Below, one piece after another: positions 1 through 64,000 of a DNA stretch of 64,000 nt; position 1 is the stretch's first letter; every line of letters begins with the position of its first letter. The position numbers and the translations under genes were made by a program. Location: contig NC_067200.1 of assembly GCF_000699445.3 (NCBI RefSeq), positions 14,221,256 to 14,285,255 on the forward strand, in the 5' to 3' direction. The stretch comes from Schistosoma haematobium (lineage: Eukaryota; Platyhelminthes; Trematoda; Strigeidida; Schistosomatidae). The notes under the pieces were generated by a model that saw nothing but the letters and a program-made list of their open reading frames with translations, had not been told where the DNA came from and did not search any database.

Positions 1-1262
1 TAATTGCATATTTTTAGTATAGGCTAGTTGAAATTAAAACATTGTCACGGTTCCCTTTGGTTCGTCACGCATGAGGATGGTGCACAAGTAATCTTGACTG
101 TACGTATACTCATCGGTGAGCTTATTATCGTATCACTTAATATCGCTTTCAAAGGCTCCAAGACTGACCTGCCGGGGACGTGATTCATTTCCTACGGGAT
201 GAGAAACTATTTACACTTGATTAGTCGATGATTAATCACCAAGCTCCGCCAACTGCAACCACCATATCACGGTTCAACATTGCGCAGGTAATGTCGCGTA
301 ACTTATTAAAGGGATCACATTGCTAATCACTGTATAGAATTCAATCAGACGAACGATAATTTTGACATAGAATAAATTGATTACCAATTGATGATTAATC
401 AGTTTGAAGTGAGCATCAGTAATATGTGAGGTCGATCACGATCCAATTAGCTCACTGGTACGGTGGTTGACTGTTACACTGTGCCACACGAGTTGTTTTC
501 CGTAAAACACCTCAGTATCCTCAAATCTGTGGATACACATTTCTGATGAGTGAAGAACTGCACGAAACATCAATCCATAGCAACTTGTCCACCACACTCA
601 ACTAACACAATTTCGCACCCCTATGTGTTATATGGTAGTTTGTGCCACTCAGGTTAGCGGCCAAAGAGCAACTTGATCGATGACATTCTACGAACATTAG
701 AAACGTGTCATTTGCTGGACCGCTCAACACTTAGTGACCAGTCCGTGAGAAATGAAGAAATGAGTAGTGTAAAGTTTAGTGCGAATACACGTGTTCTTCT
801 CAAACTAGTATGTGAACATGACAATAACGATAGTTTATGTGTTTCACACAATTCCTCTCTTAACTACTTGTTGGTTGTCTCATTGAACTGGTCGTAGTAG
901 GAAATGAGTTTGCGAAATATATTTCCCAGTGCAATATTCGTGAGCCACCCTGAACATGCTGTTCAAATATACCATTTGCGATAATCTCCAGTATTTCTTC
1001 GAAGAGTTTAGGCAGAATCGACAATGAGCTATCACTTATCGATACAGCGATTGCTGATACAAATACTTACATGTTGTTCGTGATACGTTTGCAACAAAAT
1101 TTCTGTAAATCTAGCCGATATGGTAGTCATCCTCACGTCCAAAATGTGGGTTTGAACACGCGTATTGCTTAATTCAGGTCCTGACATGAATTCGGAAGCA
1201 TGAGATGGAAGAAAGATCAAAAATTCGCCTTAACAAATTACTCTGACTTCCTTATTCCAAAA

Positions 1263-1264
<2 letters not shown>

Positions 1265-1296
<32 letters not shown>
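1265..1296. repeat. (TA)n microsatellite, unit 1
   Basis: 32 bp of pure TA. The copy in the next unit (5630-5661) has the same length, which supports very recent duplication because such runs mutate fast. Confidence 0.95.
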
Positions 1297-1301
<5 letters not shown>

Positions 1302-1437
1302 GTAGGATGGGAAGCATAACAACAGAACTTAATGGCTAAGAAAACTGTGTCCATTACCTTTCCTCGTCAAAACAGCATATCACATACTCGAAACAAATAT
1401 GTGTGTAAATATATCATTTCACTTTCTATATTTCCAG

Positions 1438-1473
1438 AAGAAGGAAGAAAGAACGCCAGAAGGAAAAATAAGG
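1438..1473 (+). CDS. Gene 1 36-nt micro-exon, unit 1 (a)
   Basis: Acceptor TTTCTATATTTCCAG, donor GTATTT (weaker than most here). Phase 1-1; encodes the strongly basic peptide [11 protein letters not shown]. Identical copy at 5803. Confidence 0.65.
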
Positions 1474-4400
1474 GTATTTATTAGTTGTGTGTGTAATCCA
1501 TGTTTCTTAAACTATTGATACCTTCCACACCATACATTGTTTCGACCGCTACGTTCGGCTCAATGCATTCATCATACATTGTTCATGCAAAACTGAACAA
1601 CATAACTGACACATCGGAACCGTATAATCTACTGTAAAACAAGTAGACCTTCGTCATTTTCCCAATGATCAGCAACACGTGTTGTCAAGAAAGTTACTAC
1701 ACGGACCAATATCAAGTAACACCAGATCAACTTCAAAAACATAGATGCCACGAAATAATCTGCCTGTCATCTTGTTTATCTATGTCGTCTTAAACAATTA
1801 ATTGGATGCCAATTGCACTCATGATAGGCTATTTATTTAAAGGGACCGTGAAAACACGTCTGAACAGTCTGAATCTTGAATATCTTTCAAAAAGCAGAAC
1901 ATCCAATCCATCCAGAAGCTTTTATTGTTATGTTTACATCATCACACATAACCACGAATTATCAATAGCATTCCAGATTAAATAATGTGTTCGAATGTAA
2001 TAGTCACTGTACACTGACTTGTTCTTGCAAATTATTTCTTGCTTTATTACAATATAATTAAAAGTCGGAATTTCGATTCTGCTCATACCACTCAGTGTTT
2101 GTTATTCGACTTCAAACAATAGTGTTGTTTCAACATGATCAGTAACTTGCCATACGGGATTCACCAAAGCGTCATGTGTAATTGATTGCTCACAACACAT
2201 AAAACGTTGAGAACAAAGAAAGTCAACATGTATATGTGACACTCAACAAATGGCTTGACATTAACTCTCCACTCAGGATGATAAATGAAATCAAAAATAT
2301 ACATTTTTCCTCAATAGAAGGTAGACAAAATGGGAAGGCGGATGGGCGAAAACGTAAGTGTATTTGCACACATTTCGTTTCAATTCAACTTCAGATAACA
2401 CGTTTCCACTCATTTGTTTACTAGAAGAAAGAGAATGTTTTCTGTAAATAACTGGAGAGTGATGTATACGTTGGTTAAACGTACTAGGGTCAGATTTTGG
2501 AAAAATGAAGTTTGAAGTGATTTTTGATCGAAATGAGGCGACGGTAAACCATGAACAAGAAGCCCACAAACGTCTACAAAGTTCATGAGAATATCTTACG
2601 CTCAATACTATTGAGCAGTAATAAGCATGAGATTATACAAACAAAGAAATGATCGTTGGGTAGTTGTGTTAAATTATGATCCGACAAACATCAATAATTG
2701 TTGTGAACTGATATCATGGGTGCTCTCACCTTTTATTCATGTCTGGTTAACCGACATACATTGAAATTCTATTGTGAATAGATGTGATTTCACTCGGATT
2801 GCCTACAATTTCTTTACCAGGAAAGCAAAGATTAAAAGCAAAAAGTAAGTGTTTTCATATTTCATACATTTGACTTAAACACACATGTTCAATTTTATTC
2901 GAAATGGCCTCCGACTTCCACTTGCGTTGATTCATTTCACATGCCATTCACGGTGACGGCTTCGCAAAGCCGCTCTCCCCACCTGTATTTCGCTTCTCAA
3001 GTAACACGTGAAATCGTAGTGATCAAACACTGTTTGACTAATTCCACGTTCAAGTGAGATCATGCAACTTTTGTGGAGAGGGTCAGTTCGTTCGAGTTCA
3101 TGCTTACTGATTGTTCTCATCAAGTCCGTAATAATTTCAAGACTACTTCAACATTTATTCGTGCACTGCAATACAAATAGTCCCCTAATTAACCATTTGT
3201 TCTCTTCAATTGATCGGAAGATACCCGTTTTGTGAGCTGTGAAAAAATCGTTTCTGATGTTTTTACTTCCCTCTCCTAAACTGATAAATTTTGCATCGTA
3301 TGTAAATGTAAAGCGAATAATGAATGATGTTGTTTAATTTTCACCATAGGAATTCGACAAGAAGAAGCAACTAAGCATGAAGAACAGAGTAAGTATTCCA
3401 ATGATTTTATTTAGAGTTCATTCACTTTTAATGTTCAGCTGGTATTCAGATATGTTTCCCAATCACCCGCATGCAACGAAAACACATGAAATATTCTGTG
3501 TGAAGATGCGTGTTATAGGTCGTTCCGTTCAAATGAACGATGTCGTCACTAAAGGATCTGGTAACACTGATTTTGTGCTTGAGTACCTTTCCGTGAAATC
3601 GTGTTCTCCAGGGTGAATGAACACACTGCTTTTGTTTTTAGGAAATTCCCAGTTCAAACTGTGTAAATTAGTGAGCTCTAGACCCACTTCCACGAGCGAT
3701 AAACGGTCAATTATGTCATTGTATAATCTGATGAATTCTTCTCCTCCATAACAACATGTCCAACCCCACACTGCATGTCGCCTATTTGACTGGCAGACAG
3801 CTTGATCGTGTCTTCATGACCACCGTTTTTTGTCAGTCACGTGAGAAAACGCACAAATTCCCACAATTCTAGTCTGTAATCAACGCTCTTCTGAATTACC
3901 TTGTTATTTTTGACAGCAATTAACGTTTAACCTTATAAGTATCAAATGTAAGAGTCATTCTCACCATAATAAAGCAGTAAGATATAATCAACTACAACTT
4001 TTCGGGGCGAAGATTTGTGGAGATTGTGGTACTTTTGACATTTGGATCCACGAGTCAATCTAAGCTGGACTACAAATGAAACCTGGAAGCACTGGACTGC
4101 CGTTTCGCACTGGTATGTGACTCCTCAGCAGTCGGCACTCACGATCTCGTACGCCGGATCCCAAACCAGGATACTCGGTCTCACGCGTCAACGCTCAACG
4201 TCTAGACTAGTGGACCTACATCAAATGGTGCTAATATTTAACCTCAAAATATAAATGATCTTGCACAACATTTCTTCCAATATCTGAAGCCGATAAATGC
4301 ATCAACCAGATACGGATTGAACTCCACTGGTCACGGCTTCTCACTAGAATTGCAGGAAGCAATTTTAATTGCATATTTTTAGTATAGGCTAGTTGAAATT

Positions 4401-5627
4401 AAAACATTGTCACGGTTCCCTTTGGTTCGTCACGCATGAGGATGGTGCACAAGTAATCTTGACTGTACGTATACTCATCGGTGAGCTTATTATCGTATCA
4501 CTTAATATCGCTTTCAAAGGCTCCAAGACTGACCTGCCGGGGACGTGATTCATTTCCTACGGGATGAGAAACTATTTACACTTGATTAGTCGATGATTAA
4601 TCACCAAGCTCCGCCAACTGCAACCACCATATCACGGTTCAACATTGCGCAGGTAATGTCGCGTAACTTATTAAAGGGATCACATTGCTAATCACTGTAT
4701 AGAATTCAATCAGACGAACGATAATTTTGACATAGAATAAATTGATTACCAATTGATGATTAATCAGTTTGAAGTGAGCATCAGTAATATGTGAGGTCGA
4801 TCACGATCCAATTAGCTCACTGGTACGGTGGTTGACTGTTACACTGTGCCACACGAGTTGTTTTCCGTAAAACACCTCAGTATCCTCAAATCTGTGGATA
4901 CACATTTCTGATGAGTGAAGAACTGCACGAAACATCAATCCATAGCAACTTGTCCACCACACTCAACTAACACAATTTCGCACCCCTATGTGTTATATGG
5001 TAGTTTGTGCCACTCAGGTTAGCGGCCAAAGAGCAACTTGATCGATGACATTCTACGAACATTAGAAACGTGTCATTTGCTGGACCGCTCAACACTTAGT
5101 GACCAGTCCGTGAGAAATGAAGAAATGAGTAGTGTAAAGTTTAGTGCGAATACACGTGTTCTTCTCAAACTAGTATGTGAACATGACAATAACGATAGTT
5201 TATGTGTTTCACACAATTCCTCTCTTAACTACTTGTTGGTTGTCTCATTGAACTGGTCGTAGTAGGAAATGAGTTTGCGAAATATATTTCCCAGTGCAAT
5301 ATTCGTGAGCCACCCTGAACATGCTGTTCAAATATACCATTTGCGATAATCTCCAGTATTTCTTCGAAGAGTTTAGGCAGAATCGACAATGAGCTATCAC
5401 TTATCGATACAGCGATTGCTGATACAAATACTTACATGTTGTTCGTGATACGTTTGCAACAAAATTTCTGTAAATCTAGCCGATATGGTAGTCATCCTCA
5501 CGTCCAAAATGTGGGTTTGAACACGCGTATTGCTTAATTCAGGTCCTGACATGAATTCGGAAGCATGAGATGGAAGAAAGATCAAAAATTCGCCTTAACA
5601 AATTACTCTGACTTCCTTATTCCAAAA

Positions 5628-5666
<39 letters not shown>

Positions 5667-8600
5667 GTAGGATGGGAAGCATAACAACAGAACTTAATGG
5701 CTAAGAAAACTGTGTCCATTACCTTTCCTCGTCAAAACAGCATATCACATACTCGAAACAAATATGTGTGTAAATATATCATTTCACTTTCTATATTTCC
5801 AGAAGAAGGAAGAAAGAACGCCAGAAGGAAAAATAAGGGTATTTATTAGTTGTGTGTGTAATCCATGTTTCTTAAACTATTGATACCTTCCACACCATAC
5901 ATTGTTTCGACCGCTACGTTCGGCTCAATGCATTCATCATACATTGTTCATGCAAAACTGAACAACATAACTGACACATCGGAACCGTATAATCTACTGT
6001 AAAACAAGTAGACCTTCGTCATTTTTCCCAATGATCAGCAACACGTGTTGTCAAGAAAGTTACTACACGGACCAATATCAAGTAACACCAGATCAACTTC
6101 AAAAACATAGATGCCACGAAATAATCTGCCTGTCATCTTGTTTATCTATGTCGTCTTAAACAATTAATTGGATGCCAATTGCACTCATGATAGGCTATTT
6201 ATTTAAAGGGACCGTGAAAACACGTCTGAACAGTCTGAATCTTGAATATCTTTCAAAAAGCAGAACATCCAATCCATCCAGAAGCTTTTATTGTTATGTT
6301 TACATCATCACACATAACCACGAATTATCAATAGCATTCCAGATTAAATAATGTGTTCGAATGTAATAGTCACTGTACACTGACTTGTTCTTGCAAATTA
6401 TTTCTTGCTTTATTACAATATAATTAAAAGTCGGAATTTCGATTCTGCTCATACCACTCAGTGTTTGTTATTCGACTTCAAACAATAGTGTTGTTTCAAC
6501 ATGATCAGTAACTTGCCATACGGGATTCACCAAAGCGTCATGTGTAATTGATTGCTCACAACACATAAAACGTTGAGAACAAAGAAAGTCAACATGTATA
6601 TGTGACACTCAACAAATGGCTTGACATTAACTCTCCACTCAGGATGATAAATGAAATCAAAAATATACATTTTTCCTCAATAGAAGGTAGACAAAATGGG
6701 AAGGCGGATGGGCGAAAACGTAAGTGTATTTGCACACATTTCGTTTCAATTCAACTTCAGATAACACGTTTCCACTCATTTGTTTACTAGAAGAAAGAGA
6801 ATGTTTTCTGTAAATAACTGGAGAGTGATGTATACGTTGGTTAAACGTACTAGGGTCAGATTTTGGAAAAATGAAGTTTGAAGTGATTTTTGATCGAAAT
6901 GAGGCGACGGTAAACCATGAACAAGAAGCCCACAAACGTCTACAAAGTTCATGAGAATATCTTACGCTCAATACTATTGAGCAGTAATAAGCATGAGATT
7001 ATACAAACAAAGAAATGATCGTTGGGTAGTTGTGTTAAATTATGATCCGACAAACATCAATAATTGTTGTGAACTGATATCATGGGTGCTCTCACCTTTT
7101 ATTCATGTCTGGTTAACCGACATACATTGAAATTCTATTGTGAATAGATGTGATTTCACTCGGATTGCCTACAATTTCTTTACCAGGAAAGCAAAGATTA
7201 AAAGCAAAAAGTAAGTGTTTTTCATATTTCATACATTTGACTTAAACACACATGTTCAATTTTATTCGAAATGGCCTCCGACTTCCACTTGCGTTGATTC
7301 ATTTCACATGCCATTCACGGTGACGGCTTCGCAAAGCCGCTCTCCCCACCTGTATTTCGCTTCTCAAGTAACACGTGAAATCGTAGTGATCAAACACTGT
7401 TTGACTAATTCCACGTTCAAGTGAGATCATGCAACTTTTGTGGAGAGGGTCAGTTCGTTCGAGTTCATGCTTACTGATTGTTCTCATCAAGTCCGTAATA
7501 ATTTCAAGACTACTTCAACATTTATTCGTGCACTGCAATACAAATAGTCCCCTAATTAACCATTTGTTCTCTTCAATTGATCGGAAGATACCCGTTTTGT
7601 GAGCTGTGAAAAATCGTTTCTGATGTTTTTACTTCCCTCTCCTAAACTGATAAATTTTGCATCGTATGTAAATGTAAAGCGAATAATGAATGATGTTGTT
7701 TAATTTTCACCATAGGAATTCGACAAGAAGAAGCAACTAAGCATGAAGAACAGAGTAAGTATTCCAATGATTTTATTTAGAGTTCATTCACTTTTAATGT
7801 TCAGCTGGTATTCAGATATGTTTCCCAATCACCCGCACGCAACGAAAACACATGAAATATTCTGTGTGAAGATGCGTGTTATAGGTCGTTCCGTTCAAAT
7901 GAACGATGTCGTCACTAAAGGATCTGGTAACACTGATTTTGTGCTTGAGTACCTTTCCGTGAAATCGTGTTCTCCAGGGTGAATGAACACACTGCTTTTG
8001 TTTTTAGGAAATTCCCAGTTCAAACTGTGTAAATTAGTGAGCTCTAGACCCACTTCCACGAGCGATAAACGGTCAATTATGTCATTGTATAATCTGATGA
8101 ATTCTTCTCCTCCATAACAACATGTCCAACCCCACACTGCATGTCGCCTATTTGACTGGCAGACAGCTTGATCGTGTCTTCATGACCACCGTTTTTTGTC
8201 AGTCACGTGAGAAAACGCACAAATTCCCACAATTCTAGTCTGTAATCAACGCTCTTCTGAATTACCTTGTTATTTTTGACAGCAATTAACGTTTAACCTT
8301 ATAAGTATCAAATGTAAGAGTCATTCTCACCATAATAAAGCAGTAAGATATAATCAACTACAACTTTTCGGGGCGAAGATTTGTGGAGATTGTGGCACTT
8401 TTGACATTTGGATCCACGAGTCAATCTAAGCTGGACTACAAATGAAACCTGGAAGCACTGGACTGCCGTTTCGCACTGGTATGTGACTCCTCAGCAGTCG
8501 GCACTCACGATCTCGTACGCCGGATCCCAAACCAGGATACTCGGTCTCACGCGTCAACGCTCAACGTCTAGACTAGTGGACCTACATCAAATGGTGCTAA

Positions 8601-11600
8601 TATTTAACCTCAAAATATAAATGATCTTGCACAACATTTCTTCCAATATCTGAAGCCGATAAATGCATCAACCAGATACGGATTGAACTCCACTGGTCAC
8701 GGCTTCTCACTAGAATTGCAGGAAACAATTTTAATTGCATATTTTTAGTATAGGCTAGTTGAAATTAAAACATTGTCACGGTTCCCTTTGGTTCGTCACG
8801 CATGAGGATGGTGCACAAGTAATCTTGACTGTACGTATACTCATCGGTGAGCTTATTATCGTATCACTTAATATCGCTTTCAAAGGCTCCAAGACTGACC
8901 TGCCGGGGACGTGATTCATTTCCTACGGGATGAGAAACTATTTACACTTGATTAGTCGATGATTAATCACCAAGCTCCGCCAACTGCAACCACCATATCA
9001 CGGTTCAACATTGCGCAGGTAATGTCGCGTAACTTATTAAAGGGATCACATTGCTAATCACTGTATAGAATTCAATCAGACGAACGATAATTTTGACATA
9101 GAATAAATTGATTACCAATTGATGATTAATCAGTTTGAAGTGAGCATCAGTAATATGTGAGGTCGATCACGATCCAATTAGCTCACTGGTACGGTGGTTG
9201 ACTGTTACACTGTGCCACACGAGTTGTTTTCCGTAAAACACCTCAGTATCCTCAAATCTGTGGATACACATTTCTGATGAGTGAAGAACTGCACGAAACA
9301 TCAATCCATAGCAACTTGTCCACCACACTCAACTAACACAATTTCGCACCCCTATGTGTTATATGGTAGTTTGTGCCACTCAGGTTAGCGGCCAAAGAGC
9401 AACTTGATCGATGACATTCTACGAACATTAGAAACGTGTCATTTGCTGGACCGCTCAACACTTAGTGACCAGTCCGTGAGAAATGAAGAAATGAGTAGTG
9501 TAAAGTTTAGTGCGAATACACGTGTTCTTCTCAAACTAGTATGTGAACATGACAATAACGATAGTTTATGTGTTTCACACAATTCCTCTCTTAACTACTT
9601 GTTGGTTGTCTCATTGAACTGGTCGTAGTAGGAAATGAGTTTGCGAAATATATTTCCCAGTGGAATTTTCTCCTCTTCCTAACGGATGAATTTTGCATCG
9701 TATGTAAATGTAAAGCGAATAATGAATGATGTTGTTTAATTTTCACCATAGGAATTCGACAAGAAGAAGCAACTAAGCATGAAGAACAGAGTAAGTATTC
9801 CAATGATTTTATTTAGAGTTCATTCACTTTTAATGTTCAGCTGGTATTCAGATATGTTTCCCAATCACCCGCATGCAACGAAAACACATGAAATATTCTG
9901 TGTGAAGATGCGTGTTATAGGTCGTTCCGTTCAAATGAACGATGTCGTCACTAAAGGATCTGGTAACACTGATTTTGTGCTTGAGTACCTTTCCGTGAAA
10001 TCGTGTTCTCCAGGGTGAATGAACACACTGCTTTTGTTTTTAGGAAATTCCCAGTTCAAACTGTGTAAATTAGTGAGCTCTAGACCCACTTCCACGAGCG
10101 ATAAACGGTCAATTATGTCATTGTTTAATCTGATGAATTCTTCTCCTCCATAACAACATGTCCAACCCCACACTGCATGTCGCCTATTTGACTGGCAGAC
10201 AGCTCAATTATGTCTGGATGGCCGCTTGTTTTCTTGTTGTATGTGATGTGAATATTCGAACTTTTTAAAGTTTACTTTTGCCACTGTTCCGTCGTTCATT
10301 ACCCACGTTCTCTCTAATATTCACACTAGTTTTATCAACTGAATAGCGTATTATTTTATTGGGCAGGTTTTTGAGTCTTCTGACATTCTTTTCATTGAAG
10401 CTCGCTTATGTGATTAACGTGCGGATTGTTGTTCAGATTACGTTGGTGTGATGAACGGCGCGTTAACACTTAGCGTGTGATATACATTCAAAACGCGCTA
10501 TAACTGTCTGTATTTTGGATTCACGAACATTTGTATGCAATCATTTGTCGACTGAAGCGGTATTAATCACTGGATAATAATAACACTCCATTGCTTCTCA
10601 TGTTGGAGAAAACACAGTTCTCTGGTAAGCGAACAGCGCTTGTGATAAAATCATTAATGAAAACACCGATCTCATGTGTCTGAGTAAAGAAGGAATGTAC
10701 AAGCAATAGTTGAGGCACATCAATCAGCAACATTACCTTAATAGACTAAATACAACATTAAAAAGTATGTTGGATTTGTATTGCATAGATCAATTCACAT
10801 ACTTGTTTTCATAATCTCCACTGTGAAGGCCACTCAGTTGCAATGAGTCACGTCGAAATCTGTCGGTGCACCGATGAAATAATGACAGCTTGCCATTTAC
10901 ATTCTCAGATACGGATTATTTACGCGCACAGTACTCTGACCGATTTCGATAAATAGCGCAGTACCAACTCACATTTAAATTTATCGCACAGGTTACAAGT
11001 TTTAGTGATGACAGGTGTTCATAATCGGATCATGGGAGTACATATTTGATCACATGTGCATACGGTTTCCGTAGAGTTGACCTGAAAATGTGTTGATATT
11101 CTAATCTTGCCGTGTGCATGAATTGGTATTCTAATAATCGGATGAAATTCGTCGCTAACCACTAGGGAATAAATTTTGTTTTGTGAAAACACTTGAAAAT
11201 TGATTAAATTTACATACATGCACAATTAGGATTCAGATTGGTGATCTTGTGGTTAGATGCTCGCATTCAGTTAGTTCACCATGAGAGCTATTCAGAAGTC
11301 TCATTCACAATGAAAGCAGCTGACTGTTAATCATCGTTCTAAATGATGTGTTGGCAAACATCAATCATTGACCTGAGCTAATATCGTGGGTGCTCCTACC
11401 TTTTATTCGTGTCTGGTTAACCAATAAACACTGAAGTTCTATTATGAATACATGTGATTTCAATTTGATTGCCTATAATTATTTCCTTAGGAAGACAAAA
11501 AATTATTGATGCTAGTAAGTCATTTTTGCGTTCCATGATTGTACTGTGTGACTGTTTTGAAAATGTCTTCAGTTTCTACATTTTCTTCGATGTGTTTTAT

Positions 11601-14600
11601 CTTAATTTGAAGATTGTTTTTTCGATTGTGCTTTTTTCGATGTATCTCCATGTTTGTCGTCCTTGATATTGTGTGTTATGTCAACTTGTTTCATTTAACA
11701 TTTTTCATTTATTAGTGGATCGAAGAACATATATTATGAATTTGGTTGGTTAGTCGGCTTATTTTTCAGAATTTTTTATCAGTTCTATTACATTTCCTTG
11801 ATAGGTGTTTCTTGTTTTTCATCGACATTCCCATTACATTTTATGCAACATGAATTTTGCTCATGGGGAGAATTAACGTAAATAGTGATATTGCAGCGAT
11901 TTTTCTGTTTCTCATGTCTTTTCATATGAATATGATGACATGTCTTTAAAAGCGGTTTTAAATAGCCATCAATATCAGTATCATCTTCGTTATGAACAAC
12001 AGGGCGTCTGTTTCACTTTTAATTATAAACACTCCGAACACTTTGCTTTTCATACACACATAAATTACTTATATATTGCTGGAACATTCTATTCATAATA
12101 GCATAACTTTTGTTTTTATACTAAAGGTGGAGCGTCAGGAAGATCTGATATACAAATACCACGTAAACGATGATATGTTACTTATACTGATCTATTTACA
12201 TGCATCATATACACTTTGCAAGATAGCTATGATTAAATTCCACATTATTGACTGATTCGTTCAAACAAACTGCAGAAATCCATAGGTCATTTTGTAGCTT
12301 GTCAGTCAACAATTGTGCATAGCGACTGCTCAAGTGACCATCGAACCCATAAGTCTCAGATGTCCCTACGTAGTGATTCGATTGATAATGTTGTGGTGTG
12401 TCTCTCACTTGTATACTCACATCAGCAAAACAACAGTTAATTTGCCTTCGAAAAATTTCCACTACCATTTCAATAGGAAATAAAATGATTTCACACAAGT
12501 AGTTCTAGGTGGTTATTACGTTTAATAAATTAATGAACGGGCAAAGACCTCGTCGCTTCTGTTTATAATAATTACAAACATAACAAACGAGTATATCATG
12601 TCAAAGTACTCCACGTCCCCAAGAATTGCGGACAACCCGAGATATTCCTTAATACCAGGTTTCACACTTTAGGCAAAATGAGTATTGCAAGGTAGAATTT
12701 TCTGTATGACACATCTTCCATTGACAACGCAAGATTCACAAATTATTTCATTGGACTGCGTTAATGCTTGATCCCTTGAAGTATGTGATAAGTATTCTAG
12801 ACTAATAATATTAACCATAAACATCATCTTCAGTTCTGGTTAATACATAATCAGCACAGATGTTTGTTGTCAGCAAAATCTAGTTAGTAAGTGGAATATA
12901 GCTCTTCAATAGTCAAGTGTACCCCGAGTAAAATCAATGAAATTATTTGTTGAAAGTTTCATACCGATAGTTTCGGTATTTTACATACATTTACGCAACT
13001 ACTTATTTGCTCTATTATAGGTCGTTATTTTGACACGATTTCCGCAAATAAATAGTGTTATTCATATGTAAAAAGTAACACGTAGTATGATCACGTATAT
13101 AGTTTTGAATAATGCTATGTACAACAATGTTTTTCATTTGAATACTTTTATAGAGTCCTACATAATCGTCAACAAAACCGCCGAAAGTACGTGTTCGTTG
13201 CAGTTAATGTTTTCTTAAATGTTTCTGCACGAAAATACTATATTGTCTGCAAGGTAGTTCCGTTTGAATTCTAACGGTTGACAGATTGAAAGCACCGTCA
13301 CTCTGTTCCTTAGACTTGTTAAATCCGGGGGAAGATTAAATCACGAGTAACTTCTGAGACATTAATTAATATTATCTACACATTCTTATGGTATAACGTT
13401 TCAATAACTAGATGATGTATATTCATATTCCTCTTATTATAAGTCTCATTTTGACCTATAATTTATTATTGTACGATTTACTGTTCGTAAGCTATGTTCA
13501 GTTTATTGACTACTGTCTCCCACGTTCACAGACACCTTTTGGCCTTATTGTGTACAAATGTTATTTCCTTTTGTATGGTGCGTTGCGGTCTGTTCTATTG
13601 ATATATAAACCCAGTATGTCTGAAATAAATGATTCAACTCGGTTCGCATAGTGGAAGCTGGTATTGCTGTTCTGGACTCAGGTGGACGGGCTAGGCGGAC
13701 ATAGGACTAATAAGGACGCTAGGCTGCTCATACCGGTCGGACGTCATTGGTTTGACACAGTGCTAGGATTGCATAAGTCACACTTTGATTGGTGGATAAA
13801 TCACGTGATAACTAGCCGAAAATAAAGTGCTAACAAAACCAACTTCATGAAAATTAAAAAGGAACACTTGTTGAAAAAATGTACAAGATACGCATTGTGC
13901 TTTGCGAAAAGTGCCTTTTGCGATTGATCTTTTAAACAGGATGATGTTTATCTCAATAAGTAGGAATCATAAGCCAAACTGTATTTTATCAGTTTATTTA
14001 TTCAAATTATTCTAGTATAAACTATCTCTGACAAGTGGTGGTAGATGTTGAATGAGATCAGTTGTGGATATTTGCAGTTACTATGACCTCGACAACACCT
14101 CGAAATTATGAAGAATCTAGTGTCTGAATTACATGAGAATCTCTTATTTGACTCGTTCTGCATATGAATTTCATTGATGTCAACGATCACTTGATGATGG
14201 CTTTTGCCCAGTATTTTACGATCAGACAACAAAGTGACGAACGTGATTTCAGAGTATACGATAAAAGGCTAACGTTTGATAAATCCAACATCTGATGATA
14301 TAATTTACAACTCGGACAACGAACACATGCACACGATTATAGAGAATCGGCGAAAATAACCACAACTTCGTTCGATTAACTGTTAAACGTCTTGAAAGTA
14401 AACACTCTTTTGAAACGTTAGGTCTTATTTTGAAATGATTTATGGTTACTTACTTACTTAATTACTCTTGCTGCTCCTCGTGGAGTAGTAAGGGCCGCGC
14501 ACCAGCATTCTCCATCCAACCTTGTCCTAGGCAATCATTTCCAGCTCCTTCCAGCTAATATTCATCCTTTTCATATCCACTTCTATTTCCCGACGTAATG

Positions 14601-17600
14601 TCTTCTTCGGCCTTCCTCTTTTCTGCTTCCCTTCACGACTCCAAGCTAGGGCTTTCTTCGTAGTACAGTTTGATGATTTGCAAAATGTATGTCTCATCCA
14701 TTTCAATCGTCTTTTCTTAATTTCTTCTTCAGCTGGAAGCTGATTTGTTCTCTCCCACAGTAGGCTGTTGCTGATATTATCAGTCCAATGGATGTTGAGG
14801 ATCCTGCGTAGACAACTATTTATCAATACTTGTACATGTTTGATGATGGTTGTAGTAGTTCTCCAAGTTTCAGCTTCGTACCGTAGAACTTTCTTGACGT
14901 TCGTATTGAGGGTTCTGAACTTGATAGTGGTTAGCAGTTGTTTTGAGTTCCATATGTTCTTCAATTGTATGAATGCGGCCCTTGCTTTGACAATCCTCGC
15001 CTTTACGCATGCATCTGATCCTCCTTTTTCATCGATGATGCCTTCCAGGTATGTGTAGGATTCCACATCGTCCAGAGATTCGCTATCAAGAGTGACTGGA
15101 TTGGTGTTCTTCGTTTCGAATTTGAGGACCTTGGTTTTCTTCATGTGTATGCTGAGGCCTACTGATGCAGAGACTGCTGCTACACTGGCTGTCTTTATCT
15201 GCATTTGTTCATGTGTATGCGATAGGAGGGCTAGGTCATCTGCGAAGTCCAAATCGTCCAATCGATTCTGAGCTGTCCATTGTATTCCGTGTATTCACTC
15301 AAATGCCAAAGTCTTCATTATCCAGTCGACCATCAGAAGAAAGAGGAAGGGAGATAGTAAACAGCCTTGTCTGACTACGGTCCTTACTTGGAATGCGACT
15401 GTCGGTTGTCCTCCATGCACGACCTTGCACTGTAGTCCCTCGTATGAGTTCCGGAAAAGATCGACAATCTTCTCAGGAACTCCGCAGTGAAGAAGAAGTT
15501 TCCATAACGTCCTCCCATCGGACAACGAACACATGCACACAATAATAGAGAATCGGCGAAAATAACCACAACTCCATTCGATCAACTCTTAAATGTCTTG
15601 AAAGTAGATACTCTTTTGGAACGTTAAACCCTATTGTGAAATGATTCATGGTCACTGTTTATAATAACACAATCTATTATACTTTGTTCCATTTAGCTAT
15701 TAAATCTGAACAACGAAGGAAAGATGCTCTAGGTATATGTTAGCAATATTTGACATTATTATTATTCGATGTTTATTTTGTAGATGATTCATAGTTGCCA
15801 AATATTCACCTTATTACTAGACACTGTGTTACATAAGAATAACCCAGTGAATAAATTGTTTTGAATCTCATACCTGTTTGATAATATTACACAACAGTTC
15901 TCAATTAACATTCGAATGGATGCTGATCATAAGCTATCCTATTGAAGTGAACTATGTCTATACGTTCAAACACTGAGGAGACATAGTTTGTTTTATACAT
16001 TATCCTATCACATAAAATCATACAACCCGATGATATTTTATTTCTCTCATTTGATAATCAATCAACAACTACTTTCGACTTCAGTGTTCGACCAATCATT
16101 CTCATTGTTATGTTCACTAAATAATATAATCATGTAAATAACATTGATATTCCTCATCTTTAAACTTCATCTTACTCACAAACTCAGCACAGTGTGGAAT
16201 ACTATTATTTGTAATAGAGGTCGACTGATCGTTCCCACCCAACACCTATAGCTTACATTTATTCTCAGAAGTAGCAAATCAAGTTGAAAGATTCGCTTTC
16301 CGTTTAAGATTGGTCATTATATTTGGAATTGAAACCTCTTTGAACTAACAAAGATCATATGCACAACTGAATACTTTAAATTGCTCAACTTCAACGAATC
16401 GAGCGTCGTAGATGTGATGAACATCAATAGAAACCTGCACTGCAGAATATGACTAGTCATAACAATAGCCTAACCAAGCACAATATCACAAACTATTTTG
16501 TAGATACCCTTTGCTTCACTGTCATCATGACAAATGGTTTAAAAGTAGCAATTTAAACACACCGAAAATACATTTTTATAATACACGATACGTTATTGTT
16601 TCAGTTGACGCTTTCTCTTACTCAGTTGATTTGACTTCCAAAATTTGATATTTCCCATGAAACAAATGAACGTAGATCCTCAAACGCATTCTTAATTTCG
16701 TTTTTCTGTTTACAGCGGCCAGATTGTATCATATAAAGCAATCTATCAGTATGTTATATAAACACTTGCATTTTTGATCATTACGTATTTAGTCATATTT
16801 GAATACCTCTTGCAATGGGTACTATTTGGATTAATTCGAAACTCTTATGGAAGCTTCTAACAGTGATGATACCGCTGCTCAGTATATTTCAAACGTTTAT
16901 GCTAACTGTTCTATACACATATATTATAAGTGATTATAGTTCCTAGATGATAAACCATAAACACACATCTGAGCTGTTCTACGCATTTCGACAAAGTTTA
17001 AAGCTTCACATATCTTTTTCTTTGCTGTTTCAGATACTATAGATAGAAGTGGAAATAACCATGCTTTGGGTAAAATTAACTACATATGGATTTAAATAAT
17101 TATATTTTCATAATAACCGTAAATTGGGATTCATCATACGTATATTCAGGATGTATGAAATTTAAAACATCCATAACCTGTGGAGGAAAATCAATAAGGT
17201 TGCGCTTTCATTCTGTATAACGAAAGAAATAAAACCAGCTAAAGATGTCTGATGTCGTCTCACAAACAATTTGACACTGTGAACGTGTCAACGTTTAAAT
17301 AGTGTACACATCTGCATGGATTGCAAACGCCTTGAGATGATCCAAGAAACCACTTGTGATGTGGTCCATTCGAGTATGGTTGATTTGCTGAAAGCACGAG
17401 GATCGTTCAGGTCTACGAACTACACACATCCACTCCCGACCACTGCAATATTCACATTTAATGTAGCAGTCACATAGCATAATAGATGATAGTTTCAGTT
17501 CACGTGTCCACACCTTACAATTCAAATGAATCACATTCGTTTGATGAAACCATTGTGAAGATGATCACTCACTCTTAAGAATTGCAAATTAATTCTGCAT

Positions 17601-20600
17601 TTCAAATGGAAATTTTATCACCAACTACATCGTCCACATTGTCCACTCACTACAAATATTTCAGAAGTGAATGAGAAAATTGATGGGGAAGGTCAGTCAA
17701 TTCATGTTCGCCTTAATAGTCGTGCAGACTGCCTCGATCAAAACTTTATGCTAACTGTTCTATACACATATATTATAAGTGATTATAGTTCCTAGATGAT
17801 AAACCATAAACACACATCTGAGCTGTTCTACGCATTTCGACAAAGTTTAAAGCTTCACATATCTTTTTCTTTGCTGTTTCAGATACTATAGATAGAAGTG
17901 GAAATAACCATGCTTTGGGTAAAATTAACTACATATGGATTTAAATAATTATATTTTCATAATAACCGTAAATTGGGATTCATCATACGTATATTCAGGA
18001 TGTATGAAATTCAAAACATCCATAACCTGTGGAGGAAAATCAATAAGGTTGCGCTTTCATTCTGTATAACGAAAGAAATAAAACCAGCTAAAGATGTCTG
18101 ATGTCGTCTCACAAACAATTTGACACTGTGAACGTGTCAACGTTTAAATAGTGTACACATCTGCATGGATTGCAAACGCCTTGAGATGATCCAAGAAACC
18201 ACTTGTGATGTGGTCCATTCGAGTATGGTTGATTTGCTGAAAGCACGAGGATCGTTCAGGTCTACGAACTACACACATCCACTCCCGACCACTGCAATAT
18301 TCACATTTAATGTAGCAGTCACATAGCATAATAGATGATAGTTTCAGTTCACGTGTCCACACCTTACAATTCAAATGAATCACATTCGTTTGATGAAACC
18401 ATTGTGAAGATGATCACTCACTCTTAAGAATTGCAAATTAATTCTGCATTTCAAATGGAAATTTTATCACCAACTACATCGTCCACATTGTCCACTCACT
18501 ACAAATATTTCAGAAGTGAATGAGAAAATTGATGGGGAAGGTCAGTCAATTCATGTTCGCCTTAATAGTCGTGCAGACTGCCTCGATCAAAACTTTATGC
18601 TAACTGTTCTATACACATATATTATAAGTGATTATAGTTCCTAGATGATAAACCATAAACACACATCTGAGCTGTTCTACGCATTTCGACAAAGTTTAAA
18701 GCTTCACATATCTTTTTCTTTGCTGTTTCAGATACTATAGATAGAAGTGGAAATAACCATGCTTTGGGTAAAATTAACTACATATGGATTTAAATAATTA
18801 TATTTTCATAATAACCGTAAATTGGGATTCATCATACGTATATTCAGGATGTATGAAATTTAAAACATCCATAACCTGTGGAGGAAAATCAATAAGGTTG
18901 CGCTTTCATTCTGTATAACGAAAGAAATAAAACCAGCTAAAGATGTCTGATGTCGTCTCACAAACAATTTGACACTGTGAACGTGTCAACGTTTAAATAG
19001 TGTACACATCTGCATGGATTGCAAACGCCTTGAGATGATCCAAGAAACCACTTGTGATGTGGTCCATTCGAGTATGGTTGATTTGCTGAAAGCACGAGGA
19101 TCGTTCAGGTCTACGAACTACACACATCCACTCCCGACCACTGCAATATTCACATTTAATGTAGCAGTCACATAGCATAATAGATGATAGTTTCAGTTCA
19201 CGTGTCCACACCTTACAATTCAAATGAATCACATTCGTTTGATGAAACCATTGTGAAGATGATCACTCACTCTTAAGAATTGCAAATTAATTCTGCATTT
19301 CAAATGGAAATTTTATCACCAACTACATCGTCCACATTGTCCACTCACTACAAATATTTCAGAAGTGAATGAGAAAATTGATGGGGAAGGTCAGTCAATT
19401 CATGTTCGCCTTAATAGTCGTGCAGACTGCCTCGATCAAAACTTTATGCTAACTGTTCTATACACATATATTATAAGTGATTATAGTTCCTAGATGATAA
19501 ACCATAAACACACATCTGAGCTGTTCTACGCATTTCGACAAAGTTTAAAGCTTCACATATCTTTTCTTTGCTGTTTCAGATACTATAGATAGAAGTGGAA
19601 ATAACCATGCTTTGGGTAAAATTAACTACATATGGATTTAAATAATTATATTTTCATAATAACCGTAAATTGGGATTCATCATACGTATATTCAGGATGT
19701 ATGAAATTTAAAACATCCATAACCTGTGGAGGAAAATCAATAAGGTTGCGCTTTCATTCTGTATAACGAAAGAAATAAAACCAGCTAAAGATGTCTGATG
19801 TCGTCTCACAAACAATTTGACACTGTGAACGTGTCAACGTTTAAATAGTGTACACATCTGCATGGATTGCAAACGCCTTGAGATGATCCAAGAAACCACT
19901 TGTGATGTGGTCCATTCGAGTATGGTTGATTTGCTGAAAGCACGAGGATCGTTCAGGTCTACGAACTACACACATCCACTCCCGACCACTGCAATATTCA
20001 CATTTAATGTAGCAGTCACATAGCATAATAAATGATAGTTTCAGTTCACGTGTCCACACCTTACAATTCAAATGAATCACATTCGTTTGATGAAACCATT
20101 GTGAAGATGATCACTCACTCTTAAGAATTGCAAATTAATTCTGCATTTCAAATGGAAATTTTATCACCAACTACATCGTCCACATTGTCCACTCACTACA
20201 AATATTTCAGAAGTGAATGAGAAAATTGATGGGGAAGGTCAGTCAATTCATGTTCGCCTTAATAGTCGTGCAGACTGCCTCGATCAAAACTTTATGCTAA
20301 CTGTTCTATACACATATATTATAAGTGATTATAGTTCCTAGATGATAAACCATAAACACACATCTGAGCTGTTCTACGCATTTCGACAAAGTTTAAAGCT
20401 TCACATATCTTTTTCTTTGCTGTTTCAGATACTATAGATAGAAGTGGAAATAACCATGCTTTGGGTAAAATTAACTACATATGGATTTAAATAATTATAT
20501 TTTCATAATAACCGTAAATTGGGATTCATCATACGTATATTCAGGATGTATGAAATTTAAAACATCCATAACCTGTGGAGGAAAATCAATAAGGTTGCGC

Positions 20601-22779
20601 TTTCATTCTGTATAACGAAAGAAATAAAACCAGCTAAAGATGTCTGATGTCGTCTCACAAACAATTTGACACTGTGAACGTGTCAACGTTTAAATAGTGT
20701 ACACATCTGCATGGATTGCAAACGCCTTGAGATGATCCAAGAAACCACTTGTGATGTGGTCCATTCGAGTATGGTTGATTTGCTGAAAGCACGAGGATCG
20801 TTCAGGTCTACGAACTACACACATCCACTCCCGACCACTGCAATATTCACATTTAATGTAGCAGTCACATAGCATAATAGATGATAGTTTCAGTTCACGT
20901 GTCCACACCTTACAATTCAAATGAATCACATTCGTTTGATGAAACCATTGTGAAGATGATCACTCACTCTTAAGAATTGCAAATTAATTCTGCATTTCAA
21001 ATGGAAATTTTATCACCAACTACATCGTCCACATTGTCCACTCACTACAAATATTTCAGAAGTGAATGAGAAAATTGATGGGGAAGGTCAGTCAATTCAT
21101 GTTCGCCTTAATAGTCGTGCAGACTGCCTCGATCAAAACTTTATGCTAACTGTTCTATACACATATATTATAAGTGATTATAGTTCCTAGATGATAAACC
21201 ATAAACACACATCTGAGCTGTTCTACGCATTTCGACAAAGTTTAAAGCTTCACATATCTTTTTCTTTGCTGTTTCAGATACTATAGATAGAAGTGGAAAT
21301 AACCATGCTTTGGGTAAAATTAACTACATATGGATTTAAATAATTATATTTTCATAATAACCGTAAATTGGGATTCATCATACGTATATTCAGGATGTAT
21401 GAAATTCAAAACATCCATAACCTGTGGAGGAAAATCAATAAGGTTGCGCTTTCATTCTGTATAACGAAAGAAATAAAACCAGCTAAAGATGTCTGATGTC
21501 GTCTCACAAACAATTTGACACTGTGAACGTGTCAACGTTTAAATAGTGTACACATCTGCATGGATTGCAAACGCCTTGAGATGATCCAAGAAACCACTTG
21601 TGATGTGGTCCATTCGAGTATGGTTGATTTGCTGAAAGCACGAGGATCGTTCAGGTCTACGAACTACACACATCCACTCCCGACCACTGCAATATTCACA
21701 TTTAATGTAGCAGTCACATAGCATAATAGATGATAGTTTCAGTTCACGTGTCCACACCTTACAATTCAAATGAATCACATTCGTTTGATGAAACCATTGT
21801 GAAGATGATCACTCACTCTTAAGAATTGCAAATTAATTCTGCATTTCAAATGGAAATTTTATCACCAACTACATCGTCCACATTGTCCACTCACTACAAA
21901 TATTTCAGAAGTGAATGAGAAAATTGATGGGGAAGGTCAGTCAATTCATGTTCGCCTTAATAGTCGTGCAGACTGCCTCGATCAAAACTTTATGCTAACT
22001 GTTCTATACACATATATTATAAGTGATTATAGTTCCTAGATGATAAACCATAAACACACATCTGAGCTGTTCTACGCATTTCGACAAAGTTTAAAGCTTC
22101 ACATATCTTTTTCTTTGCTGTTTCAGATACTATAGATAGAAGTGGAAATAACCATGCTTTGGGTAAAATTAACTACATATGGATTTAAATAATTATATTT
22201 TCATAATAACCGTAAATTGGGATTCATCATACGTATATTCAGGATGTATGAAATTCAAAACATCCATAACCTGTGGAGGAAAATCAATAAGGTTGCGCTT
22301 TCATTCTGTATAACGAAAGAAATAAAACCAGCTAAAGATGTCTGATGTCGTCTCACAAACAATTTGACACTGTGAACGTGTCAACGTTTAAATAGTGTAC
22401 ACATCTGCATGGATTGCAAACGCCTTGAGATGATCCAAGAAACCACTTGTGATGTGGTCCATTCGAGTATGGTTGATTTGCTGAAAGCACGAGGATCGTT
22501 CAGGTCTACGAACTACACACATCCACTCCCGACCACTGCAATATTCACATTTAATGTAGCAGTCACATAGCATAATAGATGATAGTTTCAGTTCACGTGT
22601 CCACACCTTACAATTCAAATGAATCACATTCGTTTGATGAAACCATTGTGAAGATGATCACTCACTCTTAATAATTGCAAATTATTTCTGCAATTTTTAA
22701 CCAACCATATCGTCTTTTTTGTTGATTTATCATAAATATTTTAGAAACGAACCAGCAAATTGGTGGATTAGTTTGGTAA
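1438..22779 (+). CDS. Micro-exon gene 1 (3' part; spliced; 29 inferred exons)
   Basis: Inferred spliced coding region of a micro-exon gene; the first exon and signal peptide lie upstream of the window. Exons: 1438-1473, 2318-2353, 2821-2844, 3350-3388, 5803-5838, 6684-6719, 7187-7210, 7716-7754, 9752-9790, 11491-11514, 11716-11748, 12127-12162, 13154-13186, 15697-15732, 16716-16748, then 36-nt exons at 17034, 17883, 18732, 19580, 20429, 21278, 22127 alternating with 27-nt exons at 17665, 18514, 19363, 20211, 21060, 21909, then 22745-22779 with TAA. All internal exons are multiples of three and open in phase 1; every junction codon is sense. The joined product has about 316 residues in the window, is hydrophilic and charged: basic blocks ([22 protein letters not shown]), acidic/Gln blocks ([12 protein letters not shown]), then a repeat of [21 protein letters not shown]. 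Schistosome MEG products are mostly secreted and variably spliced; a similar role here is inference. I do not recognise which MEG family it is. Confidence 0.72.
2318..2353 (+). CDS. Gene 1 36-nt micro-exon, unit 1 (b)
   Basis: Acceptor ACATTTTTCCTCAATAG, donor GTAAGT. Phase 1-1; encodes [11 protein letters not shown]. Identical copy at 6684. Confidence 0.72.
2821..2844 (+). CDS. Gene 1 24-nt micro-exon, unit 1 (c)
   Basis: Acceptor AATTTCTTTACCAG, donor GTAAGT. Phase 1-1; encodes KQRLKAK. Related by sequence to the 24-nt exons at 11491 and 52823, so this exon class is older than the array. Confidence 0.75.
3350..3388 (+). CDS. Gene 1 39-nt micro-exon, unit 1 (d)
   Basis: Acceptor AATTTTCACCATAG, donor GTAAGT. 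Phase 1-1; encodes [12 protein letters not shown]. Copies at 7716, 9752 (gene 1) and, diverged, at 51129 and 61293 (gene 2). Confidence 0.78.
4050..4235 (-). mobile_element. tRNA-derived SINE with hammerhead core, unit 1
   Basis: Read on the - strand this matches the layout of the schistosome SINE family that carries a hammerhead ribozyme: a box B-like GGTTTGGGATCC, then the catalytic core CTGAGGA (4122-4128) and GAAAC (4102-4106), followed by the stem I partner CAGTGC and a conserved tail. The two core boxes are intact but stem II (GTCAC against GTGC) and stem III (CGG against CAG) are mismatched, so self-cleavage is doubtful. It lies antisense in an intron of gene 1. Confidence 0.7.
5630..5661. 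repeat. (TA)n microsatellite, unit 2
   Basis: Copy of the TA run at 1265, same length of 32 bp. Confidence 0.95.
5803..5838 (+). CDS. Gene 1 36-nt micro-exon, unit 2 (a)
   Basis: Second copy of the exon at 1438, same splice signals and same peptide, 4,365 bp downstream. Confidence 0.65.
6684..6719 (+). CDS. Gene 1 36-nt micro-exon, unit 2 (b)
   Basis: Second copy of the exon at 2318, 4,366 bp downstream, with donor GTAAGT retained. Confidence 0.72.
7187..7210 (+). CDS. Gene 1 24-nt micro-exon, unit 2 (c)
   Basis: Second copy of the exon at 2821, 4,366 bp downstream, splice signals unchanged. Confidence 0.75.
7716..7754 (+). CDS. Gene 1 39-nt micro-exon, unit 2 (d)
   Basis: Second copy of the exon at 3350, 4,366 bp downstream, splice signals unchanged. 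Confidence 0.78.
8416..8601 (-). mobile_element. tRNA-derived SINE with hammerhead core, unit 2
   Basis: Copy of the 4050-4235 SINE carried along by the 4.37-kb duplication; core boxes at 8468-8494. It did not insert independently. Confidence 0.7.
9752..9790 (+). CDS. Gene 1 39-nt micro-exon, unit 3
   Basis: Only exon left in the deleted third unit; identical to 3350-3388. The deletion removes the three other exons but, because all are multiples of three, the frame is unaffected. Confidence 0.78.
11491..11514 (+). CDS. Gene 1 24-nt micro-exon
   Basis: Acceptor AATTATTTCCTTAG, donor GTAAGT. Phase 1-1; encodes RQKIIDA. Orthologous position in gene 2 is 52823 (KQRLIDA). Confidence 0.78.
11716..11748 (+). 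CDS. Gene 1 33-nt micro-exon
   Basis: Acceptor TTTTTCATTTATTAG, donor GTTAGT. Phase 1-1; encodes [10 protein letters not shown]. The gene 2 match at 53048 has the same length, phase and donor but a different peptide, so the frame has been kept while the residues changed quickly. Confidence 0.7.
12127..12162 (+). CDS. Gene 1 36-nt micro-exon
   Basis: Acceptor TTTTTATACTAAAG, donor GTAAAC. Phase 1-1; encodes [11 protein letters not shown]. Identical in gene 2 at 53459. Confidence 0.7.
13154..13186 (+). CDS. Gene 1 33-nt micro-exon
   Basis: Acceptor TTGAATACTTTTATAG, donor GTACGT. Phase 1-1; encodes [10 protein letters not shown], including an N-K-T glycosylation sequon. Gene 2 match at 54487. 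Confidence 0.75.
13405..13840 (+). mobile_element. Solo-LTR-like sequence in gene 1 intron
   Basis: Contains GTACAAATGTTATTTCC, a TATA motif (GATATATAAACC, near 13600), an AATAAA near 13623 and a downstream block with CTGGACTCAGG. A related sequence lies at 32330-32640 and the gene 2 paralogue at 54740-55160. The order promoter then poly(A) signal in one short non-coding block, without any gag or pol, fits a solo LTR. Ends are approximate and no target duplication was found. Confidence 0.5.
14312..14450. repeat. 139-bp direct repeat left of SR2-like insertion (gene 1)
   Basis: Matches 15518-15656, same length, roughly 12% different by eye. The two copies flank the retroelement exactly, so they look like an unusually long target-site duplication. 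Confidence 0.8.
14451..15517 (-). mobile_element. SR2/RTE-like non-LTR retrotransposon, 5'-truncated (gene 1 intron)
   Basis: The - strand carries the 3' part of an RTE-clade reverse transcriptase: the [12 protein letters not shown] motif, the catalytic FADD box ([12 protein letters not shown], ending near 15215), then the thumb and C-terminal region ([27 protein letters not shown]). The open frame is broken near 15300 at the junction of the QGC and FADD parts, so it is dead. The element ends in a TAAG-type tail at the left edge. It is truncated within the polymerase at the right edge (GRTLWKLL region). Confidence 0.88.
15518..15656. repeat. 139-bp direct repeat right of SR2-like insertion (gene 1)
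   Basis: Partner of 14312-14450; ends 40 bp before the 36-nt exon at 15697, so the insertion landed very close to an acceptor site without destroying it. Confidence 0.8.
15697..15732 (+). CDS. Gene 1 36-nt micro-exon
   Basis: Acceptor ACTTTGTTCCATTTAG, donor GTATAT. Phase 1-1; encodes [11 protein letters not shown]. Gene 2 match at 57036 ([11 protein letters not shown]). Confidence 0.75.
   Translation, partial: LLNLNNEGKML
16716..16748 (+). CDS. Gene 1 33-nt micro-exon
   Basis: Acceptor TTTTTCTGTTTACAG, donor GTATGT. Phase 1-1; encodes [10 protein letters not shown]. Identical in gene 2 at 58114. Confidence 0.75.
17034..17069 (+). CDS. 849-bp unit 1, 36-nt micro-exon
   Basis: Acceptor TTTTTCTTTGCTGTTTCAG, donor GTAAAA. 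Phase 1-1; encodes [11 protein letters not shown]. The best acceptor tract in the window, conserved in all copies. Confidence 0.82.
17665..17691 (+). CDS. 849-bp unit 1, 27-nt micro-exon
   Basis: Acceptor ACTACAAATATTTCAG, donor GTCAGT. Phase 1-1; encodes VNEKIDGE, joined by a Glu codon to the previous exon and by an Asp codon to the next. Confidence 0.75.
17883..17918 (+). CDS. 849-bp unit 2, 36-nt micro-exon
   Basis: Copy of 17034-17069, identical exon and splice signals. Confidence 0.82.
18514..18540 (+). CDS. 849-bp unit 2, 27-nt micro-exon
   Basis: Copy of 17665-17691, identical exon and splice signals. Confidence 0.75.
18732..18767 (+). CDS. 849-bp unit 3, 36-nt micro-exon
   Basis: Copy of 17034-17069, identical exon and splice signals. 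Confidence 0.82.
19363..19389 (+). CDS. 849-bp unit 3, 27-nt micro-exon
   Basis: Copy of 17665-17691, identical exon and splice signals. Confidence 0.75.
19580..19615 (+). CDS. 849-bp unit 4, 36-nt micro-exon
   Basis: Copy of 17034-17069; the acceptor tract is one T shorter than in the other units, which might weaken its use. Confidence 0.8.
20211..20237 (+). CDS. 849-bp unit 4, 27-nt micro-exon
   Basis: Copy of 17665-17691, identical exon and splice signals. Confidence 0.75.
20429..20464 (+). CDS. 849-bp unit 5, 36-nt micro-exon
   Basis: Copy of 17034-17069, identical exon and splice signals. Confidence 0.82.
21060..21086 (+). CDS. 849-bp unit 5, 27-nt micro-exon
   Basis: Copy of 17665-17691, identical exon and splice signals. 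Confidence 0.75.
21278..21313 (+). CDS. 849-bp unit 6, 36-nt micro-exon
   Basis: Copy of 17034-17069, identical exon and splice signals. Confidence 0.82.
21909..21935 (+). CDS. 849-bp unit 6, 27-nt micro-exon
   Basis: Copy of 17665-17691, identical exon and splice signals. Confidence 0.75.
22127..22162 (+). CDS. 849-bp unit 7, 36-nt micro-exon
   Basis: Last copy of 17034-17069, exon and splice signals intact although the unit diverges soon after. Confidence 0.82.
22745..22779 (+). CDS. Gene 1 terminal coding exon (candidate)
   Basis: Sits where the 27-nt exon would be in unit 7, after acceptor CATAAATATTTTAG, but the sequence has diverged. In the incoming phase 1 it reads [10 protein letters not shown] and then TAA at 22777-22779. 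An internal GT at 22776 could instead splice to an acceptor with a strong pyrimidine tract at 23032; that junction codon would be TGA, so the protein would end at nearly the same place. An AATAAA follows at 23115. The 3' end is therefore inferred at 22.8-23.15 kb. Confidence 0.5.
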
Positions 22780-23114
22780 TCCCATATTTGCAGTATGTTT
22801 CTTGAAAATGTTTTATTTCTTTTGGTCATATTTTTAAACCCCTTTTTATATTTTTGTTGTGCTTGTGTTGTGTTCCTTTCTATGTCTCTCTTTCTCTCAA
22901 TTTTTGATTTTTCACGTTTTATGGCTGTTTAATGTTTTATTCCAATATTTTTCTCGTGTATGATTTTGAATTCATTGCTTTAAATTACGCTTTGTTCTTT
23001 CGGAGTCCAATGTGTTTCTTTCTTCTTTTTAGATGATTTTACGCTCTCGGCAAACCTCATATTACCTTTTTTGATAAATTGTCCACAGTTATATATGTAT
23101 TTGCTCCTGCCACT

Positions 23115-23120
23115 AATAAA
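23115..23120 (+). terminator. Poly(A) signal of gene 1 (candidate)
   Basis: AATAAA about 335 bp after the predicted stop codon and 83 bp after a strong acceptor (TTTCTTTCTTCTTTTTAG, ending 23032). In AT-rich DNA such a hexamer is common, so position relative to the predicted stop is the main argument. Confidence 0.4.
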
Positions 23121-23227
23121 TATGTATTTAAGAGGTCGAAATGTTTTAGTTTATATGTTTCACCAAGTGAACTTTGAGCTATAAATCACTCGATATCCTT
23201 TATAAATTCAAGGCTTTTACGATATAA

Positions 23228-23380
23228 TTAGCGTTTGCGCGCGAGAGTAAAGCTCTGGGTTCAAATCCCGTTAGAGGGATAGTGGATGCGCACTGCTAAG
23301 GATTCCCACAATAGAACAAAGCGGCCGTTCAGTGATTCCAGGTTTTCAATGATGGTCTAGCATCAATCGGTTCATGATCT
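23228..23380 (+). mobile_element. Decayed tRNA-derived hammerhead SINE, sense copy
   Basis: Starts with a tRNA-like segment with a good box B (GGTTCAAATCC, 23258-23268), then the hammerhead region at 23294-23320. The core has decayed: CTAAGGA in place of CTGAGGA and ACAAAGC in place of ACGAAAC, so catalysis is not expected. The tail with CCAGGTTTTCAATGATGGTC continues the family consensus as I remember it. It sits just past the inferred end of gene 1. Confidence 0.7.
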
Positions 23381-24530
23381 CGATAATTAACGTGGTAAAT
23401 CAAAAGCGTACATACCTATCTAAATGTGTTATATGTTCTCTTGAGAACAATACTCATGTTCACATTTGGTCATGTGTTTTCGGGAAACCATCAATAACAA
23501 AGCAGAAAATGTTCATCATTATCGCTGAACAATATTTTCAACGTTTTCGGGATAAGTCAAACAGATATTAGTTTCTCGATTATATGATCATGTGTATTAT
23601 TTCTAATGTGAAATTTGTCTGCTGGATCACAGATTGATTAAAATACTTCGATGAAACCAATGACTGGACTAATTAGTACTAATTTATCATCCGATCATCC
23701 GAAACGTAGTTAACATGACACTGCTCTCATTAGTTTTAGGTGGGCTTCAACCATTTCAACCTCAATAATGGACTGGTAAATTCATTTTAATCGTTTTTGA
23801 TTCTGACTTTCAAACGAGGCTTAGTTGGAAACATTTGAATTGTAATCTTAATTAATTTTTCTACAGTTGCAGTCGTCATATTCCGAAATCCATCTTCATG
23901 CATGCTAATTCTGATAAATTCACACAAGTATTTTATTCTTCAACACTTACAAAGTATAGATGTGTTTCTGTTATGCATGTCAGTTACTAATATATTCGAA
24001 ATCTTGACGGACTTCCAAAATCGTTTTCTTACGGAAAGGAATGCGCTCCTAATTATATTAGTATGCATAATGAAGGAAACTTTAACTGCCTTAGCATTAT
24101 GTTGAATACCCACCATATTGAATTTAGGCTTTTTAGCCCTCGGTTTCATTTAAGTGTATGATTTCGAAAGAGTTTTGTTCTTCATTACTCACTTGATACT
24201 AATGAATGCACACTGTTGCGTTCTTGGTATCGACCAATAGTTGAGCTAAAAAATAATTAATTAATCTCAAAATTACAATGATGTTCATAAATGGCAAAGA
24301 TTTTTGAAACTAAGACAATTCGTATTTGTCTTTGTCAGTATGTTATGATTATTTGTGACAGGTAATTCCAAAGAATGTTTTTAGCACGATAGATATTCTA
24401 TTGTACTCAAATGTCGACTAATTGTACAATAATTCTTGCGATGATCACTATAACCTTTGATTCATTTGTATACATTTAGTGGATTAACGTTTCTACTAGT
24501 TGAGTGACTGCCGAGTAATAAGCATTTAGT
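23381..24530. other. Intergenic, no confident gene
   Basis: AT-rich. One weak candidate: after acceptor TTAATTTTTCTACAG (23866) the phase-1 frame stays open for about 78 codons to a TGA near 24105. The peptide is hydrophobic and unlike anything I know, and there is no partner exon, so it is not called. Confidence 0.5.
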
Positions 24531-27330
24531 AAGATGATGGTCTATTTTAAACTACTGACAAAGGTAGAGACGGGTATGCCGATGAAGAACGGTTTATATT
24601 TGGGAAACATGAGGTTCCTAGAAAACGCGTCTTGATGTATGGTTCTGAATTTAGTGTCCCAAAGTGTGATCGACAGTGTGAATTTGCGTCGGTTTCATCG
24701 TGATGAAATGTTTTGTTAACGTTTTAACAACTTGGTATCCCAACCAACTAGGGTTTTCAATCTGGACCACATTACCGTTTTACCCATCGTTTTCTCAAAC
24801 ACTCAGGAATTTACTGAAAGTCAGGAATCTTGAGAATCCAAAAGGACTAAGACCCTTCTTGCAACTACAGCAACAACCAACATGCATGAATTGAATATCC
24901 GTACAATGTGGAGGACGAAAAAGACCAAAGAGTTTCTTGAAGATGAAAAGACATGACGTAATAATGCTTCTAATAAGCTCAATAAAAATGACTGACTATG
25001 AGAAAAATGTTGCTTTACTGTTGTCATAAAGAAGATGCTTCGAACAACAAAGGTCATGTCATGGTTTAGAGCAAAGAATTACAAAAAGAATTTATGGACT
25101 GAAAATCTCATATATCCAGGATTAGGAAAACATTTATGTTACGTCCAAATTATTATTGAAGCACAGTTGAGTGACATACCTATAACTCTCGACCTAAATA
25201 TCAAGCCTAACAAATTTCCGTTCACGTATCAAACGTTCATATTGAGCAGTCACTCTACTCTGAATTTGTTCATAAACTCTGTTCAATTTGTCCCTTAGAT
25301 TTCTTCGCATGCGATTAAATTACGTCGTCGTCCTGCCTTGATTGTGATGTCAGTGTCTGCTACGAAAGGCGAGCTGTTATCTGAAGGATCGATAGGTGAT
25401 AATATTATCATTAAGAATTCATGGATTACTAATGGTTTGTGTGGTATGAGTGTAGTAAATGTAAGATATTCTCTACGAGTGATTCGAATAAGTCATACTA
25501 AAGACTGTCCACGCATGCTCACAAACGGGCAAATGATGTCTCAGCAGACTACATGGGGTTAGATAAAGAAGTTGAAATGTTTGCAGACGATAGACAGTCT
25601 CATGAAATTGAATTCGAGTATTTAGCGATACAGTGTACTGATGCAGTCATGAGAGCAATAACATGCCGCGATAAAGGTGTCAAATCGAGTTTCATGAATA
25701 TTGTGGAGTCGACAACGAGTGAAGTGAACCGGTCTTCTATTTTATTTGCGATAATATTATGTTGATTCCTTTCAACAACAGCTAAGGCCTCCTCACAAAA
25801 GCCGTGGTCAGTCGCAACGCATGTATGTTTCGAGGAAATGAGTGTTTGCTGTGCGAAGTAGAACACAACGTTGGCCTCTGCAAAATTTTGAAGGCATTGG
25901 TTAAATTAAGAGAATGAATTTCATGGCTGAAGAGGGGACACAATAATCAACGATGTATGCTAAATACATCTGTAGTTACACACAAACCTTAGTTGAAATG
26001 AGTACTGTTAACAAAATTATCTAGCGATAACTACCCAATAAACAAAGCAAAGGCATTTGTCTAAGCCTGGTACTCAAAGTGAAAAAACACTAAGGATTAA
26101 TGCTGATGTGATATTAAACTGTGATTTGTTTACTTCAAATGTTCCTAAAACTCCAGTGACATCGCTTTTACGATCCACTGAAAATCATAAGCATATTTTT
26201 TCAACAAGACTGATTTGAGATGCAAGTATGCTCGTTTCATGAATGCGATCCTTGAATGGATTGTAATGTTAAGGATAGATTTGTTAGTCCCAAAATTGAT
26301 GTGACTATGAGTTCACAAAAACCGAATTTGTAGAGGACGTTTCATGATAGCGCTCAATATAGTATTCTTCAGTATTGCGTCAGGAAAATCACTTGTTGAC
26401 TATGGCAACCACATATACGACTAGAGAGTTGACGTGTTTTTTGTTGATATGTGGTGTTATTTTCAACCACTACTTCTTACAACTCATATTATGGTCTGTT
26501 AAGACTGGTCAGTCATTGTGCGGAATTGTAAAAGCAAAGATCATCGTTGTTCATTGGGTTTGCTCAAGTGCATTGACTCAAAATGAATGACTGATGATGC
26601 ATCTAAGACCATATGTGAAACGAATAGTGTGATGAGCTCGATTAAAGTTCAGGGTAAATTTACATCATCTATCGTGAAATGTATAGATGATGGTCGATGC
26701 AGGCGTCACTGATCAAATTCATGTTTTATGAAATGAAGTATGCAGTTATCCATTGAAGTTGGATCTGCCTGCTTCGCGTTTGACATGTTACTCACGGTTA
26801 TCACTGAATTAATATTTACGCGGTGCAACATATTATCGAGATACAAACGGGATGATGGCAGTTTGGATGAGGTTTGTAGGCTTCATGCGGTTGAACTGAA
26901 TTGTGTGCGATCAAACAACGGTTTTTGAGATCAAATCCCTTGACTGAATGTAAAGCATACTTCAATAACGGAGAACAAATGCAAAATTAGTGTATCGGTT
27001 ATTATAAAGATGTTCAAAGCAATGATTATCGTTTGCAAAATCAAGTGTGATTTTAAGTTCTGTATTGAGGTACAGTCCGGTTTACTGCATTTTTGACAAT
27101 ACTATGATAACGGTTAGAGCTTTATTATCTGGATGGACAATAATTTATCGTTTCACTATATGAATTGTTGCAATGCTTTATGAATTGAGAAACCCATCAA
27201 AACAAATTGGAATACTCTTCCGGGGATTACTTTAATGTCGAGTTAATGCTGAAAATACATGCAGCTTTGTATCGACCAATGTAATTATTCACAAGAATTT
27301 CTAAATATTATGGACTAAAATATAACCAGC
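24531..27330. other. Unrecognised, probably decayed repeat DNA
   Basis: Less AT-rich than the flanks, with several short frames on + but none with a recognisable domain. Near 24880 a stretch reading LNIRTM resembles the start of an RTE endonuclease (the TWNVRTM region). This suggests very old retroelement remnants. No splice-bounded symmetric micro-exons were found. Confidence 0.35.
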
Positions 27331-27335
27331 TTGTT

Positions 27336-30300
27336 TTAGCGAAGTGCTCATTGAAATCAGCGTAGAGGTAGGTCTTACCTGTGCTAAAGCACTTGCGTAT
27401 ATCGTTGGTGTAGATTGTAAAGAGCAATCGACCCAAGACACTACCTTACCCAACACCACTGGCTATTGGTCGAGGAGCAGATGTTTTAGAGTTAATCTTG
27501 ATTATTTGGTATATATTTATGAGAAAAGATTTGATCCATTGCAACAGGGGGTTTGTAATTCCAACAAACTGAAGTCTGTTGATTGGGAGGTTATGAGACA
27601 CTTTATCTAAGGCTTTCTTAATATCGAAATATAGTATAACCACTAGTTTCTTTTGGTCACGTATGCGAGTAACCTTGTTAAAGAAGTCTATCAGGCATGT
27701 ACTGCACAACCTTGTTTTAATGAAGCCGTGTTGTGGCGGGTCTATTAGATCTTCCTTCAGTAGGTGATCAGATAGTTGATTTTGTATCACTTTTTCCATT
27801 ATGCGTGATATGACTGGAGTGATATTTACAGGTCTGTAGTTTTTGACCAGGTTTATCGGTCCTGATTTGTGTTTGGGAAGAACATACGTTACCTTCCAGG
27901 TTTCCGGATATGTACCTGTTTCTAAAGATAATGTGTATATTTTGAGTATTAGCGTCTGTATGTTCGGTCCTGACATTTTGTAAAGGATTGACGGGATGTC
28001 AGCGGCACCAGAACTCGCATTTGATCCAAGGGTTCCGATGGCAATATGTATACTCCTAATATCAAAATTTATGGTGCCAAGATAATTTTTGCTGATGCAC
28101 TTTTTGTTATTATCTGGGATATGAGATGTGTTCTCGTTGTGGAAAACCATTCACTTACCAGTCCGTTGATGATGATTTGGTCATAATATGTTACACCATC
28201 GTGCGGTATGGAGTGAAGGTTTTGATCTGCGTTCTTTCTTATGCGTCTCGCAAGGAGAAGACATAAATTTTGGTCTTTAGGTGCAGCAGTTGGTGCAGTA
28301 CGTTCTTCTGCATGTTAATGTTTCTTGAGTTAACTTTGCACTCCTTCAAGTACAGAGTATATCTGGTGCAGGGCACTGAAGTCCTTTGTTATATAGTACG
28401 TCTTTTTCACTTTCGCAACTTAGACTTAGTCTTTTGGTTAATATAAGGAGTAGTTGTTTTAAAGGCAGTTTTAGAGGGAATTGTAGTGTCCAGTGCAGAT
28501 TTGGTGATGGTATTGAATATTTCTAGTGTTTTTAAGAGGTTATCACTGGTAAAGAACCTGCTCCAGTCTGAATGCTTTATTAGTAATCGAAGGTTTTCGC
28601 AGTCAACGTTTGCATAACCTATATATTGAAAACGAGTATTTGGTGTCATTAATTTGTTGCACTTGGCCTGCTTAAGCATCTGGGCTACCTGGTCCTGCCA
28701 TCTAGACATTTCAACAGGTTATCTATTTTTGTTTTTTTTTAATATATCGTCATGTCTATTAATCGCATAAGCTATCCTGGTGCATTTCTGAAAATTGTAC
28801 AACCTTTCGTTATCAACGTTACAAAAAGCTCAATAAGAGATAATGTGGTTGCTGGCAATGTGCAGAGAAAAGAATATACGTTATTCAGATGTTCAATTAC
28901 TGGACTGCTGACAGCCAACTGGCGATCACTCAATACTTATCTAGGGATGAGCCAATCAGAAGCGTTTGAGCAATTTTAAGGTCGCGGAGCCAAGTTCAGG
29001 ATGTGATGCTAACATTCGATCGGCTTACAACGGATTTTTGAGAAGAGGTGATTACTGAGAGGCAACAACCCTGAACCTTACCCTATCGGTTTATTTCTGA
29101 ACCTTTATCGGACCTTAACAAGAATACCCACTGAAATTCATTACTTTATTATAATATATTTTTTCACTTTATACCAACTGTATTCTGATTGTCTAATAAT
29201 TGTCAAGATCATTTAAGATTCGTTCATACGTCGTCCCTAAATTACAGTCTCGCTACGGAAACTTGTTGAAATACTTTACGCTGCGAATTCTATATTGTAT
29301 CAAAAATATATTACTGAATAAAGCTAATAATAATAAATCGGAAGCGTGCGGACGACTATTTTATGATTGCTGTTGTGAAACGTTTCTCCAACCACAATTC
29401 ATGTTGGTGTGACACTGTGACAGAATATCAAGTCAAGAATGTTGTGATTTCGTGTAGGCAGGTACACATGTTGCTGCCAAACGTTTAGGTCTAAGGACCT
29501 AAGTATGCTTTCAAAGCATAATGGTCCAGAACGTGTCTCCCAGCTGATGGTTGGAAGGTTTAAATCACCACAAACAATTTTGTAGGCGAAATCAAGCGAG
29601 GCAGCCTTAGCAAATAACTCACTCATAATAGTGTCAGTTGAACTGGCAGCGTTAGGAGCAAGATATGCGCATTCGATTGGTATTTTACATTCATGGGTGT
29701 GTACAGCAAGCTATATCGAATCTGATAGCTTGCTGAGGATATTGTCGCTATAGATTTCCGCCCTCATATTTTTTGATGCATATGCAAGACAACCACAACC
29801 GTCCTTGGTGACTCGGTCACAGCGGATGAGCTCATAAATATCCGTTTGGAGGTATGAGTCTGTGATATTGGAGGACAACCAACTCTCCATCATCAAAATA
29901 AGTGAAGGGTTGTTGAAAAGTAACAGTGTGCGTAGGTCAGTCATCTTATTTTGTGCAGATCGACCAGTGATTAGCACAAGTGTCAGGTGCGGTGAGTGTT
30001 TGTCTAGTAGAAGGGTGTGCTGTAAACCCATGGGATCGTCTGTTTTGTCGTAAGAATTGATAGTACTGGCTCCATGTTCATTTTGGGAGGAGTAGGATAT
30101 GGTGTTTTAGGATGTGTTCAATCGCCAAAATTGTAACTGCGTCTACTACGTAAACCGGGTTGATTGGTTTGCAATTCATTGAAGATTCGGCGCTGGATTA
30201 CAGTCCTGTCATGGATTATTATAATCCTTTCAAATGTTGGAATACGCCTCAGTAATGACTGACCATTGAGGAGGCGATTGGCAAACTTTACGTTCGCTTT

Positions 30301-31140
30301 ATCAAGTGTATTATAAACAATGACACTGTGCATACACTTTAGTCTTTTCAGCACTTCTGATGATATATGGTCCATTCCTTTTTCATTGTTTTTCATAGTT
30401 TCGAGATCAGGATTTTCTAGAACACTGATTAAATATTTGTACGGTAATACGTTTTGAATAGTTAGGGTGAGGCTAAGTTCGTTTTGACTGCTTTGAGAAC
30501 TTTCACCGGTGTGATTACTGAAATTTATATCAACATTGTTAGGGTCTATTTGGTTGCGTACAAACTTGTTACAAGTGTCTACCGGGTGATTACCTTGTAC
30601 ATACCTAGTTTAGGAATGGAGTATATATGTGACTGAGTAGTCGAGATCTACATCATTGGGATGGCTACTGTAGATGATCTTACATGGACTCTGCGGGCCG
30701 CTACATAGGATGGTCAATTGTGGGTTTCTTGTGTGTTTGAGGTCAACCGCACTGTCTAAATACTGCTCACAACATATGATGCTTTTGGGTGGGCTGTCAA
30801 AGGATGTCGACTCATGCGGTATGTGACTACTATTATTTATGTCTACAAGCGAGATGTAAGGTAGTGATATGTCATGCCCAAGTACATGATGCATGTCTGA
30901 TATATTATTAATAATGGCTTTATTCAATATCATATTTCGGTACAATATAGAATTCTCAGCACAGGGTATTTCAACAAGTTACTTACGCAAACATCAGTGA
31001 CAAAATATGGTGCAGACCGATCAGTGTGTTTATAGAGCTTCACATTATTCGTTTTATTGACTGATTTAGACCTTCTACAGATGCTATAGGCATCAGGAGA
31101 GATTATATGTTTTTTAGATGTCCTGGACATTATCAAAAGT
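27336..31140 (-). mobile_element. CR1-like non-LTR retrotransposon, decayed
   Basis: Read on the - strand in order: a possible ORF1 region with stops (31140-30118); an endonuclease region (30031-29711 with LRTLLLFNNPSLILMMESWLS; 29626-29399 with GDLNLPTISWE and NHNILDLIF); a linker (28709-28407); and a reverse transcriptase (28150-27336) with NYRPVNITPVISRIMEKVI, QHGF, LYFDIKKALDKVSH and SGVGxGSVLGPLLF. The catalytic box is damaged: TYLYADFNEH where YADD is expected. Stops and frameshifts break it throughout. The 3' end is missing. It resembles schistosome CR1/Jockey-type elements. Confidence 0.8.
28715..29395. mobile_element. Unidentified insertion within the CR1-like element
   Basis: About 680 bp separates the endonuclease part (ends 29399) from the linker (ends 28709) of the CR1-like element and fits neither. 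It carries a short + frame and no domain I recognise. It is probably a younger nested insertion, nature unknown. Confidence 0.4.
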
Positions 31141-31509
31141 ATTAAGTGTTTGTATTAAGTGAACAGCGTCTGTTATGACTCAACTTATTAGTTGTATAAA
31201 GTTCTATGATGTGAGCAGATCCAATATTTGTTAATAGCTAATATAATAACGCTAATGAACGAAAAGAGGTGGACAGCGTGAGAAATAGTGAACTTAATGT
31301 ACGACGTTGAGTCACAAGATGAAGTGTCAAGTTAATAGAACCCTATCAGAAATGAATTATTTTTTGCTAGTAAATGTTGTTAAATTAAAAGTAAAAACTA
31401 ATAGGTAGACAAAATATAACCACGTGAAGAAAAGTTACAACCTTTAGAAGCAGTGCCAAGTAGGTTCTGACGAAACGGTCAACGTCAAACCGTACATTAC
31501 AATCGTCAT

Positions 31510-31960
31510 GTGGTGATCTGAAGTTATGTCAGTTCCTCTCCTAGTTCTCACGCCAACCACTGACCTTCCAAATTTTTTCCAGATGCAAACATAATCGAAC
31601 TGTTTCTGCATAGTGTGAACCGTTGAGACCCATGTAGCTCTGAGTGTAGAGGAATATTGTGCGACCTACAACTACTTTGTTGAATGAATATAAATTTTCG
31701 AATCTCTCGCCATTCCCGTTCATTTCTCCCATTGCATGTCTTCCCAAGATATTGTCCACTCCAACTTTAACGTTTAGATCTCCTATCAGGATGGTCAGGT
31801 CTTTTGTATGAGCGCTTCACTATGATAGATTTCAGACCTTCATAGAGCTGATATTTATCGTCGTCATCCCCATCACTTGTGGATGCACAGCACAGTTTAA
31901 TATTCATTGTGATTCCCTTCTTCATTGTGTGCTGAACGTCCAAGGGCAAAAAATAATGCA
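31510..31960 (-). pseudogene. SR2/RTE-like endonuclease fragment
   Basis: On the - strand, two frames give KKGITMNIKLCCASTSD (31930 downward) and MGEMNGNGERFENLYSFNK (31730 downward). These match the AP-endonuclease domain of schistosome SR2-like elements (the region with EGITMN...CYAPT and GDLN). It has a frameshift at about 31765 and no polymerase attached. Confidence 0.75.
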
Positions 31961-32329
31961 TTTGGTGAATCGATCAACGATCTAAGTATCATATGTTGCA
32001 TAAAATTTATCAACTTTATCCAAGGTCTGCAAAGCAAAATATGAAAGAATTTCCACATAAGTTTGTCAAAGACTGTGCAAAGAAAGTTTATGCTGACTTT
32101 TTCCGGAAAACCCCGGACACTTTCTATGTGGTCTATCAATAGTGAATTTAAATCGTATAGAAACAGAAGCTTAGTCGCCTGGATATAACTTTCACATACC
32201 CAAAGTACAAGACGATAGAACAGAGACAGAAACTCAACTTGACAATTTATTTCATGAAATCAAAGAGACGCACCCGATTAGTGAAAAGGAGTGTTGAGAT
32301 ATTCAGAAAATATCACAAAAATTGTCCTG

Positions 32330-32640
32330 TTAAGTCTAATGGTATCCTTGGGCTTAAAATGGACATTTCCTATTGGTCATTATTTATTTAGCGTGTCATT
32401 TTCCTGTTGGTCAAATCTTGTACAAATGTTATTTTCTATTTTTTGGTACGGTGTGGTCTGCTTGATTGGTATATAAACAGAGTATGTTTGAAATGTAATG
32501 ATTCATATCTCACAGGCTGAGACTTGCTTTCTGGACTCAACTGGCTGAGCTAGATAGGAAGGCAGGACCAATCAGGACTCTAGGTTGTTCTTACGCGTTT
32601 TACGCGTCTTTGGTCCGATCGATAATTCGCTGCTCTCTCT
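32330..32640 (+). mobile_element. Solo-LTR-like sequence
   Basis: Shares with 13405-13840 the run GTACAAATGTTATTT, a TATA motif (GGTATATAAACAGAG, near 32470), TTTGAAAT and the block CTGGACTCAACTGG. Same family, diverged copy. No internal retroviral-type coding sequence adjoins it. Confidence 0.5.
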
Positions 32641-32805
32641 AATCAACAGTCCACAGTTATAACATGGATAAAGGCTGCTTTAAACCTAAACTATTCGATA
32701 CCGCAAACCATTATCTCATTTCACTCACACCACAGTCTAAACTTTTATCCAAAGACCTTCTGATAGCATTAAGATATATTAAGCGGACTGATGATATAAT
32801 GATGT

Positions 32806-32806
<1 letters not shown>

Positions 32807-32838
<32 letters not shown>

Positions 32839-33465
32839 TTATTCTCAAATAACAGTTTGTTACATGAGGCATGCCAGTTTATAGGCAAGATCAAATTGAT
32901 ACAAATGATACAATATTCGCTGTAGTAAATTACATAGCTGGGCTGATAATTTATGAGATATGAATGTAGATGGTTTTAAGCAGTTCTACAGTTAGCGCGC
33001 TTCATGAAAGTTGCGTTGCGAATGTGCGACTGATGGTCAAGGATAGGTCCATTGAAGGTATGAGCTTCTAGAAATCGCAACCTTATGTCCCTTTGGAATA
33101 TCCAAGGCTTTAACGATGGTGCAGGATGAAGTCACCTGTTCCATATCTCAAGAGGGCTGAAAGAGGGAGCAAGTAAAAGAAAACACGAGAGGCAGAGTAG
33201 CCAATATTCTTGAAGGAATGCTTAACGTATGATTACTCAGTCTAATTTTCTTTTATAAAGGTATTTGTTAAGAAAGAGCATTTTAGTAGGTTAAAGAAAA
33301 TAGGTGTTAACAAGGTGTGAGTAGACATACAACTGACAAATGGAGGCGATTCGGAAAGGAGCTGAGAGTACGGGATTGTGTGATTATAAAATAAAATATA
33401 GTGCTAGGAACAGTATTGTGATATACAATTGGCTATCTTCCTTTTATTATCGAAGCTATTAGAGC
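32807..33465 (-). mobile_element. 3' end of a non-LTR retrotransposon with (TTA)n tail
   Basis: At the left edge ten or so TAA repeats (32809-32838) precede TTTATTCTCAAATAAC; on the - strand this reads as a 3' UTR ending GTTATTTGAGAATAAA followed by (TTA)n, the tail style of schistosome CR1-like elements. No coding part remains. Confidence 0.6.
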
Positions 33466-33935
33466 CCCTTTCATTTTTTTTGTATTATTATTTTTCAGGT
33501 ATTATAGGGTCTTGAGTAGGCTTCGTATATTAGCGAATTGTCTAGTTTGCTTGTAATAGGATTTCTGGGTAGGAAGTGAAACCAATTCAACGTTCGTAAC
33601 ACGATTTAATGAGGTATTTTGCGCGATAAATCAGCATCAATACCATACGTTCGTGACATCCCACTAAAACATAAGGAGCCGTAATTAAACAAAATGTTCT
33701 GCCCTACAGACATGGATGGATTGAAGTTATCTCCCCACCTTCATGTTTGCTGGTCAGTAACGCCACCCTCCCTCCTTTTGTGATGTTAGGCTCTTACGTT
33801 TGTGGTAAGTATGAATACTGCTTTAATCAAAGCCCATAGTTGGAATACACTGTCTTTACTAGGTCCATGTTACAAGCAAATCCGATAGTTGAAAAGTCTT
33901 TTTTTGGGGTTAGATGTCCATATAGTATATCACAC
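33466..33935. other. Intergenic, nothing recognised
   Basis: No open frame of note, no splice-bounded short exons and no repeat family that I can name. Confidence 0.5.
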
Positions 33936-33939
33936 TGCT

Positions 33940-34430
33940 ATGGAAATAACTAATGTTACGGTCAGAAAAAGGTCCGAGTGTTGTTTTAATGATCACAACA
34001 GATTATGTCTCCGAGATGAAGTCCAATTTAAGCAACCACGTTAGATTCAAGTTGAATAAAAGTAAAAAGTACTTGACTGATCCAACTGCGAGAAGAATCA
34101 CGAAAGTACTCAGAGATTTTCGGAGGAAAATTAAGATCGACAGGTCCTACGAACTCATAAGTCTCGTTTGCCGCACACGGTGTGGTTTACCAAAAATACA
34201 TAAACAAGTTATTCATTTCGGCCTATACTGTCAATGGTCATTTAATCTAACTACAAAGTCGCGCGATGCTTAGCGGTTTAGTTAGTACCAGTTCGTTAAC
34301 GATTAGCCACATATACATTAAACGATTCTTTTGGATTCGGTGCCAGCATGAACCATATAAATGTTGCTAGGAAGTTAATAGTTTACTTTGATATGAAATC
34401 ATCGTTTATAAAAATACCACTTCTTTAAAC
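33940..34430 (+). pseudogene. Penelope-like element reverse transcriptase fragment
   Basis: The + frame 33953-34273 reads VVLMITTDYVSEM, then LTDPTARRITKVLRDFRRK and the hallmark CGLPKIHK of Penelope-like elements. After a stop, a shifted frame near 34385 gives YFDMKSSFIKIPL, which fits the first catalytic motif region (SFDVxSLFTNIPL type). Only the N-terminal part of the polymerase survives and it is frameshifted. Confidence 0.7.
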
Positions 34431-34593
34431 CATAGAAATAGCTTACAAGCATTCTGACATCCTTACACTACCGGCATGGTAAATCAATCGGCTATTAATC
34501 ATGTTCACAAATGTTGTGTAGCTCCAGTTCAACAATTCTTGGCTGATTGATTTCAATTCATATATTTCTTTATTATCGTTATTTTATTTTTAG

Positions 34594-34966
34594 TTGTTTC
34601 ATTACACAATCATCTAATGTTTGTTAACTCCGTGAGTTCTTATCTCTACTTCAATATTCTGGAAGTTTCCCCCTCAAACCATATTTACCAGAAACAAACA
34701 ATTATTTATGACATTACTAACTATGTTGATTCAAATGCAGGCGAGAGAACGCAGGCAAATTTAGAGTCGAATACAGGGTTAAGTGAATCAGTAAGCACAT
34801 TTATATCTAAGAACGTGAAAAACTCATTGGGCAATTTGAATAATAAATATTTGGGCTATTCCGTGGTCAATTTGTGTGGGCTGTCAGACGTCGTCAATCA
34901 CAAAAGTTCATACAAACAAGACAATAATAATTCTAAGATGCACCATTTTCCAATTTTCGAATGATA
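34594..34966 (+). CDS. Possible terminal exon of an unknown gene
   Basis: A strong acceptor (TTATTTTATTTTTAG, ending 34593) opens a frame in phase 1 that stays open for about 123 codons to TGA at 34964. The peptide is Ser/Asn-rich and hydrophilic (for example SNAGERTQANLESNTGLSES) with an internal ATG at 34617. The incoming phase is the same as that of the micro-exon genes on either side, but no partner exon was found nearby. Not recognised; could be chance. Confidence 0.25.
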
Positions 34967-34969
34967 ATG

Positions 34970-35171
34970 TCTGTTAAACAAGTCAAGGAGAGGGCTTGAT
35001 AAAATGAAATGTTAACAGACTTAGGTTTATGTTGATCACTTAAACAACAATTTATATTTTTGCAAAAAAAACGTCATCAAAATCAAACAAGGCACGTCCA
35101 TCAATTCACATTTATCCATCTCGTCTATTCCGCCTTCAAAACATTCTGCCATCAGACCATTCAGTTACAAA
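34970..35171. other. Short intergenic gap
   Basis: Between the possible exon and the 2.77-kb array; no feature seen. Confidence 0.5.
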
Positions 35172-38100
35172 TGATCATACATACTACTTATATGTGTCCA
35201 CACTAGTAGCACACACCAGCACTCCCCCCTAAAAGCAGTTTAATTGAATCACTGCATGTAGGTGCAGTTCTATTACTCCCCCTTAACTACATTCCCTTAA
35301 TTTTGATGTATTATTGAAAGGTGCATTTGTAATCTATTTGAAGTTCTCGAATTTCCACAACTTTCCTTTGTCACACTAATCATTGGCGTGTCACATCGCT
35401 CCACAAAATAAACTTTTAAAAGTGCGCATCCGTTAGAGTTAGTTGACTTTTTGTACCACAAACATGAAGCTCACGTACGAGATAGCTTTCCATTTTGCAT
35501 TTCAACTAACTATCAACTAGAACAGTATCAACTTATAAAGAAACGTAACTAACACAATAGATACATTGCACTGTAACGTAGGAAAAGAAAACACTGTTTA
35601 CACGTCTGCAAGTGTAATATCTCTTTCCAAAACACAATGACATCATATTTGGTCTCACTTAAAATTAGCATTGTGATCTACATTCAATAAGGTATCAAGG
35701 AACTGAAGCAAACGTATCAGACGCAAAGCGTAAATGTGAATAATCTTTTGACGATGACTGTTAACAGATGTTTAAAACATAAAAGACGACGTTCGTAAAA
35801 GTGAATTCAAAGATTCAACAGGCTCATCACATTACATAGTTCACTATGGACGTAAGATGCGGGAGACAATATATATAAATTAATGATCGAATGAATCTCA
35901 TAGCTAGTAATGGATAAGATCAAAACAAACATAGATAAACACAATCTGTCATTGTACCACGGGTTATCACATGCTAATCGCAATGGTTGTGTCATTCAAA
36001 CACCCATTTCCACATTCTTGCTTAACCCTTCACATTGTTATCTATTCATGAAATCTGCAGTATAGTTCAAATGAACAAGGAATAATATACATCTTATCAA
36101 CCTAACCAGTATGAAGTATCCCGTGAAAGGGAGAAACAAGCTCTACACCTCGACAGGATATATAATAAAATATCATCCAACAAACTAAACTTTTCCGCTT
36201 GTCAAGTAAATATTGAAGTCTCGAGTTTTGGAAATACATTATTGTTTCTCAATTCGTATCTATTAAGTTTGTCTTACATTATTCCACTCGCTCCCTTTCC
36301 ACTCTTTTGTATATTGATTTGTACTACTTATTTACAGTCAGTAAGCAGTCGTATTCCCAACAATTTTCGCTTTTATGTTGTAACGCAAGTTGTAGTGTAA
36401 TATTCTGATATCTTCACATATACTTATAACGTTTATTGTAATTGTCATTGTATTTGTCATTTTATTTACTGTACCTTAATCACCGCAGCGATTATCCACA
36501 ATTTCGTGCATTCGTTTAAACGCAACAGTTTCCATATTGTTTTGCACTTGGTTAGGGTTTTGGTTGTTCATAAACTGTTATCAAATATAGACACAGCTAT
36601 CAGCTGTCTTTTGTACTATCGTATGTAATAATTATTCCTTATGTTACTTTTAAAGGAAGCCTTTTCATTTTCATACTTGAAGGATGCGTTCAAACGCCCC
36701 AGACACCTCACAAGTTCAGGTTTGTAACTACGTTTTGTGTAATATTCAATAAAGAACCAATATTGTAGACAAATCGTTGTTTTGGAACTTCGGTTTCGCG
36801 CATATCTCAATCAGGTGAACTAGACGCTTCGATTGATCTAACATAAATGTATGTACATAACTATATATCGTGTTTTATTTCAACAAACCCTTTCAAAATA
36901 TACTTCTAGTATTCATTCTGTTAATCGATCATCATTCCAATAATGATATTTCCATTGTTGTATTATATATTTTAATATTCAGAGAATGTATAATTTATTC
37001 TTAATAACTTTTCTGGATGTTTGTTTTTCTTTCGTTTAAAAGCCAGAGGTTGCTCATTAGAGTGACCTCAAAAATAAATAGTTTTGTTTATCTGACACCA
37101 CATTAACTGTTTTTCTTTGTTGTTAACAACTACTTTGAAACATTCTGTCATTTTTGTTTACATTTATCATAATGATAATTAACGGATAATTTACTTTGAA
37201 CTTAATGGAAAATTACATATATGTTAGAATAATTTGAAAAAATGTGAAATATCTTATGTATTTATTTTACTATTTATTTGAACACATAAATACTGGCACA
37301 AGATGGTACCAAATACAAATGCGCCACACAAATCTCATTTGATATGTCTGGGGGCTGTGATACTGACCGGCTGTCCAAACTAAAGCAGGTGGTTTTCTTA
37401 GAGGGCCACACTCGGAGCCTTCGTTCTGAAGGTCTGATCCACAAGGCAGTGGAGCATCGTAAAGAGATGCAATCCCATGGTAGCCAGTGACCAACGATTG
37501 GTTCATACGCCGTTTGTTCCTTCAGGACACTGGAACCCACGTGCACCACTGGTTTGGAATCAGGGTTTTACAACTCAACAACGCAATTTCAAGTTATCTG
37601 GTTAAATTGCAACATGATTGATCAATGAATTAATAAGTTATTTCAGTCCTAAACGCAGTCAATAGGGGTCTGGATAGCCTAGTGATCATTTCTCTAAACA
37701 TGAAGCCGTGTGATAAGGCTAGAATGTGTCAGGGAGAACGAGTTCCCTCACGTTTGCAGGTACACTTTGCTGACTAGTTCCAAGTAGCATGAAACCCAGA
37801 TACAAGGTTTCCTGACAACTACCTCCAAACACCATCCTACGAAACAGCTGGTTTTTGTGTTTTACAAAACTAGACTGGATTGCATTTCAGCTGATAAATT
37901 GACAAACGAGAAGAGAAGCTCGCTGATTACTTTCCGCTTCTGATTTGACAAGCAGAATCAAATTAGCCCTATATAATAAATCTATATTGCATTTACTACC
38001 CAGTGAACTCAGAAAAAGACATGCCATCATACATTTCACTTTCAACTGATCATACATACTACTTATATGTGTCCACACTAGTAGCACACACCAGCACTCC

Positions 38101-41100
38101 CCCCCTAAAAGCAGTTTAATTGAATCACTGCATGTAGGTGCAGTTCTATTACTCCCCTTAACTACATTCCCTTAATTTTGATGTATTATTGAAAGGTGCA
38201 TTTGTAATCTATTTGAAGTTCTCGAATTTCCACAACTTTCCTTTGTCACACTAATCATTGGCGTGTCACATCGCTCCACAAAATAAACTTTTAAAAGTGC
38301 GCATCCGTTAGAGTTAGTTGACTTTTTGTACCACAAACATGAAGCTCACGTACGAGATAGCTTTCCATTTTGCATTTCAACTAACTATCAACTAGAACAG
38401 TATCAACTTATAAAGAAACGTAACTAACACAATAGATACATTGCACTGTAACGTAGGAAAAGAAAACACTGTTTACACGTCTGCAAGTGTAATATCTCTT
38501 TCCAAAACACAATGACATCATATTTGGTCTCATTTAAAATTAGTATTGTGATCTACATTCAATAAGGTATCAAGGAACTGAAGCAAACGTATCAGACGCA
38601 AAACGTAAATGTGAATAGTCTTTTGACGATGACTGTTAACAGATGTTTAAAACATAAAAGACGACGTTCGTAAAAGTGAATTCAAAGATTCAACAGGCTC
38701 ATCACATTACATAGTTCACTATGGACGTAAGATGCGGGAGACAATATATATAAATTAATGATCGAATGAATCTCATAGCTAGTAATGGATAAGATCAAAA
38801 CAAACATAGATAAACACAATCTGTCTTTGTATCACGGGTTATCACGTGCTAATCGCAATGGTTGTGTAATTCAATCACCAATTTCCACATTCTTGCTTAA
38901 CCCTTCACAGTGTTATCTATTCATGAAATCTGTAGTATAGTTCAAATGAACAAATTAAACATTTCCGCTTGTCAAATAAATATTGAAGTCTCGAGTTTTG
39001 GAAATACATTATTGTTTCTCAATTCGTATCTATTAAGTTTGTCTTACATTATTCCACTCGCTCCCTTTCCACTCTTTTGTATATTGATTTGTACTACTTA
39101 TTTACAGTCAGTAAGCAGTCGTATTCCCAACAATTTTCGCTTTTATGTTGTAACGCAAGTTGTAGTGTAATATTCTGATATCTTCACATATACTTATAAC
39201 GTTTATTGTAATTGTCATTGTATTTGTCATTTTATTTACTGTACCTTAATCACCGCAGCGATTATCCACAATTTCGTGCATTCGTTTAAACGCAACAGTT
39301 TCCATATTGTTTTGCACTTGGTTAGGGTTTTGGTTGTTCATAAACTGTTATCAAATATAGACACAGCTATCAGCTGTCTTTTGTACTATCGTATGTAATA
39401 ATTATTCCTTATGTTACTTTTAAAGGAAGCCTTTTCATTTTCATACTTGAAGGATGCGTTCAAACGCCCCAGACACCTCACAAGTTCAGGTTTGTAACTA
39501 CGTTTTGTGTAATATTCAATAAAGAACCAATATTGTAGACAAATCGTTGTTTTGGAACTTCGGTTTCGCGCATATCTCAATCAGGTGAACTAGACGCTTC
39601 GATTGATCTAACATAAATGTATGTACATAACTATATATCGTGTTTTATTTCAACAAACCCTTTCAAAATATACTTCTAGTATTCATTCTGTTAATCGATC
39701 ATCATTCCAATAATGATATTTCCATTGTTGTATTATATATTTTAATATTCAGAGAATGTATAATTTATTCTTAATAACTTTTCTGGATGTTTGTTTTTCT
39801 TTCGTTTAAAAGCCAGAGGTTGCTCATTAGAGTGACCTCAAAAATAAATAGTTTTGTTTATCTGACACCACATTAACTGTTTTTCTTTGTTGTTAACAAC
39901 TACTTTGAAACATTCTGTCATTTTTGTTTACATTTATCATAATGATAATTAACGGATAATTTACTTTGAACTTAATGGAAAATTACATATATGTTAGAAT
40001 AATTTGAAAAAATGTGAAATATCTTATGTATTTATTTTACTATTTATTTGAACACATAAATACTGGCACAAGATGGTACCAAATACAAATGCGCCACACA
40101 AATCTCATTTGATATGTCTGGGGGCTGTGATACTGACCGGCTGTCCAAACTAAAGCAGGTGGTTTTCTTAGAGGGCCACACTCGGAGCCTTCGTTCTGAA
40201 GGTCTGATCCACAAGGCAGTGGAGCATCGTAAAGAGATGCAATCCCATGGTAGCCAGTGACCAACGATTGGTTCATACGCCGTTTGTTCCTTCAGGACAC
40301 TGGAACCCACGTGCACCACTGGTTTGGAATCAGGGTTTTACAACTCAACAACGCAATTTCAAGTTATCTGGTTAAATTGCAACATGATTGATCAATGAAT
40401 TAATAAGTTATTTCAGTCCTAAACGCAGTCAATAGGGGTCTGGATAGCCTAGTGATCATTTCTCTAAACATGAAGCCGTGTGATAAGGCTAGAATGTGTC
40501 AGGGAGAACGAGTTCCCTCACGTTTGCAGGTACACTTTGCTGACTAGTTCCAAGTAGCATGAAACCCAGATACAAGGTTTCCTGACAACTACCTCCAAAC
40601 ACCATCCTACGAAACAGCTGGTTTTTGTGTTTTACAAAACTAGACTGGATTGCATTTCAGCTGATAAATTGACAAACGAGAAGAGAAGCTCGCTGATTAC
40701 TTTCCGCTTCTGATTTGACAAGCAGAATCAAATTAGCCCTATATAATAAATCTATATTGCATTTACTACCCAGTGAACTCAGAAAAAGACATGCCATCAT
40801 ACATTTCACTTTCAACTGATCATACATACTACTTATATGTGTCCACACTAGTAGCACACACCAGCACTCCCCCTAAAAGCAGTTTAATTGAATCACTGCA
40901 TGTAGGTGCAGTTCTATTACTCCCCTTAACTACATTCCCTTAATTTTGATGTATTATTGAAAGGTGCATTTGTAATCTATTTGAAGTTCTCGAATTTCCA
41001 CAACTTTCCTTTGTCACACTAATCATTGGCGTGTCACATCGCTCCACAAAATAAACTTTTAAAAGTGCGCATCCGTTAGAGTTAGTTGACTTTTTGTACC

Positions 41101-43553
41101 ACAAACATGAAGCTCACGTACGAGATAGCTTTCCATTTTGCATTTCAACTAACTATCAACTAGAACAGTATCAACTTATAAAGAAACGTAACTAACACAA
41201 TAGATACATTGCACTGTGACGTAAGAAAAGAAAACACTGTTTACACGTCTGCAAGTGTAATATCTCTTTCCAAAACACAATGACATCATATTTGGTCTCA
41301 TTTAAAATTAGTATTGTGATCTACATTCAATAAGGTATCAAGGAACTGAAGCAAACGTATCAGACGCAAAACGTAAATGTGAATAGTCTTTTGACGATGA
41401 CTGTTAACAGATGTTTAAAACATAAAAGACGACGTTCGTAAAAGTGAATTCAAAGATTCAACAGGCTCATCACATTACATAGTTCACTATGGACGTAAGA
41501 TGCGGGAGACAATATATATAAATTAATGATCGAATGAATCTCATAGCTAGTAATGGATAAGATCAAAACAAACATAGATAAACACAATCTGTCTTTGTAT
41601 CACGGGTTATCACGTGCTAATCGCAATGGTTGTGTAATTCAATCACCAATTTCCACATTCTTGCTTAACCCTTCACAGTGTTATCTATTCATGAAATCTG
41701 TAGTATAGTTCAAATGAACAAATTAAACATTTCCGCTTGTCAAATAAATATTGAAGTCTCGAGTTTTGGAAATACATTATTGTTTCTCAATTCGTATCTA
41801 TTAAGTTTGTCTTACATTATTCCACTCGCTCCCTTTCCACTCTTTTGTATATTGATTTGTACTACTTATTTACAGTCAGTAAGCAGTCGTATTCCCAACA
41901 ATTTTCGCTTTTATGTTGTAACGCAAGTTGTAGTGTAATATTCTGATATCTTCACATATACTTATAACGTTTATTGTAATTGTCATTGTATTTGTCATTT
42001 TATTTACTGTACCTTAATCACCGCAGCGATTATCCACAATTTCGTGCATTCGTTTAAACGCAACAGTTTCCATATTGTTTTGCACTTGGTTAGGGTTTTG
42101 GTTGTTCATAAACTGTTATCAAATATAGACACAGCTATCAGCTGTCTTTTGTACTATCGTATGTAATAATTATTCCTTATGTTACTTTTAAAGGAAGCCT
42201 TTTCATTTTCATACTTGAAGGATGCGTTCAAACGCCCCAGACACCTCACAAGTTCAGGTTTGTAACTACGTTTTGTGTAATATTCAATAAAGAACCAATA
42301 TTGTAGACAAATCGTTGTTTTGGAACTTCGGTTTCGCGCATATCTCAATCAGGTGAACTAGACGCTTCGATTGATCTAACATAAATGTATGTACATAACT
42401 ATATATCGTGTTTTATTTCAACAAACCCTTTCAAAATATACTTCTAGTATTCATTCTGTTAATCGATCATCATTCCAATAATGATATTTCCATTGTTGTA
42501 TTATATATTTTAATATTCAGAGAATGTATAATTTATTCTTAATAACTTTTCTGGATGTTTGTTTTTCTTTCGTTTAAAAGCCAGAGGTTGCTCATTAGAG
42601 TGACCTCAAAAATAAATAGTTTTGTTTATCTGACACCACATTAACTGTTTTTCTTTGTTGTTAACAACTAATTTGAAACATTCTGTCATTTTTGTTTTCA
42701 TTATCATAATGATAATTAACGGATAATTTACTTTGAACTTAATGGAAAATTACATATATGTTAGAATAATTTGAAAAAATGTGAAATATCTTATGTATTT
42801 ATTTTACTATTTATTTGAACACATAAATACTGGCACAAGATGGTACCAAATACAAATGCGCCACACAAATCTCATTTGATATGTCTGGGGGCTGTGATAC
42901 TGACCGGCTGTCCAAACTAAAGCAGGTGGTTTTCTTAGAGGGCCACACTCGGAGCCTTCGTTCTGAAGGTCTGATCCACAAGGCAGTGGAGCATCGTAAG
43001 GAGATGCAATCCCATGGTAGCCAGTGACCAACGATTGGTTCATACGCCGTTTGTTCCTTCAGGACACTGGAACCCACGTGCACCACTGGTTTGGAATCAG
43101 GGTTTTACAACTCAACAACGCAATTTCAAGTTATCTGGTTAAATTGCAACATGATTGATCAATGAATTAATAAGTTATTTCAGTCCTAAACGCAGTCAAT
43201 AGGGGTCTGGATAGCCTAGTGATCATTTCTCTAAACATGAAGCCGTGTGATAAGGCTAGAATGTGTCAGGGAGAACGAGTTCCCTCACGTTTGCAGGTAC
43301 ACTTTGCTGACTAGTTCCAAGTAGCATGAAACCCAGATACAAGGTTTCCTGACAACTACCTCCAAACACCATCCTACGAAACAGCTGGTTTTTGTGTTTT
43401 ACAAAACTAGACTGGATTGCATTTCAGCTGATAAATTGACAAACGAGAAGAGAAGCTCGCTGATTACTTTCCGCTTCTGATTTGACAAACAGAATCAAAT
43501 TAGCCCTATATAATAAATCTAGATTGCATTTACTACCCAGTGAACTCAGAAAA
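35172..43553. repeat. Three tandem copies of a ~2.77-kb unit
   Basis: Unit 1 35172-38046 (about 105 bp longer owing to a block near 36076-36185), unit 2 38047-40816, unit 3 40817-about 43553. Copies are nearly identical. Each contains a strong acceptor-bounded segment (36345), a possible terminal exon with AATAAA (37043-37079), and a stretch near 37260-37850 that resembles dispersed schistosome repeat DNA. No confident coding gene. It lies between the two micro-exon genes and shows the same recent tandem growth. Confidence 0.93.
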
Positions 43554-44065
43554 ATATATGCGCCGTTTGTTCAAGCGAAAGTAGTCTTTTCTGTTTCACC
43601 ATCAATTTTAAAATCGCTGTTTCTGTACAAATTTGAGTTAATGTGTATAGAGGAATGGTGACTAGTGCATCATAATTAACTGTTGGAAAAACTGAAAACT
43701 TTGGGACAAAAATGATCCAACATACTATGGACACTAACGATAGACGCACGCTGTTTTACAATTTCGCTGATTATTTTCTCAGATCTAAAATTACAAACAT
43801 AGTGAGACACATCCACATTGTGCGACCACTGTTTTTGTTGGAAAGAGTAGTATGCTTTTACAACTGTTAAGAAATTCTGGGAATATCATCTAACTACGTT
43901 GTATGACTCAATTGTTACTTCTTCCTGTCAAGAAATACTCTCGACGAAAGATATATATGAACTATCTCCTGACAATGTAAACTACATATTTTGTTAACAG
44001 AACACCTCGTTTTCTGTGCATCACCAGAAATTATTTCACTGATTTTCGTCGATCGCATCTATACT
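43554..44065. other. Intergenic, nothing recognised
   Basis: Unique sequence after the 2.77-kb array and before the SR2-like element. No coding or RNA signal that I can support. Confidence 0.5.
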
Positions 44066-44069
44066 ATTT

Positions 44070-46690
44070 GCTCTTTAGATGCGCCTGGAGCAGTTTTAGG
44101 GCTATTACTACTTCCAAGCCTGGATACAGTAGGAGGGTTTGCCATGGGAATAGCGACCTCATTTCGTGGAAATCTATCTCGTTTAAAAACGCTAAGCACA
44201 AAAAAATTCAAATTATTTAAAATCCTCCCTCGGAGTTGGAAGATCTTCATTTTGAAAAATGATTATGCCTCAAGATGAGATCCGAGTTCCTTCGGAAGTC
44301 ACGTGGCTGATGCCTCCTCCGATAACTCGAGTAGCCATTTATTTTGGGACATGGAATGCTCGAATAATTCTGGAGACCGGGTTAGTCACAAAAACAACTG
44401 CAGAGGTGAAAAAACGCAACCTGGAGGCTCTTGAAAGTGGTGCAACACACTGGAAGCACGTTGGACAACAAACACTAACTTCAGGGTAGCTTCTGGTATG
44501 CTCTGACCTTGGGGAAGAAAATCCTCCACATACACAAGGATTTGCACTGGCGCTATCCAAACGAGGACAAAATGCACTTGTAGGATGGGAATATAACGAA
44601 CCAAAGATCGTCAGACCTCCTTCGAAACAAAGAGAGAGGGCAGTACAATTGTGGTGCGTGCTACTTTTATTGATATAAGTAGTATATGACGCAACTGAAC
44701 ACGGATTAAGGAAGCAAACACTTCAAAATATCATGAGGCTCTGGGTCACCAAAAGTACAATCACAAGGAATGGATCACTGTTGATACACTGGTTAAGATT
44801 CAAGAAAGCAGCAATCAATACCAGTCGAACAAGAGCAGAAAAAGCCAAGGTACAAGCTGAATACACAGAAGTAAACAAACAAGTGTAGAGGAGCATCAGA
44901 ACTGACGAACGTAAATATATAGAAGATTTAGCAATGACGGCGGAAAAGGCTAAAAGAAAAGAAAACATGAGAGAACTGTATGACATAAGAAAGAAACTCT
45001 CTAGAAATCACCGTAAACTACAACGACCAGTGAAAAGCAACGAAGGCGAGGTAATCACCAACAATGAAAAACAACGAAACAGATGTGTAGAACATTTCGA
45101 AAACTTCTTGAATCGACCAGCTTCACTGAACCCAATCGATGTTGGCCCACCAACAATTGAAGAAATCAGCATGGCCTTCAGACAAATCAAGAGTGGAAAA
45201 GCACCAGGACCAGACAACATTCCAGCAGAGACACTGAAAGCAGACGTATCAGTAACTGCAAGGATACTCCGCATTCTCTCCAATAAGATTTGGGATAAGG
45301 AACGAGTACCAAAAGACTGGAAAGAAGGATTTCTGATCAAAATGCAAAAGGCAGACGATCTCGGCAACTATGATAACTACAGAAGCATCACTCTCCTCTC
45401 AAAACCGGGAAAAGTCTTCAACAGGCTATTGTTAAACAGAATGAACGACTCCGTAGACGCTCAACTTCGTGACCAACAGGCAGGATTCTTTAAGGATCGA
45501 TCATGTACAGACCAAATCTCAACTCTACGGATCATTGTGGAACAATCAATTGAATAGAATTCATCACTCTACATCAACTTCATTGACTACGAAAAGGCAT
45601 TTGATAGCGTGGACAGAACAACACTATGGAAACTTCTTCGACACTACGGCGTGCCTCAGAAGACAGTCAACATCACACTGAATTCCTATAATGGATTAAA
45701 CTGCAAAGTCGTGCATGGGGGACAGCTGAAAAAGTTGTTCGAAGTGAAAACCGGTGTCAGGCAAGGTTGCTTACTCTCACCCTTTCTCTTTCTCCTGGTG
45801 ATCGACTGGATCATGAAGACGTCAACATTTGAAGGGAAGCACGTGATGCAGTGGACAGCCAGGATGCAGTTGGACGATCTAGATTTCGCAGATGATCTGG
45901 CTCTTCTATCGCGAACGCAACAACAAGTGCAGAAGAAGACGACCAGTATAGCAGCAGTCTTAGCAGCAGTAGGTCTCAATATACACAGAGGGAAAGGTAA
46001 GATTCTCCGATACAACACATCATGCACCAATACAGTTATAATCGACGGAGAAGATTTGGAAGGTCTAAAAACCTCTGCACATTTCGGCTGCATCATTGAT
46101 GAACACGGTGGATCTGATGCAGATGTGAAAGCGCGGATCGGCAAAGCAAGAACAGCATATTTACAACTGAGGAACATCTGGAACTCAAAACAACTCTCAA
46201 CCATTACAAAGGTCGGGATTTTCAATACAAATGTCAAAACAGTTCTACTGTATGAAGCAGAAACCTGGAGAACTACGAAAGCCATCATCCAGAAAATACA
46301 GGTGTTTATTAACAGTTGTCTACGCAAAATACTTCGGATCCGTTGGCCGGAAACTATTAGCAACAACCTACTGTGGGAGAGAACAGACCAGATTGTAGCG
46401 GAGGAAGAACTCAGGAAGAAGCGCTGGAAGTGGATAAGACACACATTGAGGAAAGCACGCAACTGCGTCACAAGACAACCCCTCACATGGAATCCTCAAG
46501 GCCAAAGGAAAAGTGGAAGACCAAAGAACACATTAAGCCGGGAAATAAACGTAGACATGAGAAGAATGAATAACAACTGGCTAGAACTAGAAAAGAAAGC
46601 CCATGACAGTGTGGGTTGGAGAATGCTGTTCGGCGTATTATGCTTCATTGGGAGAAACAAGCGTCAGTTAGCAACTTTTTTGGAAGTTCA
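44070..46690 (+). mobile_element. SR2/RTE-like non-LTR retrotransposon, internally deleted
   Basis: A probable 5' UTR from about 44070; the endonuclease start near 44338 (IYFGTWNARIILETG); most of the endonuclease is missing, with pieces at 44510-44640 (ENPPHTQGFAL in a shifted frame). The polymerase frame runs from 44934 to 46721, interrupted by one in-frame TAG at 45555-45557, where the family has Trp. Motifs: [50 protein letters not shown], and the catalytic FADD at 45885-45896. The C-terminal region ends near 46620 ([10 protein letters not shown]). Better preserved than the copies inside the MEG introns, but still inactive by itself. Confidence 0.88.
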
Positions 46691-46724
46691 ATCCACCTGT
46701 TTCGTTCTAAATGTAATCTAACAC
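44934..46724 (+). pseudogene. RTE-type reverse transcriptase, one nonsense codon
   Basis: One frame of about 596 codons covering the endonuclease-polymerase linker, fingers, palm and thumb. The single TAG at 45555 separates VEQSIE from [15 protein letters not shown]. All polymerase motifs except the upstream endonuclease are present. It would copy its own RNA onto nicked target DNA if intact; here it is a pseudogene. The last 30 or so codons (after 46630) are probably beyond the original stop. Confidence 0.85.
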
Positions 46725-48220
46725 GATTAGGCCTTTGTTTTTCAATACTTACTTATCTAAAGTTTGTTATCTGACAAAACTATCTTGACCCTATTTCATC
46801 ATTTAAAAAATTATTCAGATTTATTGAATTTTTCAAAGTTCAAATACCTTACTGACAGAACAATCAGTTATCTAATCCAAATATTTAGCCTCAGTTTTGC
46901 TCATTTCTTCAAAATTTTATGATATAATATTTTCTACTTCAATCTAAAATTTAGAATATCAGCGTTGAATTGGATCGCAAAACAACACCAATTATTTGCA
47001 TTGTTTTGACAAGTAAAAATAACTGAGTAGTTTTGGGCACAGCACATTTATCAAAAGTTATGAACGGAAAACACTCATTTGGCTCCTATCCCTTTCTAAT
47101 AATGATGTAGGTATATGGGCATAGTCGGTAGTCTACTACAATGTGAGACTTAGGTGACGAAAGTATTTGAAAGTGTTCAGTTGAACCCAACATCAACAGA
47201 ATTACAATATACTTATATGTTTATAAGCAATTTCAATTAAATAATCCGGCGTCTGCTCTGTGATTATTTGTGTAAATGTCTATTCATTTTAAGATCAGAA
47301 ACGATCCTAACTACATACTTATATAACTTTTAATCAAAACCTGTTCAAAGTGAACTCCATTAACTGGTATTTCAGATACATTAATTTAAGACGTATATGA
47401 TTGAAACGATGAACTGATCCAGGGTGGACCATCACTGGAATTTAAAGTCAACGATATCCACAACGCTTCTCTTACAGAATGCTTAATTATTTGTTGTTTT
47501 TGAACTACTTTTGGCTTAGTAAATTTACAAACATATCCCTGATGATCCGAAGTTTGGATTCATTTTTAATTTATTCATCTTCATCATACGATGAATAGAT
47601 ACTACATAATTCTCGTCATTAACCACAAATATTTTCAACCGTGAAATACTTTATTGCAGACTACCTTTGGGCCAACAATAAATCTCTTTCATTTTTTACA
47701 ATTACACAGTTCAAAATCGCATTTCAGATGTGCAAGACGTAATAAAACTTCTTCTAATGATTTGAAAGTTCAGGTTTTGATGGATAATATGTTTATTCAT
47801 TGTGGTGGTTTGATATGTAACGTAACGCTGAAGAGTGAGAAATTTCTTGAAGCCTGCAATAGGATTCGCTTAAATATCATAACATAGTGCGTCTACCACC
47901 CACACTCGTTACATGAAACATTACAATTTAAACGAAATGTTTACTGACTATTCTTAGGTACAATATATGTTAAACATGAAACAATATTAAAAAAGAATGA
48001 ATAAAGTCAGAAGTACATCACTCATATAACCTAAAATTCATTTACAACGCTAATCCAAAATAAACGAAAAACGTGTTTATTCAGAAACCAATCAGTAGTC
48101 ATTTCTACAGTACTAATGAAGGAATATATTCAGTTGACAGATAAAAGCGCATTCACTCAAACAACATTTATGTTTATTCAAATGTTATTGGCTACATGAA
48201 GCGTGGCATACAGAATCAAA
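46725..48220. other. Upstream region of micro-exon gene 2
   Basis: AT-rich and unique. Holds a 77-codon frame at 47654-47887 with no recognisable domain. The TATA box and the leader exon of gene 2 follow. No regulatory motif beyond the TATA box can be supported. Confidence 0.5.
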
Positions 48221-48222
48221 AC

Positions 48223-48229
48223 TATATAA
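48223..48229 (+). promoter_or_regulatory. TATA box of micro-exon gene 2
   Basis: TATATAA lies 36 bp upstream of the base before the start codon, with a plausible transcription start about 30 bp downstream (near 48253). This implies a 5' UTR of only some 10-15 nt unless the message is trans-spliced. The leader-encoding exon follows directly. Confidence 0.6.
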
Positions 48230-48264
48230 GTGGTAACGCTGTTGGTTTAAAGCACTTGAAAACA

Positions 48265-48313
48265 ATGAAACTTTGGTGTTTATTCATCGTGGCTGCGGTG
48301 TTCATTATCAACG
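48265..48313 (+). CDS. Gene 2 exon 1: signal-peptide exon
   Basis: 49-nt exon: ATG, then 15 more codons and one extra base, followed by donor GTTAGC. It encodes [16 protein letters not shown], a typical short positively charged start plus hydrophobic core. Joined to exon 2 the codon G|TG gives Val and the chain runs VKA-TP, a good signal peptidase site. A short exon 1 that carries the signal peptide is the usual MEG layout. Confidence 0.8.
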
Positions 48314-51300
48314 GTTAGCTAACGAAAACATACTTTTCCGCAATAAGCTTACTGCATTAGAAAACAATGATCCACACGTCTATCGAAGCTTACATCAGCA
48401 TTTAGAGATCATTATGTGTTACCCATAAATGCATCTTCATTTAGTGTAGATAAGCATAACATTTACGTTTTAAAATCAAGTGCACAACATCTTTATGTGT
48501 GTAACTGACTTTTCCATTGATAATATTTTTATTTCTTCTTTATTTAGTGAAAGCGACACCAAGAGAAACGGAATACTTATCTGGTAAGTTGACGTTTAGT
48601 TCATTGATATACCTCCCTAACATTAATTTATGAGCAATCGTCTAGTGAACCCTTTGATGCTTTCTTGCCTATGGTCACATTACATGGACAGTTCACCTAG
48701 TACAACATGGGACACAACCCATATCACACAAAATACAAATATGCGATTGAACAATCATAGTCAGTTGTTAACTGCTTTTCACTATAGTAAATATTTCTTC
48801 AATCCAGAACTTTTATTCATATTTTAAGCCATATCAGAGAAGCAGATCACCACACATTGTCTTTACCGGAATATGAACTTGCGAAAACCGGACATTACGG
48901 TCAACATATCCGAATAAAAACTAAATTCCATCAGCCGAATTATCAATTTTTTGATTTAAATAACAACTTTTCTCCACACATTATCATATAAGTGTAGTTT
49001 AAAGCTGTTGTTATAAATCGATCACATACTTCCATAAAGCGATCATAATATTCTCATGTCTTAATGCAGTATGGTTGTTTTCTTACATTGATATAAACTC
49101 AACTTTATTGAAACTCTTTCGTGTCATTTTATGTGTAATGAGAACGACGTCTTTGTTACATTACTCCAGAACATAACAAATTTCATTACTTTCATTGTAA
49201 CATGTTAACATTTAGACACTGAGAGCAAACGAAATGTCAATAGTAATACAGGTAGATCTAGAAAATTATTTTTCACAATCTATTAAAACTCATGAAATAA
49301 GAGTTTGTTCAAAGAATTATAAACACCGATTATGAATCGCTGCGACAGAGCATTTTAAAGTTTGATATTCCTATGAAGCCTGAGCATGGTGGTTCATTAT
49401 GTATGAAATGAGTTCTTACACACTGCATTCCTAAATACCTGCAGAGTATTACGTATTTGTGTACTTGTTAAGCAATCAAATATTAGAATATTAGAACAAT
49501 TTATTGTTTCATATTTACGATCAATCAAATTGCATGGACAAGAATATTTCATAACTTTGCTAGAAGTTTTCATACTTCGAGATTGTCCACAACAGTCGAA
49601 TAATAGACTATTGCCAATTGTTTACCTTATTCAAAAAGACTCAATGTTTGAAGTTAGTTTAATCTTGAAAACTTAGAAACTCATAGATGTCGACAAGAAA
49701 ATGTAATTTTCCCCTGTAACATATTCAGCGGACGGAACTGAGTGAGTCAAAATAAAATAAGTATTTCTACAAGCTCAAAATTACGAAACAACATATATGA
49801 ATTTGACGAAATCAACGAATTCTACAGGATTTCCTCCAATTTCGACATCCAACCATACATAGTAATAATGACCACATTAACTAACACAGGGGAACGACAC
49901 TAAATTTTCCTGATAGATACGTTACTATATGCTAGAGGTTCTAGATTGAAAATTTATAGACGTTTTGTGAAATTGTTCCCATTGTTGATAGCACATTCAA
50001 CGAGTATTGTAAATAGCTTAGATCAGGATTTCGATAGCAAATGCCGTTATGAGCAAAGTCTGCAAATGTATTTAAACTCGTTTCCGTGAGTGTGCAACTA
50101 TAATAACCGCTAATTATTTTCACATTCAGGTCATTTGTGAAATCAATAACAAGTGAAATCCATGGTCATCCACTTAATTTTTATAGCCACTCTGAAAACA
50201 CTGTACTGAACCTAGTCGTGTACATGGCTTACGAAATTGGACTTTTCAAGAACTCCGGTAATAGCTTCAATCATTCCGTCCCAAACGTTGCAGAACACTG
50301 GCATATTAGGGCGGCAGATTCAATTCACTGGACATGTCTAACGTGCGATATTGTTTTCAACCGAAACATTTTGCATGGACACGCAACGCAGTTAGGTTTT
50401 CATCATCATAATGGCTAACATCCCACACACACTCACACGGATCCATGTAATTTGTTTTCAAGCATGATAGCCAGCTACCTGTACAAAATTCCGAAAATCG
50501 TAGCCTGCGTCACGAAAAGGGAACATCAGTTTTTGTTAGTTGTACAGCGTTCTCAAACAAACTTCAATTTCCACACAATATCATTCCACTTCTATCACGC
50601 TAGTCACAGTGCATGTTAACTGAACCAATTCCTCCAAGATTCTGTTTTATGTAAACGACATTGCAGGCGTAATTTTGCACTTCTGTTCATTGACCAGTGA
50701 CTGCAAAGCGAAACCGAGAATATTTTTAGACCGCATCAATTTTTCCCATTTCCGATTATTGCCGCACTGTAATCGCAAGTAACATGTGAAATCGGAGTGA
50801 TCAAACACTGTTTGACTAATTCCACGTTCAAGTGAGATCATGCAACTTTTGTGGAGAGGGTCAGTTCGCCCGAGTTCATGCTTATTGATTGTCCTCATCA
50901 AGTCCGTAATAATTTCAAGACTACTTCAACATTTATTCGTGCACTGCAGTACAAATAGTTCCCTAATTAACCATTTGTTCTCTTCAATTGATCGGAAGAT
51001 ACCCGTTTTGTGAGCTGTGAAAACATCGTTTCTGACGTTTTTACTTCCCTCTCCTAAACTGATAATCTTTTGCATCTTATGAAAATAAAAAGCGAATAGT
51101 GAATATTGTTGTTTGATTTTCACCACAGGAATTCGAAAAGAAGAAGAAGATAGGCGTGAAGAACAGAGTGAGTATTCCGATGATTTTATTTAGAGTTCAT
51201 TCACATTTAATGTTCAGCTGATATTCAGTTGTGTTTCCCAAGTACCTGCGTGCAGCGAAAACATATTGGATATTCTGTGTGAAAATGCATGATATTGGTC

Positions 51301-54300
51301 GTTCCATTCAAATGAACGATGTCGTCTTTAGAGCATCTGGTAACACTGATTTTGTGTTTGAGTGCCTATCCGTGAAATCGTGTTCTCCAGGGTGAATGAA
51401 CACACTACTTTTGTTTTTAGGAAATTCCCAGTTCAAACTGTGTAAATTAGTGAGCTCTAGACCCACTTCCACGAGCGGTAAACGGTCAATTATGTCATTG
51501 TTTAATCTGATGAATTCTTCTCCTCCATAACAACATGTCCAACCCCACACTGCATGTCGCCTATTTGACTGGCAGACAGCTCAATTATGTCTGGATGGCC
51601 GCTTGTTTTCTTGTTGTATGTGATGTGAATATTCGAACTTTTTAAAGTTTACTTTTGCCACTGTTCCGTCGTTCATTACCCACGTTCTCTCTAATATTCA
51701 CACTAGTTTTATCAACTGAATAGCGTATTATTTTATTGGGCAGGTTTTTGAGTCTTCTGACATTCTTTTCATTGAAGCTCGCTTATGTGATTAACGTGCG
51801 GATTGTTGTTCAGATTACGTTGGTGTGATGAACGGCGCGTTAACACTTAGCGTGTGATATACATTCAAAACGCGCTATAACTGTCTGTATTTTGGATTCA
51901 CGAACATTTGTATGTAATCATTTGTCGGCTGAAGCGGTATTATTCACTGGATAATAATAACACTCCATTGCTTCTCATGTTGAAGAAAACACAGTTCGCT
52001 GGTAAGCGAACAGCGCTTGTGATAAAATCATTCATGAAAACACCGATCTCATGTGTCTGAGTAAAGAAGGAATGTACAAGCAATAGTTGAGGCACATCAA
52101 TCAGCAACATTATCTTAACAGACTAAATACAACATTAAAAAGTATGTTGGATTTGTATTGCATAGATCTATTCACATACTTGTTTTCATAATCTCCACTG
52201 TGAAGACCACTCAGTTGCAATGAGTCACGTCGAAATCTGTCGGTGTACAGATGAAAGAATGACAGCTCCTGTAACCTTTTGAACAGCTTGCCATTTACAT
52301 TCTCAGATGCGGATTATTTACGCGCACAGTACTCTGATCGATTTCGTTAAATAGCGCTGTACTAACTCACATTTAAAATTATCTAATAGGTTACAAGTTT
52401 AAGTGATGACGGGTCTTCATAATCGGATCATGGAATTACATGTTTGATCACACGTGAATACGGTTTCCGTAGAGTTGACCTGAAAATGTGTTGATATTCT
52501 AATCTTGCCGTGTGTATGAGTTGGTGTTCAAATAATCGGATAAAATCCGTCGCTTACCACCAAGGAATAAATTTTATTTTGTGGATACCATTGTGGAGAC
52601 CAGTCAGTCCACCATGTGAGCTATTCAGGAGTCTCATTCACAAAAGAAGCAGCTGACGGTTAATAATTCTCCAAACGATGAGTTGGCAAACACCAATCTT
52701 TGTTGTCAGTTAATATCAAGTGTGCTCTCACCTTTTATTCTGGTCTGATTAACCAACATATGTTGAAAATCTATTATGAATAGATGTGATTTCAATTTGA
52801 TTGCGTACAATTATTTGTCTAGAAAAGCAAAGATTAATTGATGCTGGTAAGTCATTTTTGCGTTTCATGTTTGTACTGTGTGACTGTTTTGAAAATACTT
52901 TCAGTTTTTCATTTTCTTTGATTTGTTTTATATCAATTTGAAGATTGCTCTTATAATTGTGCTCTTTTTTGATGTATCTCCGTGTTTGTTGTTCTTGATG
53001 TTGTGTGTTATGTCAACTTGTTTCATTTAACATTTTTCATTTCATAGAGAATCGAAGATTACTCTTCTTTGGTTCGATTGGTTAGTCAGCTTATTTTTCA
53101 GAATTTTTTATCAGTTCTATTACATTTCCTCAATAGGTGTTTCTTGTTTTTCATCGACATTCCCATTACATTTTATGTAACATGAATTTTGCTCATGGAG
53201 AGAATTAACCTAAATAGTGATATTGCAGTGATTTTTCTGTTTCTCATGTGTTTTCGTATGAATATGATGACATGTCTTTAAAAGCGTTTTTAAATAGCCA
53301 TCAATATCAGTATCATCTTCGTTATGAACAACAGGGCGTCTGTTTCACTCTTCCATATAAACACTCCGGACACTTTGTTTTTCATACACACATAAATTAC
53401 TTATATATTGCTGGAACATTCTATTCATAATAGCATAACTTTTGTTTTTATACTAAAGGTGGAGCGTCAGGAAGATCTGATATACAAATACCACGTAAAC
53501 GATTATATGTTACTTATACTGATCTATTTACATGCATCATATACACTTTGCAAGATAACTATGATTACATTCCACATTATTGACTGATTCGTTCAAACAA
53601 ACTGCAGAAATCCATAGGTCATTTTGTAGCTTGTCAGTCAACGATTGTGCATAGCGACTGTTCAAGTGACCATCGAACCCATAGGTCTCAGATGTCCCTA
53701 CGTAATGATTCGATTGATAATGTTGTGGTGTGTCTCTCACTTGTATACTCACATCAGCAAAACAACAGTTAATTTGCCTTCGAAAAATTTCCACTACCAT
53801 TTCAATAGGAAATAAAATGATTTCACACAAGTAGTTCTAGGTGGTTATTACGTTTAATAAATTAATGAACGGGCAAAGACCTCGTCGCTTCTGTTTATAA
53901 TAATTACAAACATAACAAACGAGTATATCATGTCAAAGTACTCCACGTCCCCAAGAATTGCGGACAACCCGAGATATTCCTTAATACCAGGTTTCACACT
54001 TTAGGCAAAATGAGTATTGCAAGGTAGAATTTTCTGTATGACACATCTTCCATTGACAACGCAAGATTCACAAATTATTTCATTGGACTGCGTTAATGCT
54101 TGATCCCTTGAAGTATGTGATAAGTATTCTAGACTAATAATATTAACCATAAACATCATCTTCAGTTCTGGTTAATACATAATCAGCACAGATGTTTGTT
54201 GTCAGCAAAATCTAGTTAGTAAGTGGAATATAGCTCTTCAATAGTCAAGTGTACTCCGAGTAAAATCAATGAAATTATTTGTTGAAAGTTTCATACCGAT

Positions 54301-57300
54301 AGTTTCGGTATTTTTACATACATTTGCGCAACTACTTATTTGCTCTATTATAGGTCATTATTTTGACATGATTTCCGCAAATAAATAATGTTATTCATAT
54401 GTAAAAAGTAACACGTAGTATGATCACGTATTTAGTTCTGAATAATGCTATGTACAACAATGTTTGTCATTTGAATACTTTTATAGAAACTTACATAATC
54501 GTCAACAAAACGGCCGAAAGTAAGTGTTAGTTGCAGTTAATGTTTTCTTAAATGTTTCTGCACGAAAATACTATATTGTCTGCAAGGTAGTTCCGTTTGA
54601 ATTCCAACGGTTGACAGATTGAAAGCACCGTCACTCTGTTCCTTAGACTTGTTAAATCCGGGGGAAGATTAAATCACGAGCAACTTCTGACACATATTAA
54701 TTAACCAATATTATCTACACATTCTTATGGTATAACTATTCAATAATTAGATTATGTATATTCATATTCCTCTTATTATAAGCCTTATTTTGACCTATAA
54801 TTTATTATTGTACGATTTACTGTCCGTAAGCTATGTTCAGTTTATTGACTACTGTCTTCCACGTTCACAGACACCTTTTGGCCTTATTGTGTACAAATGT
54901 TATTTCCTATTGTATGGTGCGTTGCGGTCTGTTCTATTGATATATAAACCCAGTATGTCTGAAATAAATGATTCAACTCGGTTCGCATAGTGGAAGCTGG
55001 TATTGCTGTTCTGGACTCAGGTGGACGGGCTAGGCGGACATAGGACTAATAAGGACGCTAGGCTGCTCATACCGGTCGGACGTCATTGGTTTGACACAGT
55101 GCTAAGATTGCATAAGTCACACTTTGATTGTTGGATAAATCACACGATAACTAGCCGAACATAAAGTGCTAACAAAACCAACTTCATGAAAATTAGAAAG
55201 GAACACTTGTTGAAAAAATGTACAAGATACTCATTGTGCTTTGCGAAAAGTGCCCTTTGCAATTGATCTTTTAAACAGGATAATGTTTATCTCAATAAGT
55301 AAGAATCATAAGCCAAACTGTATTTTATCAGTTTATTTATTCAAATTATTCTTGTATAAACTATCTCTGACAAGTGGTGGTAAATGTTGAATGAGATCAA
55401 TTGTGAATATTTGCTGTCACTATGACCTCGACAATACCTCGAAATTATGAAGAATCTAGTGTCTGAATCACATGAGGATCCCTTGTTTTACTCGTTTTGC
55501 ATATGAGTTTCATTGATGTCAACGATCACTTGATGATGGCTTTTGCCCAGTATTTTACGATCAGACAACAAAGTAACGAACGTGATTTCAGAGTATACGA
55601 TAAAAGGCTAACGTTTGATAAATCCAACATCTGATGATAAAATTTACAACTCAGACAACGAACACACGCACACGATAATAGAGAATCGGCGAAAATAACC
55701 ACAACTCCATTCGATCAACTGTTAAACGTCTTGAAAGTAAACACTCTTTTGAAACGTTAAGTCTTATTTTTAAATGATTTATGGTTACTTACTTACTTAA
55801 TTACTCCTGTTACACCTCGTGGGAGAACATAGGCCGCTCACCAGCATTCTCCATCCAACCCTGTCCTAGGCAATCATTTCCAGCTCCTTCCAGCTGATAT
55901 TCATCCTTTTCATATCTACTTCTGTTTCCCGACGTAATGTCTTCTTTGGCCTTCTTCTTTTCGGCTTCCCTTCACGACTCCAAGCTAGGGCTTTCTTCGT
56001 AGTACAGTTTGATGATTTGCAAAATGTATGTCTCATCCATTTCAATCGTCTTTTCTTAATTTCTTCTTCAGCTGGAAGCTGATTTGTTCTCTCCCACAGT
56101 AGGCTGTTGCTGATGTTATCAGGCCAATGGATGTTGAGGATCCTGCGTAGACAACTATTTATCAATACTTGTACATGTTTGATGATGGTTGTAGTAGTTC
56201 TCCAAGTTTCAGCTTCGTACCGTAGAACTTTCTTGACGTTCGTATTGAGGATTCTGAACTTGATAGTGGTTAGCAGTTGTTTTGAGTTTCATATGTTCTT
56301 CAATTGTATGAATGCGGCTCTTGCTTTGACAATCCTCGCCTTTACGCATGCATCTGGTCCTCCTTTTTCATCGATGATGCTTTCCAGGTATGTGAAGGAT
56401 TCCACATCGTCCAGAGATTCGCTATCAAGAGTGACTGGATTGCTGTTCTTCGTTTTGAATTTGAGGACCTTGCTTTTCTTCATGTGTATGCTCAGGCCTA
56501 CTGATGCAGAGACTGCTGCTACACTGGCTGTCTTTATCTGCATTCGTTCATGTGTATGCGATAGGAGGGCTAGGTCATCTGCGAAGTCCAAATCGTCCAA
56601 TCGATTCTGAGCTGTCCATTGTATTCCGTGTTTTCCCTCAGATGCCAAAGTCTTCATTATCCAGTCGACCATCAGAAGAAAGAGGAAGGGAGATAGTAGA
56701 CAGCCTTGTCTGACTACGGTCCTTACTTGGAATGCGACTGTCGGTTGTCCTCCATGCACGACCTTGCACTGTAGTCCCTCGTATGAGTTCCGGAAAAGAT
56801 CGACAATCTTCTCAGGAACTCCGCAGCATCGAAGAAGTTTCCATAACGTCCTCCCATCGGACAACGAACATATGCACACAATAATAGAGAATCGGTGAAA
56901 ATAACCACAACTCCATTCCATCAACTCTTAAAAGTCTCGAAAGTAGACACTCTTTTGGAACGTTAAACCTTATTGTGAAATGATTCATGGTCACTGTTTA
57001 TAATAACACAATCTATTATACTTTGTTCCATTTAGCTATTAAATCTGAAAAACGAAGGAAAGATGCTTTAGGTATATGTTAGCAATATTTGACATTATTA
57101 TTATTCGATGTTTATTTTGTAGATGATTCATAGTTGTAAACTATTCACCTTATTACTAGACACTGTGTAACATGAGAATAACCCAGTGAATAAATTGTTT
57201 TAAATCTCATACCTGTTTGATAATATTACACAACAGTCCTCAATTAGCATTCGAATGGATGCTGATCATAAGCTATCCTATTGAAGTGCATTATGTCTAT

Positions 57301-60300
57301 ACGTTCAAACACTAAGGAGACGTAGTTCGCTTTATACATTATCCTATCACATCAAATCATACAACCCGATGACATTTTATTTCTCTCATTTGATGACCAA
57401 TCTACAACTACTTTCGACTTCAGTGTTCGACCAACCATTCTCATTGTTATGTTCACTAAATAATATAATCATGTAAATAACATTGATATTCCTCATCTTT
57501 AAACTTCATCTTACTCACAAACTCAGCACAGTGTGGAATACTATTATTTGTAATAGAGGTCGACTGATCGTTCCCACCCAACACCTATAGCTTACATTTA
57601 TTCTCAGAAGTAGTAAATTAAGTAGAAAGATTCGCTTTCCGTTTAAGATTGGTCATTATATTTGGAATTGAAACCTCTTTGAACTAACAAAGATCATATG
57701 CACAACTGAATACTTCAAACTGCTCAATTTCAACGAATCGAGCGTCGTAGATGTGATGAACATCAATAGAAATGTGCACTGCAGAATATGACTAGTAAAA
57801 TATCCGCACGTCATGACAATAACCTTACCAAACACAATATCACAAACTATTGCTTTCCATCAATGAGCGCTAGGTTCTCTTATTGTCCGTGGATTTTGAA
57901 GATACCCTTTGCTTCATTGTCATCACGACAAATGGTTTACAAGTAGCAATTTAAACACACCGAAAATACATTTTTATAATACACGATACGTTATTGTTTC
58001 AGTTGACGCTTTCTCTTACTCAGTTGACTTGACTTCCAAAGTTTGATACATTCCATGAAACAAATGAACGTAGATCCTCAAACGCATTCTTAATTTCGTC
58101 TTTCTGTTTACAGCGGCCAGATTGTATCATATAAAGCAATCTATCAGTATGTTATATAAACACTTGCATTTTTTATCATTACGTATTTAGTCATATTTGA
58201 ATACCTCTTGTAATGTGTACTATTTTAATTAATTCGAAACTCTTATGGAAGCTTCTAAAAGTGATGATACCCGCTGCTCAGTATATTTCAAACGTTTATG
58301 CTAACTGTTCTATACACATATATTATAAGTGATTATAGTTCCTAGATGATAAACCATAAACACACATCTGAGCTGTTCTACGCATTTCGACAAAGTTTAA
58401 AGCTTCACATATCTTTTTCTTTGCTGTTTCAGATACTATAGATAGAAGTGGAAATAACCATGCTTTTGGTAAAATTAACTGCATATGGATTTAAATAATT
58501 ATATTTTCATAATAACCGTAAATTGGGATTCATCATACGTATATTCAGGATGTATGAAATTCAAAACATCCATAACCTGTGGAGGAAAATCAATAAGGTT
58601 GCGCTTTCATTCTGTATAACGAAAGAAATAAAACCAGCTAAAGATGTCTGATGTCGTCTCACAAACAGTTTGACACTGTGAACGTGTCAACGTTTAAATA
58701 GTGTACACATCTGCATGGATTGCAAACGCCTTGAGATGATCCAAGAAACCACTTGTGATGTGGTCCATTCGAGTATGGTTGATTTGCTGAAAGCACGAGG
58801 ATCGTTCAGGTCTACGAACTACACACATCCACTCCCGACCACTGCAATATTCACATTTAATGTAGCAGTCACATAGCATAATAGATGATAGTTTCAGTTC
58901 ACGTGTCCACACCTTACAATTCAAATGAATCACATTCGTTTGATGAAACCATTGTGAAGATGATCACTCACTCTTAAGAATTGCAAATTAATTCTGCATT
59001 TCAAATGTAAATTTGTTGCCTTCGTATATTCAAAGTGAACATGGTTATCTGTTAAACAGTGAGCGATGAAAATCTCACAGTCACAATCGACAGAATTTTC
59101 ACGATAACGAGCCACTAAATGCGTATTTGCAAATCAGTGGCGGTTAGGTTTTTGAGTTTGGTCTTAACCTGTCGTTATAAATCGATCACATACTTCCATA
59201 AAGCGATCATAATATTCTCATGTCTTAATGCAGTATGGTTGTTTTCTTACATTGATATAAACTCAACTTTATTGAAACTCTTTCGTGTCATTTTATGTGT
59301 AATGAGAACGACGTCTTTGTTACATTACTCCAGAACATAACAAATTTCATTACTTTCATTGTAACATGTTAACATTTAGACACTGAGAGCAAACGAAATG
59401 TCAATAGTAATACAGGTAGATCTAGAAAATTATTTTTCACAATCTATTAAAACTCATGAAATAAGAGTTTGTTCAAAGAATTATAAACACCGATTATGAA
59501 TCGCTGCGACAGAGCATTTTAAAGTTTGATATTCCTATGAAGCCTGAGCATGGTGGTTCATTATGTATGAAATGAGTTCTTACACACTGCATTCCTAAAT
59601 ACCTGCAGAGTATTACGTATTTGTGTACTTGTTAAGCAATCAAATATTAGAATATTAGAACAATTTATTGTTTCATATTTACGATCAATCAAATTGCATG
59701 GACAAGAATATTTCATAACTTTGCTAGAAGTTTTCATACTTCGAGATTGTCCACAACAGTCGAATAATAGACTATTGCCAATTGTTTACCTTATTCAAAA
59801 AGACTCAATGTTTGAAGTTAGTTTAATCTTGAAAACTTAGAAACTCATAGATGTCGACAAGAAAATGTAATTTTCCCCTGTAACATATTCAGCGGACGGA
59901 ACTGAGTGAGTCAAAATAAAATAAGTATTTCTACAAGCTCAAAATTACGAAACAACATATATGAATTTGACGAAATCAACGAATTCTACAGGATTTCCTC
60001 CAATTTCGACATCCAACCATACATAGTAATAATGACCACATTAACTAACACAGGGGAACGACACTAAATTTTCCTGATAGATACGTTACTATATGCTAGA
60101 GGTTCTAGATTGAAAATTTATAGACGTTTTGTGAAATTGTTCCCATTGTTGATAGCACATTCAACGAGTATTGTAAATAGCTTAGATCAGGATTTCGATA
60201 GCAAATGCCGTTATGAGCAAAGTCTGCAAATGTATTTAAACTCGTTTCCGTGAGTGTGCAACTATAATAACCGCTAATTATTTTCACATTCAGGTCATTT

Positions 60301-63300
60301 GTGAAATCAATAACAAGTGAAATCCATGGTCATCCACTTAATTTTTATAGCCACTCTGAAAACACTGTACTGAACCTAGTCGTGTACATGGCTTACGAAA
60401 TTGGACTTTTCAAGAACTCCGGTAATAGCTTCAATCATTCCGTCCCAAACGTTGCAGAACACTGGCATATTAGGGCGGCAGATTCAATTCACTGGACATG
60501 TCTAACGTGCGATATTGTTTTCAACCGAAACATTTTGCATGGACACGCAACGCAGTTAGGTTTTCATCATCATAATGGCTAACATCCCACACACACTCAC
60601 ACGGATCCATGTAATTTGTTTTCAAGCATGATAGCCAGCTACCTGTACAAAATTCCGAAAATCGTAGCCTGCGTCACGAAAAGGGAACATCAGTTTTTGT
60701 TAGTTGTACAGCGTTCTCAAACAAACTTCAATTTCCACACAATATCATTCCACTTCTATCACGCTAGTCACAGTGCATGTTAACTGAACCAATTCCTCCA
60801 AGATTCTGTTTTATGTAAACGACATTGCAGGCGTAATTTTGCACTTCTGTTCATTGACCAGTGACTGCAAAGCGAAACCGAGAATATTTTTAGACCGCAT
60901 CAATTTTTCCCATTTCCGATTATTGCCGCACTGTAATCGCAAGTAACATGTGAAATCGGAGTGATCAAACACTGTTTGACTAATTCCACGTTCAAGTGAG
61001 ATCATGCAACTTTTGTGGAGAGGGTCAGTTCGCCCGAGTTCATGCTTATTGATTGTCCTCATCAAGTCCGTAATAATTTCAAGACTACTTCAACATTTAT
61101 TCGTGCACTGCAGTACAAATAGTTCCCTAATTAACCATTTGTTCTCTTCAATTGATCGGAAGATACCCGTTTTGTGAGCTGTGAAAACATCGTTTCTGAC
61201 GTTTTTACTTCCCTCTCCTAAACTGATAATCTTTTGCATCTTATGAAAATAAAAAGCGAATAGTGAATATTGTTGTTTGATTTTCACCACAGGAATTCGA
61301 AAAGAAGAAGAAGATAGGCGTGAAGAACAGAGTGAGTATTCCGATGATTTTATTTAGAGTTCATTCACATTTAATGTTCAGCTGATATTCAGTTGTGTTT
61401 CCCAAGTACCTGCGTGCAGCGAAAACATATTGGATATTCTGTGTGAAAATGCATGATATTGGTCGTTCCATTCAAATGAACGATGTCGTCTTTAGAGCAT
61501 CTGGTAACACTGATTTTGTGTTTGAGTGCCTATCCGTGAAATCGTGTTCTCCAGGGTGAATGAACACACTACTTTTGTTTTTAGGAAATTCCCAGTTCAA
61601 ACTGTGTAAATTAGTGAGCTCTAGACCCACTTCCACGAGCGGTAAACGGTCAATTATGTCATTGTTTAATCTGATGAATTCTTCTCCTCCATAACAACAT
61701 GTCCAACCCCACACTGCATGTCGCCTATTTGACTGGCAGACAGCTCAATTATGTCTGGATGGCCGCTTGTTTTCTTGTTGTATGTGATGTGAATATTCGA
61801 ACTTTTTAAAGTTTACTTTTGCCACTGTTCCGTCGTTCATTACCCACGTTCTCTCTAATATTCACACTAGTTTTATCAACTGAATAGCGTATTATTTTAT
61901 TGGGCAGGTTTTTGAGTCTTCTGACATTCTTTTCATTGAAGCTCGCTTATGTGATTAACGTGCGGATTGTTGTTCAGATTACGTTGGTGTGATGAACGGC
62001 GCGTTAACACTTAGCGTGTGATATACATTCAAAACGCGCTATAACTGTCTGTATTTTGGATTCACGAACATTTGTATGTAATCATTTGTCGGCTGAAGCG
62101 GTATTATTCACTGGATAATAATAACACTCCATTGCTTCTCATGTTGAAGAAAACACAGTTCGCTGGTAAGCGAACAGCGCTTGTGATAAAATCATTCATG
62201 AAAACACCGATCTCATGTGTCTGAGTAAAGAAGGAATGTACAAGCAATAGTTGAGGCACATCAATCAGCAACATTATCTTAACAGACTAAATACAACATT
62301 AAAAAGTATGTTGGATTTGTATTGCATAGATCTATTCACATACTTGTTTTCATAATCTCCACTGTGAAGACCACTCAGTTGCAATGAGTCACGTCGAAAT
62401 CTGTCGGTGTACAGATGAAAGAATGACAGCTCCTGTAACCTTTTGAACAGCTTGCCATTTACATTCTCAGATGCGGATTATTTACGCGCACAGTACTCTG
62501 ATCGATTTCGTTAAATAGCGCTGTACTAACTCACATTTAAAATTATCTAATAGGTTACAAGTTTAAGTGATGACGGGTCTTCATAATCGGATCATGGAAT
62601 TACTTATTTCAACACATGTCAATACAATTTCCAGAAGTGTGAAGTGGAAACATAATAAGGAATTTCCAAAAACTTGAAAAATTATCACAAATACAAAGAC
62701 AATTTGTAATGAAAACAACATCAGTTAATAATACAAGAACTTATGAATACAATTCCATGTCACTTTGATTCTCTATCACTATTTCAGCCGAAAACGAACA
62801 GTTAGAAACTGAAAGTAAGTGCATTTTATCTTTGATTGCTCTGGCGAACAAACTGCCACAGGCAAATTCTATCACAACGTTCTATTGTCTCACACAATTC
62901 ACGTCAACTGTCTCCTCTTGGTTTATGAGATGATATGCTTCGAATCCTCTCATGATTTATGCGAATGACACCAGAATCATGTGTTATTTTCATCTAATAT
63001 TATAATTGTTGCATTAACGTTTTTGTCCCGTTGAGACGAATCTGCGTTCGAAATTTCCTATATAAAGAATAATATAAGTAAATTTCAAATTCTATTGGAC
63101 ATCCGTGCGGCCATGACGCGGAATTCTTCATAGCAGAATAACACAAGATAATCCGTCACCGCGACAATTATTCACTGATATATATGTATTATCCTGACAC
63201 TTGCAATAATCACATTTAATGCAGCAGTCATTTAGCATAATAGATGATAGTTTCAGTTCAGGTGTCCACACCTTACAATCCAAACGAAACACATTCGTTT

Positions 63301-63966
63301 GATGAAACCATTGTGAAGATGATCACTCAATCTTAAGAATTGCAAATTAATTCTGCATTTCAATTAATCTATTATCTTCAATTGTAGATGAAGAAGACAG
63401 TACATTTCTGGCTGCGTTCAAAGGTAGACCACCATATTCTCACCGTTTGAATGATAAATGCACTTGGCTCGATTTACATAACTAACGACAGATCATTTGT
63501 GAAATCAATAACAAATTAAATCCATGGTCATCCACATAACTGTTCATAGCCACTTTGGAGACACTATCAATGTGCCTCAATGTTTAAGTAGTATAGGCAT
63601 ACAACGTGTTTAGTTGGTCCAAGAAATGACTTGAGATATAATGGACACCAGTATGGTAGATATTTGGAAAGGAAGTGGGTGTTAGTTCCTCTAAACTACT
63701 CAAATTTACTCTCAACGATTGCGAACTTCATAAAACATGTCATAGCTGTATAGTTAACTAGATACTAGGTTCAATTGCTGAATTCTCACCCCGCAATGCA
63801 AATGAATGTTCTCCGTTTGATGAAACCATTTTGAAGACAGTCAAATACCCTTAACACATGCAAATTAATTCTACATCTCAAACTAATGTTTTACTACTGA
63901 CCGCATCGTCTTCATGTTTGTTTATTATAAATATTTCGGCAGCGATGAGGGGAATGAATACAGAAG
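48265..63966 (+). CDS. Micro-exon gene 2 (5' part; spliced; 14 inferred exons)
   Basis: Spliced coding region starting inside the window and running off its end. Exons: 48265-48313 (start ATG, signal peptide), 48548-48583, 51129-51167, 52823-52846, 53048-53080, 53459-53494, 54487-54519, 57036-57071, 58114-58146, 58433-58468, 61293-61331, 62788-62814, 63388-63423, 63943-63966. After the 49-nt first exon (16 codons + 1 nt) every exon is 24-39 nt, a multiple of three and open in phase 1; no junction codon is a stop. The 160 complete codons give a hydrophobic leader, a likely signal-peptidase site after VKA, then a hydrophilic Glu/Lys/Arg/Asn-rich chain. Exons from 51129 to 58468 match those of gene 1 one for one except that gene 1 has extra tandem copies. 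The start was chosen because it follows a TATA box at 48223 and opens a canonical signal sequence. Likely a secreted MEG-type protein; family not recognised. Confidence 0.75.
48548..48583 (+). CDS. Gene 2 exon 2: 36-nt micro-exon
   Basis: Acceptor TTCTTCTTTATTTAG, donor GTAAGT. Phase 1-1, encodes [11 protein letters not shown] after the junction Val. It follows exon 1 by a 234-bp intron, short by the standard of this gene. Confidence 0.8.
49010..52439 (+). repeat. 3,430-bp segment, first copy (gene 2)
   Basis: Repeated at 59174-62603 with an offset of exactly 10,164 bp; the stretches I compared were identical. It contains the 39-nt exon at 51129 and its flanking introns. The left part (49.0-50.7 kb) has no match in gene 1. 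Confidence 0.95.
51129..51167 (+). CDS. Gene 2 39-nt micro-exon, first copy
   Basis: Acceptor TTTGATTTTCACCACAG, donor GTGAGT. Phase 1-1; encodes [12 protein letters not shown]. Homologue of the gene 1 exon at 3350. Confidence 0.78.
52823..52846 (+). CDS. Gene 2 24-nt micro-exon
   Basis: Acceptor ACAATTATTTGTCTAG, donor GTAAGT. Phase 1-1; encodes KQRLIDA. Confidence 0.78.
53048..53080 (+). CDS. Gene 2 33-nt micro-exon
   Basis: Acceptor TTTTTCATTTCATAG, donor GTTAGT. Phase 1-1; encodes [10 protein letters not shown], unlike [10 protein letters not shown] at the matching exon of gene 1, although length and phase are the same. Confidence 0.68.
53459..53494 (+). CDS. Gene 2 36-nt micro-exon
   Basis: Acceptor TTTTTATACTAAAG, donor GTAAAC. 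Phase 1-1; encodes [11 protein letters not shown], identical to gene 1. Confidence 0.7.
54487..54519 (+). CDS. Gene 2 33-nt micro-exon
   Basis: Acceptor GAATACTTTTATAG, donor GTAAGT. Phase 1-1; encodes [10 protein letters not shown], keeping the N-K-T sequon of gene 1. Confidence 0.75.
54740..55160 (+). mobile_element. Solo-LTR-like sequence in gene 2 intron
   Basis: Paralogue of 13405-13840, at the same place relative to the flanking exons, so it was present before the genes duplicated. Confidence 0.5.
55651..55789. repeat. 139-bp direct repeat left of SR2-like insertion (gene 2)
   Basis: Matches 56857-56995 and corresponds to 14312-14450 of gene 1, from which it differs at about 8 positions by eye. 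Confidence 0.8.
55790..56856 (-). mobile_element. SR2/RTE-like non-LTR retrotransposon, 5'-truncated (gene 2 intron)
   Basis: Same insertion as 14451-15517: same length (1,067 bp), same truncation point and same flanking repeats. Here the QGCLLSPF and FADD parts are still in one frame (56924-56289), broken near 56288 where the gene 1 copy is open. Both copies are dead but by different mutations. Confidence 0.88.
56857..56995. repeat. 139-bp direct repeat right of SR2-like insertion (gene 2)
   Basis: Partner of 55651-55789. Confidence 0.8.
57036..57071 (+). CDS. Gene 2 36-nt micro-exon
   Basis: Acceptor ACTTTGTTCCATTTAG, donor GTATAT. Phase 1-1; encodes [11 protein letters not shown]. Confidence 0.75.
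   Translation, partial: LLNLKNEGKML
58114..58146 (+). CDS. Gene 2 33-nt micro-exon
   Basis: Acceptor GTCTTTCTGTTTACAG, donor GTATGT. Phase 1-1; encodes [10 protein letters not shown]. Confidence 0.75.
58295..59007 (+). repeat. Single copy of the 849-bp module in gene 2
   Basis: Matches the start of the gene 1 module but breaks off at 59008, before the 27-nt exon, and joins about 165 bp of other sequence and then the second copy of the 3,430-bp segment. Shows the state before the sevenfold amplification, or a truncated remnant. Confidence 0.9.
58433..58468 (+). CDS. Gene 2 36-nt micro-exon (849-bp module)
   Basis: Acceptor TTTTTCTTTGCTGTTTCAG, donor GTAAAA. Phase 1-1; encodes [11 protein letters not shown] (Leu to Phe compared with gene 1). 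Confidence 0.8.
59174..62603 (+). repeat. 3,430-bp segment, second copy (gene 2)
   Basis: Second copy of 49010-52439, 10,164 bp downstream in the same orientation. Brings a second 39-nt exon into the gene. Confidence 0.95.
61293..61331 (+). CDS. Gene 2 39-nt micro-exon, second copy
   Basis: Identical to 51129-51167 with the same splice signals; duplicated with the 3,430-bp segment. Confidence 0.78.
62788..62814 (+). CDS. Gene 2 27-nt micro-exon
   Basis: Acceptor TTCTCTATCACTATTTCAG, donor GTAAGT. Phase 1-1; encodes the acidic ENEQLETE. No counterpart seen in gene 1. Confidence 0.78.
63388..63423 (+). CDS. Gene 2 36-nt micro-exon
   Basis: Acceptor TTATCTTCAATTGTAG, donor GTAGAC. Phase 1-1; encodes [11 protein letters not shown]. 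The intron just upstream (63200-63365) is related to the 849-bp module of gene 1. Confidence 0.72.
63943..63966 (+). CDS. Gene 2 24-nt micro-exon (candidate)
   Basis: Acceptor TATTTCGGCAG, donor GTTAGT. Phase 1-1; encodes MRGMNTE. It occupies the position of the 27-nt exon of the 849-bp module in diverged sequence, with the acceptor AG moved a few bases downstream. Weaker acceptor than the others. Confidence 0.5.
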
Positions 63967-64000
63967 GTTAGTAAACTTTATATTTGCAATAATTGTCGTG

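Follow-up and report, generated by a model that had tools for sequence, protein, structure and literature searches.

A 64,000-nucleotide stretch of the Schistosoma haematobium genome, here called the window, very likely contains two neighboring, tandem paralogous micro-exon genes (MEGs): gene B, which is a MEG, and gene A, in which two cassettes have recently been multiplied. Both genes are on the forward strand. Gene A extends from the left of the window to 22779, and gene B, which has the same architecture, begins at 48265 and runs off the window beyond 64000. A sequence-only reading had assigned the gene A region to the schistosome micro-exon gene class, with phase-1 symmetrical exons and two tandem arrays. 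This assignment is borne out by an S. haematobium protein that splices the paralog, gene B, with all nine junctions as listed, and the coordinates (1438 to 22779) and phase given for gene A proved correct upon rechecking.

Comparison of the window with itself revealed that the region from 9.7 to 17.6 kb recurs at 51.0 to 59.0 kb in three pieces that are 93%, 95%, and 98% alike. Eight of the 12 distinct internal blocks of gene A have a counterpart at the homologous place in gene B, with AG and GT intact in both genes, and seven of these eight shared exon positions are spliced in the deposited protein MS3_00011136. A second copy of the start of gene B was not found in the window; the 5' end of gene A lies beyond the window edge.

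Gene B and its deposited protein

The exons of gene B and their junction bases were listed before any database search, and the signal peptide was judged by eye. Within the window, the gene as predicted comprises a first exon and 15 phase-1 micro-exons (16 exons):

48223, + strand: TATA-like motif TATATAAG, ~40 bp upstream of the first exon
48265 to 48313, + strand: first exon, 49 nt, with ATG, hydrophobic and signal-peptide-like, phase-1 donor
48548 to 48583, + strand: 36-nt exon, in MS3_00011136
49216 to 49251, + strand: 36-nt exon, in MS3_00011136; copy at 59380 to 59415
51129 to 51167, + strand: 39-nt exon, in MS3_00011136; copy at 61293 to 61331
52823 to 52846, + strand: 24-nt exon, in MS3_00011136
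53048 to 53080, + strand: 33-nt exon, in MS3_00011136
53459 to 53494, + strand: 36-nt exon, in MS3_00011136
54487 to 54519, + strand: 33-nt exon, in MS3_00011136
57036 to 57071, + strand: 36-nt exon, in MS3_00011136
58114 to 58146, + strand: 33-nt exon; MS3_00011136 runs 14 residues past its donor
58433 to 58468, + strand: 36-nt exon, absent from the deposited protein
59174 to 62603, + strand: second copy of 49010 to 52439, with 0 of 3430 bases different; carries exons 59380 to 59415 and 61293 to 61331
62788 to 62814, + strand: 27-nt candidate exon, from splice signals only
63388 to 63423, + strand: 36-nt candidate exon, from splice signals only, weak donor
63943 to 63966, + strand: 24-nt candidate exon, a diverged relative of the 27-nt array 2 exon of gene A, with the acceptor moved 3 nt

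None of the 16 listed exons ends in T, and all 120 possible forward joins are sense. The two identical 3430-bp stretches reflect either duplication in the very recent past or a mistake in the assembly.

The exon pieces of gene B, with an X at each junction, were queried against ~5.8 billion predicted proteins. Three candidates yielded one match, MS3_00011136, a 155-residue hypothetical protein of S. haematobium (E value of 1.9e-61). It agrees with the listed gene in nine of nine exon peptides and nine of nine junction residues, and between 48265 and 58146 all nine listed micro-exons are present in it and all 15 phase-1-open blocks left off the list are absent. The last 14 residues of the protein match the window sequence that follows 58146 up to a stop, and at the homologous place in gene A a stop falls after nine of those 14 read-through residues. 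Because the 14-residue read-through cannot be encoded by gene A, MS3_00011136 is gene B itself.

The deposited protein (48196 to 58190) starts 23 residues upstream of the listed start, at 48196, and reads over the TATA-like motif; this start ATG is probably wrong. The protein is probably also truncated, ending by read-through of the donor after 58146, and more exons appear to follow. Its tag suggests that MS3_00011136 belongs to the Shae.V3 gene set, all predicted isoforms of which have RNA-Seq support according to its authors, in an excerpt of PMC8846543. The name MS3_00011136 was not found in the open-license literature. A Pfam search returned nothing above the cut-offs; the better of its two rows was a conotoxin model, over residues 1 to 46, that scored 18.3 bits where 25.1 was required.

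Exons and cassette arrays of gene A

Gene A had been read as 29 blocks with acceptor and donor, about 15 of them distinct. The 28 internal blocks do have both signals (AG before and GT after in 28 of 28), with lengths of 24 to 39 nt that are divisible by three, and all 28 are stop-free in phase 1. The 29th is a terminal block with an acceptor, no donor, and a TAA, and the number of distinct blocks must be corrected to 12 internal and one terminal. Every junction codon is sense, as had been claimed (406 of 406 possible forward joins, terminal block included), because T is the final base of none of the 28 internal blocks. The two arrays of near-identical cassettes, with their ends, account for 22 of the 28 internal exons, and the remaining six are single blocks between the arrays. 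The arrays had been credited with at least nine and 14 exons; the 14 of array 2 resolve into 13 internal exons and one diverged terminal block. The features of gene A are as follows:

1 to 4365, + strand: array 1, unit 1, 4365 bp, with four micro-exons; differs from unit 2 by 3 substitutions and 3 one-base indels (4364 bases)
1438 to 1473, + strand: 36-nt exon, array 1, from splice signals only, weak donor; counterpart not found in gene B
2318 to 2353, + strand: 36-nt exon, array 1, from splice signals only; like 1438, found only in gene A
2821 to 2844, + strand: 24-nt exon, array 1; upstream intron 82 to 83% like those of 11491 and 52823
3350 to 3388, + strand: 39-nt exon, array 1; counterpart of 51129 in gene B
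4366 to 8731, + strand: array 1, unit 2, 4366 bp
5803 to 5838, + strand: 36-nt exon, array 1, unit 2
6684 to 6719, + strand: 36-nt exon, array 1, unit 2
7187 to 7210, + strand: 24-nt exon, array 1, unit 2
7716 to 7754, + strand: 39-nt exon, array 1, unit 2
8732 to 9662, + strand: array 1, partial unit 3, the first 931 bp of the unit with 0 differences
9689 to 10204, + strand: 516-bp exon-4 end of the array 1 unit, after partial unit 3
9752 to 9790, + strand: 39-nt exon, third copy; counterpart 51129 in MS3_00011136
11491 to 11514, + strand: 24-nt exon; counterpart 52823 in MS3_00011136
11716 to 11748, + strand: 33-nt exon; counterpart 53048 in MS3_00011136; more diverged than the other seven shared exons
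12127 to 12162, + strand: 36-nt exon; counterpart 53459 in MS3_00011136
13154 to 13186, + strand: 33-nt exon; counterpart 54487 in MS3_00011136
15697 to 15732, + strand: 36-nt exon; counterpart 57036 in MS3_00011136
16716 to 16748, + strand: 33-nt exon; counterpart 58114 in MS3_00011136
16896 to 22671, + strand: array 2, six complete copies of an 849-bp unit (one of them 848 bp) and a seventh that breaks off at 683 bp
17034 to 17069, + strand: 36-nt exon, array 2; counterpart 58433, absent from the deposited protein
17883, 18732, 19580, 20429, 21278, and 22127, + strand: starts of further 36-nt array 2 exons
17665 to 17691, + strand: 27-nt exon, array 2; diverged relative in gene B at 63943
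18514, 19363, 20211, 21060, and 21909, + strand: starts of further 27-nt array 2 exons
22745 to 22779, + strand: terminal exon, a diverged copy of the 27-nt exon with the donor gone, reading to TAA at 22777 to 22779
23115 to 23120, + strand: AATAAA, which we take to be a possible poly(A) signal of gene A

Each 4.37-kb unit of array 1 thus holds four splice-bounded blocks, of 36, 36, 24, and 39 nt, and each 849-bp unit of array 2 holds two, of 36 and 27 nt. Because array 1 starts right at the edge of the window and may extend further left, the number of copies counted for it is a minimum. Within each array the exon copies are identical, except for the diverged terminal copy. Copies of the array 2 unit differ from one another by 0 to 2 substitutions per 849 bases; at one column they show the shared-variant pattern T C T T T C C, and one copy has a private deletion and a private substitution. 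With 3 substitutions and 3 indels per 4364 bases in array 1 and 0 to 2 per 849 in array 2, against 4.4% in the introns compared between genes A and B, the array units appear to be recent or homogenized. Copies of the 849-bp unit in genes B and A differ at only 3 to 5 of ~713 bases, and this near-identity despite 4.4% intron divergence suggests later exchange between the genes. The likeness of the intron upstream of 2821 to those of 11491 and 52823 is apparently the mark of an older duplication.

The donors of 4 of the 12 distinct blocks (1438, 12127, 15697, and 17034) fall below the cut-off of the loosest splice-signal scan described below; for two of these, 12127 and 15697, the gene B model uses the same donors to splice the counterpart exons. 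The distinct peptides of the listed internal exons (terminal peptide left out) are 36 to 39% charged and contain no cysteine or tryptophan.

The sequence-only reading had also supposed that the gene may not be in any gene model. This is not so for gene B, which has a (truncated) protein record, and it stands for gene A, for which no protein of its own was found in the lengths searched. A 220-residue gene A query produced 50 candidates and a single match, the gene B protein (lengths of ~121 to 385 amino acids covered), and a 345-residue query produced 7450 candidates and no match (~190 to 604 amino acids covered); shorter or longer gene A proteins would escape both searches. Homology to the spliced gene B suggests that gene A is expressed.

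Chance, divergence, and rival explanations

To the claim that chance would not keep length, phase, and openness together, a shuffling test gave a qualified answer. Duplicate units were removed, blocks of 18 to 42 nt with acceptor- and donor-like ends were scored at three thresholds, and the counts were compared with those from 100 dinucleotide shuffles; the scoring weights were set by hand after the sequence was seen, and the test is therefore not blind. The phase-1-open blocks among those of length divisible by three, from the loosest to the strictest threshold, were as follows:

Gene A, + strand: 8 of 11, 8 of 8, and 5 of 5; shuffle means 3.5, 1.7, and 0.8, maxima 10, 6, and 3
Gene A, - strand: 2 of 5, 0 of 1, and 0 of 1
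Gene B, + strand: 9 of 11, 8 of 8, and 6 of 6; shuffle means 3.4, 1.5, and 0.9, maxima 8, 5, and 5
Gene B, - strand: 2 of 3, 2 of 2, and 2 of 2
19-kb region between the genes, + strand: 3 of 4, 1 of 2, and 1 of 1
19-kb region between the genes, - strand: 6 of 9, 3 of 5, and 1 of 3; shuffle means 5.3, 2.4, and 1.2

Gene A thus exceeded every shuffle at two of the three thresholds and fell within the shuffled range at the loosest, and gene B exceeded every shuffle at all three. When the duplicates were kept and blocks of 9 to 60 nt were counted throughout the window, length alone was not enriched on the + strand (47/44/36, 27/25/25, and 53/47/33 blocks with length residues 0/1/2 modulo 3).

The loosest scan recovered 17 of the 28 gene A blocks and 8 of the 15 gene B micro-exons, together with 46 unlisted phase-1-open blocks, 23 in gene A (16 distinct) and 23 in gene B (15 distinct). 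Because the signals admit as many unlisted as listed blocks, the exon list owes part to judgment. Splice signals alone would not carry the claim of a gene; the paralog and the protein match do. A terminal T occurs in 27 of the 46 unlisted blocks and in 5 of 36 unlisted donor-like hexamers, compared with 0 of 28 listed ends in gene A and 0 of 16 in gene B. We gave T-free exon ends no weight as evidence, since the listing was not blind to this feature. One block of 21 nt (3642 to 3662, 8008 to 8028, 10044 to 10064, 51421 to 51441, and 61585 to 61605) has a strong acceptor, ends in T, and was dropped as an exon. Joined to the next listed exon, it makes a stop at four of its five places, and the gene B protein skips it; this conserved block could be a decoy or poison exon.

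Between genes A and B, 333 of 7579 intron bases differ (4.4%). The eight shared exons differ at 35 of 270 bases, compared with 145 of 2286 in nearby introns. One pair, 11716 to 11748 and 53048 to 53080, differs at 15 of 33 bases, with 24 of 299 in its flanks, and retains frame and splice dinucleotides; without it, the shared exons differ at 20 of 237 bases and their flanks at 121 of 1987. Over the shared exons, pS is 0.132 and pN is 0.131, with 21 of 89 residues different. Positive selection on the exons was considered and rejected: the excess comes mostly from exon 11716, and overall pN equals pS. From this comparison, we claim weak constraint on the exon sequence rather than selection. The equality of pN and pS gives no sign of protein-level constraint, and a decaying or functionless gene A would be expected to look alike.

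This equality speaks for a rival reading, in which gene A is silent or decaying, its tandem growth is ordinary satellite-like duplication within dead introns, and its micro-exons are passengers. Also in favor of this reading, no protein of gene A was found in the lengths searched (~121 to 385 and 190 to 604 amino acids), and the 2.77-kb tandem array nearby, in three copies, carries no listed exon. Against this, all 28 internal blocks are intact, and the 270 shared exon bases contain no indel, although only ~0.4 would be expected from 12 gap events in ~7,850 aligned bases. The missing model says little, for MEGs are hard for automatic annotation, as stated in an excerpt of PMC10526429. We consider a silent gene A unlikely. 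That the arrays themselves, or the 3430-bp duplication, are assembly artefacts, with fewer cassettes at the true locus, seems to us quite unlikely. The shared-variant pattern of array 2, with the private deletion and substitution in one copy, and the six places at which array 1 units differ speak against artefact, whereas the 0 of 3430 differences within gene B speak for it, as does the making of Shae.V3 from Nanopore reads with later gap filling (an excerpt of PMC8846543), if the window derives from Shae.V3.

Two further explanations concern how the blocks would be used, or whether they are exons at all. Tandem exon copies inside one gene recall Dscam-like arrays, in which one copy is chosen per transcript; here the copies are identical in their exons, so that a choice would not diversify the product, and all exons are symmetrical, so that any number can be included, which makes such an arrangement very improbable. 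We give next to no credence to the idea that there is no gene and that splice-like blocks line up by chance in AT-rich repeat DNA. The loosest-threshold gene A count within the range of 100 shuffles, the lack of enrichment for length alone over the whole window, and the 46 unlisted phase-1-open blocks beside the listed ones are what chance would produce, but the gene B protein match refutes it for nine gene B exons and, by homology, for 7 of the 12 distinct gene A blocks. The reading of the window as two paralogous MEGs, one with recently multiplied cassettes, is the one that we prefer.

Known micro-exon genes, proposed mechanism, and neighboring elements

In the excerpt of PMC7653826, MEGs are defined by at least seven exons, of which at least half are micro-exons (<70 nt, divisible by three), with a run of at least four. 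Both predicted genes have this exon pattern: gene A shows an unbroken run of 28 internal micro-exons, and 15 of the 16 exons of gene B are micro-exons. MS3_00011136, as mapped here on the window, has 10 exons and 8 internal micro-exons in a row. MEGs also have a longer exon at the 3' flank and yield protein variants by skipping exons; the last coding exon of gene A reaches TAA at 22777, with AATAAA at 23115, and the 3' end of gene B lies past the window. Excerpts of PMC4350168, PMC4671649, and PMC10526429 further describe MEGs as genes whose first exon encodes a signal peptide, whose introns are long, and whose micro-exons are for the most part symmetrical and can be skipped without loss of frame; MEG paralogs lie in clusters. 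Genes A and B resemble the schistosome genes MEG-1, MEG-2, and MEG-3 in their long introns, in symmetrical micro-exons that could be skipped with the frame kept, and in clustered paralogs. High dN/dS is reported for MEGs (PMC4350168, in excerpt), with some values above 1 (excerpts of PMC4350168, PMC4671649, and PMC10526429). MEGs have 10 to 20 exons per gene, according to the excerpt of PMC10526429, whereas within the window gene A already has 28 internal exons plus the terminal exon.

Duplicated exons have been described in MEGs before. The S. mansoni 10-3 antigen (MEG-4) has tandemly repeated 81-base exons (PMC4015677, through the title of a 1988 paper that it cites) and is like gene A in having coding exons tandemly repeated in a MEG. 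Its repeats are of 81 bases, whereas the gene A units consist of two or four different micro-exons of 24 to 39 nt with their introns; an 81-base repeated exon of the 10-3/MEG-4 type was not found among the repeated exons here, which are 24 to 39 nt. In MEG-26.2 and MEG-26.4, an internal duplication doubles the exon-length pattern and gives a repeated motif of two helices (PMC5825161, in excerpt), and in MEG-3 there is one transposon-linked exon duplication event (excerpt of PMC4350168). Those cases amount to a repeated motif and a single event, whereas gene A has two full units plus parts in one array and six plus a part in the other, 99.8 to 100% alike. As far as the literature was searched, what is new is the presence in one gene of two arrays of near-identical cassettes, each with several exons and their introns, together with the number of its exons and the less expanded paralog. 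A MEG with multi-exon cassette arrays was not found in the open-license literature, which is no proof of absence.

The exon copies of Dscam are diverged, and no diverged alternative copies of that kind were found in the gene A arrays, where the copies are identical and all in frame together. The arrays of Dscam are likewise tandem exon arrays that feed splicing, but their exons are mutually exclusive (PMC1397879, in excerpt).

We propose that unequal exchange or a similar tandem duplication multiplies the two multi-exon cassettes of gene A and that the spliceosome joins a variable subset of the phase-1 exons. Any listed exon or cassette could be skipped without a break in frame, and no join among listed exons would make a stop, because no listed exon ends in T. 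Because the copies are identical, a choice among array copies would change nothing, and only copy number would count. The number of cassettes in the genome and the number skipped in splicing would together set the length of the repeat region, which would be charged, cysteine-free, and probably disordered, in a secreted protein. Both the start of gene B and the MEG class suggest secretion; the class alone suggests disorder and a role at the host interface. Possible, but in our view doubtful, is DNA-level antigen variation atop splicing, in which cassettes would be gained or lost by unequal exchange, their numbers would differ among worms, and splicing would count them, yielding a graded ladder of secreted repeat proteins.

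Schistosomes are believed to use MEGs to vary their exposed proteins, and in the literature searched the growth of MEGs by exon duplication is described in single cases only. This locus appears to catch the process recently, with a mostly single-copy paralog beside one that has near-identical two- and four-exon cassettes, and it yields exact coordinates at which cassette number can be compared between worms and between transcripts. A worm could alter the length of a secreted protein by gain, loss, or skipping of identical blocks.

Rfam and tRNA scans of the window returned no matches. A third tandem array, at 35147 to 43561 between the genes, has three copies of a ~2.77-kb unit that are ~0.3 to 0.8% apart (gaps aside) and carry no listed micro-exon. 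A reading frame at 27446 to 28150 (- strand) resembles, by eye, a reverse transcriptase of another, non-LTR type. Reverse-transcriptase fragments lie antisense in the same intron of both genes (14503 to 15506 and 55842 to 56845, - strand). These fragments are 73% like longer reading frames at 45.6 to 46.6 kb (44934 to 46721, + strand) and are flanked by 139-bp direct repeats (14312/15518 and 55651/56857) that are ~88% alike.
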